Below are positions 1-64,000 of a stretch of DNA of 64,000 nucleotides, piece after piece. The number at the start of each line of letters is the position of its first letter. Within the stretch, counting starts at the first letter, position 1. The DNA is taken from positions 1 to 64,000 of the forward strand of contig NZ_MQTZ01000044.1 in NCBI RefSeq assembly GCF_001939115.1, in the 5' to 3' direction. The notes under the pieces were generated by a model. It did not search any database, was not told where the DNA came from, and saw only the letters and a list, made by a program, of their open reading frames with translations. The DNA comes from Leptolyngbya sp. 'hensonii' (GTDB taxonomy: Bacteria > Cyanobacteriota > Cyanobacteriia > GCF-001939115). The position numbers were made by a program, and so were the translations under genes.

Positions 1-355
1 GTTGTACACTGTTGTAGGTGCGAGCCTCTGTTTCTAGACATTGCTCGATGTAGCGCAAGTCCGCTTCCTGCCATCTCGCTGCCACCCCTCGTCCAGGGGC
101 TTCCCATAAGCCTCCTAAGCCTAGGCGCTGCCACCGTCGTATCGTGGCTCGCACCGTATGTTCATGGCACTCAAAGACCTCGGCGATTGCCGGGGCGGTC
201 CATCCTTGCGCATTCAGCCGCAGCATATGGGCACGGTCTCGGGTTCGTTGCGGCACGGTCCTGGCTAATCTCAGTTCAGCCAGGGTGCGGTCTTCCTCGT
301 CACTCAGTTTGATTCGTAAGGGGGCAGGCACTAGAGACAACCAGTAGAGGGCCAA
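1..355 (-). CDS. IS630-type transposase, N-terminal part (cut by window start)
   Basis: Reading the minus strand from about position 355 down to 1 gives one open frame with a helix-turn-helix protein: PLRIKLSDEEDRTLAELRLA, then RDRAHMLRLNAQGWTAPAIA, then a segment containing HTVRATIRRWQRLGLGGL. The spacing 'RA..LR...QG....IA......VR..I.RW...G..GL' is typical of the N-terminal DNA-binding domain of IS630-family transposases. The catalytic DDE domain would lie to the left, outside the window, so intactness cannot be judged. The start is uncertain: candidates are TTG at 355, TTG at 340 and GTG at 331. It is unrelated at sequence level to the IS630 copy at 29.5-30.5 kb. Confidence 0.7.
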   Translation of the reverse strand, partial: MALYWLSLVPAPLRIKLSDEEDRTLAELRLARTVPQRTRDRAHMLRLNAQGWTAPAIAEVFECHEHTVRATIRRWQRLGLGGLWEAPGRGVAARWQEADLRYIEQCLETEARTYNSVQ

Positions 356-463
356 ATCTATCTTATACTTTATTCCTCCGACCTACTTATATATCCCAAG
401 AGGGTTAGAGCAACTAGGATTGACTTGTTACTGTGTTCATTAAGCGAACTCGTGACTAACTTT

Positions 464-769
464 ATGAATCTTTTTCTGGTAGTCCAGCTTGGTTCACTTC
501 ATCGAAAAACAGCCCTACCCTGGAATCAGAATCCTTGCAATTCCAGAACTTTTGACTATAGGCATTATCAAAATGGTTCTGACTTCTTCTTCGATGCTGT
601 TGATGAAGATCAGGCTTACATCACGATTCAGGAGAGTTATTTGAAGCAAGGTGATTTTTTAATTTTGAAAGTTGATGATCAACTAGTCTACTATCGAATT
701 GAGCAGATTGACTATTATTCTGAACTCCCAGATCTATGGATTGCGTTAATCCGAAAAGGCGCTAAATAA
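464..769 (+). CDS. small conserved-looking hypothetical protein
   Basis: A 101-residue protein if started at ATG 464; the frame is open back to 425. No signal peptide or membrane segment is obvious. The C-terminal two thirds is acidic and tyrosine-rich (QAYITIQESYLKQGDFLILK, then a segment ending in IEQIDYYSELPDLWIALI), which looks like a compact beta-rich fold and not a random translation, and no competing ORF exists here. I do not recognise a family. It lies between transposase debris and the repeat-rich spacer, so it may be a leftover of an accessory segment. No clear ribosome-binding site precedes 464. Confidence 0.5.
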   Translation: MNLFLVVQLGSLHRKTALPWNQNPCNSRTFDYRHYQNGSDFFFDAVDEDQAYITIQESYLKQGDFLILKVDDQLVYYRIEQIDYYSELPDLWIALIRKGAK

Positions 770-906
770 TCTGAAAGATATCTCAAAAGTCCAGATCCTG
801 GAGACCTGATTGACTGACAAAACTTTTCCCGTAGGTTGAGCTTCGCTTCGTTTCACCCAACCTACTCAGGAATGAGAATTAAATAACACCGATAAACTTC
901 TGCTTG

Positions 907-1085
907 CCCTCACCCCCCAGCCCCTTCTCCCGGCGGGAGAAGGGGAGCCAAATTCAAAGTCCCTCTCCCGTTCTGGGAGAGGGATTTAGGGTGTAGCTTG
1001 CTTCCCGCAGGGTGGGGTACAAAAGTGGGATGCACTCGAGCGGCTTCCCCTGGGGTGGGCAAATCCACAAAAGTGACATGCTCCC
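907..1085. repeat. MITE-like interspersed repeat, copy 1 (rearranged)
   Basis: Shares long near-identical blocks with 6987-7118 and 53769-53952, including GGGATTTAGGGTGTAGCTTG and the GGGAGAGGG-type stem. Here the core (907-1036) is followed directly by an inverted copy of the left arm found in the other two copies (1037-1085, beginning GAGCGGCTTCCCCTGGGGTG and ending GTGACATGCTCCC). Confidence 0.8.
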
Positions 1086-1343
1086 TAATTAGGCTTTTAA
1101 GAATCCTCTTCAGCCTCTTTTTAAGGGTGACTATATAGAGAATGGGAACAGAATTCGGACTTTTTAACATCTGATTGGATAGGCTTTTGGACCTCCTTTC
1201 ATGGCTTGATCAATTTAATATTTTAAAAAGTGGGCTACAAAAGTGGCATGTACTCCTTATGAATACTCTAGAGTTTTTGGGAACTGTTAAAAGACGCTAG
1301 AAATACAGGGAGCATCACATTTTTGCAGATTCAAGATTTTCGG

Positions 1344-1381
1344 AGTGCGAGCGTCTCACTCGCGAGCGGGACGCTCGCACT
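1344..1381. repeat. perfect 12-bp inverted repeat
   Basis: AGTGCGAGCGTC (1344-1355) pairs perfectly with GACGCTCGCACT (1370-1381) around a 14-base loop that is itself partly palindromic (CTCGCGAG). There is no following T-run and the nearest gene start is about 190 bases away, so it is more likely a dispersed palindromic repeat than a terminator. Confidence 0.7.
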
Positions 1382-1572
1382 TCTATAACAAAACTAGGAT
1401 GCGCTCAGAAATACAGAGGCAAAATAAATCAATTCAAAAATTTTATTAACCCACTAATTTTTTCTATCAATAGGTTTTCTGAGAAACAAATATTTGTAGT
1501 TTATTTTACAGATGAAGTCAGGTGTAAATCACTTAAATGCTTTACATCATGCTGTTTTTGGGAGAGATTGTG

Positions 1573-3072
1573 ATGAGAACCCAGGTTTCTCGAAGAACGA
1601 TTTTATTCTCGGTTTTGGCAGCTTCATCGGGATTGGTAGCAGCCTGCTCAGGGGGACTGGTTGCCAGTGTGAGTGAGAATTCTTCGAAGAAGAAAGTCAT
1701 CCGAATTGCGATCGGAACACAGGATCAAGTCATCAATACAGCCACGGGTGGCCCAGTTATTCGAGAAGAGAAATTACTGGAAAAATACCTGCCGAAGACT
1801 GGTAAATACGAGAATGTTGAATACAAAATTGAGTGGTCTAGCTACACTTCTGGGCCTCCAATTACTAACAAAATGTTGGCGAATCAAATTGACATTGGCA
1901 TGATGGGTGATTTTCCTGCCACGATCAACATGACCACCTTTCAGAAGAAAGGGGGTGGGGTGAAAACACTCTACGTTGCCACCCTGGGCTATGGGGCCAC
2001 AGGGGCTGGCAATGCGGTACTCGTGCCGAAGGATTCTTCGATTAAAACCCTGGCTGATCTGCGGGGCAAACAGGTTTCGGTTCCTTTTGGTTCAGCAGCC
2101 CATGGGATGCTGCTGAAGGCATTGCAGGATTCAGGACTGGACTCTGAGAAGGATCTGAAACTGATTAGTCAGGCTCCAGAGGTGGGCGGCACCAGTTTGC
2201 GCACCAATCAGATTGATGCCCACGCCAACTTTGTCCCTTTTGGTGAACTCTTTCCATTCCGGGGGTTTGCCCGCAAGATTTTCGATGGTGCCCAAACTGG
2301 AGTACCCACCTTCCATGGGGTGTTGGTGAGATCAGACTTTGCCCAGCAATATCCTGAAATTGTCGTCGCCTATCTGAAGGCGTTACTGGAAGCCAACAAA
2401 ATGCTGCGGGAACAGCCTGAAGCGATCGCAACGAAGGTGGAAGAATGGTCTGGCGTTGAGCGAGAAGTGGTGTATATGTTCCTGGGACCGGGAGGCTTAC
2501 AACGGCTCAATCCCACCATTCGACCGGTCAACTTTGATGCCCTCAAGAACAGTGTCATCACCCTCAAGCAACTCAAGCGCCTGGAGGAGGATGTGAATCC
2601 CAATGATATCTCCCAATGGGCCGATGACAGCTTCCTGAAACAGGCCATTCAGGAGATGAACCTGAAATACGATGACCTCGCTACGGGGGATGAGTTTCCG
2701 ATCGAGGGTCTGGATGCCGTGACCCAGGAGCCGATCAAAGACACCAAACTGGCTGCTCAAATCTGGGTCAAGGGAGAGGAGAAGGTGATGAACTTTGCCT
2801 CAATCAAGACCATGATGGGAATGCTACAAAAGCTGAAGGCTGATGGGAAAAAGGCAACGGGAGCTATTTTTGTCCATGACTTTAACCAGGGTTGGAAGCT
2901 CTTTGCTGAAAATTCCTTCTTTGTGCGCAAAGGAGATGAGATCGTCGCCTTCCTGAGTGAAAAAGCAGCCCAGAACCATGCCAGCAAGATTGGGGCTCAG
3001 GTGGCCAGCTTCAAAGCCTTACAGGACCTGTCTGCCCGAGAAATCTCACGGCCCGCTGGCGCATACTCCTGA
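1573..3072 (+). CDS. ABC transporter substrate-binding lipoprotein (sulfonate/nitrate/taurine class) with C-terminal extra domain
   Basis: Periplasmic solute-binding protein, 499 residues from ATG 1573, which has GGGAGAG 7 bases upstream; an upstream in-frame ATG at 1537 lacks a site. The N terminus has a twin-arginine-like stretch (SRRTIL, 6-11), a hydrophobic core and a lipobox ending LVAAC with Cys25, so it should be a lipoprotein. Residues 42-385 are the SsuA/TauA/NrtA fold (GPP at 94-96, GDFP at 112-115, SAAHGM at 174-179, HANFVPF at 217-223, VVAYLKAL at 264-271). Residues 391-485 are an extra domain beyond the usual family length; FASIKTMMGML, AIFVHDF...W and VAFLSEKAAQNHASKIG resemble NosL-like domains, a tentative call. 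It heads a presumed operon with permease and ATPase. The substrate is unknown; the sulfur-gene context favours an organosulfur compound. Confidence 0.88.
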   Translation: MRTQVSRRTILFSVLAASSGLVAACSGGLVASVSENSSKKKVIRIAIGTQDQVINTATGGPVIREEKLLEKYLPKTGKYENVEYKIEWSSYTSGPPITNKMLANQIDIGMMGDFPATINMTTFQKKGGGVKTLYVATLGYGATGAGNAVLVPKDSSIKTLADLRGKQVSVPFGSAAHGMLLKALQDSGLDSEKDLKLISQAPEVGGTSLRTNQIDAHANFVPFGELFPFRGFARKIFDGAQTGVPTFHGVLVRSDFAQQYPEIVVAYLKALLEANKMLREQPEAIATKVEEWSGVEREVVYMFLGPGGLQRLNPTIRPVNFDALKNSVITLKQLKRLEEDVNPNDISQWADDSFLKQAIQEMNLKYDDLATGDEFPIEGLDAVTQEPIKDTKLAAQIWVKGEEKVMNFASIKTMMGMLQKLKADGKKATGAIFVHDFNQGWKLFAENSFFVRKGDEIVAFLSEKAAQNHASKIGAQVASFKALQDLSAREISRPAGAYS

Positions 3073-3165
3073 TTTCACGGAATGGAGTGCATGGATACAG
3101 TTGTGCAATCCAGTTCTATGAAACAGTCACTCCATCGGTCTTGATCTATTCGTCCGGAGAATCTT

Positions 3166-4056
3166 ATGTCTGGTTCACCTTCAGGCCGTTCTGCCCAGGT
3201 TGGGTTGATGGATCGGGAGGGCGTTATGGGGACCATGCGCCCTCACCCATCGCCATCAGAGCGATCGTTCCCCTTCTCGACAGCTAAAACAGTCAAAACG
3301 ATCTGCCGCATTCTGTCACTATTTCTCTTCTTTGGCATCTGGCAGATTTTATGCATGGTCAAATTCAATGTCTTCATCAATTTCACCTATGTGCCCACCC
3401 CGATCGAAGTGGCCTCGGCCCTGGTGCGCTTCATCGCCCAGAATCCGATGACCCACCTGAATGCCAGCATCATGCGGGTTTTGGTTGGTTTTGGTGCGGC
3501 AGCGTTTCTGGGCATCGGCTTGGGAATTTTGATTGGCTGGTTTTCAGTGATCGAAGACCTGGTTTTTATGCCTCTGGAGTTACTCCGACCGATCCCAGCT
3601 GTGGCCTGGATTCCGCTGGCCATTTTGATGTTTCCCAATGCCGAATCCGGCATGATTTACATCACCTTTGTGGGCGCGTTTTTTCCCATTTTGATCAGCA
3701 CGATCAAGGGGGTTGAAGGAACTGACCTGGTGTTACTGCGGGTGGGCCAATGTCTGGGGGCCAATTCCTGGCACACTTTTAAGGACATTGTGGTACCTGG
3801 AAGTATGCCCAGCATCTCAAGCGGGTTAGTCATCGGCATGGGCAATTCCTGGTTCTGTCTGGTGACTGCCGAAATTTTGGCCGGACGGTTCGGGATTGGC
3901 TACCTCACCTGGGAATCCTATGTAACTTCCAACTATCCCCCGATCGTCATGGGGATGCTGCTCATTGGCCTGCTGGGTGCCATCAGCTCCTATGTTGTCG
4001 ATCGGGCGACCCAATGGCTGATGCCCTGGCGGATCACCAAAAAACAGGGCCATTAA
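3166..4056 (+). CDS. ABC transporter permease, SsuC/TauC/NrtB type
   Basis: Inner-membrane permease of 296 residues with about six to seven hydrophobic segments; the first begins near residue 45 (ILSLFLFFGIWQIL). The cytoplasmic coupling loop is visible as LGANSWHTFKDIVVPGSMPS, matching the EAA loop of the sulfonate/nitrate/taurine family. It follows the binding protein by 93 bases and precedes the ATPase by 43, so the three make one importer. Start: ATG 3166 has GGAGA 6 bases upstream, but ATG 3226 has a stronger GGGAGGG 4 bases upstream and would remove a disordered 20-residue leader; both keep all membrane segments. Substrate is shared with the neighbouring binding protein and is unknown. 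Confidence 0.9.
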   Translation: MSGSPSGRSAQVGLMDREGVMGTMRPHPSPSERSFPFSTAKTVKTICRILSLFLFFGIWQILCMVKFNVFINFTYVPTPIEVASALVRFIAQNPMTHLNASIMRVLVGFGAAAFLGIGLGILIGWFSVIEDLVFMPLELLRPIPAVAWIPLAILMFPNAESGMIYITFVGAFFPILISTIKGVEGTDLVLLRVGQCLGANSWHTFKDIVVPGSMPSISSGLVIGMGNSWFCLVTAEILAGRFGIGYLTWESYVTSNYPPIVMGMLLIGLLGAISSYVVDRATQWLMPWRITKKQGH

Positions 4057-4099
4057 GTCTGATTGATCACACCAATGAGTTGTAAAGAGGGGAGATGTC

Positions 4100-4918
4100 G
4101 TGTCAACGCTAGTGACGCAACCATTGCAAACTGAGACCCAGGGATTAGTTGAGGTCGAGAATTTATCCGTTGCCTTTCGGCGCAAAGGGCATTTCATCCC
4201 GGTGTTGGATGCAATCTCGACTCGGATAGAACCCGGTGAATTTGTCTGCTTACTGGGGCCTTCCGGGTGCGGCAAGTCTACCATGCTCAACGTGATTGCT
4301 GGATTTATCAAGCCGACGACCGGTCAAGTCTTGCTGGATCATCGACCGATCGAGAAACCGGGGGCCGATCGGGGCTTTGTCTTCCAGCAATATTCCCTCT
4401 TGCCCTGGAAAACGACATTTCAGAATGTCGAATTCGGTTTAAAGATTCAGGGAATGTCCAAAGCCAAGCGGGAAGAACGGGTCAATTACTATCTGAATCG
4501 AGTTGGGCTGTACAAGCACCGCCATTCCTATCCGTACCAGTTATCGGGGGGAATGCAGCAACGGGCCAGCATTATTCGAGCCCTGGTGAATGCGCCGTCT
4601 GTGCTGCTAATGGATGAGCCTTTTGCAGCCCTGGATGCCCAAACTCGTCACATGATGCAGGAGTTGCTCTTAGACATCTGGAGTGAGCTAAAACCAACGG
4701 TTATTTTTGTCACCCATGACATTGAGGAAGCGGTATTTCTCAGCGATCGGATCTTTGTCATGGGGGTCAACCCGGGTCGAATTAAGGAAATCGTCAAAGT
4801 TTCCCTGCCTCGGCCACGCCATGTAGACGATATGCTATCTGCAGAGTTTTTAGCAATTAACCGCCAGATCTTTGATCTGATTCGGGAAGAAACCCTGAAA
4901 CACATGGACATGGAATAA
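4100..4918 (+). CDS. ABC transporter ATPase, SsuB/TauB/NrtD type
   Basis: Nucleotide-binding subunit of the importer, 272 residues. Walker A is GPSGCGKST, the Q-loop is QQYSLLPW, the signature is LSGGMQQRA and Walker B is VLLMDEPFAALD, followed by the switch histidine in VTHDIEEA; all catalytic elements are intact. It starts with GTG at 4100 after a strong GAGGGGAG; an ATG at 4095 is out of frame. The C terminus is short, with no binding-protein-like domain such as NrtC and CmpC carry; in this locus that module is attached to the regulator next door. The stop codon lies one base from the stop of that convergent regulator gene, leaving no room for an intergenic terminator. Confidence 0.93.
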   Translation: MSTLVTQPLQTETQGLVEVENLSVAFRRKGHFIPVLDAISTRIEPGEFVCLLGPSGCGKSTMLNVIAGFIKPTTGQVLLDHRPIEKPGADRGFVFQQYSLLPWKTTFQNVEFGLKIQGMSKAKREERVNYYLNRVGLYKHRHSYPYQLSGGMQQRASIIRALVNAPSVLLMDEPFAALDAQTRHMMQELLLDIWSELKPTVIFVTHDIEEAVFLSDRIFVMGVNPGRIKEIVKVSLPRPRHVDDMLSAEFLAINRQIFDLIREETLKHMDME

Positions 4919-4919
4919 A

Positions 4920-6929
4920 TCAAGCTGCCAATTTTGGCATAAATTCAGATTGAATCCAGCGATCGAGGTTGAGGCCCTGCAGGGACTCATTCCCAGGAAT
5001 TGCGCTCAGTGCGGCCACATGGGTGCTTAACCAGTCCGGGCGAATTTGCATTTCGGCAAAGAACCGTCCTGATGTTGCCGTCTGCTGAGAACCACTCAAA
5101 ATCCGATGCACAATTTCTGCTTCCAGCTTTGTCCAGCGACTGATTAAGCTGGCCGCAGCAGGGGTTGTGTCATACCAGTGTTGGGCTGCAGCCAATGCTT
5201 GCAAATAGGCAACCACCACATCAGGGTAGTGATCGGCCAAGTCACCGCTGACAACCACCCCATAAAAGGCTGGCAGGGGCTCTGTGGTCCTATCTGTCAG
5301 GTATCGAAACTGCCCCCGATGACAGGCAATATCATGGAAGGGGGCAAAGTGGGCGTAGCCATCGGCGGCCTGCTCAAAGTCAAACAGGGTAGCTGCATTG
5401 CCATGCTTGAGGGAGGCAACGGTCACATCCTCCAGCAAATTGGCGGCATTCAGCGATCGCAGCACCATCCCATGGGCCGACGATCGCAGGGGTACGGCAA
5501 TCACCCGCCCACGCAGGTCTTCAATCTGTTGCAGGCGCGAGGCATGGGGCACGATCACCGCATTGCAGGAGCCATCCGGGTTGATGGCGACAAAGCTGAC
5601 CAGACGAGTGGAACAGACTTCGGATTGCTGGGATTGCAACGCACTTAAGAGCAGGGGATAGTCTCCCAGGATGCCAATATTCAACTGGCCAGTGGCTAAC
5701 CCCTCCACGATCGGGGCTCCCGTGGGAAAATCGCACCATTGAATTTGGTAGTGAATATTGCTGTAGCGTTTCTCCTGGGGTAGGAAATGTTCCAGCAGAC
5801 CCAGGCGTTGAATAATCAGGCCAGCAGTGACGGTGGGAATGGTGCTATTTTGAATCCCAATGTTGAGAGTCAGGCGATCGGGCCGTTGGATGGCCATCGG
5901 TCGCAGGGTGAAATTGGGCGATCGCAGCCGCATCCAGCTTGCAGATGGGGTGGTTACAGGCTTGGGGAACTGGGATGAAGATTCGATGGGTTTGGCCTGG
6001 GGAAGCAAATTGATCAGTTTTTGGGCTGGATTGGGTTCAACGGATCGGCGTTTTGTGCAAGTCACGCAGGCTTCCAGCGAATCACTGAGACGCTTGAGAG
6101 ACAGCAAAAAGATGTTCCCTGGCAGGGAAAATTCCTGCAACGGAATTGAAACCAGAATCCCGGATTCACACTCTGATCGAAACTCCAGTTCTGAAGCAAA
6201 CCCCAAATAGTTTCCCCGCTCCATATAGGTTCGCATCAAGCTCAGGGTGTCGATCGTTTCAACCTGGTCAAACTCTGCCAGGGCCAGTCCTAATTCTGCC
6301 AATCTGGCCTCAAAAAACAGGCGACTGGGAGAGCCAGACGGCTGCAACACCCAGGGGTAATGCTTTAGATCATGCAGGCTCAGCCAGGGCTGACTGGCCA
6401 GGGTATGGGAGGCAGAGACAAAGACACCGTAATGCACGGCATCGATGACCACCGTGGAAATTTCTGCGAATTCGTCGTAATTGATATCTGAAATGCCCAG
6501 GTCAATCTGTTGGGTGACGATCGCCCGATACAGTTCCTCTGGGGACTGGAAGACCTGGCATTGGGTCTGGATGCGGGGATAGGTCTGGCGATAGGTGAAC
6601 AGAATATCAGGCAACCAGCCATGGGCGATTGCCCCTGTTGTGCCAATCCGCAGGTTGCCAAATTTGCCTTTCTTGATTTCCTCAATCTTTTGGAGTAACT
6701 GGTTTTCGACGGCGATTAATTTTACACCTTCTTCTAATAGGAATTGCCCAACTTCTGTGAGTTGAATCTTTCGCCCTAGTCGATAGAACAATGGCACACC
6801 CAGCTCTGATTCCAAGGATTTAATCTTGGCACTGACAGCGGGCTGGGTCAAATTTAAGGCATCGGCAGCCTCAGTAAAGCTGAGATGCCGCGCCACTTCT
6901 AAAAAGACTCGAACTTGATAAACTTCCAT
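4920..6929 (-). CDS. LysR-type regulator fused to an NrtA/SsuA-like binding-protein domain
   Basis: A 669-residue protein, about twice normal LysR length. Residues 1-60 are the LysR winged helix-turn-helix (SFTEAADALNLTQPAVSAKI). Residues 91-290 are a conventional effector-binding domain (LRIGTTGAIAHGWLPDILF onward). After a Pro/Ser-rich linker (about 291-350) comes a second complete domain, 351-665, that matches the transporter's own binding protein feature by feature: IGIQN, GAP, LGDYP, LRSSAHGM, YAHFAPF, FYGVVVS and VVVAYLQAL. It has no signal peptide, so this fold is cytoplasmic. NrtC and CmpC, the cyanobacterial nitrate and bicarbonate ATPases, carry a comparable binding-protein-like module, but on an ATPase. 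I infer it senses the imported substrate and controls this importer and the divergent redox operon. The frame is uninterrupted with normal composition, so it is not an assembly join. Confidence 0.92.
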   Translation of the reverse strand: MEVYQVRVFLEVARHLSFTEAADALNLTQPAVSAKIKSLESELGVPLFYRLGRKIQLTEVGQFLLEEGVKLIAVENQLLQKIEEIKKGKFGNLRIGTTGAIAHGWLPDILFTYRQTYPRIQTQCQVFQSPEELYRAIVTQQIDLGISDINYDEFAEISTVVIDAVHYGVFVSASHTLASQPWLSLHDLKHYPWVLQPSGSPSRLFFEARLAELGLALAEFDQVETIDTLSLMRTYMERGNYLGFASELEFRSECESGILVSIPLQEFSLPGNIFLLSLKRLSDSLEACVTCTKRRSVEPNPAQKLINLLPQAKPIESSSQFPKPVTTPSASWMRLRSPNFTLRPMAIQRPDRLTLNIGIQNSTIPTVTAGLIIQRLGLLEHFLPQEKRYSNIHYQIQWCDFPTGAPIVEGLATGQLNIGILGDYPLLLSALQSQQSEVCSTRLVSFVAINPDGSCNAVIVPHASRLQQIEDLRGRVIAVPLRSSAHGMVLRSLNAANLLEDVTVASLKHGNAATLFDFEQAADGYAHFAPFHDIACHRGQFRYLTDRTTEPLPAFYGVVVSGDLADHYPDVVVAYLQALAAAQHWYDTTPAAASLISRWTKLEAEIVHRILSGSQQTATSGRFFAEMQIRPDWLSTHVAALSAIPGNESLQGLNLDRWIQSEFMPKLAA

Positions 6930-6986
6930 CGCGGGTTCTTAATAGGTGGGACAGATCCAACAAACAGATCCAACAAAAGGAATATT

Positions 6987-7118
6987 GGGGCGCATGTCAC
7001 TTTTGCAAATTTGCCCACCCCAGGGGAAGCCGCTCTGCGTCTAGATCCCCCAACCCCTTCTCCCCGCTTGGGGATTTAGGGTGTAGCTTGCTTGGGCTAC
7101 AAAGGTGACATGCTCCCG
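6987..7118. repeat. MITE-like interspersed repeat, copy 2, flanked by AATATT
   Basis: A 132-bp element with terminal inverted repeats GGGGCGCATGTCAC (left) and GTGACATGCTCCC (right). AATATT lies directly left (6981-6986) and one base beyond the right end (7119-7124), consistent with a target-site duplication, though the hexamer is itself palindromic. It sits in the shared promoter region between the LysR-fusion gene and the AprA-like gene and may influence either promoter. Confidence 0.75.
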
Positions 7119-7262
7119 AATATTGCAGCTATACAGGCAAAATTACCTCGCCTTTACTCATTCAAGGGTTTTATCAGTCTATAAAAGACGGAGATTTCAA
7201 AACAGTGATGTTTGTTGCAAAATGTGGCTTAAGTAGTTCCATTTCATCAACCAAATTGTTTT

Positions 7263-7325
7263 TTTCGACGGCAATCGAAACAGCATTGTGGAACACAGGC
7301 ATTTCCTAATTCGATCGAGTCGAAT
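7263..7325. promoter_or_regulatory. candidate LysR-type operator: two related TCGA dyads
   Basis: Two similar dyads lie about 45 bases apart upstream of the AprA-like gene: TTTCGA-N6-TCGAAA (7263-7280) and ATTCGA-N5-TCGAAT (7309-7325). The second contains a T-N11-A core (TCGATCGAGTCGA), the classical LysR-family recognition pattern. The pair would fit the upstream recognition and downstream activation sites of a divergently encoded LysR regulator. The assignment is inference from position and symmetry. Confidence 0.4.
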
Positions 7326-7363
7326 CACTGACGACGGATGTTTTGCAAAGGGAGGAATTTTGC

Positions 7364-9067
7364 GTGAACACTCAGTTAATGCAGACCGATGTGCTGGTTA
7401 TTGGTGGTGGTACGGCAGGAACAATGGCAGGCATTAAGGCCAAGCAAGCAAATCCCAATGGCGATGTCCTGATCTTAGAGAAAGCAAATATCCGACGCAG
7501 TGGTGCGATCGCGATGGGTATGGATGGGGTGAATACGGCGGTGATTCCGGGTCACTCCACACCAGAACAATATGTGCGGGAGGTGACGATCGCCAATGAT
7601 GGGATTGCAAACCAGAAGGCTGTCTACCAGACTGGAAAATTGGGGTTTGCCGTCATCCAGGAACTGGAGTCTTGGGGAGTTAAGTTTCAGAAAGATGCCC
7701 AGGGCAACTACGATCTGAAGCAGGTCCATCGGGTGGGCAAATACGTCCTCCCCATGCCAGAAGGCAAAGACCTGAAGACGATTCTGACGCGCCAGGTGAA
7801 GCGCCACAAGGTTAGGGTGACGAATCGAGTCATGGCCACCCGGGTCTTAGTGCAGGATGGTCGAGCGATCGGGGCCGTTGGGTTCGATGTGCGGAATGGG
7901 GATTTTGTCGTCATCCAGGCGAAGGCAGTGATCCTCTGTACGGGGGCCTGTGGCCGCTTGGGTCTGCCCGCCTCTGGCTACCTCTATGGCACCTACGAAA
8001 ATCCCACCAATGCAGGGGATGGGTATGCCATGGCTTACCATGCGGGTGCTGAACTGAGCAACATTGAATGCTTCCAGATTAATCCCCTGATCAAAGACTA
8101 CAATGGGCCTGCCTGTGCCTACGTGGCTGGACCCTTTGGAGCCTACACGGCCAATGCCGAAGGACACCGCTTCATTAGCTGCGACTACTGGAGCGGCCAG
8201 ATGATGCTGGAGATTTACAAGGAATTGCATTCTGGTAAAGGGCCGGTCCATCTGAAGATGAATCATCTGGATGAAGACACGATTTCTGAGATTGAAACCA
8301 TTCTCTGGGCCAATGAACGTCCAAGCCGGGGCCGATTCCACGCCGGTCGGGGTGAAAACTACCGTACCCATGGGGTTGAGATGAACATCTCCGAAATTGG
8401 TCTCTGCAGTGGCCACAGTGCATCGGGGGTCTGGGTCAACGAACGGGGCGAAACCACCGTACCAGGACTCTATGCCGCTGGCGATATGGCCAGTGTGCCC
8501 CATAATTACATGATTGGGGCCTTTGTCTATGGTCGGATCTGTGGTGAAAATGGGATGGACTACAGTGCCAGGGTTGACCATGGAGATCCCGATCGGGAAT
8601 GGCTGGAGGCGGAAAAAGCCAGAATTTATGCCCCCCTCGATCGTCCCAATGGGGTTCCCCACACCCAGGTAGAATACAAACTCCGGCGATTGGTCAACGA
8701 CTATCTCCAACCCCCCAAATCCCAGCATCGGATGGAAATTGGCCTGAGCCAGTTTGTCCGTTATGAAGAAACCCTCAGCCTGATGGGGGCTCGCGATCCC
8801 CATGAGTTAATGCGGTGCATGGAGGTGCATTTTATTCGGGACTGTGCCGAAATGGCGGCCCGGGCTTCCCTTTACCGCAAAGAGAGTCGCTGGGGCCTCT
8901 ACCACTATCGTCTGGATTACCCCGAAAAGAACAACGAAGAGTGGTTCTGTAACGTCAATCTCAAGAAAGATGAAGCCGGAGAGATGGTGCTATTTAAGTG
9001 CCCTGTTGATCCTTACATTGTGAGCGTTGATCTCGATCATGAAGTGTACGATGTAGCCGTTCGTTAA
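7364..9067 (+). CDS. AprA-like FAD flavoprotein (APS reductase alpha/fumarate reductase family)
   Basis: A 567-residue flavoprotein. The FAD Rossmann motif VIGGGTAGT is at residues 12-20; RRSGAIAMGMDGVN (44-57), ACGRLG (195-200), GYAMAYHAGAELS (220-232), GHSASGVWVNERG (350-362) and VPGLYAAGDMAS (366-377) give the layout of adenylylsulfate reductase alpha and its fumarate reductase relatives; the tail LDYPEKNNEEWFCNVNLKKD also resembles AprA. It starts at GTG 7364, 7 bases after GGGAGGA; a TTG at 7343 is unlikely because that site would lie inside the gene. With the ferredoxin 15 bases downstream it should form an AprBA-like heterodimer: FAD chemistry on the substrate, electrons through two [4Fe-4S] clusters. 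Cyanobacteria normally reduce sulfate by the assimilatory CysH route, so true APS reduction is not assumed; the substrate may be whatever the adjacent importer delivers. Confidence 0.85.
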   Translation: MNTQLMQTDVLVIGGGTAGTMAGIKAKQANPNGDVLILEKANIRRSGAIAMGMDGVNTAVIPGHSTPEQYVREVTIANDGIANQKAVYQTGKLGFAVIQELESWGVKFQKDAQGNYDLKQVHRVGKYVLPMPEGKDLKTILTRQVKRHKVRVTNRVMATRVLVQDGRAIGAVGFDVRNGDFVVIQAKAVILCTGACGRLGLPASGYLYGTYENPTNAGDGYAMAYHAGAELSNIECFQINPLIKDYNGPACAYVAGPFGAYTANAEGHRFISCDYWSGQMMLEIYKELHSGKGPVHLKMNHLDEDTISEIETILWANERPSRGRFHAGRGENYRTHGVEMNISEIGLCSGHSASGVWVNERGETTVPGLYAAGDMASVPHNYMIGAFVYGRICGENGMDYSARVDHGDPDREWLEAEKARIYAPLDRPNGVPHTQVEYKLRRLVNDYLQPPKSQHRMEIGLSQFVRYEETLSLMGARDPHELMRCMEVHFIRDCAEMAARASLYRKESRWGLYHYRLDYPEKNNEEWFCNVNLKKDEAGEMVLFKCPVDPYIVSVDLDHEVYDVAVR

Positions 9068-9082
9068 TCAGGAGAAGAAACC

Positions 9083-9310
9083 ATGGCGTTAGTTGAACAA
9101 TGGGTTGATGTGCCCGTGATTGTAGACGAATCAAAGTGTTTGGAGAAATGCACGGCTTGCATTGAAGTATGTCCATTAGATGTGTTAGCCAAAAACCCTG
9201 AAACTGGCAAAGCCTACATGAAATATGATGAATGCTGGTTCTGCCTTCCCTGCGAAAAGGAATGCCCAACCAATGCCATCACTGTGCAAATTCCATTCCT
9301 GTTACGGTAA
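9083..9310 (+). CDS. AprB-like 2x[4Fe-4S] ferredoxin
   Basis: A 75-residue ferredoxin. Two cluster motifs are complete: CLEKCTACIEVCP (C-x3-C-x2-C-x3-CP) and CWFCLPCEKECP (C-x2-C-x2-C-x3-CP). The second, with its leading Trp and the sequence after it (NAITV), resembles AprB, the beta subunit of APS reductase, but the long C-terminal tail that wraps AprA in dissimilatory enzymes is absent. It has a good ribosome-binding site (AGGAGAAG) and follows the flavoprotein by 15 bases, so the two are co-translated partners. Soluble, cytoplasmic electron carrier; the electron donor is not evident in the window. Confidence 0.9.
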   Translation: MALVEQWVDVPVIVDESKCLEKCTACIEVCPLDVLAKNPETGKAYMKYDECWFCLPCEKECPTNAITVQIPFLLR

Positions 9311-9409
9311 TGTTTGACCTGCTACAGCTTGATCAAACAGATTGAGCTATTTTGCTGCCCAGGTGCTGGATTAAAAGACTTATGCCCATGCATTTACAGA
9401 GGAGCAATC

Positions 9410-10384
9410 ATGTCGCTTGACACCGATTCCGAACTGAAAATCTGGATTGACCTATTGCAATCAAGCGAGGAAAGCGATCGCCTGGTTGCTGTCAAAACAC
9501 TGCAACATTTATATGATGATCGCGCGATCGATGCCCTGATTGCTGCCCTGAAAGATGAGAGCCCTGCCGTCCAGAAATTAGCCGTGACCGCCCTGTGGGA
9601 ATTTGCCAATCCCAAAGCCGTGCCTGCCCTGATCGCCTGTCTGGGCTCCTCCGATGAGGACATTCGTGAGGAAGCAAAATCAGCCCTAGGTGAACTTGTA
9701 TCGGGTGACCATTTACTGTTACTTCTGGATGCCCTACAAACGGGTGATGGGCCAGTACAATTGCATGTTCTCTATCTGTTACGCAAGATCCATGATGTTC
9801 AATGTTTGCCCTACGTGCTGCCATTCTTCGAGTCTACCCATCCACCTCTGCGGGAAGCAGCCGTCACCACCCTGCGCTATCTGAACCAGGTGAACCAGTG
9901 CCCTCCGGCGATCGCCCTGATGGATGATGTGGACGAGAAAGTTCGGCGGGCAGCGGCCCTGACCCTGGGACACCTGAGTGATGCTGATGTGGTGGGCCGA
10001 CTGTGTCGCGCCATGACGGATGACCCCGATTGGCAGGTGCGGCGGGATGCCGCCAAATCTCTCGCCCTCCATGCCGATGCCATTGCCGTTCCCGCCTTAG
10101 AGGTGGCGATCACCGATGCCCACTGGCAGGTGCGCAAGTTTGTGATTCAGGCCATTCAGAAAACGCCCCAGAGCAGCACGATGCCTGCTCTGATTCAGGC
10201 GTTAGCAGATGAATATTCGGATGTGCGGCGGGATGCGGCGATCGCCCTCGGCCTGCTGAGAAATCCGGAGGCCTTGCAGGCGCTGCAACAGGCCCTGGAT
10301 GACCCCGATCGGGATGTCAGCATCCATGCGGAACGCGCCATTCTGAAAATTCAGGAATCCCTACAGGAACCCTCCAATGCCTAG
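9410..10384 (+). CDS. HEAT-repeat protein
   Basis: A 324-residue soluble helical-repeat protein. The start at ATG 9410 follows AGAGGAG; the frame runs open to 9314 but that extension is Cys-rich and lacks a site. Nearly the whole chain is about ten HEAT/PBS-lyase-like repeats with recurring 'DWQVRRDAAKSLA', 'DSVRRDAAIALGLL'-style helices (for example residues spanning DEKVRRAAALTLGHL and HWQVRKFVIQAI). Such proteins are scaffolds or, in cyanobacteria, sometimes bilin lyases; no lyase-specific signature was seen. It overlaps the next gene by 8 bases, so translation is coupled to the Fe-S carrier. A role in assembling or docking the AprBA-like complex is inference. Confidence 0.85.
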   Translation: MSLDTDSELKIWIDLLQSSEESDRLVAVKTLQHLYDDRAIDALIAALKDESPAVQKLAVTALWEFANPKAVPALIACLGSSDEDIREEAKSALGELVSGDHLLLLLDALQTGDGPVQLHVLYLLRKIHDVQCLPYVLPFFESTHPPLREAAVTTLRYLNQVNQCPPAIALMDDVDEKVRRAAALTLGHLSDADVVGRLCRAMTDDPDWQVRRDAAKSLALHADAIAVPALEVAITDAHWQVRKFVIQAIQKTPQSSTMPALIQALADEYSDVRRDAAIALGLLRNPEALQALQQALDDPDRDVSIHAERAILKIQESLQEPSNA

Positions 10385-11465
10385 TCATGCCTCTCCCTTT
10401 CGCCAGACCCACCCGGAGGATGCTCCTCCGCCCACCCCGATGGATGCCGTCACCGAAGCCCGTTATCGGGAAGCTGTACAATGCCTGAAGCAGATTATCG
10501 AGCCTGTTCTGAAGCGCGATATGGTCAGTTTAGGCATGGTGCGTAACCTGCGCGTCGTGGATGATTATATCTCTCTGCGGCTCTATGTCGGGCAACATCA
10601 GCACTATCTCCGCCAGGTGGTTCTCGATCGACTCCATCCCTTACCCTGGTGCAAAAAAGCCTATGTACAACTCTGCACCATTCCTGGTGTTCGGACTACG
10701 CTGGCGATTTCCAGCGGTAAGGGGGGAGTGGGCAAATCCACGACCTCGGTGAACTTGGCTACAGCTCTGAGCCTGCAGGGAGCCAGAGTGGGGTTGCTGG
10801 ATGCGGATGTCTATGGCCCCAATGTTCCCCAGATGTTGGGGATCAATCCGGTAGAAGTGTCCCTGGTTGACACCCCGGAGGGACAACGGTTTCTCCCCCT
10901 GGAGGCCCAGGGTATCAAGGTCATGTCCGTGGGGCTGCTGGCAGCACCGGATCATCCCCTGGCCTGGCGTGGTCCAGTTCTCCACAAGATCATTACCCAA
11001 TTCATCCATGAAGTTGCCTGGGGCGATCTGGATTACCTGCTGATCGATCTGCCGCCGGGCACTGGAGATGCCCAGATTACCATCATTCAGGAAAGTCCAA
11101 TTTGTGGGGTTCTTCTGGTGACAACTCCCCAGCAGGTGGCGATCGCCGATGTCCGCCGCAGCATTCATATGTTTCGTCGCGTTGGTATTCCAGTGCTGGG
11201 AATTGTGGAAAATATGAGTTATCTCCTCTGTGGGCATTGTGGTGAACCCACACCAATCTTTGGCAGCGGTGGTGGCCAACAACTGGCTGAGGAATTACAA
11301 ACCCCTTTGCTGGGACAGGTGCCGATCGATCCACTTCTATGCGCGGGTGGTGATGCTGGAACTCCCCTGACCCTGGCCTATCCCAACTCAGTTCCTGCCC
11401 AGGTCTTTCGTCAGATCGCAGCGGCCCTGGATCACACGTTTGCTCCAGTGCCGATCGAGGCATAA
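10377..11465 (+). CDS. Mrp/ApbC/NBP35-type Fe-S cluster carrier ATPase
   Basis: A 362-residue P-loop protein. Residues about 25-95 form a MIP18/DUF59-like domain; the ATPase begins near residue 105 with the deviant Walker A SSGKGGVGKST, followed by LLDADVYGPNVPQML and DLPPGTGDAQ. A CGHC (C-x2-C) pair in YLLCGHCGEPTPIFG is the cluster-binding motif of the Mrp/NBP35 group. These proteins hold and deliver [4Fe-4S] clusters to apo-proteins. Placed with an AprB-like ferredoxin that needs two clusters, it is probably a dedicated maturation factor. Its ATG overlaps the end of the HEAT-repeat gene; it is followed after 29 bases by the YeiH transporter gene. It could also be the organism's general Mrp if no other copy exists. 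Confidence 0.92.
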   Translation: MPSHASPFRQTHPEDAPPPTPMDAVTEARYREAVQCLKQIIEPVLKRDMVSLGMVRNLRVVDDYISLRLYVGQHQHYLRQVVLDRLHPLPWCKKAYVQLCTIPGVRTTLAISSGKGGVGKSTTSVNLATALSLQGARVGLLDADVYGPNVPQMLGINPVEVSLVDTPEGQRFLPLEAQGIKVMSVGLLAAPDHPLAWRGPVLHKIITQFIHEVAWGDLDYLLIDLPPGTGDAQITIIQESPICGVLLVTTPQQVAIADVRRSIHMFRRVGIPVLGIVENMSYLLCGHCGEPTPIFGSGGGQQLAEELQTPLLGQVPIDPLLCAGGDAGTPLTLAYPNSVPAQVFRQIAAALDHTFAPVPIEA

Positions 11466-11494
11466 CCCATCTTTTCACAAGTCATCTGAACACT

Positions 11495-12553
11495 ATGCGG
11501 CAGAAACTTCAAGCATCCCTGCCGGAGCAGAATTTTGCGATCAAAATTCGTGGGATCTATTGGCGATCGCTCCTCCTTCTTCTGGCACCAGGCCTGCTCC
11601 TGAGCTTGAGCCTAGCCAGTATTGCCCTGTTGCTGCGAACCACCTCAGGGCTAACGGCCTTGAGCCCACTCATGCTGGCGATCGTCCTGGGGATTCTGGT
11701 GCGAAACCTGTCGCAGGTGCCAGCCCTGTACCAGCCGGGAATTACCTTTGCCCTGAAGCGACTCCTGCGGGTGGCGATCGCCCTGCTGGGGTTACAGCTT
11801 AGCTTGGTACAACTACAACAGGTGGGTCTGGTTGGGTTTATGGTTATGACAGTTGTGCTGTGGCTCAGCTTCGCCTTCACCTGCTGGCTTGGACATACTT
11901 TGCAAATGCGGCGAAACCTGGTCTGTCTGATTGCTGCAGGCACCGCTATCTGCGGTGCCTCTGCGATCGTGGCCACCAGTACCGTTCTGGATAGTTCGGA
12001 TGAGGATACGGCCTATGCGGTGGCCACTGTGACGTTGTTTGGGACCCTGTCCATGCTCCTCTATCCGCTGGTGCAGTCGTTTCTACAGCTATCGGCCCCA
12101 GCTTTTGGGGTTTGGTGTGGAGCCTCGATCCACGAAGTTGCTCAGGTCATCGCCGCTGCTTTCCAGGTCAATGCCATCAGTGGAGATCTAGCCAGCATCA
12201 CAAAACTGTCGCGGGTTCTGTGGTTGGCTCCTCTGGCGATCGGTCTGGGACTGTTCACCCGCCCAGGGCGATCGGACCGTCCAGGTCTCCGCTCCTATCC
12301 CACTCTGCCCTGGTTTATCATCATTTTTGTCGGCTTGATCCTGCTCAACAGCACTGGCATCATTCCCGAATTACTGAAAACCGGCCTGGGCCAGATGAAT
12401 CAATATCTCCTGACGGTTGCCATGGCAGCCATGGGTTTAGAAACCCGGCTTCAGAACATTTGGAAGCTGGGGTTAAAACCAATCTATCTGGGAGGTGCGG
12501 CCTGGCTGTTTATTACCCTCTTGAGTTTGGGCCTGGTGAACCTGGTGTATTAG
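11495..12553 (+). CDS. YeiH/UPF0324-family putative sulfate exporter
   Basis: A 352-residue polytopic membrane protein with about ten hydrophobic helices. Family marks include LSPLMLAIVLGILVRNL near residue 55, KRLLRVAIALLGLQLSL near 90, AAGTAICGASAIVATS (mid-chain) and GASIHEVAQVIAAA, the conserved segments of the YeiH/'conserved hypothetical 698' family annotated as putative sulfate exporters. The transported compound has rarely been tested; the tight downstream TauE/SafE gene (9 bases) supports export of a sulfur oxyanion product. No ribosome-binding site is evident for ATG 11495. Same strand and close spacing suggest it belongs to the AprA-like operon. Confidence 0.85.
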   Translation: MRQKLQASLPEQNFAIKIRGIYWRSLLLLLAPGLLLSLSLASIALLLRTTSGLTALSPLMLAIVLGILVRNLSQVPALYQPGITFALKRLLRVAIALLGLQLSLVQLQQVGLVGFMVMTVVLWLSFAFTCWLGHTLQMRRNLVCLIAAGTAICGASAIVATSTVLDSSDEDTAYAVATVTLFGTLSMLLYPLVQSFLQLSAPAFGVWCGASIHEVAQVIAAAFQVNAISGDLASITKLSRVLWLAPLAIGLGLFTRPGRSDRPGLRSYPTLPWFIIIFVGLILLNSTGIIPELLKTGLGQMNQYLLTVAMAAMGLETRLQNIWKLGLKPIYLGGAAWLFITLLSLGLVNLVY

Positions 12554-12562
12554 GGAATCAGG

Positions 12563-13288
12563 ATGGAAACAGAAGTATCCCCATGGCTCATTGTCAGCAT
12601 TTTATTTCTCTCAACCCTGGTGCGATCGGCGGTCGGATTTGGCGATGCCTTGGTGGCGATGCCATTGCTGGTCCTGGTTACGGAACTTCGGATTGCCACC
12701 CCCCTGGTCGCCCTGATGGGCGTGACTACGGCCCTCACGGTGCTGTTACAGCAGTGGTCCACCCTGAGTTTTCGGGGAATGTGGCGATTGATTGGGGCGA
12801 CCCTAATCGGCATTCCCTTTGGCCTGGTGCTGATCCACATTGCACCAGAACGCTTGGCCAAACTCATTCTGGGTATCCTTCTGATGCTATATGGGCTGTA
12901 TGGGGTGGGTGGGTTCTCCCTGCCCCAACTGCGGGATGAGAAATGGGCTGGGATGTTTGGATTTACTGCTGGAATTTTGGGGGGGGCCTACAACACCAAT
13001 GGCCCACCGATTATTATGTACGGCACATTGCGCCGCTGGCCTCCTGACTACTACCACATCAATTTGCAGGGGTATTTCTTCCTGACCAATTGTTTGGTGG
13101 TGGTCAGTCATGGGCTGACTGGCCTGTGGACAGAGCCCGTGATCGGGCTTTATCTAGCGTCACTCCCCGCGATCGGCGTTGGCGTTATTTTGGGGAGTAT
13201 GATCCATAAACAAATTCCGGCAGCCACCTTCGAGAAGCTCATTTATGGGTTACTCGCCACGATCGGTCTCCTGTTTATCTTCAAATAA
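12563..13288 (+). CDS. TauE/SafE-family sulfite/sulfonate exporter
   Basis: A 241-residue membrane protein with about seven hydrophobic segments. The family duplication is visible: RSAVGFGDALVAMPLLVLV in the first half and GFTAGILGGAYNTNGPPIIMY in the second, both the characteristic 'G(F/L).G...G.GGG' turns of the TSUP/TauE-SafE superfamily. These export sulfite, sulfoacetate or related anions. It begins 9 bases after yeiH-like and probably ends the operon; a hairpin lies 12 bases downstream. A second TauE/SafE protein is encoded at 24.1 kb; the two are only distantly alike. Confidence 0.88.
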   Translation: METEVSPWLIVSILFLSTLVRSAVGFGDALVAMPLLVLVTELRIATPLVALMGVTTALTVLLQQWSTLSFRGMWRLIGATLIGIPFGLVLIHIAPERLAKLILGILLMLYGLYGVGGFSLPQLRDEKWAGMFGFTAGILGGAYNTNGPPIIMYGTLRRWPPDYYHINLQGYFFLTNCLVVVSHGLTGLWTEPVIGLYLASLPAIGVGVILGSMIHKQIPAATFEKLIYGLLATIGLLFIFK

Positions 13289-13299
13289 GCGTCCTGCTC

Positions 13300-13329
13300 C
13301 TGCTGGCTTCAACTCCCCTCAGCCAGCAG
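13300..13329 (+). terminator. hairpin after the TauE gene
   Basis: CTGCTGGCT (13300-13308) pairs with AGCCAGCAG (13321-13329) around a 12-base loop, starting 12 bases after the TauE stop. No clear T-run follows, so termination strength is uncertain. Confidence 0.4.
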
Positions 13330-13521
13330 GGAGACAACATAAAACTTCTGCATGGTAAAAAATTAAGCCACGCAGAACTGAACCTGGTTCCAGGCCAGAA
13401 ACCCATTCAGCAACAACCGATCAGGCAACGCTCCCCTGCTCCAGGGGCCAACCCACCGGCACCCCAGGAATGTCAGCGCTAGAATTCAAAGGGAGTGATC
13501 TCAAATCAGGTAACGTAAGGG

Positions 13522-15054
13522 ATGGAAACAGTAGATGTGGTGGTGATTGGGAGTGGCATTGGTGGCCTCTGCTGTGCAGCCTTGCTAGCCCGCTATGGAT
13601 TTCAGGTCCTTGTTTGCGAAAGCCACAGTATTCCAGGGGGAGCTGCCCATGCCTTTGAGTACCAGGGATTTCACTTCGACTCTGGCCCATCCCTCTATTC
13701 CGGCCTATCCTACAGCCCCTCCGCCAATCCCCTCCGCCAGGTTCTGGATGCGATCGGAGAGGATGTTCCCTGGCTCACCTATGACGCCTGGGGCTGCTTC
13801 TTGCCGGAAGGGTACTTTCGAGCAGCGGTCGGTGCAGAGTCCTTTACTCAACTCCTGGCCCAATGGCGCGGACCAGATGCCGTTGCCGAATGGCAACAGT
13901 TACAACGGTTGATGGAACCGCTGAAGGCTGCCTCCATTGCCATTCCCCCCATGGCGGTGCGATCGGACTGGGGCATGGTCAGCACCCTTTCTCCGTTTCT
14001 GCCCAACATCTTGAAACACGCCTGGACGATGCTTCAATTGTCAGGCCCCTTTTCCCAACTTCTGGACGGGGTGGTTTACGATCCATTGATTCGAAACTGG
14101 CTCGACCTGCTCTGCTTCATGCTCTCAGGTCTACCAGCCAAAGGCACCATCGCAGCTGAAATGGCCTTCATGTTTGCAGACTGGTACCGTCCTAATGTGG
14201 TGCTGGACTATCCCCAGGGGGGGGGAGGGGCGTTGATTGGGGCGCTGGTGCGAGGGTTAAAGCGCTATGGAGGACGGTTACGGCTGCATGCGCCGGTGCA
14301 ACAGATTTTAGTCAAGCAACAGCAGGCTGTGGGGGTGAAGTTGAAAACTGGAGAGCAGATTAGAGCCCGCCATGCAGTTGTCTCCAATGCTTCCGGCTGG
14401 GATACCCTCAAACTCTTACCAGAAGACACCCTGACCCCAGTCCTGGAGGAACGCCAGCAGATTCGGGCCTGTCCCAGTTTTATGCATCTCCACCTGGGTA
14501 TCGAAGCCGCCGATCTCCCTCCTGATCTGGAATGCCATTATCTGATCGTGAACGACTGGGAGCGTGGGGTAGATGCACCTCAGAACGTCGTAGCAGTGTC
14601 TATTCCCTCGGTGCTGGATGCCACCCTCGCCCCCAGTGGTAAGCATTGTCTGCATGCCTATACCCCGGCCACAGAACCCTATGAGCTCTGGGCCGGATTG
14701 GATCGCAAAAGCGATCGCTATCAACAATTGAAGACTGAACGCAGTCAGGTTCTCTGGCAGGGGTTAGAGCGGATTATTCCGGATCTGCGCAATCGGTGTG
14801 AGGTCACCCTGGTGGGAACTCCCCTCACCCATGAGCGTTTCCTCCGGCGCGATCGGGGCAGCTATGGCCCTGCAATTCCTGCAGGCCAGGGATTGTTTCC
14901 TGGCTGTAAAACCGCTCTCAAGGGCTTGCTCTGTTGTGGCGATTCCACTTTCCCTGGTATTGGGGTGCCTGCCGTTGCAGCCAGTGGCATGATTGCGGCG
15001 AATACCCTCGCTTCCATCTCTCAACATCGGGAATTGCTGAAGACCCTCCAGTGA
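13522..15054 (+). CDS. FAD-dependent oxidoreductase, CrtISO/phytoene desaturase-like
   Basis: A 510-residue flavoprotein. The dinucleotide fold is at the N terminus (VVVIGSGIGGLCCAALLARYG) followed by GGAAHAFEYQGFHFDSGPSLYSG, the arrangement of the carotenoid isomerase/desaturase family. The C terminus has the second FAD segment, LKGLLCCGDSTFPGIGVPAVAASG. Members include CrtISO (prolycopene isomerase), CrtO and uncharacterised plant/cyanobacterial paralogues. It stands alone between the sulfur exporter and msrB with its own 230-base upstream region. Nothing ties it directly to carotenoids here; I consider it a CrtISO-like paralogue with undetermined substrate. Confidence 0.85.
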   Translation: METVDVVVIGSGIGGLCCAALLARYGFQVLVCESHSIPGGAAHAFEYQGFHFDSGPSLYSGLSYSPSANPLRQVLDAIGEDVPWLTYDAWGCFLPEGYFRAAVGAESFTQLLAQWRGPDAVAEWQQLQRLMEPLKAASIAIPPMAVRSDWGMVSTLSPFLPNILKHAWTMLQLSGPFSQLLDGVVYDPLIRNWLDLLCFMLSGLPAKGTIAAEMAFMFADWYRPNVVLDYPQGGGGALIGALVRGLKRYGGRLRLHAPVQQILVKQQQAVGVKLKTGEQIRARHAVVSNASGWDTLKLLPEDTLTPVLEERQQIRACPSFMHLHLGIEAADLPPDLECHYLIVNDWERGVDAPQNVVAVSIPSVLDATLAPSGKHCLHAYTPATEPYELWAGLDRKSDRYQQLKTERSQVLWQGLERIIPDLRNRCEVTLVGTPLTHERFLRRDRGSYGPAIPAGQGLFPGCKTALKGLLCCGDSTFPGIGVPAVAASGMIAANTLASISQHRELLKTLQ

Positions 15055-15335
15055 TCGCCAGTTAGCCTTGCAGGTGAACAATTCTGTACCAATACCGGGT
15101 TTTCCCCGACTGGCTTTTGGTAGACCCAACTGCAGAACGCCATTGTCAATACAGCCAGCACCATACGAGGTTCTGGCAAGGGAGAAACCGGCTGCTCAGG
15201 AGCAAAGGGCTGCGATCGCCAGGGATTTTCTTAACTGTCTTTAAAGTGTCTTTCACCACCCATTCAGGCCATTGACCCATGATCAAGATTCAGTTCCCCA
15301 CATCCTTCCGACTGAATCACCCACGACACACCAAT

Positions 15336-15833
15336 ATGAAGAAACGACACTTTTTATGGGCGGGTACCGCAACAGTTGGCACAGCCCTGTTATCCCATTA
15401 CTTACCCGGCAAAAGCAAGGGCGAAATCGCAACGGCAGCAGCTCGATTTGAAATCACTAAAACAGAGCAGGAATGGCGCAAGATTTTGACCGCTGATCAA
15501 TTTCAGGTATTACGACAGCACGGAACCGAGCGGCCTGGCAGCAGCCCCCTGGACAAGGAATATGGCAAAGGACTCTTCGCCTGTGCCGGGTGTAATCTGC
15601 CATTGTTCAGCTCAAAAACCAAATTTAACAGTGGCACAGGTTGGCCCAGCTTTTACGCCCCCATTGATGGAGCTGTAGGAACCACGATCGACACCTCTTT
15701 CTACATGACTCGTGTAGAAGTGCACTGTCGTCGATGCGGCGGACACCTGGGCCATGTGTTTGATGATGGCCCCAAACCAACTGGAAAACGTTATTGCATC
15801 AATGGCATCGCTCTGAAATTCATTCCCGGTTAA
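15336..15833 (+). CDS. msrB: peptide-methionine (R)-S-oxide reductase, exported form
   Basis: MsrB repairs the R epimer of methionine sulfoxide. The catalytic segment RYCINGIAL contains the resolving nucleophile Cys, and the two zinc pairs are present (CAGC and CRRC in HCRRCGGHLGHVFDDGP). From ATG 15336 the protein is 165 residues with a basic, hydrophobic leader (KKRHFLWAGTATVGTALL), suggesting export or membrane anchoring; the frame also runs to ATG 15279, which would bury that leader, so I prefer 15336. No good ribosome-binding site is seen for either. It is convergent with the Rrf2 gene, stops 8 bases apart. An extracytoplasmic Msr beside sulfur transport genes suggests protection of the periplasmic binding proteins, which is inference. 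Confidence 0.9.
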   Translation: MKKRHFLWAGTATVGTALLSHYLPGKSKGEIATAAARFEITKTEQEWRKILTADQFQVLRQHGTERPGSSPLDKEYGKGLFACAGCNLPLFSSKTKFNSGTGWPSFYAPIDGAVGTTIDTSFYMTRVEVHCRRCGGHLGHVFDDGPKPTGKRYCINGIALKFIPG

Positions 15834-15841
15834 CCCTAGGA

Positions 15842-16288
15842 CTAAATGTAATACATCGGATTGCTTGGATGCGTTGTGTCCCGCCTTTGGCAGATATCTG
15901 CCAGAGTATATTGCTCCAGCACTTCCTGATGCTCTTGCCTTACTTCCTGCCAGATTTCATGTAAGAGTTGCCTTTCCAACGTCATGGGGTTACTCAGGTC
16001 ATTTCTGGCATCCACCGGACCACCATGGGTCAGCGAAAGTGATCGGATAATTTCTGGCAGGGTAATCTGCTGGGGCGATCGGGTCAGAATATAGCCTCCC
16101 CTGGCACCCCGCTGACTCTGCACAATTCCACTCAGACGCAGGTTCGCCAAGATTTTCTCCAGATAGCGATCGGGAATAACCTGTCTCCTGGCAATTTCGC
16201 TGAGGGATAGGGAGGCTCCCCGCTGTCGGGCCGCTGCCAGTTCCATGAGAGCCATGAGAGCGTACTCGATTCTGGAGGATAATTCCAT
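15842..16288 (-). CDS. Rrf2-family transcriptional repressor 1 (CymR-like)
   Basis: A 148-residue Rrf2 regulator: MELSSRIEYALMALMELA at the N terminus, helix-turn-helix LSLSEIARRQVIPDRYLEKIL, then the wing LRLSGIVQSQRGARGGYILT. The three clustered cysteines that bind the Fe-S cluster in IscR, NsrR and RsrR are missing; only one Cys is present, near the C terminus. That fits CymR, the Rrf2 repressor of cysteine metabolism in Firmicutes, which acts together with cysteine synthase. A cysK gene lies about 650 bases upstream on the same strand. It follows the NIL-domain gene by 8 bases as a two-gene operon whose promoter region carries operator-like site A (16708-16733), so autoregulation is likely. 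Confidence 0.9.
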   Translation of the reverse strand: MELSSRIEYALMALMELAAARQRGASLSLSEIARRQVIPDRYLEKILANLRLSGIVQSQRGARGGYILTRSPQQITLPEIIRSLSLTHGGPVDARNDLSNPMTLERQLLHEIWQEVRQEHQEVLEQYTLADICQRRDTTHPSNPMYYI

Positions 16289-16296
16289 AGGGATTC

Positions 16297-16557
16297 TCAG
16301 TAATGCCAGCTATCCCCATCGGGATTAGGTTTGCCTTGAATGGAAAGATTTAGCGCTTCCAGAAAAGCCAGTCCTTTCAAAATTTGAGAGACTGTTCCCC
16401 GAAGCTGCAGATCAAACCATCCCTTTTCGTTGTCTTGCGGTTGGAGTTGGGCGGCGAGGATGTTGACGACCAAACCATGGTGAGCAATTAGACAGGAAAT
16501 AATCGGTTCCTGAAGATGCTGTCCAGGGATGACAATTTGCAGCCGGATTTGAGTCAT
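16297..16557 (-). CDS. stand-alone NIL-domain protein 1
   Basis: About 86 residues from ATG 16557 (TQIRLQIVIPGQHLQEPIIS, then LVVNILAAQLQ...GWFDLQLRGT). This is the NIL domain, a small ferredoxin-like fold best known at the C terminus of the methionine importer ATPase MetN, where it binds methionine and switches transport off. Here there is no ATPase attached. The frame extends to ATG 16647, with a weak GGGAAAG upstream, adding a 30-residue low-complexity leader that the paralogue at 18.2-18.4 kb lacks; I favour the short form. It is the first gene of an operon with Rrf2 repressor 1. A ligand-sensing or protein-interaction role in sulfur control is inferred. Confidence 0.8.
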   Translation of the reverse strand: MTQIRLQIVIPGQHLQEPIISCLIAHHGLVVNILAAQLQPQDNEKGWFDLQLRGTVSQILKGLAFLEALNLSIQGKPNPDGDSWHY

Positions 16558-16707
16558 GGGACAGTGCCCAGTTGGGCCAGTTGGGAGAGCCGTTCTGTGG
16601 TTCAGACTAGTCTGAAGCGTGGGCAAAGCAGAACGGATAGATGTCATAAGACTTTCCCGATAGCTGTTTGCAGGTAAAGAACGAATTCAAGCGTAGGCTC
16701 AATAATC

Positions 16708-16733
16708 TACGGTAATTCGGAAGGAGTATCGTA
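16708..16733. promoter_or_regulatory. candidate Rrf2 operator, site A
   Basis: CTACGGTAATTC (16708-16719) followed after a 3-base gap by GGAGTATCGTA (16723-16733). It lies in the promoter region of the NIL/Rrf2 operon. It aligns without gaps at about 19 of 27 positions with site C before sbpA and about 20 of 26 with site E before the 23.5-kb gene. Confidence 0.55.
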
Positions 16734-16837
16734 TTTAAATTTCATCTAACAGAATTCCACAGCCAGTGGAAAAAAACAAGGCTTTGAAACCAAAAACTAC
16801 GATTTGTTTACCGGTTTTTTGTAGTTTGTCCGATTAG

Positions 16838-16878
16838 AGGCGTTGCGCCCAAGCCTGTGCGGATAGCATGCAACGCCT
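16838..16878. repeat. 9-bp inverted repeat
   Basis: AGGCGTTGC (16838-16846) pairs perfectly with GCAACGCCT (16870-16878). Related GTTGCATGCAAC-type palindromes occur elsewhere in the window (52076-52103); this looks like a dispersed cyanobacterial palindrome downstream of the cysK terminator. Confidence 0.5.
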
Positions 16879-16886
16879 GGGCAAGG

Positions 16887-16913
16887 CCAAAAAAAGGGGT
16901 GATCACCACCCCT
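16887..16913 (-). terminator. rho-independent terminator of cysK
   Basis: Read on the minus strand: AGGGGTG, loop GTGAT, CACCCCT, then a run of seven T. It begins about 30 bases after the cysK stop, a textbook intrinsic terminator. Confidence 0.88.
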
Positions 16914-16943
16914 CCTGGTCTGGCTTATGTGACCTGTAGCTGC

Positions 16944-17948
16944 TTAGGTCACAGCCAGTGCTTTTTCCCCTTCTGGAACTGCGGCTGACAAGTCTTTAAA
17001 CAAGACGACTTCCGGCAAGTCCTTAAATAGGGCCGTGCTGAGATAGCGCTCCCCAAAACTGGGTTGGACCATGACAATCAGCTTGCCTGCATTTTCAGGC
17101 CGTTGCCCCACCCGGACTGCTGCCGCCAGAGCTGCACCAGAGGAGATCCCCGATAGCAAGCCTTCTTCCCGAGCCAATCGACGACTGAAAGCGATCGCAT
17201 CCTCACTGCTAACTTGCACCACTTCATCCACCAGATCGGTTCTTAATACCTGGGGAACAAATCCTGCGCCAATGCCCTGAATCTTATGAGGTCCGCCGGT
17301 TCCACCAGATAAAACCGGACTTTCTTGGGGCTCTACTGCGATCGCCTGGAATCCCGGCTTGCGAGCTTTGATCACCTCGGCTACCCCCGTAATCGTGCCC
17401 CCCGTTCCCACGCCTGCAATCAAAATATCGATCTGACCATCCGTATCAACCCAAAGTTCTTCTGCAGTTGTTTCCCGATGGACTTGAGGATTGGCGGGAT
17501 TTTTGAACTGTTGGGGCATAAAGGCATTAGGGACAAAAGCAGCAATCTCCTCGGCCCGTCGCACGGCTCCCTTCATGCCTTCACTGGCAGGTGTTAAAAC
17601 TAGCTGAGCCCCGTAGGCTTGCAACATGGCCCGCCGCTCCAGGCTCATGGTTTCTGGCATCGTCAGAATCAGGTGATAACCTTTGGCTGCGGCAACCATG
17701 GCCAGGGCAATCCCCGTATTTCCAGACGTGGGCTCCACCAGAACCGTTCGCTTCGGATCAATTAAACCCGCTGCTTCAGCAGACTGAATCATACTGACAC
17801 CAATCCGGTCCTTCACGGATGCAGCCGGGTTCATCCCTTCACACTTGACCACAATTCTGGCAACACACCCCTCAGCCTGGGGAATGCGGTTCAGCTTTAC
17901 CAGGGGTGTTTTACCAACCAATTCCGTCACATCATTTGCAATTCGCAT
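16944..17948 (-). CDS. cysK: cysteine synthase A (O-acetylserine sulfhydrylase)
   Basis: PLP enzyme making cysteine from O-acetylserine and sulfide. From ATG 17948 ([20 protein letters not shown]) it is 334 residues; that start follows AAAGAGG, while the longer frame to 17993 adds an atypical leader. Visible motifs: PAASVKDR with the PLP lysine at residue 46, [10 protein letters not shown] at 73-82, [11 protein letters not shown] for the cofactor phosphate loop, and [11 protein letters not shown]. The C terminus has a 20-residue extension beyond typical CysK ([20 protein letters not shown]). A strong terminator follows. Operator-like site B lies about 70 bases upstream, so repression by one of the Rrf2 proteins is likely; in Bacillus CysK itself is CymR's partner. 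Confidence 0.96.
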
Positions 17949-18020
17949 CTTGAATTCCTCTTTGGGTACCAGTTTCCCGGTCGAATTCGTCATAGATGGG
18001 ACCAGGGATAACCTATGATA

Positions 18021-18037
18021 ATACGGTAAATACGTAG
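18021..18037. promoter_or_regulatory. candidate Rrf2 operator, site B (cysK promoter)
   Basis: ATACGGTAAATACGTAG, about 70 bases upstream of the cysK start. ACGGTAAAT-N-CGT-N-G matches 13 of 15 positions of site E near 23.39 kb; the GGAGTATCG half seen in sites A, C and E is not recognisable. Confidence 0.45.
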
Positions 18038-18169
18038 ACTTACAGGCTTTAAGATAAGCTTAAAGAGTGTGATTAAATTCTGATTTGTTGCATCCTTTAC
18101 TCACCATTGATCCCAGCAACAGTTCCTGACCCCAGCCAGGTCTTGCTGAGAGGATGATCGTTGGCCCCT

Positions 18170-18448
18170 TTACCAACCATCCGCTTCAGGCCCACCCCAG
18201 ATCTCCAAACTCAGGTCGTTTAGGTAAACCAAAGCCTCGTTGATTTGGGTTTCGGTTCCCCGCAAATCCAGATCAAACCAGCCATCCCCATTGGCATTAG
18301 CCCCCAAAATGGCGGCTGTAATGTTAACCGTTAAATGGTGGTTGGAGACTAGTTGGGAAATAATGGGTTCTTGTTGATAATGTTTGGGAATTCGCAGACG
18401 AATTCGTTTTTGGGTAGAACGGTTTATATCAGTCATAATTTTTTGCAT
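18170..18448 (-). CDS. stand-alone NIL-domain protein 2
   Basis: A 92-residue paralogue of the 16.3-kb NIL protein: RIRLRIPKHYQQEPIISQLV, then LTVNITAAILGANANGDGWF and DLDLRGTETQINEALVYL. It lacks any ATPase or membrane part. It is the last gene of the sbpA-cysT-cysW operon, with its ATG 2 bases after the cysW stop (another in-frame ATG is at 18436). In MetN the NIL domain binds methionine and inhibits transport; a free NIL protein encoded with a sulfate importer suggests a separate feedback subunit, which is an inference. The aligned W-F-D-L and LRGT motifs are shared with its paralogue. Confidence 0.85.
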   Translation of the reverse strand: MQKIMTDINRSTQKRIRLRIPKHYQQEPIISQLVSNHHLTVNITAAILGANANGDGWFDLDLRGTETQINEALVYLNDLSLEIWGGPEADGW

Positions 18449-18450
18449 TG

Positions 18451-19308
18451 CTATTTGACATCTTTAATTCGGGTTTTGCGCTCCAGAATTTCCTTCAATA
18501 CCAGGGTGACTACGGCCAGCAGGGCGAGGAGAACGGCAGCAGAGTAGGCTACTTCAGTTTCATATTGTTTGTAGGTATCTTCCACAAACAGCGGCAGGCT
18601 TTGAGTCTGGCGGGCGATATTTCCGGAAACCACAGACACCGCTCCGAATTCGCCCATGGCTCTAGCATTAGTCAGGATCAAACCATAGAGCAAGCCCCAA
18701 CGAATACTGGGCAACGTAATGCGCCAGAAAGTTTGCCAGCCATTGGCTCCCAGGGTTTTGGCCGCCTCTTCCTGATCCAGACCCACTTCCTCCAGAACCG
18801 GGATCACTTCCCGGGCCACAAAGGGCATGCTGACAAAGGCAGTGGCCAGCACCATGCCTGGAAAGGCAAAAATGATCTTGATGTCGTGGGCTTGCAGAAA
18901 GCTACCAAACCAGCCCTGCCGACCATAGAGCAACACCAACATCAAACCTGCGACGACAGGAGAGATCGAAAAAGGTAGGTCAATAATGCTCAGAATGAAA
19001 GCCCTACCGGGCACTTTGTAACGGGTCACTGCCAGGGCAGCACAAAGCCCAAAGACAGTATTCAGAGGCACCGCGATCGCAGCCAGGGCGACCGTCAGTT
19101 GGGCCGCAAAGATAAAATCGGGACGGGTCAGATTGGAGAAGAAGGGGCCAATTCCACTCTTAAAGGCTTGATAGAAAACATTCAGAGCCGGGATATACAG
19201 GATCAGGCCCAAGTAGGCAATGCCAATACCAATTAGGACAGCAGGAATCCAACTCCGTTGTTTGGAGGAGGAGGCGATCGATCGAGGTGGAGTCTTAACG
19301 GTGGTCAT
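18451..19308 (-). CDS. cysW: sulfate ABC transporter permease CysW
   Basis: A 285-residue inner-membrane permease of the CysTWA-Sbp sulfate/thiosulfate importer. Six hydrophobic segments; the coupling loop is [25 protein letters not shown]. CysW-type residues [18 protein letters not shown] precede the last helices. It overlaps the end of cysT by 14 bases, so translation is coupled, and is followed after 2 bases by NIL-domain protein 2. The N-terminal 20 residues are polar and Ser/Pro-rich. Confidence 0.94.
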
Positions 19309-20167
19309 AACGGCGTCCCCAGGATTGAATCAGATTAATGACTAGCAGCAACAGCAGGGAAAGAAGCAGGAGGACCGTACCAACGACAGTGGCTCCAGTG
19401 TAGTCGTATTGTTCCAGGCGCTGAAAAATCAGGATGGGCGCAATCAGATCTTTAAAGGGGGTGTTGGAGGAGATGATCACCGTGGAACCATATTCTCCGA
19501 CGGCCCGCGAGAATCCCAGGGCCACTCCCGTGAGAATGGAGGGGAACAGGGGGGGGAGGATGACGCGCCAGAAAGTCTGCCACTGGGTAGCTCCCAGGCA
19601 CCAAGCCGCTTCCTCAATATCCTTTTCCATCTCCTGCAAGACGGGTTGCACCGTTCTGACCACAAAAGGTAGGGAGATAAAGATCATGGCTACGCCTACC
19701 CCCAATCGCGTGAAGGAGACTTTAATCCCAAAGGGCACCAGCAACGATCCAATCCAGCCATTGTCGCTATAGACAGTAGCCAGAGTCAGACCAGCCACTG
19801 CGGTCGGCAGGGCAAAGGGCAGGTCTACCGAAGCATCGATCAGGCGCTTAAAGGGAAAGTTATAACGCACTAGAATCCAGGCAATCAGGGTGCCAAATAC
19901 CCCATTAATCAGGGCTGCAAACAGAGATGTGGTGAAGGTGACATCATAAGTAGCCAGGGCGATCGGGCTGGTGGCAATGCGCCAGAAGTTGGCTGGGGGC
20001 TCATGGCTGGCCTTGAGAAACATTGCCGCCACGGGCAGGAAGAGCATCACCGACAGGTAACCCAGGGTAATCCGCCAGGTCCAGGGCATACGCACGATCG
20101 CCTGGAGGCAGACACGCCAGAATGGTAATTTTTGAGTTGAATTAGGCTCGATCGAAGTAGCAGTCAT
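19295..20167 (-). CDS. cysT: sulfate ABC transporter permease CysT (CysU)
   Basis: A 290-residue permease partner of CysW. It has about six membrane segments, a coupling loop [22 protein letters not shown] and the CysT/CysU-type segment [17 protein letters not shown]. It follows sbpA in the same operon after about 140 bases that contain a long hairpin (20231-20286), and overlaps cysW by 14 bases. ATG 20167 is the first in-frame start and begins a polar leader ([13 protein letters not shown]) before helix 1. Confidence 0.94.
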
Positions 20168-20230
20168 GGGAGGCTATCCATTGCAGATCAGTGGGCATGA
20201 AATTGCATGATTAAGGTGTTAGAAATGAGA

Positions 20231-20286
20231 GTTAAATCCCGTTACATCCCCTCTCAGGAGGGATAAGGGACATAACGGGATTTAAC
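20231..20286 (-). promoter_or_regulatory. two-tier hairpin between sbpA and cysT
   Basis: GTTAAATCCCGTTA (20231-20244) and TAACGGGATTTAAC (20273-20286) form a perfect 14-bp stem; inside it ATCCCCTC can pair with GAGGGAT around a TCAG loop. No T-run follows on the minus strand. It probably acts at RNA level, either as partial terminator or as a 3' stabiliser that lets the binding-protein mRNA outlast the permease part, as known for malE-malF. Confidence 0.6.
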
Positions 20287-20306
20287 CCACGATCTTCTGT
20301 TGATCG

Positions 20307-21449
20307 TTACTTCTGGCGTTTAGACCGAATTTCATCAAAGAAACCGCCATCTTCAAAAATCTTCTGAGCCTCACGCCAGCCGCCATACTCATCAATTCTG
20401 CCCAGTTGCTTCACGGGTGGAAATTGAGTGACAAATTCCTTCTCCTTTGCAACATCCCCCAACGGACGGAATCCAACCTTGGCAAATTCTCGCTGCGCTT
20501 CCGGCGTAAACAAGAACTTGACAAAGGCTTCAGCCACTTCTCGTGTACCATGTTTATCCACGTACTTATCGATCACAGTAGTGGGAGTATCGATCGAGAG
20601 ATTAATTTCAGGAATAACGTAATCCACTTTCTCGCCTTTTTGCTGGGCCAGAATCACCTCATTCTCATAATTCACCAGAGCATCTCCCTGCCCCTGCTTG
20701 ACAAAGGCATCGGTAGACTCCCGCGCATCCTTGGCTAGCACCGCAACATTTTGATAAGCCTTGGTGACAAATTCTTTTGCTTTCGCTTCGTCACTGCCAG
20801 ACTTAATCGCATGATTCCAGAGGGCGAAATAATTCCAGCGAGCTCCTCCAGAGGTTTTGGGGTCTGCTGTGACCCACTTAACATCATCGCGGGTCAGGTC
20901 ATTAAAGGTTTTGATGGATTTGGGATTGCCGTCTCGCGTAATGATGGCAGCCACCGTTTCTCCCACAATGCCATTGTTGGGCACTCGCTTAGTCCACTCT
21001 TCGCTGACAAATCCGGCTTTCACCAACTTGTTAACATCGGCCCCAATGGCCAGATGCACCACATCGGCTTCCAGACCATCAATAATGGCACGGGTTTGAG
21101 ACCCAGACCCCCCATAACTCTGCTTAAAGGTCACCGTCTGACCATGGTCTTTTTTCCACTGTTCCGCAAATCTGGGGATGATCGCATCATGGGCTGCTTT
21201 AGGAACAGCATAGGCAACCAAGGTCAACTCGATATCCTTTTTCTGCTCTGCTACAGGACTGGCCGAACTGCCAGGACTGGTTGGACTGGTTGCGGTCGGT
21301 GTCGTATTACTGCCAGGCGAGCAGGCTGCAATCGCCACCGAGAGGGCGGCTCCAACCAGGAATAGGGAAATAAAGCCCCGCAGAGAATCAAATCTGAAAC
21401 GATACAGCGATCGCTGCCACTGGCTCACAATGGACCACACAAATCTCAT
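20307..21449 (-). CDS. sbpA: sulfate-binding lipoprotein
   Basis: Periplasmic sulfate-binding protein, 380 residues from ATG 21449, which has GAGGTGG 2-8 bases upstream. The longer frame to 21476 would run into operator-like site C and is rejected. A long basic leader precedes a hydrophobic segment and a lipobox (VAIAAC), then a Ser/Thr/Pro linker and the mature domain starting KDIELTLVAYAV. Family motifs: QSYGGSGSQTRAIIDGLEADVV, DPKTSGGARWNYFALW, NYENEVILA and FTPEAQREFAKVGFRP, all typical of Sbp/CysP, including the SGSQ sulfate loop. First gene of sbpA-cysT-cysW-NIL; probably induced under sulfur starvation through site C. Confidence 0.95.
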   Translation of the reverse strand: MRFVWSIVSQWQRSLYRFRFDSLRGFISLFLVGAALSVAIAACSPGSNTTPTATSPTSPGSSASPVAEQKKDIELTLVAYAVPKAAHDAIIPRFAEQWKKDHGQTVTFKQSYGGSGSQTRAIIDGLEADVVHLAIGADVNKLVKAGFVSEEWTKRVPNNGIVGETVAAIITRDGNPKSIKTFNDLTRDDVKWVTADPKTSGGARWNYFALWNHAIKSGSDEAKAKEFVTKAYQNVAVLAKDARESTDAFVKQGQGDALVNYENEVILAQQKGEKVDYVIPEINLSIDTPTTVIDKYVDKHGTREVAEAFVKFLFTPEAQREFAKVGFRPLGDVAKEKEFVTQFPPVKQLGRIDEYGGWREAQKIFEDGGFFDEIRSKRQK

Positions 21450-21462
21450 AGCCACCTCTAAT

Positions 21463-21489
21463 CTACGGTTATTCACTCGGAGTACCGGT
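21463..21489. promoter_or_regulatory. candidate Rrf2 operator, site C (sbpA promoter)
   Basis: CTACGGTTATTC (21463-21474), then ACTC, then GGAGTACCGGT. It sits 14 bases upstream of the sbpA ATG, a position suited to repression, and aligns gap-free with site A. Confidence 0.55.
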
Positions 21490-21614
21490 TAATAATCCTA
21501 GATAGTACTGGTAAAAGGCAAAAAAATCCACAGCTATCCGACAAGAAAAGTGTAGATTCAGATTAAATTTTGAGAGGCATTGGCGGCAACGTCATATTAT
21601 GAGCCGAATAGTTC

Positions 21615-22076
21615 TCAGGACGATTGCGCCAAAGTTCTTTGTTGCAAATCCTGCAGGCTATACCCACTGAGGACAGTTTGAGAGGCGGAAAGCGCCTGTT
21701 GCCAGATCTCCTGAATTAGCTCCCGCTCCAGCTTGGAGGCACTGTAGACCCTGGGATTGTCACCGGGTTGGGTATGAAGATTGGCTTCAGCAGAAGTTTC
21801 AATCAACTGAATCACCTCAATGATCCGGATCTGATCAGGAGCTCGGGTCAGGCGATATCCGCCCTTGGAGCCGCGCTGACTTTGTACAAATCCCCCTCGC
21901 CGCAATCGCATGAAAATGTGCTCGACATAGCCGCCCGGAATCGCATAGCGGGTTGAAATTTCAGCGATCGCAACTGGAGTCTGCCGGTCCCAAACCTGGG
22001 CCAATGCTATCAGCGATAACAATGCATACTCAACCCTGGCCGATAGGATGAGTCGCAAGTGAGTTACAGCAACCAT
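21615..22076 (-). CDS. Rrf2-family transcriptional repressor 2
   Basis: A 153-residue Rrf2 protein: LSARVEYALLSLIALAQVW, helix-turn-helix VAIAEISTRYAIPGGYVEHIF, wing LRRGGFVQSQRGSKGGYRLT. It has no cysteine at all, so it cannot bind an Fe-S cluster through thiols and is unlike IscR or NsrR. It resembles repressor 1 in the recognition helix region (QSQRG.(K/R)GGY.LTR) and both could recognise the shared motif. It lies between sbpA (same strand) and the divergent cysA, the classic place for a local regulator of sulfate uptake. The signal may be O-acetylserine/CysK, a metabolite in the C-terminal half, or a protein partner such as the NIL proteins; not decidable from sequence. Confidence 0.9.
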   Translation of the reverse strand: MVAVTHLRLILSARVEYALLSLIALAQVWDRQTPVAIAEISTRYAIPGGYVEHIFMRLRRGGFVQSQRGSKGGYRLTRAPDQIRIIEVIQLIETSAEANLHTQPGDNPRVYSASKLERELIQEIWQQALSASQTVLSGYSLQDLQQRTLAQSS

Positions 22077-22150
22077 ACTCCGAATATTCGATAAACTTAT
22101 CGGATTTTAGAGCAGATTATGGTACTTTAATGTTCTAAATACTATATTTT

Positions 22151-22166
22151 GATCGATTTGCCGTAT
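22151..22166. promoter_or_regulatory. weak Rrf2 operator-like half site, site D
   Basis: On the minus strand ATACGGCAAATCGATC resembles the ACGGTAAATC half of sites A, B and E; a second fragment, CGGAGTATGG on the minus strand, abuts the start of Rrf2 repressor 2 near 22073-22082. Both lie between repressor 2 and cysA. Confidence 0.3.
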
Positions 22167-22186
22167 TTTTCTGTAAAGTCCCTAGG

Positions 22187-22248
22187 GCAGATTTCATTGG
22201 CATCAGGTGAGATGGTACGTCCTCGGACCTGATGCCAATGAAATCTGC
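22187..22248 (+). promoter_or_regulatory. perfect 22-bp hairpin in the cysA leader
   Basis: Arms 22187-22208 (GCAGATTTCATTGGCATCAG then GT) and 22227-22248 are exact reverse complements around an 18-base loop (GAGATGGTACGTCCTCGG). The hairpin ends 40 bases before the cysA GTG and leaves its ribosome-binding site free. There is no T-run. Candidate leader regulatory RNA, stability element or protein-binding palindrome. Confidence 0.8.
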
Positions 22249-22287
22249 GATGTGCCTATATTCTTTTATCACTCTGGAGCGTTACCT

Positions 22288-23316
22288 GTGGCTATTCGGA
22301 TTGACAATGTATCCAAAGCATTTGGCAGTTTTATGGCCCTGGGCCAGGTCAGCGTTGATATTGAAGACGGAAAACTGGTTGCCCTGCTCGGTCCATCTGG
22401 GTCAGGAAAGTCTACGTTGTTACGGGTGATCGCTGGACTGGAACACCCTGACAGCGGCCAGATTCTGCTAGAGGGCCAGGATGTCACCAGGGCTGGTGTC
22501 CAGGATCGGGGGATTGGCTTTGTATTCCAGCACTATGCCCTGTTCAAACATCTGACGGTGCGTCAGAACATCGCCTTTGGTCTGGAGATTTCCAAATGGC
22601 CCCAGTCAAAGGTTCAGAAGCGGGTGACGGAATTACTCGACCTGATTCAACTGGCTGGTCTGGGCGATCGGTATCCCTCCCAACTCTCTGGTGGGCAGCG
22701 GCAGCGGGTGGCTCTGGCCAGAGCCTTGGCTCTCCAACCCAAAGTGCTCTTGCTGGATGAGCCATTTGGAGCCCTAGACGCAAAGGTGCGCAAGGAACTC
22801 CGGGCCTGGTTGCGGCGTTTGCATAACGAGGTTCATGTCACGACTGTGTTTGTCACCCACGACCAGGAAGAAGCCATGGAGGTGGCAGATACCCTGGTGG
22901 TGATGAACCAGGGCCGGATTGAACAGGTGGGAACACCCGTTGAGATTTACGATCGACCCGCCAGTTCTTTTGTCATGAGTTTTATTGGTCCGGTCAATGT
23001 GCTTTCCAACCGGGCTCCCCTCTTTCGACACAATCATGCCCAACTTCTCCATCCCAAAGTTTTTCTCCGGCCTCACGATTTGGTGATTGAACTACAACCC
23101 ATAGAGGGCGGGGCTCAGGCCACTGTTTATCGGGTGATTTACCTGGGCTGGGAAACCCAGGTTGAACTGATTCTGGAAGATGGGGAAGTCATCACGGTGC
23201 ATCTCCCAAGGGAAGTTTTAAAGGAACTCGACCTGCAACCCCGGCAACAGGTTTATGTCAAACCCAAGGACGCGAAGGTTTTTACCTTTCCGGAACTGGC
23301 GGCTCAGGCTATTTGA
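22288..23316 (+). CDS. cysA: sulfate ABC transporter ATPase CysA
   Basis: Energises the Sbp-CysTW importer. I start it at GTG 22288 ([15 protein letters not shown]), preceded by GGAG 8 bases upstream; the open frame to 22207 would lie in the leader hairpin. It is then 342 residues. Walker [10 protein letters not shown] at 35-43, signature [15 protein letters not shown], Walker [13 protein letters not shown], switch His in [13 protein letters not shown]; the C-terminal TOBE/CysA_C region ([11 protein letters not shown] onward, with KVFLRPHDL) is complete. It is transcribed away from repressor 2 and separate from sbpA-cysT-cysW. Confidence 0.95.
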
Positions 23317-23382
23317 GAAGTCAGCAGTCAGGAGTCAGAAGCGAGACAAAGATTAAATTCTGACTCCCGATTAGTCATAAAA

Positions 23383-23454
23383 ACGGTAAATCCGTCGGAA
23401 TATCGTAGTATAAATATCCTTCTCCTGATAGGATGAAGGATATTACGATACTCC
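23383..23454. promoter_or_regulatory. candidate Rrf2 operator, site E, plus larger dyad
   Basis: ACGGTAAATCCGTC (23383-23396) continues into GGAATATCGTA (23397-23407), matching site A. Immediately downstream AATATCCTTC (23413-23422) and GAAGGATATT (23435-23444) form a 10-bp inverted repeat, and the right flank TACGATACTCC (23444-23454) is the exact reverse complement of the GGAGTATCGTA half of site A. Two opposed operator halves therefore flank a hairpin, 20-90 bases before the membrane protein gene. Confidence 0.55.
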
Positions 23455-23473
23455 CATCAATAAACTGTAGATT

Positions 23474-23944
23474 ATGACTTCATCCCCTGGTCCCCTCGGT
23501 TTCAGAGCCTTGCCCCAACTGTTTGTGACTGTCTGGCAAGAGTTTTCCCTGAAGAAACTGAGAGGTGGCCTGTTACTGGTGGTGGGCTATTTGCTCTCGC
23601 CCCTCTCCTGGTGGAACGACCTGATCTTCAATTTGCCGATCGCCTATGGGATTGGCTACCTCTGCCATCTCCTGGATGCCAACCTGTTGCTTCCCGGTAT
23701 GATTGCGGGCTACTGGCTCTCTAATATTCTGGGTATTCTCCTGATGCAGGCTGGAGTTCTAGATGTGGTCAAGGACCCATCCGGGACGCGCAACTGGAGG
23801 AAAGAACTCTTAACCGGTGTCTTTTCCTCCACTGTTTATACCCTGCTCATCCTGGCTTTAGTCCAGCTAAAAATTCTGGGTCTGCCTGAGATCTTTGCGA
23901 CTGACACGGTGTTTAATCTCCCCTCCTTTCTGCCGGGGAGATGA
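23474..23944 (+). CDS. small conserved-looking membrane protein of the sulfur cluster
   Basis: A 156-residue protein with three to four hydrophobic segments (LRGGLLLVVGYLLSPLSWW, LLLPGMIAGYWLSNILGILL, STVYTLLILALVQLKILGL). I do not recognise a family or active-site residues. It follows cysA by 157 bases that contain the strongest operator-like dyad in the window, and is followed by tauE- and PAP2-type genes on the same strand, so it is very likely part of the sulfur regulon. Possible roles are an accessory subunit of a transporter or a membrane anchor; this is context-based only. ATG 23474 is the only good start and follows the dyad by 20 bases. Confidence 0.75.
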   Translation: MTSSPGPLGFRALPQLFVTVWQEFSLKKLRGGLLLVVGYLLSPLSWWNDLIFNLPIAYGIGYLCHLLDANLLLPGMIAGYWLSNILGILLMQAGVLDVVKDPSGTRNWRKELLTGVFSSTVYTLLILALVQLKILGLPEIFATDTVFNLPSFLPGR

Positions 23945-24056
23945 TGTGTGCAAACCCATTCCTCTCTTGAGAGGGGTGACGGGGCGGATCTGGTGTTGCC
24001 CTCAAAACTTTCGTCAGGGTGATGAACTACTACCAACGTTGGTTGTAAGAATGCTC

Positions 24057-24108
24057 CAGATGTTTTCTGCACAGCCATTACATCCGAGATCTGTACAGAA
24101 AATATCTG
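24057..24108. repeat. 13-bp imperfect inverted repeat before tauE 2
   Basis: CAGATGTTTTCTG (24057-24069) and CAGAAAATATCTG (24096-24108) pair with one mismatch; the right arm ends 30 bases before the ATG of the second TauE gene. Possible operator or leader hairpin. Confidence 0.5.
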
Positions 24109-24138
24109 TTAGACGCACAATTCAAATTGGTACGAGTG

Positions 24139-24930
24139 ATGAATTACAGCTTGCTTGCTTTTTTGAGTTTTTTTGTAGGAATTATTGTGGGACTCACTGG
24201 CATTGGTGGTGCTGCTTTGATCACTCCCATGTTGATTTATGTCTTCAAAATTCCCGTCACGATCGCCATCAGCTCTGATGTGGTTGCAGCCAGTTTTATG
24301 AAGGTAGTGGGAAGTGTGAAACACTGGCGACAACAGACCCTGGACCCCCAGGTCGTCAAGTGGTTGGCCTTAGGCAGTGTACCAGGAGCTTTAACGGGGG
24401 TGGGCCTACTGTATTGCATGCAGACGATCGGTCTGGATATTCGCAATGCTTTTTTGCTCAAAGCCCTGGGTGTCATGATCTTACTGGTCACCGTGCTGGC
24501 CCTGGTGCAACTTGTGTTCTCGATCGTTGTCCCCCATTGGCAACTCCCGGTTTTACCTAAGTTTAATCTGGAAACCAGACGGGGCCGGGGACTAACCCTG
24601 GCCACTGGAGCTGTTCTCGGTTGTCTGGTTGGCTTAACCAGCGTTTCCTCCGGCTCTATGTTTGCCCTGGTTCTGGTGGGGTTCTTTCAACTGGATGCCC
24701 GCAAACTGGTTGGCACCGATATCTCCCAGGCCGCTATCCTGCTCAGTTTTACCTCCCTGGGGCACCTGAGTTTGGGCACTGTGGATTGGTCCCTGGTGGG
24801 AGCCATCTGGCTGGGGGCTATACCAGGCGTATGGTTAGGAGCCAAACTATGTCAGCTCGTTCCCCAGCGACCTTTGCAGGCTATGGTTTACAGCTTATTG
24901 ATGGTGGCAAGCTGGAAACTAGTCACATGA
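24139..24930 (+). CDS. TauE/SafE-family exporter 2
   Basis: A 263-residue membrane protein from ATG 24139 (alternatives GTG 24136, TTG 24127). First repeat: FFVGIIVGLTGIGGAALITPML; second repeat: GAVLGCLVGLTSVSSGSMFALVL followed by LVGTDISQAAILLSF. About eight hydrophobic helices. Closer to the common bacterial TauE/SafE sulfite/sulfonate exporters than the 12.6-kb gene. It shares an ATGA overlap with the PAP2 gene, so the two are translationally coupled. Confidence 0.88.
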   Translation: MNYSLLAFLSFFVGIIVGLTGIGGAALITPMLIYVFKIPVTIAISSDVVAASFMKVVGSVKHWRQQTLDPQVVKWLALGSVPGALTGVGLLYCMQTIGLDIRNAFLLKALGVMILLVTVLALVQLVFSIVVPHWQLPVLPKFNLETRRGRGLTLATGAVLGCLVGLTSVSSGSMFALVLVGFFQLDARKLVGTDISQAAILLSFTSLGHLSLGTVDWSLVGAIWLGAIPGVWLGAKLCQLVPQRPLQAMVYSLLMVASWKLVT

Positions 24931-25652
24931 TACGTCTTGCAGCATTTCTAGACTTTCTCGCAAAAGTACTCCAGGCCCGCTGGCGATCGCTGCTGGTGCT
25001 TCTGTTTGGTGTCGGGTTTCCGGTGCTGGTTTTTGAACAACTGGCGGTAGCCGTCTGGCAATATCAGGGGGGCTTTCCCTGGGATGGCCCCTTGTTACTG
25101 GCGTTACACAGCACGACCCAATCTCAGCTTGATACCCTGGCCCTGATTCTGACCCGCCTGGGCAGTGTCTGGACCCTCTGGCCCCTGGCTCTGGGTCTGG
25201 CCCTGCTCTTGCTGGGGTTGCGCCGCTGGCGATCGCTGGCCTACCTGCTCGTGGCTCTATCAGGCAACATGGCGATCAACCGGATCGGGAAAGCCTTCTG
25301 GCATCGGGTGCGTCCCCATCTTTGGGAATCCATGACCCCAGAAACGGACTATGCTTTTCCCAGTGGCCACGCCATGACCAGTATGGCGATTGTGGCCATC
25401 CTGGCTGTGTTGCTGTGGCCCAGCCGCTGGCGTTGGCCAATCTTGCTGATCGGTACCGTCTATGTGATTACCATTGGCTGGACCCGGCTGTATCTGGGTG
25501 TTCACTTCCCCAGCGATATCCTGGCCGGTTGGATGGCGGCCCTGGCCTGGTCGATCGGCACCAGCCTGATGATTCGGCCTCATCTGACCCAATTCCAGGC
25601 CCTGGATGAAGATAGCCTGACCGCAGATGAAGAGGAATTGCTCTCCAATTGA
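24927..25652 (+). CDS. PAP2-family membrane phosphatase
   Basis: A 241-residue integral membrane phosphatase starting at the ATG that overlaps the tauE stop (ATGA, 24927-24930); the open frame upstream is inside tauE and not used. The three PAP2 signature motifs are intact: KAFWHRVRP (K-x6-RP), PSGHAMTS (PSGH) and TRLYLGVHFPSD (R-x5-H-x3-D). Five to six helices. Substrates in the family are phosphatidate or undecaprenyl/other lipid phosphates. Coupling to a sulfite exporter gene is unusual, and its role there is unclear. Confidence 0.9.
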   Translation: MIRLAAFLDFLAKVLQARWRSLLVLLFGVGFPVLVFEQLAVAVWQYQGGFPWDGPLLLALHSTTQSQLDTLALILTRLGSVWTLWPLALGLALLLLGLRRWRSLAYLLVALSGNMAINRIGKAFWHRVRPHLWESMTPETDYAFPSGHAMTSMAIVAILAVLLWPSRWRWPILLIGTVYVITIGWTRLYLGVHFPSDILAGWMAALAWSIGTSLMIRPHLTQFQALDEDSLTADEEELLSN

Positions 25653-25738
25653 TCCCATGGGTGCCCAGGAGTCAAGAGTCAGAATATAAAATTGCTTCTG
25701 ACTCCTACCAAAGATTCTAGCTACCAGTGATCGTCCCG

Positions 25739-26182
25739 TTATTCAATTAAACCGACACCGGCCATTTCAAACGGAAACGAGAAAATATAGTAGATCACGC
25801 CCAACCCGAGGAATAAAACAGCCAGGGTAGAGAGAATCACCCAGCGATCGGGCGGCTCATAGGTATCTTCTTCGATGTCATTGCGAACGACAAAGTAATG
25901 CTGGGTCGAGAGTAAGACGGCCAGCAGACCCACGATCGAGAAGGCCAATCCCAGTTTCCAGCCATTACCAGGGGGTTGGGGGGCGATCGGAGGATGGAGA
26001 ATCCGCATCCGGACAATCAGCACGCCAAATCCCATCAGGGCAATGCCACTCCGCATCCAGGACAGGTAGGTGCGCTCATTGGCCAGATGATCCCGAATTC
26101 GATTGGGATTTAAATGTTTGGGCTTTTCAGCTTTGTGGTCTTCGATCGGTTGAACTTCTTGGGAATCAAGCGGTAGCAGCAT
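25739..26182 (-). CDS. DUF202/YidH-family membrane protein
   Basis: A 147-residue protein with a polar 30-residue N terminus followed by the family signature DHLANERTYLSWMRSGIALMGFG and three hydrophobic helices (residues about 45-60, 77-92, 113-135). YidH/DUF202 proteins are small inner-membrane proteins of unknown function. Convergent with the PAP2 gene and separate from the downstream operon by about 90 bases. Confidence 0.85.
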   Translation of the reverse strand: MLLPLDSQEVQPIEDHKAEKPKHLNPNRIRDHLANERTYLSWMRSGIALMGFGVLIVRMRILHPPIAPQPPGNGWKLGLAFSIVGLLAVLLSTQHYFVVRNDIEEDTYEPPDRWVILSTLAVLFLGLGVIYYIFSFPFEMAGVGLIE

Positions 26183-26274
26183 GGATAAAACTCAGATTAC
26201 AAGATCAGGTTTGCAATATTCTCTCTTAACCGGCCCCTAAAGTTTCTGCTTCTGATGGTTTTTGTGGTCACCCT

Positions 26275-26904
26275 TCAGTCCGCAGGAGCATTGGGTACTT
26301 GGGCATCAATATCGGCCTGAGTCAGGCTGGGAATGGACCAGGTGCCCTCACCCACTTTGAAGCTCTGGGCCGGTGGAAGGTTAAACGCCACTACACCAGT
26401 TTCAGGATTGCGATCGATCGCAAATTGCGTCCCTTCCACAATTTTGAGGGCCAGGGGTTCCGTCAACTCCTGAGCGGAGTCCAGGGGCGAAAAGGTGACC
26501 ACAGATCCGGCAGGGAGGAAGACGCCCTGACAGGCAAAATCATCATCTGTGGTTTGCCCATCGCCCAGGTAATACAGAGTACCCGGTTGATCAGCAGGTA
26601 CCTTTTTGGAACGCAGGTAGACAGCCAGGGTTTTGCCTGTGGCATTGCGGCAACTGGCCCGCGTTTCAGAGGTTTCCAGAATATACTTTTGTAATTGCAA
26701 GTCAGCCAATTTGAGTTGCAATTGCTCAGGTGTTAGGCTTGCTTCTGGATTGTCTTTCGATTGCAACAGGGTATCGATCGCCTGCACAACCTCCGCATAA
26801 TCTGGACTGCGCTTAAATTTACCGGCGTCAGCCCAGGCAGGCTGATTCAGCAACAGACTCGCCAGTATGACAACGGTGATTAGAACCAATTTGATCAATT
26901 TCAT
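26275..26904 (-). CDS. exported hypothetical protein
   Basis: 209 residues with a clear signal peptide (MKLIKLVLITVVILASLLL, cleavage probably after AWA). The mature part has a helical N-terminal stretch (YAEVVQAIDTLLQ...TPEQLQLKLADLQLQKYIL) and a beta-rich remainder with two cysteines (ETRASCRN and DDFACQGVF) suited to a disulfide. I do not recognise a family. Its ATG overlaps the stop of the CadD-like gene (ATGA-type overlap), making it the third gene of the APC-CadD operon, so it probably supports the same envelope or transport function. Confidence 0.8.
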   Translation of the reverse strand: MKLIKLVLITVVILASLLLNQPAWADAGKFKRSPDYAEVVQAIDTLLQSKDNPEASLTPEQLQLKLADLQLQKYILETSETRASCRNATGKTLAVYLRSKKVPADQPGTLYYLGDGQTTDDDFACQGVFLPAGSVVTFSPLDSAQELTEPLALKIVEGTQFAIDRNPETGVVAFNLPPAQSFKVGEGTWSIPSLTQADIDAQVPNAPAD

Positions 26905-27656
26905 CTGTCTTTTCCCATAACAACTTCAGTACCAGGGTTGGATACAACGCCGCTTTCGGTCGATCGGCTGCTATGCCGCAGCATCAGGACAGAGAGGCTG
27001 CTCACCACCAAGACCAGGACGGTTAGCCCTCGGTTTTCCAAGGTGTGACTATCGATCAGAATCAGCACACCCAGGCCGATCAAAACGTAGGGAACTAACT
27101 GATTTCCATAACGGGTCAGGGTCTGGGCGATCGCCGGTAGACGGGTTAACCGGTCAGCGGCATAGCACCAGACCCCCACCAGGGTGAAGAAGATCCCTAA
27201 AATGGTCAACAATTTTTCAGGCGTGCTGCTGGCAAACAACGGCATGTAGATGCCAATGTTGTCCCCACCATTGGCAAAGGTAATGGCTGCCACACTGTAA
27301 GTATAAGGGGAGAGAAAACTGGCCGCCCAGGGGCTGTGGGTAGTATCCAGCGTGATGGTTTCTTCCTCTGCGTCTGTGTCTGGATTCAGCAGGCGATTGA
27401 GGCCGATCGCGATCGGAACGATCCCCAACAGGCCAATCCAGGGACGGGGCAGGAGCAGACTGCCGAAGAAACCAGGCAGACTAGCCAGCACCAGGGCTGT
27501 AAATCCCAGGTATTGACCCGCAACGATGTGTCGTCGCTGGAACAGGGCATTGACCTGGGAGAAGAACAGCAGCAGCATGATAATGTCGTCCAGGTTGGTG
27601 GCTGTAAATGCAGTCAGTCCGGTGGAAATTGCCGTGAAAAGTGCAGGATTGGTCAT
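26901..27656 (-). CDS. CadD-like cadmium resistance/cation transporter family protein
   Basis: A 251-residue membrane protein with six hydrophobic segments. Family marks: FTATNLDDIIMLLLFFSQV near the N terminus and AAITFANGGDNIGIYMPLFA in the middle, the two conserved Asn-Asp-rich membrane motifs (TNLDD, NGGDNI) of the CadD/LysE-like family. Annotated members are linked to cadmium or quaternary ammonium resistance, weakly proven. It lies 4 bases after the APC permease gene and overlaps the exported protein gene. Confidence 0.88.
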   Translation of the reverse strand: MTNPALFTAISTGLTAFTATNLDDIIMLLLFFSQVNALFQRRHIVAGQYLGFTALVLASLPGFFGSLLLPRPWIGLLGIVPIAIGLNRLLNPDTDAEEETITLDTTHSPWAASFLSPYTYSVAAITFANGGDNIGIYMPLFASSTPEKLLTILGIFFTLVGVWCYAADRLTRLPAIAQTLTRYGNQLVPYVLIGLGVLILIDSHTLENRGLTVLVLVVSSLSVLMLRHSSRSTESGVVSNPGTEVVMGKDR

Positions 27657-27660
27657 TGTC

Positions 27661-29160
27661 CTAGTCCTTAAGCGGATGAGAGGGATCTAAGTCGTCTCCC
27701 ACAAGGGAAGGAACCATGGCTTGACTGGCAAAGCGGGTATGAATTTCATCAATACTACGTTCCATCGTGGTCACAATCTCTGGAGAACGCAGTCGCTGGA
27801 TCAGGAACCAGCCGCAGGTTACGGTCAGGTACAGCAGGAATAGGTAAGGAAAGCTATCGAAGGGCGCTTTCGGGACAGGAAACAGAGTGCTACCGGGAAT
27901 ACCAACGCACCCCAGAACCGGGATCACCATGAAGCCGATCGCCAACAGGGCGCACAGCCCATCCCAGGGTCGCAGACTGCCAATGCGATATAGATAAACG
28001 GGGGCTGCGATCGACACCAAAATGTATGCGGTCAGAAAGCCGAAGGTGCAGAGGGTGCCCAGGTAAGCCATGCTGTCAAACAGCTTGACATGCAGCAGGG
28101 ACATGGAAGCAGGCACCAAAAACATCAGCAGGGAGGCGATCGTGACTGCAATGTGAGGGGTGCGGTTGGCGGTGTGGGTTTCCCCGATCGAGGCATGGAA
28201 CAACCCGTGCCGCGCCATCATGAAGAACACCCGCGCAGCTGGATTGATGCTGCCCAGAACGCAGGCGAAGAAACTAACCAGGGCACAAAGACTCACCAGT
28301 TCGCCCAGAAAACCAACGCCAGCTTGTTGGGCCAGGAAGGTCAGAGGGGCTTCATGATCTGCGAGAGAAGCAGCGCTGCCGTTGAAACCGAGAACTTCGA
28401 CATAAGCCATGACCACGAAGAACAGACCCGTCAGCAAAGTACTTCCCACAACAGCTCTGGGAATAGTTTTCAAAGGCGATCGGGCTTCATCTCCCAGGGT
28501 TGACGCACTTTCAAACCCAGAAAACCCAAACACCACCAGCACCAATCCCATGGCGATCCCGCCGGGTGTAGTTCCCTGCAACGTCAGTTGGGGCAGATCT
28601 AGAACAAAGCCCCGTTCAGCCCAGACAACCAGGCCCAGAAGTAAAATGAGCGCGACAGAAGCCCCTTCCAGAATCAGCAGAGTTTTGGCGGACAGCTCAA
28701 TATCTTTGTAGGCCATATACCAGGCAATTCCGGCTCCCAATGCCAGCAGAGTGATCTCAGAAGGATGTACCCCGATATGGCCGAACAGAGTCGTGCTGAA
28801 ATTGGCAAACCCACACAATACGGCCATTCCAGTAAATAGATAAGCCAGCACCAGACTCCAACCACAAACCACCCCTGCTGTGGGGCCTAACCCTTTGACG
28901 ATGTAGGTATAGAGCGATCCCGGTGAAGCAGAGCGACTGGCAAACTGGTTGATATTGATGCTGACAAACACCAGCCCAATCATGCCAATCAGCATACTCA
29001 ACCAGGTACCATTGCCAGCGCTGACGAAGATGAGGCCCATGTTGGCTGCCGGAGTAGTAATAGGAGCAATGACAGCGAAGGATTGCCCCAAAACTTCTCG
29101 AAAGGGAAGACATCCTGATTTCAATCCATGATGACTTCGGTTTAATCCCAATTCATTCAT
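27661..29160 (-). CDS. APC-superfamily amino acid/polyamine permease
   Basis: A 499-residue transporter with about twelve membrane helices. The APC unwound-helix motif appears early (FAVIAPITTPAANMGLIFVSAGNG), with VFGFSGFESASTLGDEARSPLKTIPRAV in helix 6, typical of amino acid permeases. C-terminal 60 residues are polar and cytoplasmic. Substrate not predictable. First gene of an operon with the CadD-like and exported protein genes; the AT-rich 300-base upstream region holds its promoter, and an IS element has inserted about 310 bases upstream. Confidence 0.9.
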   Translation of the reverse strand: MNELGLNRSHHGLKSGCLPFREVLGQSFAVIAPITTPAANMGLIFVSAGNGTWLSMLIGMIGLVFVSININQFASRSASPGSLYTYIVKGLGPTAGVVCGWSLVLAYLFTGMAVLCGFANFSTTLFGHIGVHPSEITLLALGAGIAWYMAYKDIELSAKTLLILEGASVALILLLGLVVWAERGFVLDLPQLTLQGTTPGGIAMGLVLVVFGFSGFESASTLGDEARSPLKTIPRAVVGSTLLTGLFFVVMAYVEVLGFNGSAASLADHEAPLTFLAQQAGVGFLGELVSLCALVSFFACVLGSINPAARVFFMMARHGLFHASIGETHTANRTPHIAVTIASLLMFLVPASMSLLHVKLFDSMAYLGTLCTFGFLTAYILVSIAAPVYLYRIGSLRPWDGLCALLAIGFMVIPVLGCVGIPGSTLFPVPKAPFDSFPYLFLLYLTVTCGWFLIQRLRSPEIVTTMERSIDEIHTRFASQAMVPSLVGDDLDPSHPLKD

Positions 29161-29413
29161 TTGCTGGCAGCTCCCTGTGGAATGATTGTCACCTGGTTCA
29201 ATGTCTTAAAAGGTCCATTTTGGACCATCCGATCTTGATTAATTGGGGGGTCAATCAAAATCTTTCCTTTACTCTATTTGGGATCACCAATAGAATCAAA
29301 TAGTCTTTTTTCTTAAAATAATAAATTAAGTTTATAAATTAGTAGAAAATATATTTATAAGCGTTTCTCAGTAAAAGTTTTGAGGGTTTTTAATTGATTT
29401 AATTCCTCTATTT

Positions 29414-29455
29414 ACTCCTTGAGAATGTGGATTTAATTCCTCCTTCTCAAGGAGT
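29414..29455. repeat. perfect 12-bp inverted repeat beside the IS630 element
   Basis: ACTCCTTGAGAA (29414-29425) and TTCTCAAGGAGT (29444-29455), 18-base loop, inside an AT-rich region 13 bases from the IS end. Each arm is preceded or followed by a TTTAATTCCTC copy. Possible terminator or older repeat at the insertion site. Confidence 0.6.
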
Positions 29456-29478
29456 GAATGAAAATACTACAGCGTTTT

Positions 29479-30051
29479 TTATGCTGGTGAGGCACAGTAA
29501 CAGCAATGAGAGAACCAGTTCCTTAAGTCGCTCGATGACACCTGGGAGAAAGCTTCATCAATAGCTTTGGCAAGTTCTGGATAACTGCGTGCCTTAATCG
29601 AACGCAGAATGCTCTTAATCTTTGAAAAGCAATTCTCGATAGGCGAAAAGTCTGGTGAGTAAGGGGGTAGGAAAATTAGCTTGGCTCCTGCATCCTCAAT
29701 CAAATTTCTAACGTCTTCACCCAGATGAATAGAGCAGTTATCCAGGATGACACAGGCACCTTTCCATAACTTAGGCACAAGTTTCTGGGAAATAAAGGCT
29801 TCAAAGGTCAGTCCATCAGTTGACCCCATGAGATTGCAGTAAGTCACGACCTCCCGCAGACTAATCGCCCCTAGAATCGAGACTCGTTTCCCTCGCTGGC
29901 TTGGACGCTTGCCATGTGCTCGTCTGCCTTTCGGTGCACGCGCCCAGAGTCGGGTCAAGGCTAAGTCCACTCCTGATTCATCAATGAAGATTAGATTTTG
30001 AGCTAGAAATCCTCGAACCAGTTGCCAAAATTCGACTCGTTTAGTTTGCAC
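29479..30051 (-). CDS. IS630 transposase, orfB (DDE catalytic part)
   Basis: 190 residues with the three acidic catalytic residues: D in LIFIDESGVDLAL, D in ACVILDNCSIHLG, and E in YSPDFSPIENCFSKIKS, the DDE motif of the IS630 group. The real reading continues from orfA across the A8 run (30075-30082), so the first residues in this frame are upstream of the listed ATG. Catalytic residues are intact, which favours a functional, frameshift-expressed transposase. Confidence 0.85.
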   Translation of the reverse strand: MQTKRVEFWQLVRGFLAQNLIFIDESGVDLALTRLWARAPKGRRAHGKRPSQRGKRVSILGAISLREVVTYCNLMGSTDGLTFEAFISQKLVPKLWKGACVILDNCSIHLGEDVRNLIEDAGAKLIFLPPYSPDFSPIENCFSKIKSILRSIKARSYPELAKAIDEAFSQVSSSDLRNWFSHCCYCASPA

Positions 30052-30055
30052 TCGC

Positions 30056-30460
30056 TCAGTTTCCTTTTCGTCGGGATGCAGAGTTTTTTTTAAGCGTTAA
30101 GTTCAGCTTCTCTAGCATTCGAAACATTGTCGAAACGCCAACTCGGACACCGACCCTCTGTTCTAACAAGTTACATAACTCTGCCAACGTCGCGTCGTTA
30201 TTCGATTCAACAATCGTCTCTAAAATCTCCAGTTGCTCAACACTTAGTTTGGTCGGTGTTTGCACAGTTCGTTGTTTGGGGACAATCTCACCTGTTTCCC
30301 GATGTTGTTTGATTAACTTTCGCACGAAACTATAAGCAACTCGAAATTGTATAGCGATTTGACGTTGCGACGTATTCCCTTCAAGATATGCATCAACAAT
30401 TTTCTGTCTAAGATCTAGTGAGTATGGTTGCACTTGATTGAGCATGAAGTAAACATACAA
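30056..30460 (-). CDS. IS630 transposase, orfA (helix-turn-helix part)
   Basis: 134 residues: YSLDLRQKIVDAYLEGNTSQ and RQIAIQFRVAYSFVRKLIKQ give the HTH of IS630 transposases; the frame ends shortly after LNLTLKKN. At that point the minus strand has CTT then eight A then CTCTG. Reading on one base later continues as TLHPDEKETERVQTKRVEFW, the expected continuation into orfB. So either programmed frameshifting at the A8 run makes a fusion protein, or one base indel has inactivated the copy. Confidence 0.85.
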   Translation of the reverse strand: MYVYFMLNQVQPYSLDLRQKIVDAYLEGNTSQRQIAIQFRVAYSFVRKLIKQHRETGEIVPKQRTVQTPTKLSVEQLEILETIVESNNDATLAELCNLLEQRVGVRVGVSTMFRMLEKLNLTLKKNSASRRKGN

Positions 30461-30529
30461 ATCATTCTATCAAATACGCCTCACTAGGCTGGAAATTGCT
30501 GTATCAACATAAAGTTCTGAAACAGAGCA

Positions 30530-30740
30530 TACCCTTTCCGCCTCAAGTCGTAACGTTAAGGGGTAAATCCGTGGCTCCAATCAGTCACCCATAGGCTGAA
30601 AGTCAGAAACCGAAGCACCCGCTCTATGGTAAGCAACGGAAAAAAATGACTAGAGTCATCCAGAAAAGTTCTTACGAATGCAATGCTTTCAATGGAGCTT
30701 TGCAACAGGTATTGCCAATATGGACGTTGTAGATGAACGT
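30530..30740 (+). other. unexplained stretch, possible 3' remnant of an IS200/IS605 element
   Basis: No complete gene. On the plus strand one frame reads PFPPQVVTLRGKSVAPISHP then stop (about 30535-30600), and downstream comes AGTCAGAAACCGAAGCACCC and TAAGCAACGG. This layout resembles the tail of an IS605-type TnpB gene and its adjoining guide-RNA-like 3' region, recalled and not verified. The body of such an element is absent; the IS630 copy lies immediately to the left. Confidence 0.25.
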
Positions 30741-31385
30741 CTAATTAAGAAAAGTAAGCAATAAAGACAGGGGCATAGGATTATCCACCGCTCTACGCCC
30801 GTCTTCAATACTTGGAATAGATTCGAAGTATTCAGCACAAAAGACCTTACCAGCTAGGGTTAGCTCGTGGCAATTAGCCTGAAGACAGATTCTATGCCCT
30901 ACACCATACTCTGCGTTCAACCGAGCCCGCTTCGCATGAACATAATCTTTAAAGGCTGCTTTAGCTAGCTTCTCAGTCTGTTCGCGTGTGAGCCGAAGTT
31001 TTTTTCTGAAGCTGGGATCTTGATTGTGTTGACACCATTCCAACCAAAAATCAAGCGACGGATCTGGTGCTGTATTGTCTATCTGCGATCTCCCATGCAG
31101 AATATCTGCCAGGAAGGCTTCTGGTAATCCGACTCTATGCTCTGCAACATAATGGATCAACCCATCCGGCCATATCCAGTAGCCATCTGTGAGTTCATCA
31201 CTGCCTAGGTATATGCCTGAAAACCTACACCATGAGAGACCACAGGCTCGTCTATAATGCTTTCCTGCTTGAAGATAGGCAAGTACCTTGCTTGCCGCCT
31301 CTGGTGGTAGCTGGTCAGCAACTTCTTGAGGCGCTAAAAAGCGATCGTCGTAAACGCTTTCAATCCAATATCCAATCAGAGGCAT
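30741..31385 (-). CDS. hypothetical protein
   Basis: 214 residues, soluble, no recognised domain. Begins PLIGYWIESVYDDRFLAPQE and contains a segment with DGYWIWPDGLIHYVAEHRVG, which suggests a defined globular fold; the C-terminal part has HRICLQANCHELTLAGKVFC, a loose cysteine arrangement. Flanked by mobile debris on the left and a 240-base spacer on the right; a single-gene unit and perhaps an accessory gene. ATG 31385 is the only reasonable start. Confidence 0.65.
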   Translation of the reverse strand: MPLIGYWIESVYDDRFLAPQEVADQLPPEAASKVLAYLQAGKHYRRACGLSWCRFSGIYLGSDELTDGYWIWPDGLIHYVAEHRVGLPEAFLADILHGRSQIDNTAPDPSLDFWLEWCQHNQDPSFRKKLRLTREQTEKLAKAAFKDYVHAKRARLNAEYGVGHRICLQANCHELTLAGKVFCAEYFESIPSIEDGRRAVDNPMPLSLLLTFLN

Positions 31386-31629
31386 GATTTCAATAATTTA
31401 ACGGTTGCTTTTGTGGTCAACCCAGACAAGTCTAATTGAAGCGAGGGAAGATGGGACTCCCCTCAAGATTGAGAGATGGCCTGGTCTCATAGATCTGTAC
31501 GTCTTGAGAGCCTTGAGGTATGCAGAGGTTGATCTACTTTCCAGCCTTCCAATCTAGTAGACCAAATTAAAAGTTTTCGAGGGGGTGAAACCCCAAACCC
31601 CCATGTTGCAAAGTTTATTGTTTGCAACA

Positions 31630-32325
31630 CTAGGCTGGAGGGAATTGGGCAGAATCATCCCGTCCGGTTAATAATTGCGATTTCATCGCCTCTAATTCGG
31701 CATCCACGTCTGACCCACTTTCCAGAGCCGCAAATTTTTTGGTCAGATCGTCAGCTCCTAATTCTGCGATCGCCTGGGATTGGGCCTCCAATTGCAGCAC
31801 CTTTTCTTCCATCCGCTCAAAAGCAGTCATAGAACTGCTGTTAGAACCCACCCGGCCCATCATCTCATTGATCTGCTGCGATGCTTTGGCGGAGCGGGCA
31901 CGGGCGATATAAAGGTCTTTCTTCGACTTGGCTTCTGAGATCTTCCCTTCCAGGAGCCGCATGTTTTGCTTCATCTCGTTCACAATGCCGGTTTGCTGCT
32001 CGACCTGGGTTCTTAATGCGGTGGCAGTCTCCTGGTAGGTTTTCCGTCGAACCAGTGCCTCGCGGGTCAGATTCTCATCGCCCTTTTCCAGAGCCAGTTG
32101 TGCCCGTCGATACCACTCATCAGCATTGGTCTGGGCCTGGGACATCTGACGTTCCGTGCGTTTCTGGGTGGCGATCGCCTGGGCTACAGCCTGTCGCAGG
32201 TGAATCAGGTCATCTTGCATATCCAGCACGGTCTGTTCCAGAATCTTCTCTGGATCTTCGGCCTGACTGATCAGGCTGTTGAGGTTAGCACGAATCACTC
32301 GAAGGATTCGGTCGAAAAGTCCCAT
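31630..32325 (-). CDS. PspA/IM30 (Vipp1-like) membrane-remodelling protein
   Basis: 231 residues, almost entirely coiled coil after the amphipathic N-terminal helix (MGLFDRILRVIRANLNSLIS). The family segment EDPEKILEQTVLDMQDDLIHLRQAVAQAIA is clear, and the end ELEAMKSQLL is the conserved ESCRT-III-like helix. It lacks the additional long C-terminal helix of canonical Vipp1, so PspA-type is as likely as Vipp1; cyanobacteria often have both. It binds and remodels plasma or thylakoid membranes. It may be in one unit with the upstream SPOR-like gene (about 150-base gap). Confidence 0.9.
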   Translation of the reverse strand: MGLFDRILRVIRANLNSLISQAEDPEKILEQTVLDMQDDLIHLRQAVAQAIATQKRTERQMSQAQTNADEWYRRAQLALEKGDENLTREALVRRKTYQETATALRTQVEQQTGIVNEMKQNMRLLEGKISEAKSKKDLYIARARSAKASQQINEMMGRVGSNSSSMTAFERMEEKVLQLEAQSQAIAELGADDLTKKFAALESGSDVDAELEAMKSQLLTGRDDSAQFPPA

Positions 32326-32477
32326 GATGGATCTCCGTCAACAGTTCTGGAGCTGAATAGAGGTTGTGAATCCAGGAATCTGGCGCACCTGATCCGTCGA
32401 TCGGAGACTGCCATCCTCATTCCTGCTGCTTCACCCTTCATGGTACCGCACCTTTTCAGGTTGTCGTTAGGACCCGG

Positions 32478-33986
32478 TCAGCGCGGCTTCACCTCTGCAT
32501 TGATTCCCTGTTGCTGCAGTGTCTGAACCATTTCCTGGGCTTTGGCCGGATCCTGGAAAGAGCCAACTTGAATTTGGGCTCCCTGAGGGGAATTGCGCAC
32601 GAACGCATCGGGAACTGCCTGTTTTACCTGTTCTAGCGTCTGATCTCCATTAAAAGGAGTGGTCACCACGTACTTACCAGGCTGACTGGGGGCGATCGGT
32701 TGCCCAGGCACCGCTTCCTGGCGGGCTGATGGTGTCACTGACTTTGGAGGTCCTGCAGGTCGAGTCGATGCGGCCTGACGGGAGGGTTTGGCTGCTCTGG
32801 AACGGGTCGGAGCAATCTGAGCCGGGGCCGGAGGGGCAACGGTTCGCGGAACGGTGGGTTGGGGGGGAAGAGATTGGGCCGCTTCGATCGGGGATCGGGT
32901 GGGGACGGCAACGATCGGAGGGTCAGAGAATGGGATAGAGCTAGAATTGAGGGGGGCAACCGATGGAAGAGCTGTTGAGCCTGGCTGGCGCTTGGGCGAA
33001 GCGGCTGTTTTGGCAGCAGTGGAGGCAGTCGTTTTCAGCTTCAATTGAGCCTGGGGGGAAGCTGCCGCCGCTGTTGGTGAACTGGGGGGTGTGCCATTAG
33101 GTACGGCATTTGTTTCCAGGGTTCCCAGGGTATTCAGGTTCAGATTGACAAACTCTTTAGCAGTCAGATCGGGTGAGTTGGGAATCGAGGTGGGTCCATC
33201 CGAGTCGCTCCGAACCGCTGGTAACTTGATCGGCTGCTGGTCTACCTTGGGGGCAGCCGCCTGGGGCTTGCGGTTCAGGCCGATCTGGTGCAGCTTGACC
33301 TGATTCATGGCGACATAGCCTACACCCGCGCTGGAAAAGAGCAGCAACAAGACTGAACCTATTCCCAGAGGATTTAACCAGCGAATGCCTGATCCCGAGG
33401 AGGCAGCCATCTGGCCTTCTTCCTCGGAGAGGGTTTTCAGGAGCTCTTCAGAAGACTCGAAATAGCTGTAGGGATCCGCTTGCTCACTCAAATCTACTTC
33501 TGAATAGGGCTGCAGGGCTGGTTCAGGAATAGCTCCCACCTGGGTTGGAGGCGTTGACAGCACCATGCCCGGCTGGGCATCGACGGATCGTTCCTCCAGG
33601 GGTTCTGGGGAGGCCGCTGGGGCTGCAGAAACAATCTCTTCTGATGAATTCGATAATGGACTGCGGGTGGGTGAGATAACGGTTGGGGTCAGGGGTCGGG
33701 AAATGGTTGGTGAAACAGGCTCCGATCGATCGGCCCCTCGCTGCTGCTGGGAGGGCTCTGGGGTAGACGGAGTTCCGATCGAAATCAGGTCAATTGGTTT
33801 GCTGGCCACCCGAAAAGGACTGGCTCCGGCTGCAACTGGTTGCTGAGATCTGCGACGGCGACGGTATCGGGCTAACTCCTCGTCCAGATTGATATTTAGG
33901 CTACTGAGGGCGGCCTGTAATATAGGATGCAAAGAGCCGGTATGGACCTGATTTTCTGGAGACGCGATCGAGGAAGGTCTACTCAT
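32478..33986 (-). CDS. single-pass membrane protein with C-terminal SPOR-like domain
   Basis: 502 residues. Residues 17-45 are a conserved-looking helix (LHPILQAALSSLNINLDEEL followed by an Arg-rich patch); 50-200 is Pro/Ser-rich and disordered; 207-227 is one membrane helix (IGSVLLLLFSSAGVGYVAM); 230-425 is again Pro/Ala-rich; the last about 75 residues form a SPOR-like repeat (PDAFVRNSPQGAQIQVGSF, then AKAQEMVQTLQQQGINAEVK), a fold that binds denuded glycan in peptidoglycan. The layout suggests a cell-wall or division-site protein spanning the periplasm. Low sequence complexity makes family naming impossible by eye. Confidence 0.8.
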   Translation of the reverse strand: MSRPSSIASPENQVHTGSLHPILQAALSSLNINLDEELARYRRRRRSQQPVAAGASPFRVASKPIDLISIGTPSTPEPSQQQRGADRSEPVSPTISRPLTPTVISPTRSPLSNSSEEIVSAAPAASPEPLEERSVDAQPGMVLSTPPTQVGAIPEPALQPYSEVDLSEQADPYSYFESSEELLKTLSEEEGQMAASSGSGIRWLNPLGIGSVLLLLFSSAGVGYVAMNQVKLHQIGLNRKPQAAAPKVDQQPIKLPAVRSDSDGPTSIPNSPDLTAKEFVNLNLNTLGTLETNAVPNGTPPSSPTAAAASPQAQLKLKTTASTAAKTAASPKRQPGSTALPSVAPLNSSSIPFSDPPIVAVPTRSPIEAAQSLPPQPTVPRTVAPPAPAQIAPTRSRAAKPSRQAASTRPAGPPKSVTPSARQEAVPGQPIAPSQPGKYVVTTPFNGDQTLEQVKQAVPDAFVRNSPQGAQIQVGSFQDPAKAQEMVQTLQQQGINAEVKPR

Positions 33987-34180
33987 CCCATCACTCCAAT
34001 CTGAACATTGAAATCTTAAGGGCGATCTAAGAGCATAAGTATAGCGAAGTCGGGGCAGAATGCCACTGATTATTGCGGATGATTGAAAGAAAGATGGCGA
34101 TAAATCTAAAAATAAGTTGAAATAATATCCAATTGGCGAGTTGACTTGTTATTTGCTAACTGTTGGCTGTGAATGGTTTT

Positions 34181-34750
34181 ATGTCCCTGAGTTCACTGAA
34201 TCACTTGCTCAATCACCTGGAGAGCCAGGAATCCTGGAAAGAACGGCAGCAATTTAAGCGCCTGCTGAAGGCATGGCCAGCAATTGTTGGGCCTGTTGTT
34301 GCAGCCCAGACCCGTCCCTTGGGGATTCAAGGTGACAGTTTAAAAATTGCGACATCTAGTTCGGTCTGGGCCCAGAATCTGGTCTTTGAGCGGCGGCGGA
34401 TTTTGGAGAAGTTGAATCAGCAGCTTTCCCTGTCTCTGGCGGATATTCGGTTTTCTACCGCTGGGTGGCAGCAACCGGCTGCAGGGATGGCCAACGCCCC
34501 AGGAGAAACGCCCATTCTCTGGCGAGATCACCCCAGTCTTGCGTCTGGGATGGCCAGGCCCCGTCCTCGTCGAGATCCGTCCCAACCAGACCCAACCCCG
34601 GAATCGGCGTTTCAGCAGTGGGCCAGCATGATCCAGGCTCAAGCCCGTAATCTGCCTACCTGTCCTCAATGTCATTGCCCCTGCCCCCAAGGGGAACTCG
34701 ATCGCTGGGCAATTTGCTCGATTTGCCTGCGCAATGCCCAGTCTTCTTAA
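34181..34750 (+). CDS. DUF721 (DciA-like) domain protein
   Basis: 189 residues from ATG 34181. The N-terminal 100 residues are a DUF721 domain ([40 protein letters not shown]), the family of DciA, a bacterial replicative helicase operator. A Pro-rich linker follows, and the C terminus has a four-cysteine zinc-binding-like element ([20 protein letters not shown] then C). A helicase-loading or nucleic acid role is known for DciA; for this cyanobacterial form it is inference. It precedes ccmP by 50 bases. Confidence 0.82.
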
Positions 34751-34800
34751 CCCGATCCGGCAACCTGGTATACTGGGCTAGCTGTTTACAGGATTGTACT

Positions 34801-35439
34801 TTGGGCACTGAGCTCCGGAGCTATGTTTACTTGGATAATTTGCAACCTCAGCATGCAGCCTATCTGGGAACAGTGGCTTCCGGTTTTTTACCCCTGCCCG
34901 GAGACGCTTCTCTCTGGATTGAAATCTCTCCCGGCATTGAAATTAATCGCATCACGGATATTGCCCTCAAATCTGCGGTTGTGCGCCCGGGGGTACAGAT
35001 TGTTGAACGGCTCTATGGGCTCCTGGAAATTCATTCCAGTAAACAGGGAGAAACTCAGGCTGCAGGGCAAGCCATTCTCCAGTCCCTGGGAGTTCGGAGG
35101 CAGGATTGCCTGAAGCCCCGGGTGCTCTCCAGTCAAGTGATTCGAAATATTGATGCCCATCATGCCCAACTGATCAATCGTGCCCGCCCAGGGCAAATGC
35201 TCCTGGTGGGGCAGACCCTCTATGTCCTGGAAGTTGAACCAGCCACTTATGCCGCTCTGGCAGCCAATGAGGCCGAGAAGGCAGCCCTGATTAATATTTT
35301 GCAAATTTCTGCTGTAGGCAGTTATGGCCGTCTTTATCTGGGTGGAGAAGAGCGAGATATTCTGGCTGGCTCCAGAGCCGCATTGGCGGCCCTCGAAAAC
35401 GTAGCCGGTCGGGAAATTACCCCGGTCCGTAAAGAATAG
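34801..35439 (+). CDS. ccmP: carboxysome shell protein CcmP (tandem BMC domain)
   Basis: 212 residues starting at TTG 34801 with AGGA 8 bases upstream. The preceding frame to 34669 overlaps the DUF721 gene and is not part of the protein; the family begins [14 protein letters not shown], matching [14 protein letters not shown] here. Two BMC-type halves: [20 protein letters not shown] through [11 protein letters not shown], and the second with [20 protein letters not shown] and [15 protein letters not shown]. CcmP forms stacked trimers with a large gated pore in the beta-carboxysome shell, thought to pass metabolites such as 3-phosphoglycerate and RuBP. raf1 and glcD follow within 4 kb, giving a carbon-fixation neighbourhood. 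Confidence 0.88.
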
Positions 35440-35550
35440 CCTGGAATTTGAGTCCGCTTTAAAAACTGCCACCCATCTTATTCAGATTGCTCCCTGGAAT
35501 CACCAAAATCAGAGGTGAGGTTTATAGAGTCAGCCCTGGGAGGAATTGTG

Positions 35551-35691
35551 ATGAGAAGGACAAAAATTAAATTGATCCCAACCCTGGTTCTGTTTACGTT
35601 AACCGGCTTGCTGGCTTTTTACCTGCCCATTCCAACCCTCACCTCTTTCACGACGACATCAGGGAGTGATTGGATTAGCTCAGATACCTGA
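35551..35691 (+). CDS. 46-residue small membrane/secreted protein candidate
   Basis: ATG 35551 has a strong GGGAGGA 7 bases upstream. The peptide starts MRRTKIKLIP followed by TLVLFTLTGLLAFYL, a positively charged end plus one hydrophobic helix, then a Ser/Thr-rich tail ending DWISSDT. It could be a genuine small membrane peptide, or the surviving signal peptide of a decayed exported protein. It lies 110 bases after ccmP on the same strand. Confidence 0.4.
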   Translation: MRRTKIKLIPTLVLFTLTGLLAFYLPIPTLTSFTTTSGSDWISSDT

Positions 35692-35696
35692 GGTGA

Positions 35697-35996
35697 TTAT
35701 TCTGCCCGATAGGAAGGGGCGGAACGATGAGCGTCCGTTTCATAAACTTCTGGTTGCATATAACTCAGAAAAACGGACTCTTGCAAAGACAAGAGTTCCT
35801 CTTTCCAAAGCCGTTCAATCTCAAAGCTTTCCCAAGAAGGAGCAAAGGGTGGCAAAGCAAGGGAACATGCTTTCCAACCACTCCGAACTGATACGTTCAG
35901 TTGCTGACAGCTACCTCCCCGACGCCCTTCAGGAACATAATGCCGACAATGCCGACAGGTGGATGTAGAAATGCTGGGACTGTTGGTAAAAGACAT
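35697..35996 (-). CDS. small conserved cyanobacterial protein with C-x2-C motif
   Basis: 99 residues. The central segment CRHCRHYVPEGRRGGSCQQL followed by VSVRSGWKACSLALPPFAPSWE matches what I recall as a widespread cyanobacterial family of unknown function; four cysteines (C-x2-C, C, C) could bind zinc or form disulfides. The C-terminal 35 residues are charged and helical. It is convergent with the 46-residue ORF, stops 5 bases apart. No ribosome-binding site is evident before ATG 35996. Confidence 0.8.
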   Translation of the reverse strand: MSFTNSPSISTSTCRHCRHYVPEGRRGGSCQQLNVSVRSGWKACSLALPPFAPSWESFEIERLWKEELLSLQESVFLSYMQPEVYETDAHRSAPSYRAE

Positions 35997-36432
35997 TGGA
36001 AATTCATAGATTGCTTAACTTCAATTTTGCAATAGTCTTCTAGATGCCAGATCTGCCAAAACCCTTTTCAAGTCCTCTCTTGAGCGATCCCAAAGAAACC
36101 ATTAGCTTCCGATTCTCTTTAGCTTTCTCTTAAAGAACCGACATATTTAATCCTGCTGCTGATCTTGAAGAACTTAGCCGCTTTAGCTTAAAACTGATTG
36201 GGGATCAAGGGTAAATAACACTGAGAAAGCTTAAAAAAGACTGAATGGTGCTGATTTAACGGCACTGATTTGTAAGATTAATAATTTTGCTATGAAACTC
36301 ACAAGTTCTTTAATCAGAGGAGGGCTGGGGCTAATACTTTCTGGGTTGAAACGTCTGGGAATCCTGCTAAGTTGATGTGCCCTGACTGATTTCCCCCTAT
36401 AATGTCGGCTTGGTTGAGTTGAATGGGAGCCC
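35997..36432. other. gene-free spacer with candidate raf1 promoter
   Basis: About 435 AT-rich bases without a plausible gene. TATAAT at 36398-36403, 30 bases before the raf1 ATG, is a good -10 element; the nearest -35-like sequence, TTGATG at 36372-36377, is 20 bases away, longer than ideal. An ORF on the minus strand (36231-36518) overlaps the raf1 start and is not credible. Confidence 0.4.
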
Positions 36433-37518
36433 ATGTCTGAAACGCCAGAAATGTCAAATGAGGGTGAAGCACCAGGAGGGCCAGACATTGAGGCACTGGT
36501 GCGATCGCTGCGCCGCAAAGAAGGAACCTGGGTGGAGTGGGGGCAAGCCTGTCAGCAACTGCAGAAAGCTGGCCGCAGTGCTCAGTGGATTTTTGAGGAA
36601 ACCGGATTTGAGCCCATTCACCAGAATCAGGTGATGGTGGCGGCTCAGGTCTATGCCAGTCTTCTCAATCAGGGTATTTCAGCTTCTACCCAGGCTCACT
36701 ACGAGCGCAAGGGCAGCGATATTCTTTATGAATTGCGAATTTTGGCCCAGGAAGATCGAGCTGCCGTGGCAGAGCTGGTTTTAGAGCGAGGACTCGATCT
36801 GGATGAAGCCCATGAAGTGGCGCGGGCGGTGAAAGAATTTTCTCGTCTGGTAGTTATTCCTGAGGGGTTTACCGCCCATCCCGGCGATGCGGTGGCTTAT
36901 CAGATCTGGAAGCTGACCCGCCAGAAATCCGATCTACAGGAGCGCTCTCGCTTGATTGCCCAAGGGCTGAAGTTTGCCTACAGTCCTGCGGCCCGCCAGA
37001 AAATTGAGCAGTTGCTGACTGATTTTACGGTGACGCCAGCCCGACCCGCTCCTCTGCTGCCGGTTTATCGTCTGGAAACGGATGATGAAATGCCTCGTCT
37101 TTTACCCGTGGTGGGGCAAATGCCCCTGTCAGTAGAGGATTTTAAGGCAGTGCCTCTGCTGGAGGAAGTCGGACCCTTCCAGATCGTGAAGTTTTCTGGA
37201 ACAGGGGCCTGGATAGCGATTCCAGGCTGGCAGGCAATTTTGGGTGCGGCAGATCCGGTGGCGTTTTTGTGTGATTCGGAGCATCTGCCGACGCCTTTGC
37301 CTGGGAATACCGAGGAGGTGATGGTGGTAGTCGATCGGGCCCAGCGAGATTGGGATGGGAATAGTTATTTTGTGGTCGATCGATCGGGCCAACTGGATTT
37401 GCAATGGTCTGAGGAGGCTCCGGAACTGAGGATTCTGGGGCGGGTGATCGTAGTGATGCGACCGAAGAAGATTTTGGATGAGGCTGCGACCAAGGAACTC
37501 TGGCAAATCGATGAATGA
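36433..37518 (+). CDS. raf1: Rubisco accumulation factor 1
   Basis: 361 residues. Raf1 is a dimeric chaperone that brackets RbcL dimers and promotes assembly of L8 cores in cyanobacteria and chloroplasts. The N-terminal helical alpha-domain is recognisable (ALVRSLRRKEGTWVEWGQAC, TGFEPIHQNQVMVAAQVY, YELRILAQEDRAAVAELVLE), followed by a linker and the beta-domain (MPLSVEDFKAVPLLEEVGPF, GPFQIVKFSGTGAWIAIPGW, ending in VVMRPKKILDEAATKELWQI). Length matches the family. A TATAAT lies 30 bases upstream, so the leader is short. Convergent with glcD. Confidence 0.93.
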   Translation: MSETPEMSNEGEAPGGPDIEALVRSLRRKEGTWVEWGQACQQLQKAGRSAQWIFEETGFEPIHQNQVMVAAQVYASLLNQGISASTQAHYERKGSDILYELRILAQEDRAAVAELVLERGLDLDEAHEVARAVKEFSRLVVIPEGFTAHPGDAVAYQIWKLTRQKSDLQERSRLIAQGLKFAYSPAARQKIEQLLTDFTVTPARPAPLLPVYRLETDDEMPRLLPVVGQMPLSVEDFKAVPLLEEVGPFQIVKFSGTGAWIAIPGWQAILGAADPVAFLCDSEHLPTPLPGNTEEVMVVVDRAQRDWDGNSYFVVDRSGQLDLQWSEEAPELRILGRVIVVMRPKKILDEAATKELWQIDE

Positions 37519-37547
37519 TTGGGGAAAGGACGGGATGAATCGCGTCC

Positions 37548-39017
37548 TTACAGGCGTTCGATCGTGGGGTATTGGCGATCAAGGGCAACACCCGCCCCTT
37601 CGCCGCAGGTGCGGGGGGTGGGAAACATTTTGCCGGGATTGGCCAGACCCTGGGGATTAAAAACCTGTCGCACCCACTGCATGGTTTCCAGATCGGTTTC
37701 TGTAAACATCTCAGGCATGTAACAGCGCTTGTCGGCTCCGATGCCATGTTCACCGGAGATACTACCGCCTGCACGAACACAGAGTTTCAGGATTTCTCCT
37801 CCCAGCTCCTCCACCTGCTCCAGGGCTCCGGGAATGCGGTTGTCGAACAGGATCAGGGGATGGAGGTTGCCGTCTCCAGCATGGAACACGTTGGCAATCT
37901 GATAGCCAAACCGATCGCTCAGAGCTGCAATTTCCTTCAGGATAGAGGAGAGTTGGGTGCGGGGAATCACGCCATCTTGGACGTAGTAATCGGGGCTCAG
38001 CTTTCCGGCTGCGGCGAAGGCAGCCTTCCGACCCTTCCAGAGTTTTAGTCGTTGTTCTGGGTCCGTGGCTATGGCGATGTTGCGGGCTCCATGTTGACGG
38101 CAGATGGTTTCGACCTGACGACTGCTGGCTGCCACTTCTGCCTCCAGCCCATCCAGTTCCACCAGCAAGATAGCCTCCGCATCCCGGGGATAACAGCCGG
38201 TTGCGACTACATCTTCCACCGCATTAATACTAAGGTTGTCCATGATCTCCATCCCGCCCGGAATGATCCCGGATCCGATAATATCGGCAACACTGTTGCC
38301 AGCAGCTTCCATCTGGGTGAAGTCGGCCAGCAACACATGGACTGCTTCCGGGGATTTGAGAATTTTCAGCGTAATTTCTGTCGCGATCCCCAGGGTGCCT
38401 TCTGAACCGACGAAGAGTCCAGTCAGGTCATAGCCCGGCATTTCTGGCACCGCACCACCGACATCAACCACCTCGCCGGTTGGCAACACCAATTTCAGGG
38501 CCAGGACGTGGTTGGTGGTGACCCCATATTTCAGGCAATGAACGCCCCCGGAATTCTCAGCTACGTTGCCCCCGATCGAGCAGACAATCTGGCTGGAAGG
38601 ATCAGGTGCGTAGTAGAACCCAGCCCCACTCACAGCCTGGGTCACCCAGCTATTGATCACACCCGGCTGGACGACCACCCGTTGATTCTCCAGGTCCAAA
38701 TCCAGGATCTGACGCATCAGGGCGGTGACAATGAGCACAGAGTTTTCGATCGGCAATGCGCCGCCAGATAAGCCCGTTCCAGCGCCTCTGGCAATAAAAG
38801 GAACCTGGTGGGCAATGCAGATCTGGACCACATGAGAGACCTGCTCGGTCGATCGGGGGAGGACCACCACCGCTGGGCGTTGTCGGTAGCTGGTCAGGCC
38901 ATCACACTCGTAGACGAGTAATTCTTCCCGGCGACGAACCACTCCATCTTTGCCGACCACCGCTTCAAACTGTTGAATCAACACAGGCCAGTTGAAGGTT
39001 TTGTCTTGTGTCTGCAT
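37548..39017 (-). CDS. glcD: glycolate oxidase/dehydrogenase subunit GlcD
   Basis: 489 residues. FAD-linked oxidase of the photorespiratory pathway, converting glycolate to glyoxylate. The FAD-binding type-4 domain begins around residue 50 (RPAVVVLPRSTEQVSHVVQI; FIARGAGTGLSGGALP; NVAENSGGVHCLKYG; GLFVGSEGTLGIATEITLKI). The C-terminal domain includes NVFHAGDGNLHPLILFD and GGSISGEHGIGADKRCYM with the metal/substrate histidines. Length is normal. Facing raf1, stops 29 bases apart. Confidence 0.95.
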   Translation of the reverse strand: MQTQDKTFNWPVLIQQFEAVVGKDGVVRRREELLVYECDGLTSYRQRPAVVVLPRSTEQVSHVVQICIAHQVPFIARGAGTGLSGGALPIENSVLIVTALMRQILDLDLENQRVVVQPGVINSWVTQAVSGAGFYYAPDPSSQIVCSIGGNVAENSGGVHCLKYGVTTNHVLALKLVLPTGEVVDVGGAVPEMPGYDLTGLFVGSEGTLGIATEITLKILKSPEAVHVLLADFTQMEAAGNSVADIIGSGIIPGGMEIMDNLSINAVEDVVATGCYPRDAEAILLVELDGLEAEVAASSRQVETICRQHGARNIAIATDPEQRLKLWKGRKAAFAAAGKLSPDYYVQDGVIPRTQLSSILKEIAALSDRFGYQIANVFHAGDGNLHPLILFDNRIPGALEQVEELGGEILKLCVRAGGSISGEHGIGADKRCYMPEMFTETDLETMQWVRQVFNPQGLANPGKMFPTPRTCGEGAGVALDRQYPTIERL

Positions 39018-39074
39018 AGGAGGTGGGGGACTAGCGAGTAAGGAATCTGCTTTAATCCTATCCCCTCTCTCCCC

Positions 39075-39677
39075 CTATTTCTGGAACTCGACAGACTCTA
39101 GAAAAGCAGTTACTTCCGGCGCATCCAGTTGCTTCCCATCCACCAATACAAACATTTGATACAAGGTGCCGTTGACATAAAAAATTCGGGCTTTGGCCAG
39201 CAGAGTTTCTCCCTTGTTCAGGGTGATCTCCCGTCCCGGAAACCCCTGGGCTGTAATTTTCGTTTCCTGGGTGATGGTTGCCCCCATGCCTCTGGCCAGA
39301 CCATCCCGACTCCCATCGAGCCCCTTCTGCACATCAAAGCTCATTCCGGATGGAAAGATGAACTTGTTATGGGAAAGGGCGTAGGCCCGTTTTGCTGACT
39401 TATCTTCATAGGTCACCAGGACCAAGTTGGTTTTGCCTGCCTTGGTATCCAGGGTGCGGGTGTCTTCCCTGGGTTTGCCAGGAAAGCGAGCCGTGTACTT
39501 CCCGGTTGGCGAGGTGTAGTTATACCAGGTGCTGGCAATGGTGGCGGGATTGGTGACAACTGGAGTTGCTGGGTTGCTGCTTGCCTTGGGTCTATTTGTA
39601 CAGGCGGCTAGGGCGATCGGTAGCATCAGGGTGATCACCAGATGCCGATACTGAAGCAGAGGATGGGATGGCGGCAT
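39075..39677 (-). CDS. lipoprotein of unknown function
   Basis: 200 residues with a signal peptide ending in a lipobox (MLPIALAAC), so probably a lipid-anchored periplasmic or outer-membrane protein. The mature part after an Ala/Thr/Pro linker contains YTSPTGKYTARFPGKPREDT, a motif of small beta-sandwich lipoproteins common in cyanobacteria, and ends VTAFLESVEFQK. No enzyme motif. Stands between glcD and miaA on the same strand. Confidence 0.82.
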   Translation of the reverse strand: MPPSHPLLQYRHLVITLMLPIALAACTNRPKASSNPATPVVTNPATIASTWYNYTSPTGKYTARFPGKPREDTRTLDTKAGKTNLVLVTYEDKSAKRAYALSHNKFIFPSGMSFDVQKGLDGSRDGLARGMGATITQETKITAQGFPGREITLNKGETLLAKARIFYVNGTLYQMFVLVDGKQLDAPEVTAFLESVEFQK

Positions 39678-39744
39678 ACTGAATCAGGGTAAAGTTGGCA
39701 GGTTGCTGAACTTATTACGAACTTATACCAAGTTACATTTGGTT

Positions 39745-40695
39745 TCACAGGCTTGCAGGATCACTGGCCTGGCCTCCTGAAGGCAGGCAGGCTAAAAATT
39801 CCTGGACCCTGGTCCAGATCTGCTCCAGAACATCGGATTGCTCCGGATCAAACCAGAGAATTGTGGGATCAGCCCGGAACCAGGTCCGCTGCCGCTTGGC
39901 GAGTTGGCGGGTATGAACCACGATCTGGGTCTGAGCTCCATGGAGAGAGAGGCCACCAGCCAGATACTGCCGAATCTCCCGGTAACCCAGGGTCTCCAGG
40001 AGCGGTAAATCAGGCCCATACTTGTGGCAGAGGGTTTCTACTTCTGCCACAAGACCGGCCTCAATCATCCCTGCAGTGCGCCGTTCAATCCGATGATTCA
40101 GAATAGTAGGTTCACAGGACATCCCAATTTGCAGGATAGGATAGGTCGGGGGCTGGCCCGTTTGTTGCTCTGACAGCGATCGACCGGTGGTATAGTACAC
40201 TTCCAGAGCCCGCAATGTCCGCACCTGGTCGTGGGCATGAATCCGCTGGGTGGCGATCGGGTCAACCTGCTGCAGGAAGGCGTAGAGCTGGACCTGACCG
40301 AGGGCCTGGAGTTGCGATCTCAGGGCCGCCTGAGGCGGTATCCTGGGAATGCTCAGGCCCTGGGTAATCGATCGCAAATATAGACCGGTGCCCCCAACGA
40401 GCAGGGGGACTGCAGTGGCCGAGGAAGTCTGCAACTGGGCAATCAGAGTTTGGGCTTGCTGCTGGTAATCTGCCAGGGTTAAAGTCTCGGTGGGGTCGCA
40501 GATGTCAAGCAGGTAATGGGGAATCTGTGCCCGCTCTGCCAGGGTTGGCTTGGCGGTGCCAATGTCAAATTCCCGGTAACAGGCTCTGGAATCGGCGTTT
40601 AAAATAACGGTTTCCATGCGTTGAGCCAGTTTTATGGCCAGTCCAGATTTGCCCACTGCTGTAGGGCCGCAGATCACAATCAATCCAGGGTGCAT
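39745..40695 (-). CDS. miaA: tRNA dimethylallyltransferase
   Basis: 316 residues. Adds dimethylallyl to A37 of tRNAs reading UNN codons. P-loop GPTAVGKSGLA at 10-20, DSRACYREFDIGTAKPT (the catalytic Asp segment), HYLLDICDPTETLTLADYQQ, GGTGLYLRSI, and RIHAHDQVRTLRALEVYYTTG are all standard MiaA. Length is normal. It is divergent from gyrB; the 167-base gap holds promoters for both. Confidence 0.96.
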   Translation of the reverse strand: MHPGLIVICGPTAVGKSGLAIKLAQRMETVILNADSRACYREFDIGTAKPTLAERAQIPHYLLDICDPTETLTLADYQQQAQTLIAQLQTSSATAVPLLVGGTGLYLRSITQGLSIPRIPPQAALRSQLQALGQVQLYAFLQQVDPIATQRIHAHDQVRTLRALEVYYTTGRSLSEQQTGQPPTYPILQIGMSCEPTILNHRIERRTAGMIEAGLVAEVETLCHKYGPDLPLLETLGYREIRQYLAGGLSLHGAQTQIVVHTRQLAKRQRTWFRADPTILWFDPEQSDVLEQIWTRVQEFLACLPSGGQASDPASL

Positions 40696-40862
40696 AACCG
40701 AGGCAATTCATTTGTTCTATAATAGACAATATGGATCCCTAAACTAAACAGGGCTTGTAATGCCTCTAAAATCGCTTTTAACCCTTTTATGTTAGAATTT
40801 CGATGAATTTTGCTGTTCTGAAAGCTGGGGAGCTTTAGAACGTTCTTGGGAGCGCTTTATTC

Positions 40863-42806
40863 ATGACAACCAATAGCTATGATGCCAGTCAGATTCAGGT
40901 TCTTGAGGGGATTCAACATGTCCGAACCCGTCCCGGTATGTACATTGGTAGTACCGGCCCTCGGGGACTTCATCATTTAGTTTATGAGGTTGTCGATAAC
41001 TCTGTCGATGAAGCTCTGGCTGGTTACTGTAAGCAGATTCAGATCAGTCTGAACCCGGATGGGTCTGCCACCATCACGGATGATGGGCGTGGAATTCCAA
41101 CTGGGATTCATCCCCAAACCGGTAAATCGGCCCTGGAGACTGTAATGACGGTACTCGGAGCCGGAGGTAAGTTTGGCGGGGGTGGCTACAAGGTTTCCGG
41201 TGGTTTGCATGGGGTTGGGATCTCAGTGGTCAATGCCCTGTCGGAGTGGGTTGAAGTGAAGGTCTGGCGGGAACAGCATGTTCATACGCAGCGTTATGAG
41301 CTGGGTGTGCCCGTCACCACGCTCCAGGTTGCGCCTTGGCCGGAGCCTCGGACTGGAACATCGGTCACCTTCAAGCCCGATGCCAATATTTTTACAACCA
41401 CAACCGAATTTGATTACTTGATCCTGTCCAATCGTTTTCGGGAACTGGCTTATCTTAATGCCGGGGTTCAGATTGCGTTTACAGATAACCGCCTGGAGTT
41501 GCTCAAAAGTGAGGAGCCCAAGACTGAAACCTATTACTATGAGGGCGGCATCCGCGAATATGTTGCCTATATGAACCGGGATAAACAGCCTTTGCATGAG
41601 GAGCTGATCTATGTCCAGGGAGAGCGCAACACTGTGACGGTGGAGGTGGCTCTGCAGTGGTGTGTCGATGCCTATACGGACAATGTCCTGGGTTTTGCCA
41701 ACAACATCCGCACTGTAGACGGGGGCACGCACCTGGAAGGGTTAAAGGCGGTGTTGACCCGCACCATGAATGCGATCGCCCGGAAACGAAACAAGCTGAA
41801 GGAAAATGACCCCAACCTGGCTGGAGAAAATATCCGGGAAGGGTTGACCTGCGTAATTTCGGTGAAGGTTCCCAACCCGGAATTTGAGGGTCAGACCAAA
41901 ACGAAGCTGGGAAACCCGGAAGTGCGGGGAATCGTGGATTCCCTGGTGGGCGAGATCCTGACAGAATATCTAGAATTCCGGCCTGCTGTGGGGGATGCCA
42001 TCCTGGAAAAGGCGATCCAGGCGTTTAATGCGGCGGAAGCGGCCCGTCGAGCCAGAGAGCTGGTCCGTCGTAAATCGGTGCTAGAGTCTTCTACCCTGCC
42101 GGGTAAACTGGCGGACTGTGCCTCTCGTGATCCCAGTGAATCAGAGATCTTCATCGTGGAAGGTGACAGCGCCGGTGGGAGTGCCAAGCAAGGCAGAGAC
42201 CGTCGGTTCCAGGCGATTTTGCCCCTGCGGGGTAAAATCCTCAATATTGAGAAGACGGATGATGCCAAAATCTACAAGAACAATGAAATTCAGGCTTTAA
42301 TTACGGCCTTGGGACTGGGCATTAAAGGGGATGAGTTTGATGCCTCTCAGTTGCGCTATCATCGCATTTGCCTGATGACCGATGCAGATGTGGATGGAGC
42401 CCACATTCGGACCCTCTTGCTGACCTTTTTCTACCGGTATCAGCGATCTCTGATTGAGCAGGGGTATGTCTACATTGCCTGTCCGCCACTCTACAAGGTG
42501 GAACGAGGTCGTAACCACTATTACTGCTATAGCGATCGGGAATTGACCACCTTGATTGAGCGAGAGTTTCCCCAGAATGCCAACTACACTGTCCAACGGT
42601 TCAAAGGACTGGGAGAAATGATGCCGACGCAGCTCTGGGAAACCACGATGAATCCGGAAAGTCGGACGCTCAAGCAGGTGGAGATCGAGGATGCCGCTGA
42701 AGCCGATCGGATTTTCACCATTTTGATGGGCGATCGGGTGGCTCCCCGGCGGGAGTTCATTGAAACCTATGGTCCCAAGTTAAACCTGGCCGATTTGGAT
42801 ATTTAA
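40863..42806 (+). CDS. gyrB: DNA gyrase subunit B
   Basis: 647 residues. GHKL ATPase domain ([60 protein letters not shown]), transducer domain, and TOPRIM domain with [15 protein letters not shown] and the metal-binding [20 protein letters not shown]-terminal end [13 protein letters not shown] is standard. No intein or insertion. Introduces negative supercoils with GyrA; its own promoter lies in the gap shared with miaA. Confidence 0.97.
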
Positions 42807-42836
42807 GTCTGCTTAAGAGGGGCAGGCATTGCCTAC

Positions 42837-43376
42837 CTACCTGGGTGCTTTGTGCCAACCGGCTGCGATCGCTTCTGCCTCTGTGCAGAACCATTTCTCT
42901 CCCTTAGCTAGATCAATGGTTGTGGAGTTGTAATCCTCCATGCCTGGAAGATGATAAACCTTATTCTGAGTTTCCACTGAGATATTGCCTTTGATCGTGC
43001 AATTTGGTTTTGTCAGGGTTGAAATTGGAGAGCGAAATCGACTGCCTTGAAGTTCCATGACCACAAGGGCAATCGCAAGGAGACCTCCCATGCTGATCGC
43101 AATTTCTGCTAATCTACTTTGCCGGGGTTTCCGTTTGCTGGGGGCAGGTTGCGCTGGAACTCCTGAGATCGAGGCATGAACAGCTCGAACCTTACCATCT
43201 GCTTCCATCTTCAGCTCATATAGGATGGTGTCTCCGACCTGTGGGCGACGACTGCTCCCCTTGAGGGCACTGATGTGCAGAAAAACGTCTTTACCTCCGG
43301 TTTCCGGTTTGATGAAGCCAAATCCCTTGCCATCTTTCCAGTTTGACAGTTGACCTTTTTGCAAAATAGGTTTCAT
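42837..43376 (-). CDS. cold-shock domain protein with membrane helix and sunset-type C-terminal domain
   Basis: 179 residues in three parts. Residues 5-70 are a cold-shock domain with both RNP motifs (DGKGFGFIKPE and DVFLHISAL). Residues about 92-110 are one membrane helix (AIAISMGGLLAIALVVMEL). Residues 127-177 contain CTIKGNI, YHLPGMEDY and GEKWFCTEAEAIAAGWHKA, the pattern of the 'sunset' calcium/cysteine domain found in exported nuclease-associated proteins. The order predicts a cytoplasmic RNA-binding head and an exported tail. Convergent with gyrB, stops 30 bases apart. Confidence 0.85.
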   Translation of the reverse strand: MKPILQKGQLSNWKDGKGFGFIKPETGGKDVFLHISALKGSSRRPQVGDTILYELKMEADGKVRAVHASISGVPAQPAPSKRKPRQSRLAEIAISMGGLLAIALVVMELQGSRFRSPISTLTKPNCTIKGNISVETQNKVYHLPGMEDYNSTTIDLAKGEKWFCTEAEAIAAGWHKAPR

Positions 43377-43450
43377 TATGCGAAAGTCCCATCGCCCTAT
43401 GTCTGTTATCTAACAATCAGTTTGCTGTAATGGTGCTGTCAGGTTGTTAT

Positions 43451-46264
43451 CTAAATCTTTAACAGCTTCCGCCAATCTTCAACAGCCTGAGGGGACCACA
43501 TCCAGTTTTTTTGTAAAACCTCCGGACGAAAGCCGGTAGGCTGTTCTTTTAGTACACTATCCCGCATACTGAGTGACTCAGAAGTCTGGCCAGACTTTAA
43601 GAAAACTAGAGCCAGACCGGAATTGGCCATCAAGATGTCCTCACGCCTGAATGTCTTCGGCTTGACGGCATCTTTTTGCTCTTCAATCAGGTAGGAGGCA
43701 CTAAACCAGACCTGTTGAGCGCGGTTCAGATCGCCCAGAGCGTAGCAGACAAACCCCAGCGCATTCAGGTAGGCCAGAGAATTGGGGTCCTTTTTAACTG
43801 CTGCTTCAAAGAAAGGCTTGGCCTGATGCAGGCTGTACTGTTTCCGATCGGCCCGTACCGACTGAACCACCAACCTGCCCCGGAGAAACTGAATCGCCGC
43901 CTGGTCTGCTTGGGCGGGTCTGGCCTGAGCCAGAACTGCCTCCGCCTCATCTAGGGCATTCCGATCGAGGAGCTGCTCGACAATGCGCTGCCCCAGGGCC
44001 GTTTGCCCCTGCTGGAGCGCTGCCTTCCCCTGTTCTGCCAGGGTGGCATTGTTGGTTGCAGGACGGGATGGGTTGGGGGATGGTTTTTTCGACTGCTGAG
44101 GTGATGGAGAAGAGGGCTTGGACCAGAGTTGCATCGCCTGGGGTAGGAGTTTGACCCCAGCCAGTAGGGCAATAGTAATCCCCATTCCTGCCAACAGGGG
44201 CCAGAGGATAGCCCAGAGTCGGGCCTGACCATTGCCCGTAGGATAGGCAGCAGGAACAGAACTCAGCCGGGATTCCAATCGGGGGCGGCTGTAAACAGAT
44301 GCTCCTGAGGCCCCAACCGTATCCCCAGGTAGTAACCCATTTGAGCTGCTCTGGGCCTGATGGGTCAGGGTTGTCGGAAGCTGCATTTGCTGGGTCACCA
44401 CCGATCGCCAGACCACGATCGGAACAAACGGAACTTTGAGAAAATCCCGGACCTGCCATTGGAAACTGTTAAAAGTGCCCAGTTCCAGATCGGCGGGCGC
44501 ATAGACCGGTGACGTAGCTTGCTGACGGTAAAGGGGATTTTCGGGAATTTCTAAGGCCAGGAAGTTGCTGGTCTGTAATTCCAGGCCACCAGGAAGCAGG
44601 CTCTCCAGATTGGAAGCCTGGACGATCGGACTCTCTTCGTTGTCTTCAACTTCCAGCTCAGATTGGGATAGACGCTGGATTAACTCCCCGACAGAAGGTC
44701 GCTCTGCTTCCAGTTCGGGGTCATCCTGGTAGTTCAGGTTAGCCACCAGATCGAGGTAGTCCCGATCTCCGTTTAGGGGAGGATTCCCGGATTGAGGCAT
44801 CACCCGTATGGGTTGAGTCACCGTGGTTTCACTGGCAGGCTGGGCCTGCCGGGGCAGATCTTTTGGTGGGGGAAAACTAACCTCTAGAGGCTGGGCCTGA
44901 CCTGGCCGATCGTCCGCTGGATGCTCCCACAACTGAGCTGGAGTTCGGTTGGTGGGGGTAGCCAGGGGTGGGGGTGTTGTGGGGTTGGGGGCGACGATCG
45001 AACTGCTGGTACCGTTGAGGGGAGACACAACAGGTGGAGTCTCAACCAGAGGTGCATCCTGATCTCCATGGGGAGCCAGATAGCCATCAAAGTCTGGATG
45101 CATATACAGGATCGGCAAAGCCCAGTAAAGCTGTTGCGATCCGTAGGCGGAAACTAACCCCTGTCTAGCCCGACTGAGGCTCAGGTCTACCGGATAGCCC
45201 TGACGCAGATTTCGATAAAACAGGCGGGTCAGGGTGAGGGCGACCTCATCCGGGATGCGTTCTGCCATCGCCAGGACAGCAGGAATGCCTCGCCGCACCA
45301 GTGCTTCTGCCAGACTTCGCTCACACAACTCTTCGGTCAGGCTAACTGCGGCGGTGTAGGCTCCCCGGCAGGAATTAAAGACCACCATGCGAATGCCATT
45401 GTTAACCAGTAACCCGGCCAGGTCATCGCCACTCAGGGTTTCACTCAGACCAGTGCGTCGATTGACTAGGTAAAGGTTCCCCCCGGCTGCGGCCAGATTA
45501 CTGTGGCCTGCGTAATGGAGAACATGATAGTGGCCCTGCTCCAGGGCCTGAGTCAATTGTTGCCGATCGGGCTGCTCCAGCAAAGTCAGCTGAATTTGGG
45601 GAGTTTTCGCAGCAGGCCGACCGTTAGAAAGATTGACTTGTTGTAACTCCTGCTGCAGGTGTAGAACTTCCTGCTTCAGCTCCAGATTCTCCTGATCGGT
45701 GGGTGCGGCGATGACCACCAGAATATTCAACTGGGGAATCTGACTCCAGGGCTGGCCTCCCCGCAGCAGAGTTTTGCTCTGCATCTGCAGGGGTAGCACC
45801 ATAGAAGTAACAGTGGGTTGATAGCGTGAGAACACAATATCGGTGCCGGTTGCGATCGACCGATTTTCCGCATGAAGCACTTCCCAGGGCAGGCGGGGCA
45901 GGCGATCGCCCTTCAACCCCAAGCGCAACCGCAGCGTTTCCCGACAGTGATGGGCAATTCCCCTTGCCGTGGTCCAACTGTCACGAATTGTTCCTTGAAA
46001 CAAAACGTTATAAAATTGCTGTCCCAGGTCCACCAGATTCGACGATCGCTCACCGGCGGACTGCCCGCCCTGCAGAATATTCATCAGGGGGTCATTCATC
46101 AACTGTCTGGCCTGATTTAGCCAAGTCTCCACCGGCCATCTGACTTGCTCTTCGGCCAATGGCACTCCCGGTGCGACCCGCTCAGTCCGCACCAAATATT
46201 CGTCGCTCCCAACTGGAGTTATAGAAAGATAAAACTCCTGAACCACTGCCTCAGGATCTCCCAC
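43451..46264 (-). CDS. CHAT-domain (caspase-like) membrane protein with C-terminal TPRs
   Basis: 937 residues. The first 400 form a CHAT domain, a caspase-fold cysteine protease family: catalytic His254 in HVLHYAGHSNLA and Cys299 in MVVFNSCRGAYTA, with the typical GIPAVLAMAERIPDEVAL and FYRNLRQGYPVDLSLSRAR after it. 400-680 is Pro-rich and probably disordered, 683-704 is one membrane helix, and about 740-900 is helical with TPR-like repeats (HQAKPFFEAAVKKDPNSLAY). CHAT proteins act in prokaryotic immunity and programmed cell death, but many cyanobacterial ones are uncharacterised. The order CHAT-TM-TPR suggests a membrane-tethered protease with a partner-binding arm. It follows the cold-shock gene on the same strand by 74 bases. 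Confidence 0.88.
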   Translation of the reverse strand: MGDPEAVVQEFYLSITPVGSDEYLVRTERVAPGVPLAEEQVRWPVETWLNQARQLMNDPLMNILQGGQSAGERSSNLVDLGQQFYNVLFQGTIRDSWTTARGIAHHCRETLRLRLGLKGDRLPRLPWEVLHAENRSIATGTDIVFSRYQPTVTSMVLPLQMQSKTLLRGGQPWSQIPQLNILVVIAAPTDQENLELKQEVLHLQQELQQVNLSNGRPAAKTPQIQLTLLEQPDRQQLTQALEQGHYHVLHYAGHSNLAAAGGNLYLVNRRTGLSETLSGDDLAGLLVNNGIRMVVFNSCRGAYTAAVSLTEELCERSLAEALVRRGIPAVLAMAERIPDEVALTLTRLFYRNLRQGYPVDLSLSRARQGLVSAYGSQQLYWALPILYMHPDFDGYLAPHGDQDAPLVETPPVVSPLNGTSSSIVAPNPTTPPPLATPTNRTPAQLWEHPADDRPGQAQPLEVSFPPPKDLPRQAQPASETTVTQPIRVMPQSGNPPLNGDRDYLDLVANLNYQDDPELEAERPSVGELIQRLSQSELEVEDNEESPIVQASNLESLLPGGLELQTSNFLALEIPENPLYRQQATSPVYAPADLELGTFNSFQWQVRDFLKVPFVPIVVWRSVVTQQMQLPTTLTHQAQSSSNGLLPGDTVGASGASVYSRPRLESRLSSVPAAYPTGNGQARLWAILWPLLAGMGITIALLAGVKLLPQAMQLWSKPSSPSPQQSKKPSPNPSRPATNNATLAEQGKAALQQGQTALGQRIVEQLLDRNALDEAEAVLAQARPAQADQAAIQFLRGRLVVQSVRADRKQYSLHQAKPFFEAAVKKDPNSLAYLNALGFVCYALGDLNRAQQVWFSASYLIEEQKDAVKPKTFRREDILMANSGLALVFLKSGQTSESLSMRDSVLKEQPTGFRPEVLQKNWMWSPQAVEDWRKLLKI

Positions 46265-46511
46265 CCTTTATCTCAGTTTCAGCTCGTTTGATCATGAGGA
46301 TCTCACTTAATTAATTTGATCCTGATCCTGAAGTCTTTGTTCCACCGGCTGCAGAGCTTTTAAACATTCAGGACAATAACTTCATGAGCGTCAAGAGACT
46401 TAGATCAATCATACACGGGTCTAACTTTTCGTTCCATCAGTAGCCCCTGACTCAATTCGTTGCGCTATCCTGGGGTTGTCATCAATGGGTCATTTCTTCC
46501 CTGATACTGCT

Positions 46512-47618
46512 ATGGAAACCTTTGCCTATCTCTGCCATGCTGCGCTTCGTGATCAAGCTGACCCCCTTCCGGTGCAAGATAGTGATGCCAGGGCCTCAGT
46601 CGCGGGCTCTCCATGGATGGAATTGCGCTGGCTGCCCCTAGCCCTTGCTTTGATCCTGCTGGTTTCAGTTGAGCAAGCCCTGGCCCTCCGTAAAGGGGAC
46701 AAGGGGCCGGAGGTGCGATCGCTCCAGACCAGCCTCAAGCAGCAGGGATATCTGGTTGGTCCTGTGGATGGTCAGTATGGTTCTGGGACAGAACAAGCTG
46801 TGCGTCAGTTCCAGGCCGCAAAGGGGCTGAAAGCAGATGGGATCGCCGGGAAAGCCACCCTGGCGGCCCTGGGCCAAGTTGCTCAGGGGGGGCCTGTACT
46901 TGACGATGCTGGGGATGGTCAGACCCTGCGACGTGGTTCCAAGGGGCAGGCTGTGATGGTTCTGCAGGATCGGCTGCGGGAAGCAGGTTACTACAAAGGA
47001 CCGGTGAATGGGAGTTATGGGCCGCAAACCGAGGCTGCGGTAAGGCAATTGCAGCAGGTGAATGGGTTAACGCCGGACGGTGTGTATGGCCCGAAAACAG
47101 CCCAGGCTTTGCAGCAAGGTAAGAGTCAATCGACCTCATCGGGGTCAGCAACAGGCTCCATGACCTCTACGGGGAAGACCATCGTGCTCCGACTGGGCAG
47201 CCGGGGGGTAGAAGTTTCGACGTTGCAGGAGCGGTTGAAAACTGCTGGAGCTTATGAGGGTAGCATTACCGGCATCTATGATGCTGCAACAGAAGCGGCT
47301 GTGAAGCGTTTTCAGGCAGATAGTAACCTCCCGGTAGATGGTATTGCAGGTATCAAGACGCAACGAGCATTGCAGTTATTCGCCACAGGTAGTGCCAGTT
47401 CTAAAGCCGTGGATGAATCTGTGGCAGAGCCAACTGCTCCTGCGATCGAGGACTCAGGCAATCCATCCGTGCTCAAATTACAGCAACGCCTGCAAGAGCG
47501 GGGGTTCAATCCCGGCCCTTTGGATGGCAAAATGGGGCCAAAAACCAATGCAGCGATTCAATCTGCCCAACGAGCGTTAGGTCTGCCTGAAGAAGATATT
47601 CGGAATGGTAATTTCTGA
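46512..47618 (+). CDS. exported protein with four peptidoglycan-binding domains
   Basis: 368 residues from ATG 46512 (METFAYLCHAALRDQ); that N terminus is a recurring cyanobacterial start for this family, so ATG 46476 is rejected. A hydrophobic segment (LPLALALILLVSVEQALA) precedes four peptidoglycan-binding_1 domains, each with a 'G..G..V..LQ..L...G......G.YG..T..AV..FQ' pattern, e.g. KGPEVRSLQTSLKQQGYLVG, GQAVMVLQDRLREAGYYKG, GVEVSTLQERLKTAGAYEG and NPSVLKLQQRLQERGFNPG. A cell-wall-bound protein with no visible catalytic domain. Divergent from the CHAT gene. Confidence 0.88.
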   Translation: METFAYLCHAALRDQADPLPVQDSDARASVAGSPWMELRWLPLALALILLVSVEQALALRKGDKGPEVRSLQTSLKQQGYLVGPVDGQYGSGTEQAVRQFQAAKGLKADGIAGKATLAALGQVAQGGPVLDDAGDGQTLRRGSKGQAVMVLQDRLREAGYYKGPVNGSYGPQTEAAVRQLQQVNGLTPDGVYGPKTAQALQQGKSQSTSSGSATGSMTSTGKTIVLRLGSRGVEVSTLQERLKTAGAYEGSITGIYDAATEAAVKRFQADSNLPVDGIAGIKTQRALQLFATGSASSKAVDESVAEPTAPAIEDSGNPSVLKLQQRLQERGFNPGPLDGKMGPKTNAAIQSAQRALGLPEEDIRNGNF

Positions 47619-47673
47619 GGAGTATGTGGAGTGCAGCGCCTATTTTTAAGGTTGAGTCAGGCGTCGATAGTCT

Positions 47674-49173
47674 CTAGCCTGCTCTGGCGATCGGTTCGGC
47701 TGTAATCGGTTCGGCTGTAATCGGTTCTCGGCTGTTCCGCTGGGTGAATTCTACTAACCAGTCTTTCAGCCGCTGCATGGCCCGACAGTCATCCTCGTTG
47801 TATTGAATAATGGCTTCCAGGGAAGCTCGATCGCCCTGCTCCAGCCACTCGGTATACCAGCAAATGGCCAGGGCTCCATTGGCATTCGGATCGCGCCAGT
47901 CGAACCCTAGCCAGCGGGCGATCGGTTTGAGCGCATAACTTTCCACGGGAAGAATAACAGTTTGGGTAACCCATTCGTGCAAGTCAATGAAGCGAGACAC
48001 CAGGGGTTCAATCAGGCTAGAGGGGGTATTGTAAAGCTTCCCCAAACGCTCAACTGTTTGGACTTCGTAGGGGCAGAAGTGGAAGATGGGGGCGTTGGGA
48101 TAGCGCCAGACCAGTTCCAGAAACTGCTGCCAGGCAATGATTTCTGCATCAGGCTGTTCTGCCAGTAGGGAATAGAAGGTTTCGGTTCCCGTTTGCCGAT
48201 CAACGACCAGAACCCCATGCAGGTAGGCCAGATTGAGTTCGGGCTCTGCCTCAATATCGAAATAGAGTTCTATATCAGCGGTAGGTAACTCCTGGAGTGA
48301 GGATAAAAGCCCCGTTTCTCGAAGAATCGCTCGATTTTGGAGCGTAGACTGAGCTTGTAAAACGAGCTTCTGTGCCACTTCTGGATTAAATCCCGGTAAA
48401 TTAGCCAGCCCGTCGGAACTACGGTAGGCCAGAGATTCAACAGTGGTGAGATTTTGGGCCTGGAGCTGGATGTAGCGGCTGGCAGTCACCCCCGGCAATA
48501 GGGAGAGATGTTGTTGCGACTGGGCAATGTCATAACAGTGACTGTACCAGTGGCAGAGGCTGCAGCGATTCCGAGCGATGAATACTTCTGGCGCTTCGGG
48601 TTGATTTAAAGTCTGGATGCAGTCCTGCAGAATTTTTTCCATGTCTGGCAGGATTTTCCACAGATCGACCTCATAGGCTCCCTTTTCTCGCAGGAGCAGC
48701 CAGCTATGCTCAGGCCAGGCTTCCTGGACGGCGGCCAGAACTTTCACATTAAAGGCCGCAACGATCTGATACTCTAGCTTGGGGCGTTTGCCTAACTTAA
48801 TTTCGGTAGGGACATATAGCCAATCTCCAAATTGAGATTGACCGGAGTGTTTGACCAGCAAATCGGGCCGACTCAAAAGCGTGACCTCCTCTGAGATCTG
48901 AGTCAGCAGCACTCCCCGGTTAATACAATCTACCCCCTGCTGCATCAGGTCTAAAGTGGCTGCCATCCCCCCCTGCCAGTCATTTTCAGCAAAGGTGGGT
49001 TGTTGCCACGATCGATCGCGCAGGCTCGATCTACGATGGGTGGCGCTATCCTGGATCAACTTGAGTAGATAAGCGCTGGGCGGATCCCGCTGGCTGAGGT
49101 CGCCAAACGTATCGAGGTACGCTCGACGACTACACCGCTGAAAGTAGAGCAAAAGTTCGGCTGTCAGAAACAT
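47674..49173 (-). CDS. TM0106-family RecB-like nuclease
   Basis: 499 residues. Resembles the TM0106 family: an N-terminal RecB/PD-(D/E)XK-like nuclease region (FLTAELLLYFQRCSRRAYLD; GDWLYVPTEIKLGKRPKLEY), a cysteine-rich patch suggesting an Fe-S cluster (RNRCSLCHWYSHC), helix-hairpin-like ATVESLAYRSSDGLANLPGF, and a C-terminal RNase H/DEDD-like domain (LYFDIEAEPELNLAYLHGVL, ending in NEDDCRAMQRLKDWLVEF). The last residues, EPITAEPITAEPIARAG, come from a 15-bp tandem repeat at 47689-47734, probably recent slippage. Function in the family is unproven; DNA repair is likely. Confidence 0.85.
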   Translation of the reverse strand: MFLTAELLLYFQRCSRRAYLDTFGDLSQRDPPSAYLLKLIQDSATHRRSSLRDRSWQQPTFAENDWQGGMAATLDLMQQGVDCINRGVLLTQISEEVTLLSRPDLLVKHSGQSQFGDWLYVPTEIKLGKRPKLEYQIVAAFNVKVLAAVQEAWPEHSWLLLREKGAYEVDLWKILPDMEKILQDCIQTLNQPEAPEVFIARNRCSLCHWYSHCYDIAQSQQHLSLLPGVTASRYIQLQAQNLTTVESLAYRSSDGLANLPGFNPEVAQKLVLQAQSTLQNRAILRETGLLSSLQELPTADIELYFDIEAEPELNLAYLHGVLVVDRQTGTETFYSLLAEQPDAEIIAWQQFLELVWRYPNAPIFHFCPYEVQTVERLGKLYNTPSSLIEPLVSRFIDLHEWVTQTVILPVESYALKPIARWLGFDWRDPNANGALAICWYTEWLEQGDRASLEAIIQYNEDDCRAMQRLKDWLVEFTQRNSREPITAEPITAEPIARAG

Positions 49174-49280
49174 GCCTCCAAACTAGCAGGAAATTGGCCA
49201 CGCTGCAGCTATTCTGGTAAACTTGATGGCTCTGACGCCCCTTCGCTAAAATATGGGGAGGAGCTTCTGAGGCACGCATA

Positions 49281-49649
49281 ATGCTTCAGTATGATTCGTT
49301 ACAAGATAACCCACTGTTATGCTTGCCCCAGGTTGAAGACCGACCAGAGACAGATAGTCTGCCTGGGGATAACGAGTTACAAGTTATTATCCCGACCGGA
49401 TTATGGGCAATCCTATCTCTGGTGTGGGCCGACCCGTCCAAGTGGTTTTTTGGCATCAATATCGGACTTCACGCTGCTCCAACAGAGCCAGCGATCGGCC
49501 CAGACGGGTTACTGAGCCTCGGTGTAAAGCGGTGTAAGCGGGAGAGTCCGACTGATCCAAACGGTGAACGGGGTCGCTAAGAACGCCAACTGCGGGAGGA
49601 CCTGCTGAAAAACTTAAAAGTTCGGGGAATTCACCTAGAAACTTTGTGA
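49281..49649 (+). pseudogene. decayed Uma2-family (DUF820) endonuclease-like gene
   Basis: The N terminus reads YDSLQDNPLLCLPQVEDRPE and WFFGINIG, as in Uma2/DUF820 proteins, then PAIGPDGLLSLGV. After that the central catalytic region is missing, an in-frame TAA sits at 49578, and the same frame continues with ERQLREDLLKNLKVRGIHLE to a final stop at 49647, which resembles the coiled tail of these proteins. So an internal deletion of roughly half the gene plus a nonsense codon; both ends remain in frame. Confidence 0.7.
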
Positions 49650-49778
49650 GAACAGAATCATGATCCTTGCCTCCTTGTGGGTTATCTATGTCCGAACCCT
49701 ATCAACGACGAATTGTACTAAGCTGTCCTGATGCCTCATGAAGTCTTGAAATCAAAATATTAAGGATCTGAAGCATTC

Positions 49779-50966
49779 GTGACTATCGGCATCAACCATC
49801 TGGAGCAATACCGTCAGCAGTTTCCAGCCCTGGCGAACAAGACTTATTTCAACTACGGAGGGCAGGGACCGATGCCCTGGGTGGCCCTGGAAGCGATTCG
49901 AGAGGCCCATGAGCAGATTCAGAGCCGGGGTCCCTTCACCGGGGCAACGAATGAGTGGCTGAACCAGGAGACCGTTCAGACCCGTCAGACGATCGCCACC
50001 GAGCTGACTGTTCCAACCGATACCATCACCCTGACCGAGAATGTCTCGATCGGTTGCAATATTATCCTCTGGGGGATCGACTGGAATGCCGGGGATCATA
50101 TTCTTCTGACGGACTGTGAACATCCCAGTGTGGTGGCCACTGTCCAAGAAATCCAGAACCGGGTGTTTGTGGAGGTGTCGGTCTGTCCCTTGCGGGATGC
50201 CGTGGACCGAGAAGACCCGATCGCCATCATTCGGGAGTACTTGCAGCCTAATACCCGTCTGGTTTGCCTCAGCCATGTCCTCTGGAATACGGGTCAGGTG
50301 CTTCCCCTAACCGAGATTGTGACGGCTTGCCATAGTGTAAATGCCCTGGTGCTGGTGGATGCAGCCCAATCGGTTGGCCTGCTACCGCTCGATTTGACAG
50401 CAACTAAAGTGGACTTCTATGCCTTCACCGGTCACAAGTGGTGGTGCGGTCCAGCAGGCTTGGGAGGGCTGTATGTGCGTCCAGACCGATTGGAGACTCT
50501 CAGGCCCACCTTCATGGGTTGGCGTGGCATTACCTCGACCCCTATGGGGGACCCCATGGGCTGGCAACGGGGTGGGGTCCGGTTTGAGGTCGCCACCTCA
50601 GACTATGCCCTGTATGCTGGCCTGCGGGCGGCGATCGCCGTCCATCAGTCCTGGGGCTCAGCTCAGGACCGGTATCAGCGCATCCTCGCTCTCAGCCGAT
50701 ATCTCTGGCAACAACTGCGGCAGAGTCCAGGGATAACTTGTCTGCGCCAGCACCCCCCTGACTCTGGGCTGATCTCCTTCCAACTGGCTGGTTATGAACA
50801 AAAACCCTATGGCCAGCTCCATAACCAGGTGGTGAAATGGCTGGAATCCGAAACTTTAATGGTGAGAACCCTGCGTAATCCAGATTGCATTCGTGCCTGT
50901 GTCCACTACTTCACAACCGAGGCTGAAATCGATCGACTAGTGGCAGCCTTGTCTGCTCACCGTTGA
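49779..50966 (+). CDS. class V PLP-dependent lyase, C-DES/cysteine desulfurase-like
   Basis: 395 residues starting at GTG 49779. NYGGQGPMPWVALEAI near the N terminus and GPFTGATNEWLNQET match the cyanobacterial L-cysteine/cystine C-S lyase (C-DES) group, close to NifS-like desulfurases. The PLP lysine is in YAFTGHKWWCGPAGLGGLY, and LVDAAQSVGLLPLDL holds the cofactor Asp. The catalytic cysteine loop of true IscS/SufS enzymes is not recognisable, which favours the C-DES type, releasing cysteine persulfide/sulfide from cystine. Followed after 36 bases by a glycosyltransferase-like gene. A further enzyme of sulfur metabolism in the window. Confidence 0.87.
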   Translation: MTIGINHLEQYRQQFPALANKTYFNYGGQGPMPWVALEAIREAHEQIQSRGPFTGATNEWLNQETVQTRQTIATELTVPTDTITLTENVSIGCNIILWGIDWNAGDHILLTDCEHPSVVATVQEIQNRVFVEVSVCPLRDAVDREDPIAIIREYLQPNTRLVCLSHVLWNTGQVLPLTEIVTACHSVNALVLVDAAQSVGLLPLDLTATKVDFYAFTGHKWWCGPAGLGGLYVRPDRLETLRPTFMGWRGITSTPMGDPMGWQRGGVRFEVATSDYALYAGLRAAIAVHQSWGSAQDRYQRILALSRYLWQQLRQSPGITCLRQHPPDSGLISFQLAGYEQKPYGQLHNQVVKWLESETLMVRTLRNPDCIRACVHYFTTEAEIDRLVAALSAHR

Positions 50967-51002
50967 TAATTTAGTTGATCACCCACCCATCCCCGATCGC
51001 CA

Positions 51003-52076
51003 ATGACCATTCTCTATGTTGCTGTCACCAACCACGGGTTTGGTCACGCAACCCGTGCGGCTTCTGTGGTTGCCGAAATCAAACGGCTATGCCCTGAAAT
51101 TGGGGTCGTGATGGTGACCACCGCCCCCCACTGGTTGCTGTCTGCCTATATTCCCGATCCGTTTATCCACCGTCCCCGGGCTCTGGATGTGGGGGTGATC
51201 CAGAGCGACAGCTTCAAGATGGATCAGGCGGCGACCCTGGAAAAGCTCCGTCACATTCGCCAGCAACAAGCAACGATCGTCGCAGGGGAAGTCACCTTTA
51301 TTCAGCAAAATCGAGTGCGGCTGATCCTGGCCGATATCCCGCCCCTGGCCGCACCCATTGCCCGTGCTGCTGGCATTCCCTGCTGGATGATGAGTAACTT
51401 TGGCTGGGACTTTATCTACCGACCCTGGGGGGGAGAGTTTCTGGAAATAGCTGACTGGATTGGGGACTGTTTTCAGCAGTGCGATCGCCTGTTCCGCCTG
51501 CCCTTTCATGAACCCATGGCAGCCTTTCCTGTGATCACGGAGGTGGGTCTGACGGGTGGATCGCCTCGCTACGATCTGGCCACCTTAAGAACTGACTTTG
51601 GTCTGAGGCACCCCCCGGAACGGACGCTCCTGATGACTTTTGGGGGGCTGGGTCTGGAGCAGATTCCCTATCAGAACCTGGACCACTTTCCGGACTGGCA
51701 GTTCATTACCTTCGATCGTCAGGCTCCCGATCGGCCCAACTTGCTCAAAGTGCTGGACAATCAGTACCGGCCTGTGGACTTTATGCCCCTCTCTGGACGG
51801 GTCTTGTCCAAGCCAGGATTCAGTACTTTTGCCGAAGCCTGTCGCCTGGATCTGCCGATCATCACCCTGACCCGCGAAGGTTTCGCCGAATCCCCCCTTT
51901 TGCTGACAGGAATTCAGGCCCAGGTCCCCCATCGGATTCTGCAACCGCAGGAGTTCTTTCAGGGAGATTGGGCTTTCCTGCGGCAGCCCCTGAACTCCCC
52001 CCAGACGTTTGGATCAGTCCCGAAGGATGGCAATGAAACCATTGCTCGATCGGTGGTGGAATATTTGAACCCCTAG
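51003..52076 (+). CDS. GT-B-type glycosyltransferase-like protein
   Basis: 357 residues. The start ILYVAVTNHGFGHATRAASV has the GHA(T)R loop of GT-B enzymes that use UDP-sugars (MurG/diacylglycerol glucosyltransferase-like), and the end region has SKPGFSTFAEACRLDLPIIT plus REGFAESPLL, the nucleotide-sugar binding segment 'KPG..T..E'. LTGGSPRYDL and LLMTFGGLGLEQIPY begin the C-terminal half. Donor and acceptor are unknown. It resembles the glycosyltransferase-like part of plant L-arabinokinases. Probably co-transcribed with the preceding PLP enzyme. Confidence 0.8.
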   Translation: MTILYVAVTNHGFGHATRAASVVAEIKRLCPEIGVVMVTTAPHWLLSAYIPDPFIHRPRALDVGVIQSDSFKMDQAATLEKLRHIRQQQATIVAGEVTFIQQNRVRLILADIPPLAAPIARAAGIPCWMMSNFGWDFIYRPWGGEFLEIADWIGDCFQQCDRLFRLPFHEPMAAFPVITEVGLTGGSPRYDLATLRTDFGLRHPPERTLLMTFGGLGLEQIPYQNLDHFPDWQFITFDRQAPDRPNLLKVLDNQYRPVDFMPLSGRVLSKPGFSTFAEACRLDLPIITLTREGFAESPLLLTGIQAQVPHRILQPQEFFQGDWAFLRQPLNSPQTFGSVPKDGNETIARSVVEYLNP

Positions 52077-52103
52077 TAGGGGCATTGCATGCAACACCCC
52101 TAC
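52076..52103. terminator. bidirectional hairpin between convergent genes
   Basis: GTAGGGG (52076-52082) pairs with CCCCTAC (52097-52103) around a loop containing the palindrome TTGCATGCAA. This GTAGGGGC...TTGCATGCAA palindrome is a common cyanobacterial intergenic repeat. It lies between convergent GT and SDR genes; no strong T-run. Confidence 0.5.
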
Positions 52104-52120
52104 CCAGGCAACAGCAAATA

Positions 52121-52921
52121 TTAGGTGCGGGAAAACGATCGGGATCGGGCATTCGGTAGCGGGGCTGTGACCTGGAGAATTTTCTCCATCAGTCTGGGAA
52201 AAAATCGATTGCACAACACTGCCAGATGACTTTGCCAGCCCACCAGAATTTCTGGAGAGCCCTTCTTGAGCCCAATCATAAATTCCCTGGCCACCTGTTG
52301 AGGCGTCATGGGGATAATGCCACGAAACCATTGCAGATGCCGCACCATATCGGTATCTGTCAGGGAGGGCAGCAGGGAAACCACTCTGACATTGTGGGCA
52401 GCCAGTTCTCCCCGTAGGGCTTGGCTAAAGCCCAGGATGGCAAACTTGGTGGCGGAATAGGTGGCCATGGTGGGAGCAGCCAGCTTGCCCATCAGGCTGG
52501 AGACATTCACAATCACACCTTCCTTCTGAGCCACCATCCGACGGGCGATCAAACGGGTCACGGTATACATTCCAATCAGGTTGACTGAAACTTCCTCCTG
52601 GACCTGGGGTAACCGCGATCGGAGAAACGGAGCCTGGTGGGCAACACCGGCACAGTTGACCAGGAGGTGGATGGGGCCGTAATCTCGCCAGGCCTGGGCG
52701 ATCGCAATATTGACCTCCACGGGCTGGGCCAGATCCAAAATCAGAGGGATCACTTCGACCTCCAATCCTTCCAAATCTGTAGCCACTTCTGTCAGTCGTT
52801 GCTGATCTCGGGCTATCAGAAGTAAGCGCTGAATGCCCTGCTGGGCCAACTCTATCGCGATCGCTCGCCCAATTCCCCGGGAAGCACCGGTCACGAGAGC
52901 AGTCTTTCCTTGAATCTTCAT
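52121..52921 (-). CDS. short-chain dehydrogenase/reductase
   Basis: 266 residues from ATG 52921, which has GGAGG 8 bases upstream; the longer frame (to 52936) starts inside that site. Classical SDR: TGASRGIG at the N terminus for NADP binding, NCAGVAH, the catalytic Ser in VNVSSLMGKLA and the YSATK motif (Tyr-x3-Lys). The C terminus has a hydrophobic stretch (HLAVLCNRFFPRLMEKILQV), as in membrane-associated SDRs. Substrate unknown; a lipid or ketoacyl-type substrate is plausible. Confidence 0.9.
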   Translation of the reverse strand: MKIQGKTALVTGASRGIGRAIAIELAQQGIQRLLLIARDQQRLTEVATDLEGLEVEVIPLILDLAQPVEVNIAIAQAWRDYGPIHLLVNCAGVAHQAPFLRSRLPQVQEEVSVNLIGMYTVTRLIARRMVAQKEGVIVNVSSLMGKLAAPTMATYSATKFAILGFSQALRGELAAHNVRVVSLLPSLTDTDMVRHLQWFRGIIPMTPQQVAREFMIGLKKGSPEILVGWQSHLAVLCNRFFPRLMEKILQVTAPLPNARSRSFSRT

Positions 52922-52936
52922 GTCTAAAACCTCCAA

Positions 52937-53768
52937 AAATGAGGCTCACTAAATCATCAGCCGACGCCGGGTACGGTCAAAGTTGAAACCGTATCCTCCG
53001 ACCAGCAATCTTTCCCAGTGGGGATGTCTAGTGAACGGGTACCCCCATTGCAGCCGTTATGGTCAAGCTGAAGTCGTGTTGCACGCAGGTCTGTAAGGCA
53101 GACCGGTGCAATCACCGAGCAAATGGGTATGAGTCAGAAAAATCTTGATCAGTCGAGTAATGTGGGTCAACAGTCCGAAAGTTATTCAATCGCAAACTGA
53201 TGTCAGCTAAGCGTCTGTAACCTGAATGCAACGACTCAACAACGGGTACACGAGCTATTTTCAGCAAACAACGATTGAAAGGGTTGCAATGGCAACTGGG
53301 ACAAATCCGTCACGACCGATGGGTGAATTGGCATAACTCCTCCGATGACTTCAAAACTGCCTGTCGTACCAGGGAAGCTGAGGAGTCCTAGGACTCAATG
53401 AATTGGAAAGGGCTGTAGTGCGCCAGACATAGGGGATGATCCTCCTCATTGCGACCATGATCTGAAACAACCGTACATGCACACCCTAACAACCAAATCA
53501 AGAGATTGCAATATTTATTAGTGATAAATTGAAATCTTTAGATATAGATACAATCCTCTCAGGATTATAGGTGCTGTTGAGTGTTGATTTTTAATCTTAA
53601 AATGCTTTTTGAAAGCTGGTTTTAGGCGATTTCAGATGTGGTTGTTAATTCAACTATTATGAGAATTTGTCAGAAAATCTGACTTTTGTCTGCTTAAAAT
53701 TGCCTTTTGTAAATATCTTTATTTAAAAAAACAGTTGCGCATCAGGTTGCGCATCAGAATGATGTTGA
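52937..53768. other. gene-free region with possible degenerate structured RNA
   Basis: About 830 bases with no credible protein. The part 53031-53500 has several locally paired stretches (GGTCTGTAAGGCAGACC near 53089; GTTGCAATGGCAAC near 53283) and a mixed-base texture reminiscent of domain I of cyanobacterial group II introns (GACTCAACAACGGGTACACG, GATTGAAAGGGTTGCAATGG). No domain V or maturase frame was found. The remainder (53510-53768) is AT-rich and empty. Confidence 0.3.
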
Positions 53769-53952
53769 GAGCATCCCAGTTTTGCAAGGTTGCCCACCCC
53801 AGGGGAAGCCGCTCTGCGTCTACATCCCCCAGCCCCTTCTCCCCAAAAAGGGAGAAGGGGGGCCAGATTCAAAGTCCCTCTCCCAGAACGGGAGAGGGAT
53901 TTAGGGTGTAGCTTGCTTCCCGCAGGGTGGGCTACAAAAGTGGGATGCACTC
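53769..53952. repeat. MITE-like interspersed repeat, copy 3 (most complete)
   Basis: 184 bp. Left end GAGCATCCCAGTTTTGCA, right end CTACAAAAGTGGGATGCACTC reversed give terminal inverted repeats. Inside are two strong hairpins: CCCCTTCTCCC...GGGAGAAGGGG and CCCTCTCCC...GGGAGAGGG, and the conserved TTTAGGGTGTAGCTTGCTTC shared by all three copies. Confidence 0.8.
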
Positions 53953-53997
53953 TGTGGCATCCTTGTGAAACTGCTGAATGAGAATCTTGCCGAAAAC

Positions 53998-54840
53998 CTA
54001 CTGCAACTGAAAATAAAAACCATGGAATGCATCCACAAATCGATCGGGGTGAAATGGAATCAAGCATTGCCGATCTTGCATCCAACTATCCATTAGTTTG
54101 TAACCATATGCTTCTAAATCTTGAATGAACTGAGTTCGATTTTGAATTTTAAATGGGATATAAGACACAAAATTGGTCTGAGGACGGACCATCATTAATC
54201 TCTGTAGAGTAATGTAGGTTTCACCCTGATACAAAGGGACATGATTAATAACCAGATAGCGAGGTTTTGCTGGTAACTGCTTTAATAGGGTAACTAAAGA
54301 CTCTTCAAAATATTGCAACATGCCACAACAGAGAAAAATTTCTGCATCTTTAGCTTGGGCAAGATCAGTAATGTAGCTTAAATTGGCAGCAGGAAGATGA
54401 TTTAAAAGTTCTTTGCCAACTTCTACAATTTTAGGCACTTCGCAGACAGTCCAACTTACGTCTTTAGGATAGGAGATGAAGTGGCGATAGGCATAATAAC
54501 TATAACCAGTCGTGCCACCCAGATCCAAAACAGTGGTGCTATCTCTGAAAGCATTTCTCAACCAGACTAGTACAGGATAGTCAATGGGTTTCAACTTCTC
54601 GACTTCGGTTAGATCTTTGAGCCTTGAATCATAGAGATCCCTGTAGTCATAGCCTGAGAGAGCCCCTTTAGGGACAGCAGCTAATGCCTCAGAAAAAGAA
54701 GAGAATACATACCGATAAAGATTAGGATTTCTAGGGTATAGCCAATAATAGTAATAATAGTCTGCGAGTACCGGTGTATTTTCCACAAAATTTCGCAGAA
54801 CTCGTTTAACTGACTTAGGGAATTGATTTATGCTACTCAT
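53998..54840 (-). CDS. TIGR04325-type methyltransferase-like protein A
   Basis: 280 residues from ATG 54840. The N-terminal part YYYYYWLYPRNPNLYRYVFS is nearly identical in the next gene. The central SAM-binding-like region has TTVLDLGGTTGYSYYAYRHF (motif I with GG-T-G) and WTVCEVPKIVEVGKELL, the order of the 'putative methyltransferase, LIC12133' (TIGR04325) group, found in polysaccharide and O-antigen loci. C terminus: QCLIPFHPDRFVDAFHGFYF. The substrate is unknown. It lies with its paralogue after a 110-base gap; the surroundings contain no glycan genes. Confidence 0.82.
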   Translation of the reverse strand: MSSINQFPKSVKRVLRNFVENTPVLADYYYYYWLYPRNPNLYRYVFSSFSEALAAVPKGALSGYDYRDLYDSRLKDLTEVEKLKPIDYPVLVWLRNAFRDSTTVLDLGGTTGYSYYAYRHFISYPKDVSWTVCEVPKIVEVGKELLNHLPAANLSYITDLAQAKDAEIFLCCGMLQYFEESLVTLLKQLPAKPRYLVINHVPLYQGETYITLQRLMMVRPQTNFVSYIPFKIQNRTQFIQDLEAYGYKLMDSWMQDRQCLIPFHPDRFVDAFHGFYFQLQ

Positions 54841-54964
54841 TGCATCTGCCAAGCTACCAGTATTCTTTAGATGAATTGCTTAGTTTCTGCTCTATCTTCT
54901 ATTCCAGGATGAGAGAAACTTTAACTTTAGATACCTTTCTCTTTGACTCAGAAAAGCTGTTTGA

Positions 54965-55876
54965 TCAAGTCTGCCGAAAGTAAAATCCATGATAAGCATC
55001 TACAGCTCTTTCAGGATGGAAAGGGATATAACATGTTCGATTTTTCTGCCAACTATCCACTAATTCATAACCCAAAGCTACTATCGAGTTAATAAATTGT
55101 GTGCGGTTTTGAATTTTATAGGGAGTATAGGAAGAAATTTGGGTTTTATCGACTGGATCAACAATCAAGAGATTCTGCAACGTGACGTATTGTTCACCTT
55201 CGTAGAAGGGGACATGATGAACAATTAGGTGCTGAGGTTTAGTCTGCAGTTGACTTAATAACGCAGCCAAAGAAGGTTCTAAATACTGCAATGTGCCACA
55301 GGTGAAAAAGATTTCAGTTCCTTCAGCATCAGATATATTGGTGGTGTATGACAACCCTGGACTGTTGAATCGGGTTAAAAATTCATTCCCGACTTTTACT
55401 GCTTCAGGAACATCACAAATGAGCCAGCGTACATTAGGCGGATAAGAAATAAACCTACGATAAGCATAATAGCTGTAGCCTGTATTCCCCCCCAAGTCAA
55501 ACAGGATAGAACTCTCTTTAAAGATCTCTCCTAGCCATACCAGAACTGGATAGTCGATCGGCTTAAAGGGATGAATCTCATTAATATCAATATCATGCTT
55601 GAGTGATGTATTGTGAATCTCAGCATGGTTATATCCAGAAGGTAATTTCGGAGGCACAGCCATCGCAGCCGCAGAGAAAGATGAAAAAACGCCTCGGTAG
55701 AGATTTGGGTTTCTGGGAAATAGCCAGTAGTAATAATAGTAATCTGAGAGAATGGGCGTTCCTTCGACAAACCCTCGTAAAATTTGCTTCAAGCTTTTGA
55801 CCAGGGACATAGCAAGCAGCATATTGACGACATTCCTCCAGCCTGTAATTTTTTCAGGACGATCGAGATCAGGCAT
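54965..55876 (-). CDS. TIGR04325-type methyltransferase-like protein B
   Basis: 303 residues from ATG 55876; internal starts at 55825 or 55810 would remove a leader (PDLDRPEKITGWRNVVNM) absent from protein A. Motif I: SILFDLGGNTGYSYYAYRRF; other shared blocks are PIDYPVLVWL, TCGTLQYLEPSLAALLSQL and YKIQNRTQFINSIVALGYEL. It is clearly a tandem duplicate of protein A, diverged mainly in the central third. Two copies in a row suggest modification of two related acceptors, or a hetero-oligomer. Confidence 0.82.
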   Translation of the reverse strand: MPDLDRPEKITGWRNVVNMLLAMSLVKSLKQILRGFVEGTPILSDYYYYYWLFPRNPNLYRGVFSSFSAAAMAVPPKLPSGYNHAEIHNTSLKHDIDINEIHPFKPIDYPVLVWLGEIFKESSILFDLGGNTGYSYYAYRRFISYPPNVRWLICDVPEAVKVGNEFLTRFNSPGLSYTTNISDAEGTEIFFTCGTLQYLEPSLAALLSQLQTKPQHLIVHHVPFYEGEQYVTLQNLLIVDPVDKTQISSYTPYKIQNRTQFINSIVALGYELVDSWQKNRTCYIPFHPERAVDAYHGFYFRQT

Positions 55877-56259
55877 AAAGCCAGCAGGACTTCTCCGGAG
55901 AGATCTACATCTCCTGGCTCTGGACTGAGATAACGGTTGCGATCGCCCTGCCCATACGATTCGCCGAATTGAGCCTCTCCGGCTTTTATACGATGAGAGG
56001 ACTGATTTCTTATCTAATTTGACTGTATATTTACAGTCTCTTTATATACCTTACCCCATTCAGATAATTTTTCTTTACAAGAAGATGGCTTCAAGCGTCT
56101 GAGGGGTTAGATCTGATGTGAATTCAGCTCATGCACAGATGACATTGATGGGGACTTTAGAGGTTGCCACCGAATCAATGGTGATAATGCCGCAATCGAC
56201 ATGGTAGTTCATCAGCAACCCAATCCCCAATCCATCTACTCAAGGAAGGGAAAACAATC
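55877..56259. other. gene-free spacer between divergent methyltransferase genes
   Basis: About 380 bases. It must hold promoters for both directions; a TATA-rich stretch is near 56025-56055. A 27-codon minus-strand frame (56129-56212, reading MNYHVDCGIITIDSVATSKV) has a purine-rich leader but nothing else supports it. No repeats or tRNA seen. Confidence 0.4.
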
Positions 56260-57090
56260 GTGGAAAGTCAATCCGATCAACCCGAATCCGCCAAAATACT
56301 AGAGGGGGTTCCAGATTTCGTCCCGTTTTCTGCAGAACTCATGGCCGCTATTCGGGTTTGGGAGACCAGCAGGCCCGATCGCCTGTTTGAGGATACTTTT
56401 GCTGCCCAGTTTGCCGGTCCTCTCGCTTTAAATCTAGTCGCGGAACGGGAAAAAAAAGCAGACGGTGTACTAGATTTGCTGGCTCTGCGTACCCGATTCT
56501 TTGACGATTTTCTCCTGGCAGCGACAGCCAGCATCCAACAGGTTGTGATTCTGGCAGCAGGGTTGGATGCGCGGGCTTTTCGCTTACCTTTACCTGCAGA
56601 GACCCAGATTTATGAATTGGATCAGCCAGCAGTCCTGGCTAAAAAACAACAGGTTTTAGGCCAGACTCAAGCTCAATGCCACCGACAGACGATCTCAGTA
56701 GATTTTACCCAGCCCTGGGTAGGGCTCCTAATTGACCAGGGATACCAGCCTGATGTTCCCTCTGTCTGGATCATGGAGGGTCTGCTGATGTATTTGACCA
56801 CAGCAGAAGTCAGAGAGCTGCTCCAAACAATCTGGCAGAACGCAGCAATGGGGAGTTGCTGCGCCGCCGATCTCTTAAATGTAAAAGCATTGGCCAGTGA
56901 AGATCTGGCAGCAGCCTACTGGCGATCGGGCTTCGACGATCCAGAGGGCCTCTTCACCTCGATTGGCTGGGCCGTTGAAGTTCTACAGCCTCAGGAGTTT
57001 GGGGTCTCCTTTGGTCGTATACCTTACGCAGTCCCTCCCCGTGAGGTCGTAGATGTGCCCCGCAGTTTTTGGGTGAAGGCCAAGAAATAA
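56260..57090 (+). CDS. LCM/PPM1-type SAM-dependent methyltransferase
   Basis: 276 residues starting at GTG 56260 after AAGGAAGGG. LRTRFFDDFLLAATA, VVILAAGLDARAFRL (SAM motif I) and YELDQPAVLAKKQQVL are diagnostic of the leucine carboxyl methyltransferase-like family (YktD/PPM1 group), followed by WIMEGLLMYLTTAEVRELLQ. Bacterial members are often involved in secondary metabolite or unknown O-methylation. It is followed by a hairpin and stands as a single gene. Confidence 0.88.
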   Translation: MESQSDQPESAKILEGVPDFVPFSAELMAAIRVWETSRPDRLFEDTFAAQFAGPLALNLVAEREKKADGVLDLLALRTRFFDDFLLAATASIQQVVILAAGLDARAFRLPLPAETQIYELDQPAVLAKKQQVLGQTQAQCHRQTISVDFTQPWVGLLIDQGYQPDVPSVWIMEGLLMYLTTAEVRELLQTIWQNAAMGSCCAADLLNVKALASEDLAAAYWRSGFDDPEGLFTSIGWAVEVLQPQEFGVSFGRIPYAVPPREVVDVPRSFWVKAKK

Positions 57091-57096
57091 TGTTCT

Positions 57097-57129
57097 GCAA
57101 ATTATCGCTAATCATTAGCGGTAATTTGC
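57097..57129 (+). terminator. 16-bp hairpin after the LCM-type gene
   Basis: GCAAATTATCGCTAAT (57097-57112) pairs with ATTAGCGGTAATTTGC (57114-57129) except for one G-U. It starts 6 bases after the stop codon. Only a weak A/T stretch follows, so it may stop or stabilise the transcript. Confidence 0.6.
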
Positions 57130-57205
57130 GGAATTCATAAAAAGCGACAACGCCGGAAAGCCTTATTTTACTGTACCTCCGGGCATTGATTAATCGTGGA
57201 AAATA

Positions 57206-57278
57206 TGGCTCAGGCGGGATTTGAACCTGCGACCTTGGGCTTATGAGTCCCCTGCTCTAACCACTGAGCTACTGAGCC
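57206..57278 (-). tRNA. tRNA-Met (CAU), elongator type
   Basis: A 73-base cloverleaf on the minus strand. Acceptor stem GGCTCAG pairs with CTGAGCC plus discriminator A; D-arm AGCTCAGTGGTTAGAGC; anticodon arm GGGACTCATAAGCCC with anticodon CAT; T-arm CAGGTTCAAATCCCG. CCA is not encoded. CAT could also mean tRNA-Ile2 (lysidine-modified); the sequence looks more like elongator Met. The acceptor 5' base pairs normally, so it is not the initiator. Confidence 0.93.
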
Positions 57279-57418
57279 AAATATATAAATTTCAGACCTT
57301 TTTTACCTTAGCATATTCTTGCTGCTGGGATGCCAATTTCCTGAGGAAGAACGATGATGCAAAAACAGGTGGAGGAATTTTGTTCCTCCACCTGTCTGAT
57401 ACAGAAATTCAGGCAGGA

Positions 57419-59815
57419 TTACCGGGGCAGATAAGCCATTGGATTGACTGCGCCTTGCCCTGCAGGATGGACCTCGAAGTGGCAATGAGGTCCGGTGCTG
57501 TAGCCGGTACTTCCCATCTCAGCAATTTGTTGTCCCTGATCAACCTGCTGCCCAACTTGGACCAAAATCCGACTGTTGTGAGCGTAGCGAGTCAGGCTCC
57601 CATCGGGGTGTTGAACTTCAACCAGGTTGCCATACCCGCCAGAGTTCCAGCCCGCATAGACGACAACACCAGGGGCTGCAGACAGAATCGGTGTTCCGAC
57701 TGGAGCAGCAATGTCAATCCCTCTATGCATCCGACCCCAGCGCCAGCCATAACCAGAAGTCAACACTCCCTTGGCAGGCCAGATAAAGCCGTTGAAACTA
57801 GCAGCACCATTGGGCAGATAACGATCGGCAGCGGACAGGGGAGGCAGGTCAGGAGAAACCATCTGACCAACCAGAGGCTGCACGATCGAGTCGTAATTCT
57901 CAGAACCCAGAGGTGCTGTCGCAATCATCTGCTGAGGGGCAGGTACCGTAGCAGGTGAACTTGCCTGGGATGAGGGTGGAGCCTCAGAACTAGTACCTTT
58001 GAGGGCTACGACTTCTGAGCGCAGGGATTGGGAGAAAGCCCGGGGGCTAAACTCTGGATTGACGGCCTGCAGATCGGCTGCAGTAGCGGGCCGACTGGCA
58101 ACAGTTAAACGCTCAGCCGAAGACTGAGAAGAAGGCGATGCCTCATCCTTGACTTGAACCTGAGGAGCCTGGTTACGATACTTCTCTCTCAAGCGGGAAA
58201 TCTCATCTTTCAAGTTCTGAAGGTAAAGACCGTCATTGCGATCAGGGTTAAGCTGAATGACTGGGTTTACCGTAGAGTCAGAAAATGGCGTAGTGAGATT
58301 GGATGGAGCGGAAACTGCTGCCAGGTTAGAGTTGGGTGCGGAGACTCCAATAATTGAAGCGGGCTCAGAAGTAGAAGGAACGGAGCCCTTGAACTCCTGC
58401 TGAGACATCCCTGCAATACCTGAGTAAATCGGTTGGAAGCCCGAAACGGGAACAGATGCCACAGGGACAGGTTGTTTCGGAGCCAGCAGGGCATCTTGGG
58501 AAGTGGGTGAATCAGCAATCGCAACGACGGTAGGAACAACGACGGATGCACCTGTAGGATAAACCTGACCTATGGGTTCACTGACCTCAGACTCAGGCGT
58601 CAACATAACTGAGGTTAGATCCCGGGATGCAACTTTGACTGCCGTGGAGTTGGGAATGGAAATTTGCTGATTGACACGGATGAAGTTAGGATCACGAATC
58701 TCGTTGACCCGAACCAGATCCTTGCGAGAAACGCCATGCAGTCTGGCAATTCTATCCAGGGTGTCGCCCGGTTGAACCTTGTAAGTTTTTGCTGCGGTTC
58801 CCAGGGGCGAACTAGAGGGCTTGAGAGTGTCGTTGAACTCTCGAACCGTTGCCACCTTGACTGGTGCGGGCAATGTTGAGCTGGAAAATTGATTTTGAGA
58901 GGGGCCAAACTCACTCTGAAAAACAGAAACTGCTTTTGACGTTTGACTATCCTGCTTTGCCAATAGCTGAGACTGAGGAGCAAGACGTTCTTGAGCAGTC
59001 GAGACTTCAGACGATGTCTGGGTCGTAGTGTTTTCCTGAGGTGGGAAGACAGTTGCTTCTGCTTCTGCAACTGGGGGTTTCTCCCCATCCAACGAGTGAG
59101 ATGATTTCAGCTTAGATAAAGCTGAGCTCAGCTCTTCTCGCTTCATGGACATTTTGTCCACAGCAAAGTCTTGACGCGCTTTAGACAAGGCTTCATTACT
59201 GTCGAGCTTTGTCTGAACTGGAACTTCGTTTGGAGCAGACCCTCTGCTAGCTTCGTGAGCAGCAGGGGTAGGGTCAACCGTTTCCAGCGCCTTGGTAGCC
59301 GCGATCGGTGGGTAAGCTACAACGCGATGGCCTGAAGTGGGAACCCTGAGAATTTGACCAACATGAAGAACCGAGTCAGGAGAAAGATTATTGATACTTG
59401 CCAGAGAGGCTGCATCAATTTGGTAATACTGGGCAATCGACCAGAGGGTTTGTCCCTCTTGAACTGCATGGTGAATTGCTGAAGCTTCAGAACCACTGGG
59501 AACAACAGGGGTTGACTCAATTTCGGGCGTAGATGGCAGGCTGGCAACCTCAGGTTGCGCAGGAGCCGAAGTGACTGTCGGTTCGGTTGCTAGCGGTTCT
59601 GCAGCGATCGCCCTGTCATTTTGCTGTGCTACCAGCAAGCTGGACGCGCCCATGGAGATGGCCAGACCGATCATGGCAGCAGAAGTGCAGGCTCTCCGAT
59701 TGACATCATTTGCGGCCTGCTTAGAGCCGTCAGCCACACTAGCGTTATCGACAGCCTTCTCATCAAAGCTGTTTTGAGAAACAGGCCCGATTTTCCGTGG
59801 ATACGTTCGTCTCAA
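57419..59815 (-). CDS. LysM- and M23-domain cell-wall peptidase/activator (NlpD-like)
   Basis: 798 residues. An N-terminal hydrophobic segment (about 44-62) anchors or exports it. LysM 1 is at 115-160 (HAVQEGQTLWSIAQYYQIDA) and LysM 2 at 344-389 (YKVQPGDTLDRIARLHGVSR), separated by Ser/Gln/Pro-rich linkers. The M23 domain fills the last 103 residues: HRGID (His697, Asp701) and PHCHFEVH (His777, His779) keep the zinc ligands, so this member is probably an active endopeptidase and not a degenerate activator. Typical of cyanobacterial septal or cell-junction wall remodelling. The upstream 690 bases contain no recognisable c-di-AMP riboswitch core. Confidence 0.92.
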   Translation of the reverse strand: MRRTYPRKIGPVSQNSFDEKAVDNASVADGSKQAANDVNRRACTSAAMIGLAISMGASSLLVAQQNDRAIAAEPLATEPTVTSAPAQPEVASLPSTPEIESTPVVPSGSEASAIHHAVQEGQTLWSIAQYYQIDAASLASINNLSPDSVLHVGQILRVPTSGHRVVAYPPIAATKALETVDPTPAAHEASRGSAPNEVPVQTKLDSNEALSKARQDFAVDKMSMKREELSSALSKLKSSHSLDGEKPPVAEAEATVFPPQENTTTQTSSEVSTAQERLAPQSQLLAKQDSQTSKAVSVFQSEFGPSQNQFSSSTLPAPVKVATVREFNDTLKPSSSPLGTAAKTYKVQPGDTLDRIARLHGVSRKDLVRVNEIRDPNFIRVNQQISIPNSTAVKVASRDLTSVMLTPESEVSEPIGQVYPTGASVVVPTVVAIADSPTSQDALLAPKQPVPVASVPVSGFQPIYSGIAGMSQQEFKGSVPSTSEPASIIGVSAPNSNLAAVSAPSNLTTPFSDSTVNPVIQLNPDRNDGLYLQNLKDEISRLREKYRNQAPQVQVKDEASPSSQSSAERLTVASRPATAADLQAVNPEFSPRAFSQSLRSEVVALKGTSSEAPPSSQASSPATVPAPQQMIATAPLGSENYDSIVQPLVGQMVSPDLPPLSAADRYLPNGAASFNGFIWPAKGVLTSGYGWRWGRMHRGIDIAAPVGTPILSAAPGVVVYAGWNSGGYGNLVEVQHPDGSLTRYAHNSRILVQVGQQVDQGQQIAEMGSTGYSTGPHCHFEVHPAGQGAVNPMAYLPR

Positions 59816-60508
59816 AGACTGACCTCCTATAAACCAGCGTTAACTGTCCTCACTTCACTCACCTCACAGAGCAGAGAGCTCGGTAGCACCATTGCTGTGT
59901 GACGTAAAACACGATTGGGAGCGACGAAGATCACTGAACGAAAACATAGCCTAGGTATGATTACCCTGGTTTCTTTTTGCTTAAACAAGCTTACACCACT
60001 TAACAAAAAATTCAAGTCCAAGATCTACCTTGAGAAAGTTTGCACTATTGAATGAGTCAGATGAACTGAGATGCATTGCAGGACTAGAGCGATGTTAAAG
60101 AGCCGTTTAAAATTGTCAAATGGAACTTTATGCTGATTCCCATAAAGAAATCATCAGTATATTCATGCAATCCCTGAATAGCCAATGCTGTCTTGTGATT
60201 AGCCTGCCTCTTGCTTCCTGGAGCTGACACAGCATGATTCATCTCATACACAGGCACTTCTATAACTTCAGGATGAAACCTGTAAATTGTACTTAGAAAG
60301 ATTTTTAATCATTCCCTGTGGCGAGGGTTTATAGAAATTTCTTATACGAAAGGGGCCTTTTTTTAAAGTACTAATCGTGTCTTTTATTACAGAATTCCAA
60401 ACTTTGCCTGGTGCAAAAAAGCCTGATGTGACTGAAGTGCGAAGGCTGTCTTTACGGATCAGTCTGAGGGTTTTAGCAGAATCAGCAGGGTAGATGACTG
60501 CCGTGGAT
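59816..60508. other. gene-free spacer upstream of the M23 peptidase gene
   Basis: About 690 bases between the M23 gene and trmL. AT-rich with no open frame of good coding quality, no repeat copy, and no tRNA. A long leader is common for such peptidase genes, but none of the conserved segments of the ydaO/c-di-AMP riboswitch could be identified on the minus strand. Confidence 0.4.
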
Positions 60509-60970
60509 TCAGGTCAGGTGACCTAATTGCCGCCTAGCTTCAAATAAGCCCAAAGCCGCACTGACGGAGAGATTTAAGCTGCGAACACCCGCCTGAGTCA
60601 TGGGGATTCGGATGGTTTCGGCACAGTGGGCCAAGGCCCAGGCTGGGAGGCCAACGGTTTCACTCCCAAACAAGAGCCAATCATCCTCTCGATAATGAAA
60701 ATTGACATAGTTGCAATTGCCGACGGTCGTAAATCCAAGCCATCGACCTCCCCGTTGTTGGCAGTATGTGTGGAAGAGTTCTAACGATTCGTGATAATGC
60801 AGGTCTACATAAGGCCAATAGTCTAAGCCTGCCCGTTTTAAATAGCGATCGCTGATTTCAAACCCCAAGGGCCCGACTAGGTGTAGTTCGGTTCCAGTAG
60901 CAGCGCAGGTTCTGGCTATATTACCGGTATTGGGTGGGATTTGGGGGTGAACCAGAACAACCTGTGGCAT
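60509..60970 (-). CDS. trmL: tRNA (cytidine/uridine-34 2'-O)-methyltransferase TrmL
   Basis: 153 residues, the normal size of this minimal SPOUT enzyme, which methylates the wobble ribose of tRNA-Leu. Knot motifs visible: VLVHPQIPPNTGNIARTCAA at the N terminus, LLFGSETVGLPAWAL, and IRIPMTQAGVRSLNLSVSAA with the S-L-N-L-S-V-S-A segment that binds SAM. ATG 60970 is followed by PQVVLVHPQ and has no alternative. Confidence 0.94.
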   Translation of the reverse strand: MPQVVLVHPQIPPNTGNIARTCAATGTELHLVGPLGFEISDRYLKRAGLDYWPYVDLHYHESLELFHTYCQQRGGRWLGFTTVGNCNYVNFHYREDDWLLFGSETVGLPAWALAHCAETIRIPMTQAGVRSLNLSVSAALGLFEARRQLGHLT

Positions 60971-61097
60971 GGATCAATTCATCAATTCCTGGGGCAAACA
61001 AGTTGGAAAAGTAAAGAAATTCGATATATTTTACTTATGGGTCAGTAGGGAGGCATCTGGTTAGTTATTAAAATACTAACGATTGACCTGGATCCAC

Positions 61098-62249
61098 TTA
61101 TGCAACGAGTGGCTGACAAATTTCGCTTTCCAACTCTAGCTCCCGATCGGCCATTTTTTGAATCGCCTGGATAAAAGCGGCCTGGGGGCTACCCAGGGTC
61201 TCTTGGGCTTGTAACCACTGTTGGGCTTCGTTGCCCTCCCGGAGAATTTTCTTGAGTGGCAGCAGAAAGCAACTGAAGCCCTGGGCTTTGGCAACTGGCC
61301 AGACTTCGGCATAGAGTTGCTCAATCCATTCGCGGGCCGAAATGACCCGGCCATCTTGCCACTGTCGCAGGGAAGCGTCAAGGCTCGACTGGGCAACTGC
61401 AACTTCGTTGGCCTCAGTCAGTGCCACCAGATCGTCGGCTCGGGTGGTGGCGGGCAGGGTTGATTTCTGAAGGGGGTCCAATCCTGGATCGGCCAGCATT
61501 TGTTGCAGCCGGGCCTCCAGGAGTGCCGTAATCGCTAGCAGAGAAACGGGATCCGTGACCAGATCACAAATTCTCAATTCTAGGCGGTTGAGATTATAAG
61601 GGCGGCGATCGCCATTAGGGCGGACAGAAGACCACAAGTGGCGTACATTTTGCATCGTTCCGGCTGCCAATTGAGCTTCAGTCCAGCGAATAAAGTGAGT
61701 ATGGCTTTCAAACAAGGGGACTGCAGCCGGTGTTTTGGGGAAAAGACCCCAACGGGTGGAGTGGTATCCGGTGATCTGGCCATCCAAAAACGGAGAGGCT
61801 GCACTCAACGCCAGCAGCAAGGGAGCTTCAACCCGGACCAGTCGGCAGGCTTGCAGAAGCCGTTCTGGATCGCTGATACCAATATTGATGTGAATGCTGG
61901 CCGTAACCACTTTGGTGCCATAGGTTTGCTCAATATAGGCATGGTAAGGATTCTCAGGATCAGAGCGATAAAAACGATCGCTGCCTCCCAGGGAAAGGGT
62001 ACTGCCCGGCAGGAGGGTATAGTTTCCCAAACTTTGCAGGTATTGCCGCAGGTGCAGGCGAGGCCGTACCAGAGCGCACAGAAGGCGTTCATAGCGGCAG
62101 AGGGGTGGGGTGGTGTACTCTACGTTGCGGCTATCGGGTTCCCGGACAAAACCTTCCAGGGCCGCCACAATTTTGTCAGACAACCCAACGATGTCCCCTT
62201 CTGGGGTGCCAGTGTACATCTCAACTTCAAAGCCTTTGGTCAGGAGCAC
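61098..62249 (-). CDS. gshA: glutamate-cysteine ligase, cyanobacterial type
   Basis: About 383 residues from GTG 62249 (VLLTKGFEVEMYTGTPEG), with AGGAG 10 bases upstream. The frame to ATG 62300 gives a Lys/Arg-rich leader not seen in the family. This enzyme joins glutamate and cysteine in the first step of glutathione synthesis and, in cyanobacteria, belongs to its own group: KGFEVEMYTGTPEGDIVGLS, REPDSRNVEYTTPPLCRYER, TASIHINIGI, YHSTRWGLFPKTPAAVPLFE, and YNLNRLELRICDLVTDPVSL. All motifs are present. Links to the sulfur genes of the first 25 kb through cysteine. Confidence 0.93.
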   Translation of the reverse strand: MLLTKGFEVEMYTGTPEGDIVGLSDKIVAALEGFVREPDSRNVEYTTPPLCRYERLLCALVRPRLHLRQYLQSLGNYTLLPGSTLSLGGSDRFYRSDPENPYHAYIEQTYGTKVVTASIHINIGISDPERLLQACRLVRVEAPLLLALSAASPFLDGQITGYHSTRWGLFPKTPAAVPLFESHTHFIRWTEAQLAAGTMQNVRHLWSSVRPNGDRRPYNLNRLELRICDLVTDPVSLLAITALLEARLQQMLADPGLDPLQKSTLPATTRADDLVALTEANEVAVAQSSLDASLRQWQDGRVISAREWIEQLYAEVWPVAKAQGFSCFLLPLKKILREGNEAQQWLQAQETLGSPQAAFIQAIQKMADRELELESEICQPLVA

Positions 62250-62424
62250 GACAGGTTTTCTCCTATAACAGTTTGCCTTTCCCTGAAGTACAGTCTGCAC
62301 TGCAAAGTGATGGCTTGGAATCCTGCAGCAGGCTGAATTGTTGAAGCTGCTGAGGCTGCTCTATTGTCCCATGTTGGCGTGGCAGTTGCCTGTTTGGGCG
62401 ATTTCTCTAGATGGATTCAGGATT

Positions 62425-62919
62425 TTAATCGCTGAGCGCCAGGATTTTTTCGGCTACAGATTCAGGAACTGGAAGGACAGATAGGCGATTGCCCTGGCGC
62501 ACGACAACCAGTTCTTCAGCACTGAACTTTTGACGCAACTGTTCCAGAGGAATAATTTCTGGAAATACCTGGACAAATTCAACTTGAACGGTTTGCCAGC
62601 GAGGCTGTTCGGGGGTTGATTTGGCGTCGTAATACTTACTTTGGGCATCAAATTGGGTTGGGTCCACCACATCTGGCGTGATCACTCGCATGAGTCCTGC
62701 AATACCGGGAGGATTGGAATTGGAGTGGTAGAAAAAGACCAGATCCCCAGGTTGCATCTGCCGGAGGTAGTTTCGAGCTTGGTAGTTCCGGACTCCATCC
62801 CAGAGGGTTGTGCCGTCTCTCTGGAGGTCCGTAATGCTATAAACGGCTGGCTCTGACTTCATGAGCCAGTAATTCGGTGTGCTTGTAGACTTTGACATAT
62901 TCATACGGTTGTATTCCAT
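62425..62919 (-). CDS. EVE-domain protein
   Basis: 164 residues (ATG 62919, or ATG 62901 giving MSKSTSTPNYW). YWLMKSEPAVYSITDLQRDG is the hallmark N terminus of the EVE family (PUA-like), with WDGVRNYQARNYLRQMQPGD and FYHSNSNPPGIAGLMRV forming the base-binding pocket region. EVE/YTH-like domains bind modified nucleobases in DNA or RNA; in bacteria they often accompany restriction genes, though this one is in a housekeeping context. Confidence 0.92.
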   Translation of the reverse strand: MEYNRMNMSKSTSTPNYWLMKSEPAVYSITDLQRDGTTLWDGVRNYQARNYLRQMQPGDLVFFYHSNSNPPGIAGLMRVITPDVVDPTQFDAQSKYYDAKSTPEQPRWQTVQVEFVQVFPEIIPLEQLRQKFSAEELVVVRQGNRLSVLPVPESVAEKILALSD

Positions 62920-63006
62920 ATATATAGATGATCAGGCGTTTCTGCTGGTTTAAATAGGAATAGTAAGCGTTACCTGCAACGCCCCTAATCGGATGTTTCC
63001 AAAAAT

Positions 63007-64000
63007 ATGACCATCTTTAACAATTGGGATGTGGTTGCTCAGGGCTGGTACATCGCCTGCGCCAGTCGATCGTTACCCCGTGAACAGGCCCGATCGGTAG
63101 AATTGTGCGGTCAACGGCTGGTGGTTTTCCGTGGGGTGGATGGGCGAGTTCGGGCGCTGGATGCCTATTGTCCTCATATGGGTACTGACCTGGGTATTGG
63201 TCGAGTGGAGGGAAACCAGATCCGATGTTTCTTTCACCACTGGGCCTTTGATGAGACGGGGCAATGTCAGAATATTCCCTGTGGAGAAGGAATTCCCCCC
63301 CAGGCCCAGGTGCGGGCCTACGCCGTGACCGAGCAGTATGGGTTTATCTGGGTGTATCCCGATCAGGTGGCCCCGGAAGGTCTGGCTGAGTTCGATGAGC
63401 TGCGCGGTCACCCGATCGTTTGCCAGGCTGATCGGGCTTTTGAGCGCAACTGTCACCACCATATCTGCATGATGAATGGCATTGATGCCCAGCATCTCCA
63501 GACGGTGCATCGCCTCCATGTACAGATGAATCTCTCCCTGCAGCAGAACCAGACTGGCACGATCGTGGACTTTACCCTGCACGGCCAGTTTCCAGCCACA
63601 ACCTGGCGAGAAAAAATGGGTCGTCAGGTTCTGGGGCCGACTTACACCTACGCTATGCGCTATGCCCATGGGTGTCTGGGACTGTTAACCGTCATGAAAA
63701 ATGTGCGCCTAGTGCCGCCTCTGCACATGATTTATGCCTATACGCCTGTGGCTCCTGGCAGAACCCGGATTCAACCCATTTATGTGACTCGACAGCGTCA
63801 GGGTCTGGGGGGATGGCTGGTCAGCCAGTTGCTCTTAGGACTGACCCGGCTGGCCTACTACCTGTTACGGGATGAAGATGGGCTGATTTACGACCATATC
63901 CAATTTTCTCCCCAAGCCCTGCTGCCCATCGATCGGCCGATCGTTGCCTATATGCAGTATGTGAATCGCCTGGAGCCTTCGATCTGGTCTAGAGTACCGC
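63007..64000 (+). CDS. Rieske non-heme iron oxygenase (cut by window end)
   Basis: Open from ATG 63007 to the window end, 331 codons without a stop. The Rieske cluster ligands are Cys55-x-His57 in AYCPHMGTDLG and Cys74-x2-His77 in CFFHHWAFD. The mononuclear iron site is NGIDAQHLQTVHRLH with Asp160, His163 and His168 (D-x2-H-x4-H). This is the layout of plant/cyanobacterial Rieske oxygenases such as chlorophyllide a oxygenase or PaO-like proteins; the hydrophobic GLGGWLVSQLLLGLTRLAYY region near residue 275 suggests membrane contact. The C terminus and exact family are outside the window. Confidence 0.9.
   Translation, partial: MTIFNNWDVVAQGWYIACASRSLPREQARSVELCGQRLVVFRGVDGRVRALDAYCPHMGTDLGIGRVEGNQIRCFFHHWAFDETGQCQNIPCGEGIPPQAQVRAYAVTEQYGFIWVYPDQVAPEGLAEFDELRGHPIVCQADRAFERNCHHHICMMNGIDAQHLQTVHRLHVQMNLSLQQNQTGTIVDFTLHGQFPATTWREKMGRQVLGPTYTYAMRYAHGCLGLLTVMKNVRLVPPLHMIYAYTPVAPGRTRIQPIYVTRQRQGLGGWLVSQLLLGLTRLAYYLLRDEDGLIYDHIQFSPQALLPIDRPIVAYMQYVNRLEPSIWSRVP

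Follow-up and report, generated by a model that had tools for sequence, protein, structure and literature searches.

An AprA-like flavoprotein, an AprB-like ferredoxin and a sulfonate-type importer form a recurrent gene module with a candidate role in organosulfur scavenging

The gene set at positions 1573-13288 of a 64,000-nucleotide stretch of Leptolyngbya sp. 'hensonii' DNA (the window) is a recurrent module and no local accident. It is horizontally mobile and common to many unrelated bacteria, and its genomic context makes a linkage to sulfur well supported. We give about an even chance to the reading that the module serves the scavenging of sulfonate-type organosulfur compounds, in which a ferredoxin-fed FAD would release the sulfur.

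Known aerobic sulfonate scavenging relies on O2-dependent SsuD or TauD. A search of the Leptolyngbya sp. 'hensonii' genome returned no TauD and no luciferase-family (SsuD-family) monooxygenase, the enzymes by which O2-dependent desulfonation would have been recognized.

Results

The sulfur region continues beyond the ten genes

An earlier note on this DNA had described ten genes, for a substrate-binding protein (SBP), permease, ATPase, LysR-SBP, flavoprotein, ferredoxin, HEAT-repeat protein, Mrp, YeiH-like protein and TauE, and all are present where it had placed them. Its end point at 13288 did not hold, as the surrounding sulfur region continues to 23316 with MsrB (15279-15833, forward strand; TIGR00357, 178.6 bits), a CymR-like Rrf2 regulator (15842-16288, reverse), the cysteine synthase A CysK (16944-17993, reverse; TIGR01139, 459 bits), CysW, CysT and the sulfate-binding protein SbpA (18451-21476, reverse; TIGR02140, TIGR02139 and TIGR00971) and a CysA-type sulfate ABC ATPase (22207-23316, forward; TIGR00968, 428.6 bits). 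These matches are over cut-off; the Rrf2 protein also passes TIGR00738 and scores 101 bits against the CymR model, below its cut-off of 195.

The last two genes of the original ten encode membrane proteins. The first (11495-12553, forward; PF03601), of a putative sulfate exporter family, scores 197 bits against TIGR00698, below the NCBIfam cut-off of 232.6, so that 'YeiH-like' is all that can be claimed; the gene called YeiH in the earlier note is present, but the full name falls away. The second is a TauE/SafE-family protein (12563-13288, forward; PF01925, 77.9 bits, over cut-off).

The importer is nearest to the sulfonate class

The SBP (1573-3072, forward) combines an SsuA/TauA-type domain with a NosL-like C-terminal domain (residues ~393-484). 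It scores 134.6 bits against TIGR01728, the SsuA family, below the cut-off of 163.5, and the nearest solved relatives of its family profile are TauA (6ssy, 89 bits) and SsuA (2x26, 70 bits). The top eight Foldseek matches of its predicted structure (pLDDT 86) are all TauA/SsuA, with nitrate-, bicarbonate- and pyrimidine-binding relatives listed more weakly; sequence and fold thus both place the SBP nearest SsuA/TauA. The C-terminal domain matches NosL 7og7 weakly (E=1.7e-5, 26.7 bits) and is kept from cyanobacteria to proteobacteria. The permease (3166-4056, forward; PF00528) is of the SsuC/TauC/NrtB class, with the SaoP, NrtB, TauC and SsuC models all below cut-off, and the ATPase (4100-4918, forward; PF00005) is of the SsuB/TauB class, with 251 bits, below cut-off, against a TauB-type model.

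By profile and predicted fold, the imported substrate is most likely a sulfonate-type organosulfur compound. Of the sulfonates, taurine or nitrate once proposed, the sulfonate class is upheld and nitrate is less likely: a nitrate importer was rejected because TauA/SsuA rank first and NrtA far weaker, by profile and by Foldseek. A selenium/organometal SAO system was likewise rejected, the SaoA, SaoP and Sec-LysR models matching only below cut-off.

A LysR regulator carries a second SBP domain

The 669-residue regulator (4920-6929, reverse) joins LysR helix-turn-helix and effector domains to an NMT1_2 domain. Its SBP half is homologous to the importer SBP (31% identity over 325 residues, E=1e-43), and together with the domain content this supports the earlier proposal of a LysR-SBP sensor. 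Between lysR-sbp and the flavoprotein gene lies a putative binding box, TTTATCAGTCTATAAAA (7170-7186, forward), a T-N11-A type inverted repeat recognized by recurrence. The 17-mer is found within three mismatches in the corresponding gap of 13/20 LysR-SBP loci, the window included, against a mean of 0.08 and a maximum of 2 in shuffled controls, and a relaxed pattern matches the window only once, against 0.01 matches expected. In the region upstream of the importer SBP gene of the window the best match has six mismatches, and no box is claimed there.

The flavoprotein lies outside the APS reductases and the fumarate reductases

The presumed catalytic subunit is an AprA-like FAD flavoprotein (7364-9067, forward) whose true start is the GTG at 7364, behind GGGAGG at 7350-7355. 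It belongs to the family described by NF006131/PRK08275 and NF010374/PRK13800 (1012.3 bits against a curated PRK08275-family cut-off of 587), for which the sole name is 'fumarate reductase/succinate dehydrogenase flavoprotein subunit'. Against the AprA equivalog models it falls short, with 188 bits for TIGR02061 (cut-off 641.75) and 312 for PRK06854 (cut-off 557). In the tree it forms a separate clade, sister to AprA plus PAPS reductase (PAPSR), and the top Foldseek matches of its predicted structure, a model of moderate quality (pLDDT 69) used for fold-level placement only, fall in the group of AprBA-type APS reductase and Methanothermococcus PAPS reductase (8a8o).

In the A. fulgidus structure, R265, W234, E141 and N74 are active-site residues of AprA. 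R265, W234, E141 and Q145 are replaced in the flavoprotein by L249, Y218, K126 and R/H130, so that Asn74 is the only one of the five tested AprA residues to be kept; the His of the GGH/SGH motif is kept as well. The position of the sulfo-binding Arg is Leu in 98/100 sequences, the other two being a different flavoprotein family, whereas PAPSR keeps both this Arg and the Trp. Q145 is an APS-site residue of AprA (PMC10322725). With the APS-binding and catalytic residues replaced, the 'APS reductase couple' of the earlier note cannot stand, and a true APS/PAPS reductase was rejected on these grounds. The note's further point, that the AprA/AprB-like redox pair lies outside the organism's sulfate-reduction route, agrees with two CysH-type PAPS_reduct proteins encoded elsewhere in the genome.

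The family name fares no better, being contradicted by the residues as aligned. The position of the catalytic His242 of SdhA is taken by N247; opposite Arg286 stands C280, in a stretch where the alignment is uncertain, and a search for an equivalent of the SdhA catalytic Arg gave none. Neither the window cluster nor the recurrent neighbour clusters contain FrdB/SdhB or membrane anchor subunits. Tree and residues thus rule out fumarate reductase, succinate dehydrogenase and L-aspartate oxidase. Because it forms a separate clade and has lost the APS-binding and catalytic residues, the flavoprotein is not an APS reductase, nor is it a fumarate reductase. A fumarate reductase clade with no linkage to transport genes, named in the earlier note as the finding that would count against it, was not what emerged: the clade is separate, and ABC genes accompany it at relatives' loci.

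Ferredoxin, HEAT-repeat protein and iron-sulfur carrier accompany the flavoprotein

The adjoining gene (9083-9310, forward) encodes an AprB-like, eight-Cys 2x[4Fe-4S] ferredoxin with the relay-Trp motif CWxC (42 bits against AprB 3gyx_B; 34 bits against the PAPSR beta subunit 8a8o_C), and so supplies the relay-Trp subunit expected of an APS reductase. We collected 49 non-redundant homologous loci, each of at least 15 kb, with 57 random windows as controls. The ferredoxin motif occurs in 49/49 loci and 0/57 controls, and the same counts hold for the HEAT-repeat gene (9410-10384, forward; PF13646). The HEAT protein matches the C-terminal half of NF010374, which models a natural flavoprotein-HEAT fusion; Actinobacteria, for example Tsukamurella, fuse the two proteins. 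From these patterns the HEAT protein is likely a third subunit or an assembly or docking partner.

The Mrp/NBP35-type carrier (10377-11465, forward; PF10609, 315 bits) is a second copy in the genome, the only other strong one (326 bits) lying on C42. Its gene overlaps the HEAT gene by 8 nt, which makes the translational coupling proposed earlier plausible. Mrp or DUF971 is present in 42/49 loci, never both, which supports the earlier link to an iron-sulfur carrier.

The module is mobile and linked to sulfur genes

A Pseudanabaena plasmid carries the complete set once more, and core parts of it are found in no fewer than five phyla, so the gene order is not due to chance. All three ABC parts are found in 37/49 loci, and plasmid pTcM1 carries GntR-flavoprotein-ferredoxin-HEAT-FdxA of the same family. 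In relatives the module adjoins electron-donor genes (FdxA, ferredoxin-NADP reductase (FNR) and a GltD-like oxidoreductase); at some loci there are also hydrolases, amidases or monooxygenases, and several carry chrA.

Relatives' modules sit among ssu-like, tauD, sfnB/dszC, metXY and SrpI encapsulin genes. Sulfur-acquisition markers occur at 21/49 loci against 6/57 random windows, a test that is partly circular since the marker list was drawn from the same loci. In a test set a priori, SsuD lies no more than 50 kb from the flavoprotein in 3/5 single-chromosome Nostoc-type genomes (P ~1e-4). Among the recurrent neighbour clusters there is no family for the acquisition of nitrogen, phosphorus or carbon, and none for copper handling. 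Importer class, adjoining sulfur genes and the sulfur contexts of relatives support the earlier view of one sulfur-related suite.

Discussion

A model for organosulfur scavenging

The model takes gene content, co-occurrence, importer class, phylogeny, residue changes and sulfur context from the sequence; the substrate, the product, the electron direction and the roles of HEAT, Mrp and exporters are what we infer from them. The ABC importer would take up organosulfur, most likely in the form of a sulfonate, in line with TauA/SsuA as its nearest relatives. The SBP domain of LysR-SBP, homologous to that of the importer, may sense the imported ligand or one like it, and the protein may control the flavoprotein operon through the 7170-7186 box. 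Flavoprotein, ferredoxin and HEAT protein, which the natural fusion ties together, would act on the imported compound in the cell. A cellular reductant would supply electrons, which would reach the FAD by way of two [4Fe-4S] clusters and the Trp conserved at every locus, a direction suggested by neighbouring genes only, and the FAD would drive sulfur release, most likely as sulfite. Mrp (DUF971 in proteobacteria) may help to load the clusters. The freed sulfur could enter sulfite reductase and the adjoining CysK, which stands in the window beside sulfate uptake genes and the CymR-like regulator, and TauE/YeiH may vent excess oxyanion.

Because the sulfo-binding Arg is almost always Leu, APS-reductase chemistry cannot simply carry over. 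Tentatively, at well below even confidence, we propose that flavoprotein-ferredoxin-HEAT constitutes a new O2-independent desulfonating class, an AprA-fold flavin enzyme that would reductively cleave sulfur from imported sulfonates. It would join SsuD/TauD oxygenation and glycyl-radical C-S cleavage as the third such route, plasmid-spread over at least five phyla.

Other readings of the module

The same scavenging role could be filled by oxidation, with the flavoprotein dehydrogenating the organosulfur compound, electrons leaving through ferredoxin and sulfite being lost at a later step or with the help of a further enzyme. SdhA and NadB, members of the FAD fold family, are dehydrogenases, ferredoxin pairs can run in either direction, and the extra hydrolases, amidases and monooxygenases at some loci are what a multi-step pathway would have. 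However, AprA and PAPSR, to which the flavoprotein is closest in the tree, break a bond to sulfur (PMC10322725), and electron-input genes (FNR, GltD-like, FdxA) accompany the module, and we allow oxidation a modest chance. An unusual APS or PAPS reductase, adding to sulfate reduction, is quite improbable: the sister-group position, the AprB-like ferredoxin and the retained Asn74 and GGH/SGH His speak for it, but the four replaced residues, of which PAPSR keeps the Arg and Trp, the dedicated sulfonate-type importer and the presence of two CysH-type proteins elsewhere in the genome speak against it.

The sulfur genes might instead be incidental neighbours of a redox enzyme that acts on a carbon or nitrogen substrate. 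The ligands of SsuA/NMT1-type SBPs are varied, and 28/49 of the longer loci are free of sulfur markers to a distance of ~10 kb; against this, the recurrent neighbours are those of sulfur acquisition, the SsuD proximity test and the window's context agree with them, the SdhA catalytic His is replaced and no equivalent of its catalytic Arg was found, which leaves this reading unlikely. Most improbable is a metal-bound cargo, for example a copper ligand, whose complex the flavoenzyme would reduce or strip. The conserved NosL-like domain, akin to a copper chaperone, and chrA at several loci would fit such a cargo, but the NosL match is weak and copper-handling families are missing from the recurrent neighbours.

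Relation to known systems

The module resembles AprBA and 8a8o in pairing an FAD subunit with a relay-Trp 2x[4Fe-4S] ferredoxin, and this is its closest clade, but its substrate-binding and catalytic residues are replaced, it has its own HEAT partner and ABC importer, and it is not in sulfate reduction. With ssuEADCB and tauABCD it shares importer class, sulfur context and a predicted accessory scavenging role, and in Methylococcales it lies inside ssu-like operons (loci L091 and L098); those systems use O2-dependent SsuD or TauD, whereas in the module an Fe-S flavoenzyme would stand in for these or work beside them.

'Undescribed', as the earlier note had it, was slightly too strong. In 2025, organosulfonate assimilation was predicted for Acidithiobacillus plasmid cargo annotated 'ferredoxin/APS reductase/GntR' and 'NirT/TauT sulfonate transporter', and pTcM1, with its gene set of the module's family, appears in that figure (PMC12375680). 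This is an annotation-level mention, and the passage concerned does not take up HEAT, Mrp/DUF971, LysR-SBP, active-site divergence or wide distribution (PMC12375680). Our literature search found no other study of the flavoprotein family, and no expression, growth or biochemical work. If the proposal is true, a widespread plasmid-borne Fe-S flavoenzyme module takes the place of SsuD/TauD; genomes would then have to be read differently for sulfur limitation, and a large family that at present bears the wrong name of fumarate reductase would gain a function. Acinetobacter, Paraburkholderia, Pseudanabaena and Nostoc can be cultured and would allow a direct test of the claim.

Both the SBP-NosL and the LysR-SBP fusions are unusual domain combinations. 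Cyanobacterial NrtC/CmpC is an ATPase with a fused SBP-like regulatory domain; there too an SBP domain is borrowed as a sensor, but LysR-SBP joins it to a LysR transcription factor and not to an ATPase.

Organization of the module and its conserved core

The module examined here is a genuine and widespread system, hitherto uncharacterised. Its genes, all of which lie where the earlier note had placed them (1573-13288), form three units: the substrate-binding protein (SBP), permease and ATPase genes of an ABC importer on the forward strand; lysR-sbp, encoding a LysR regulator fused to a second SBP domain, on the reverse strand; and the flavoprotein, ferredoxin, HEAT, mrp, yeiH and tauE genes, again on the forward strand. 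The most probable start codon of the flavoprotein is GTG 7364, preceded by GGGAGG, and an 8-nt overlap of the HEAT gene and mrp recurs on a Pseudanabaena plasmid with an identical operon. Sulfur genes continue past 13288 to 23316, so the sulfur region in the window spans about 22 kb; beyond the module lie, in order, genes for a carotenoid-isomerase-like protein, MsrB, a CymR-like Rrf2 regulator, CysK, CysW, CysT, a sulfate-binding protein, a second Rrf2 regulator and CysA.

Co-occurrence was assessed in 49 non-redundant homologous loci of at least 15 kb each, with 57 random windows as controls. The HEAT gene and a CWxCxxC-motif ferredoxin were each present in 49/49 loci versus 0/57 controls, and SBP, permease and ATPase occurred together in 37. 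Mrp or DUF971 was found in 42 loci, never both. DUF971 occurs as a domain in HCF101/Mrp-type iron-sulfur carriers, so this exchange suggests an Fe-S loading step; lineage is a confounder, since cyanobacterial loci have Mrp and proteobacterial loci DUF971. Five proteobacterial genomes, including both from Acinetobacter, have no HEAT match other than the protein at the module locus. In Tsukamurella, beside the same importer and ferredoxin, flavoprotein and HEAT are a single 893-aa protein, the fusion that NCBIfam model NF010374 describes, which argues that flavoprotein, ferredoxin and HEAT may form one complex.

Flavoprotein phylogeny, active site and electron supply

The profile of the flavoprotein family (NF006131/PRK08275) scored highest with PAPS reductase (PAPSR; 274 bits), followed by AprA (207), SdhA (122) and FrdA/NadB (about 91). 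In a quick maximum-likelihood tree, with long branches flagged, the family formed one clade (SH-aLRT 99), separate from SdhA and NadB and sister to AprA+PAPSR (100), the sister placement itself being supported at 82. Foldseek likewise ranked PAPSR top and AprA next for a predicted model of moderate confidence.

True family members made up 98 of 100 aligned sequences; the other two rows are interpreted as second FAD proteins of loci L060 and L066-L070. The 98 retain AprA Asn74 and the His of a GGH/SGH motif that PAPSR also has. At other AprA positions they carry R265 to Leu, W234 to Tyr, E141 to Lys/Arg and Q145 to Arg/His, whereas PAPSR keeps the AprA Arg and Trp; the catalytic His242 of SdhA is Asn. 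The active site, as read from the alignment, is therefore conserved and new.

In some relatives FdxA, ferredoxin-NADP reductase or a 1190-aa GltD-like oxidoreductase adjoins the module, which fits electrons being fed into it and hence a reductive reaction. That the flavoenzyme releases sulfur reductively is a tentative proposal, somewhat more doubtful than probable. The GltD-like protein, a possible electron donor of about 1190 aa whose best match, PRK06567, scores below cut-off, accompanies the module at L085, L093, L094, L102, L106, L121 and L122, in metagenome-assembled genomes of Halothiobacillus, Hydrogenophilales, Burkholderiales and related proteobacteria.

Further flavoproteins were observed. 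Several cyanobacteria repeatedly have, close to the module, a second and distant FAD-protein/ferredoxin pair that forms a separate clade in the tree (L066:20210-21700, L069:7003-9019, L070:316-2400, L060:1-1857); at L109:18156-18536, in Andreprevotia, its ferredoxin was the sole part seen. Another AprA-like flavoprotein (L216; G404:C19:14069-15679), 34% identical to that of the window, is a long branch outside the AprA and PRK08275 clades.

Importer and regulator

The SBP family profile is closest to TauA (89 bits), then SsuA (70 bits), and each of structural neighbours 1-8 of the good predicted model (pLDDT 86) is a binding protein for taurine or sulfonates. Cyanobacteria and proteobacteria share pocket motifs such as SAAHGM and HADFVPF, and this conservation suggests that the SBPs would bind one substrate class. 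The profile also gives a weak but significant NosL match at the C terminus; this conserved NosL-like domain occupies residues about 393-484 of the sulfonate-type SBP in the window (1573-3072).

Over 325 aa, the SBP half of LysR-SBP shares 31% identity with the SBP of the importer. A putative box, TTTATCAGTCTATAAAA, lies at 7170-7186 in the lysR-sbp/flavoprotein gap. Copies with at most 3 mismatches occur in 13/20 LysR-SBP loci, the window counted (shuffled mean 0.08 loci, maximum 2), a count inflated by close relatives such as L026 and L054. An extra copy lies 5' of the SBP gene in L039 and L051; none was found upstream of the window's own SBP gene.

Linkage to sulfur metabolism

The role of the module is very probably sulfur acquisition, and its substrate is probably of the sulfonate class. 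Recurrent neighbours include SsuD/SfnG-type monooxygenases, SfnB/DszC, TauD, MetX/MetY, SbpA and CysT. In Acinetobacter and Burkholderiaceae, the family 2A encapsulin SrpI, its cysteine desulfurase cargo and EpsC recur a few kb from the flavoprotein operon (L104, L110, L111, L112, L116, L118, L124). Sulfur markers were present in 21/49 loci versus 6/57 controls (Fisher P = 2.5e-4), a test that is partly circular because the markers were chosen among recurrent neighbours. An a priori, non-circular test found SsuD and the flavoprotein no more than 50 kb apart in 3/5 single-chromosome Nostoc-type genomes (P about 1e-4). Nostoc-type loci mostly lack a dedicated full importer, and SsuD is present in 10/10 of their source genomes versus just 3/7 genomes with full importer and LysR-SBP (P = 0.015, phylogenetically confounded). 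Neither TauD nor a luciferase-family protein was found in the window's genome.

A 2025 account of Acidithiobacillus plasmids (PMC12375680) includes two cargo operons predicted for organosulfonate uptake and assimilation, and its figure shows plasmids, pTcM1 among them, with a ferredoxin/APS reductase/GntR module and a sulfonate transporter. The pTcM1 genes are members of the family of the window's flavoprotein module. We found no experimental work on this family in the openly accessible literature.

Distribution

The flavoprotein exceeds the family cut-off in 17/386 cyanobacterial genomes and 15/143 genera, and is therefore patchy. It is also present on at least 50 plasmid records and in Pseudomonadota, Actinomycetota, Verrucomicrobiota and Myxococcota, a pattern that suggests horizontal transfer. 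The full operon, YeiH included, occurs in two Prochlorococcus single-cell genomes (L081, L083), where it is preceded by an amidase and a second SBP/ATPase.
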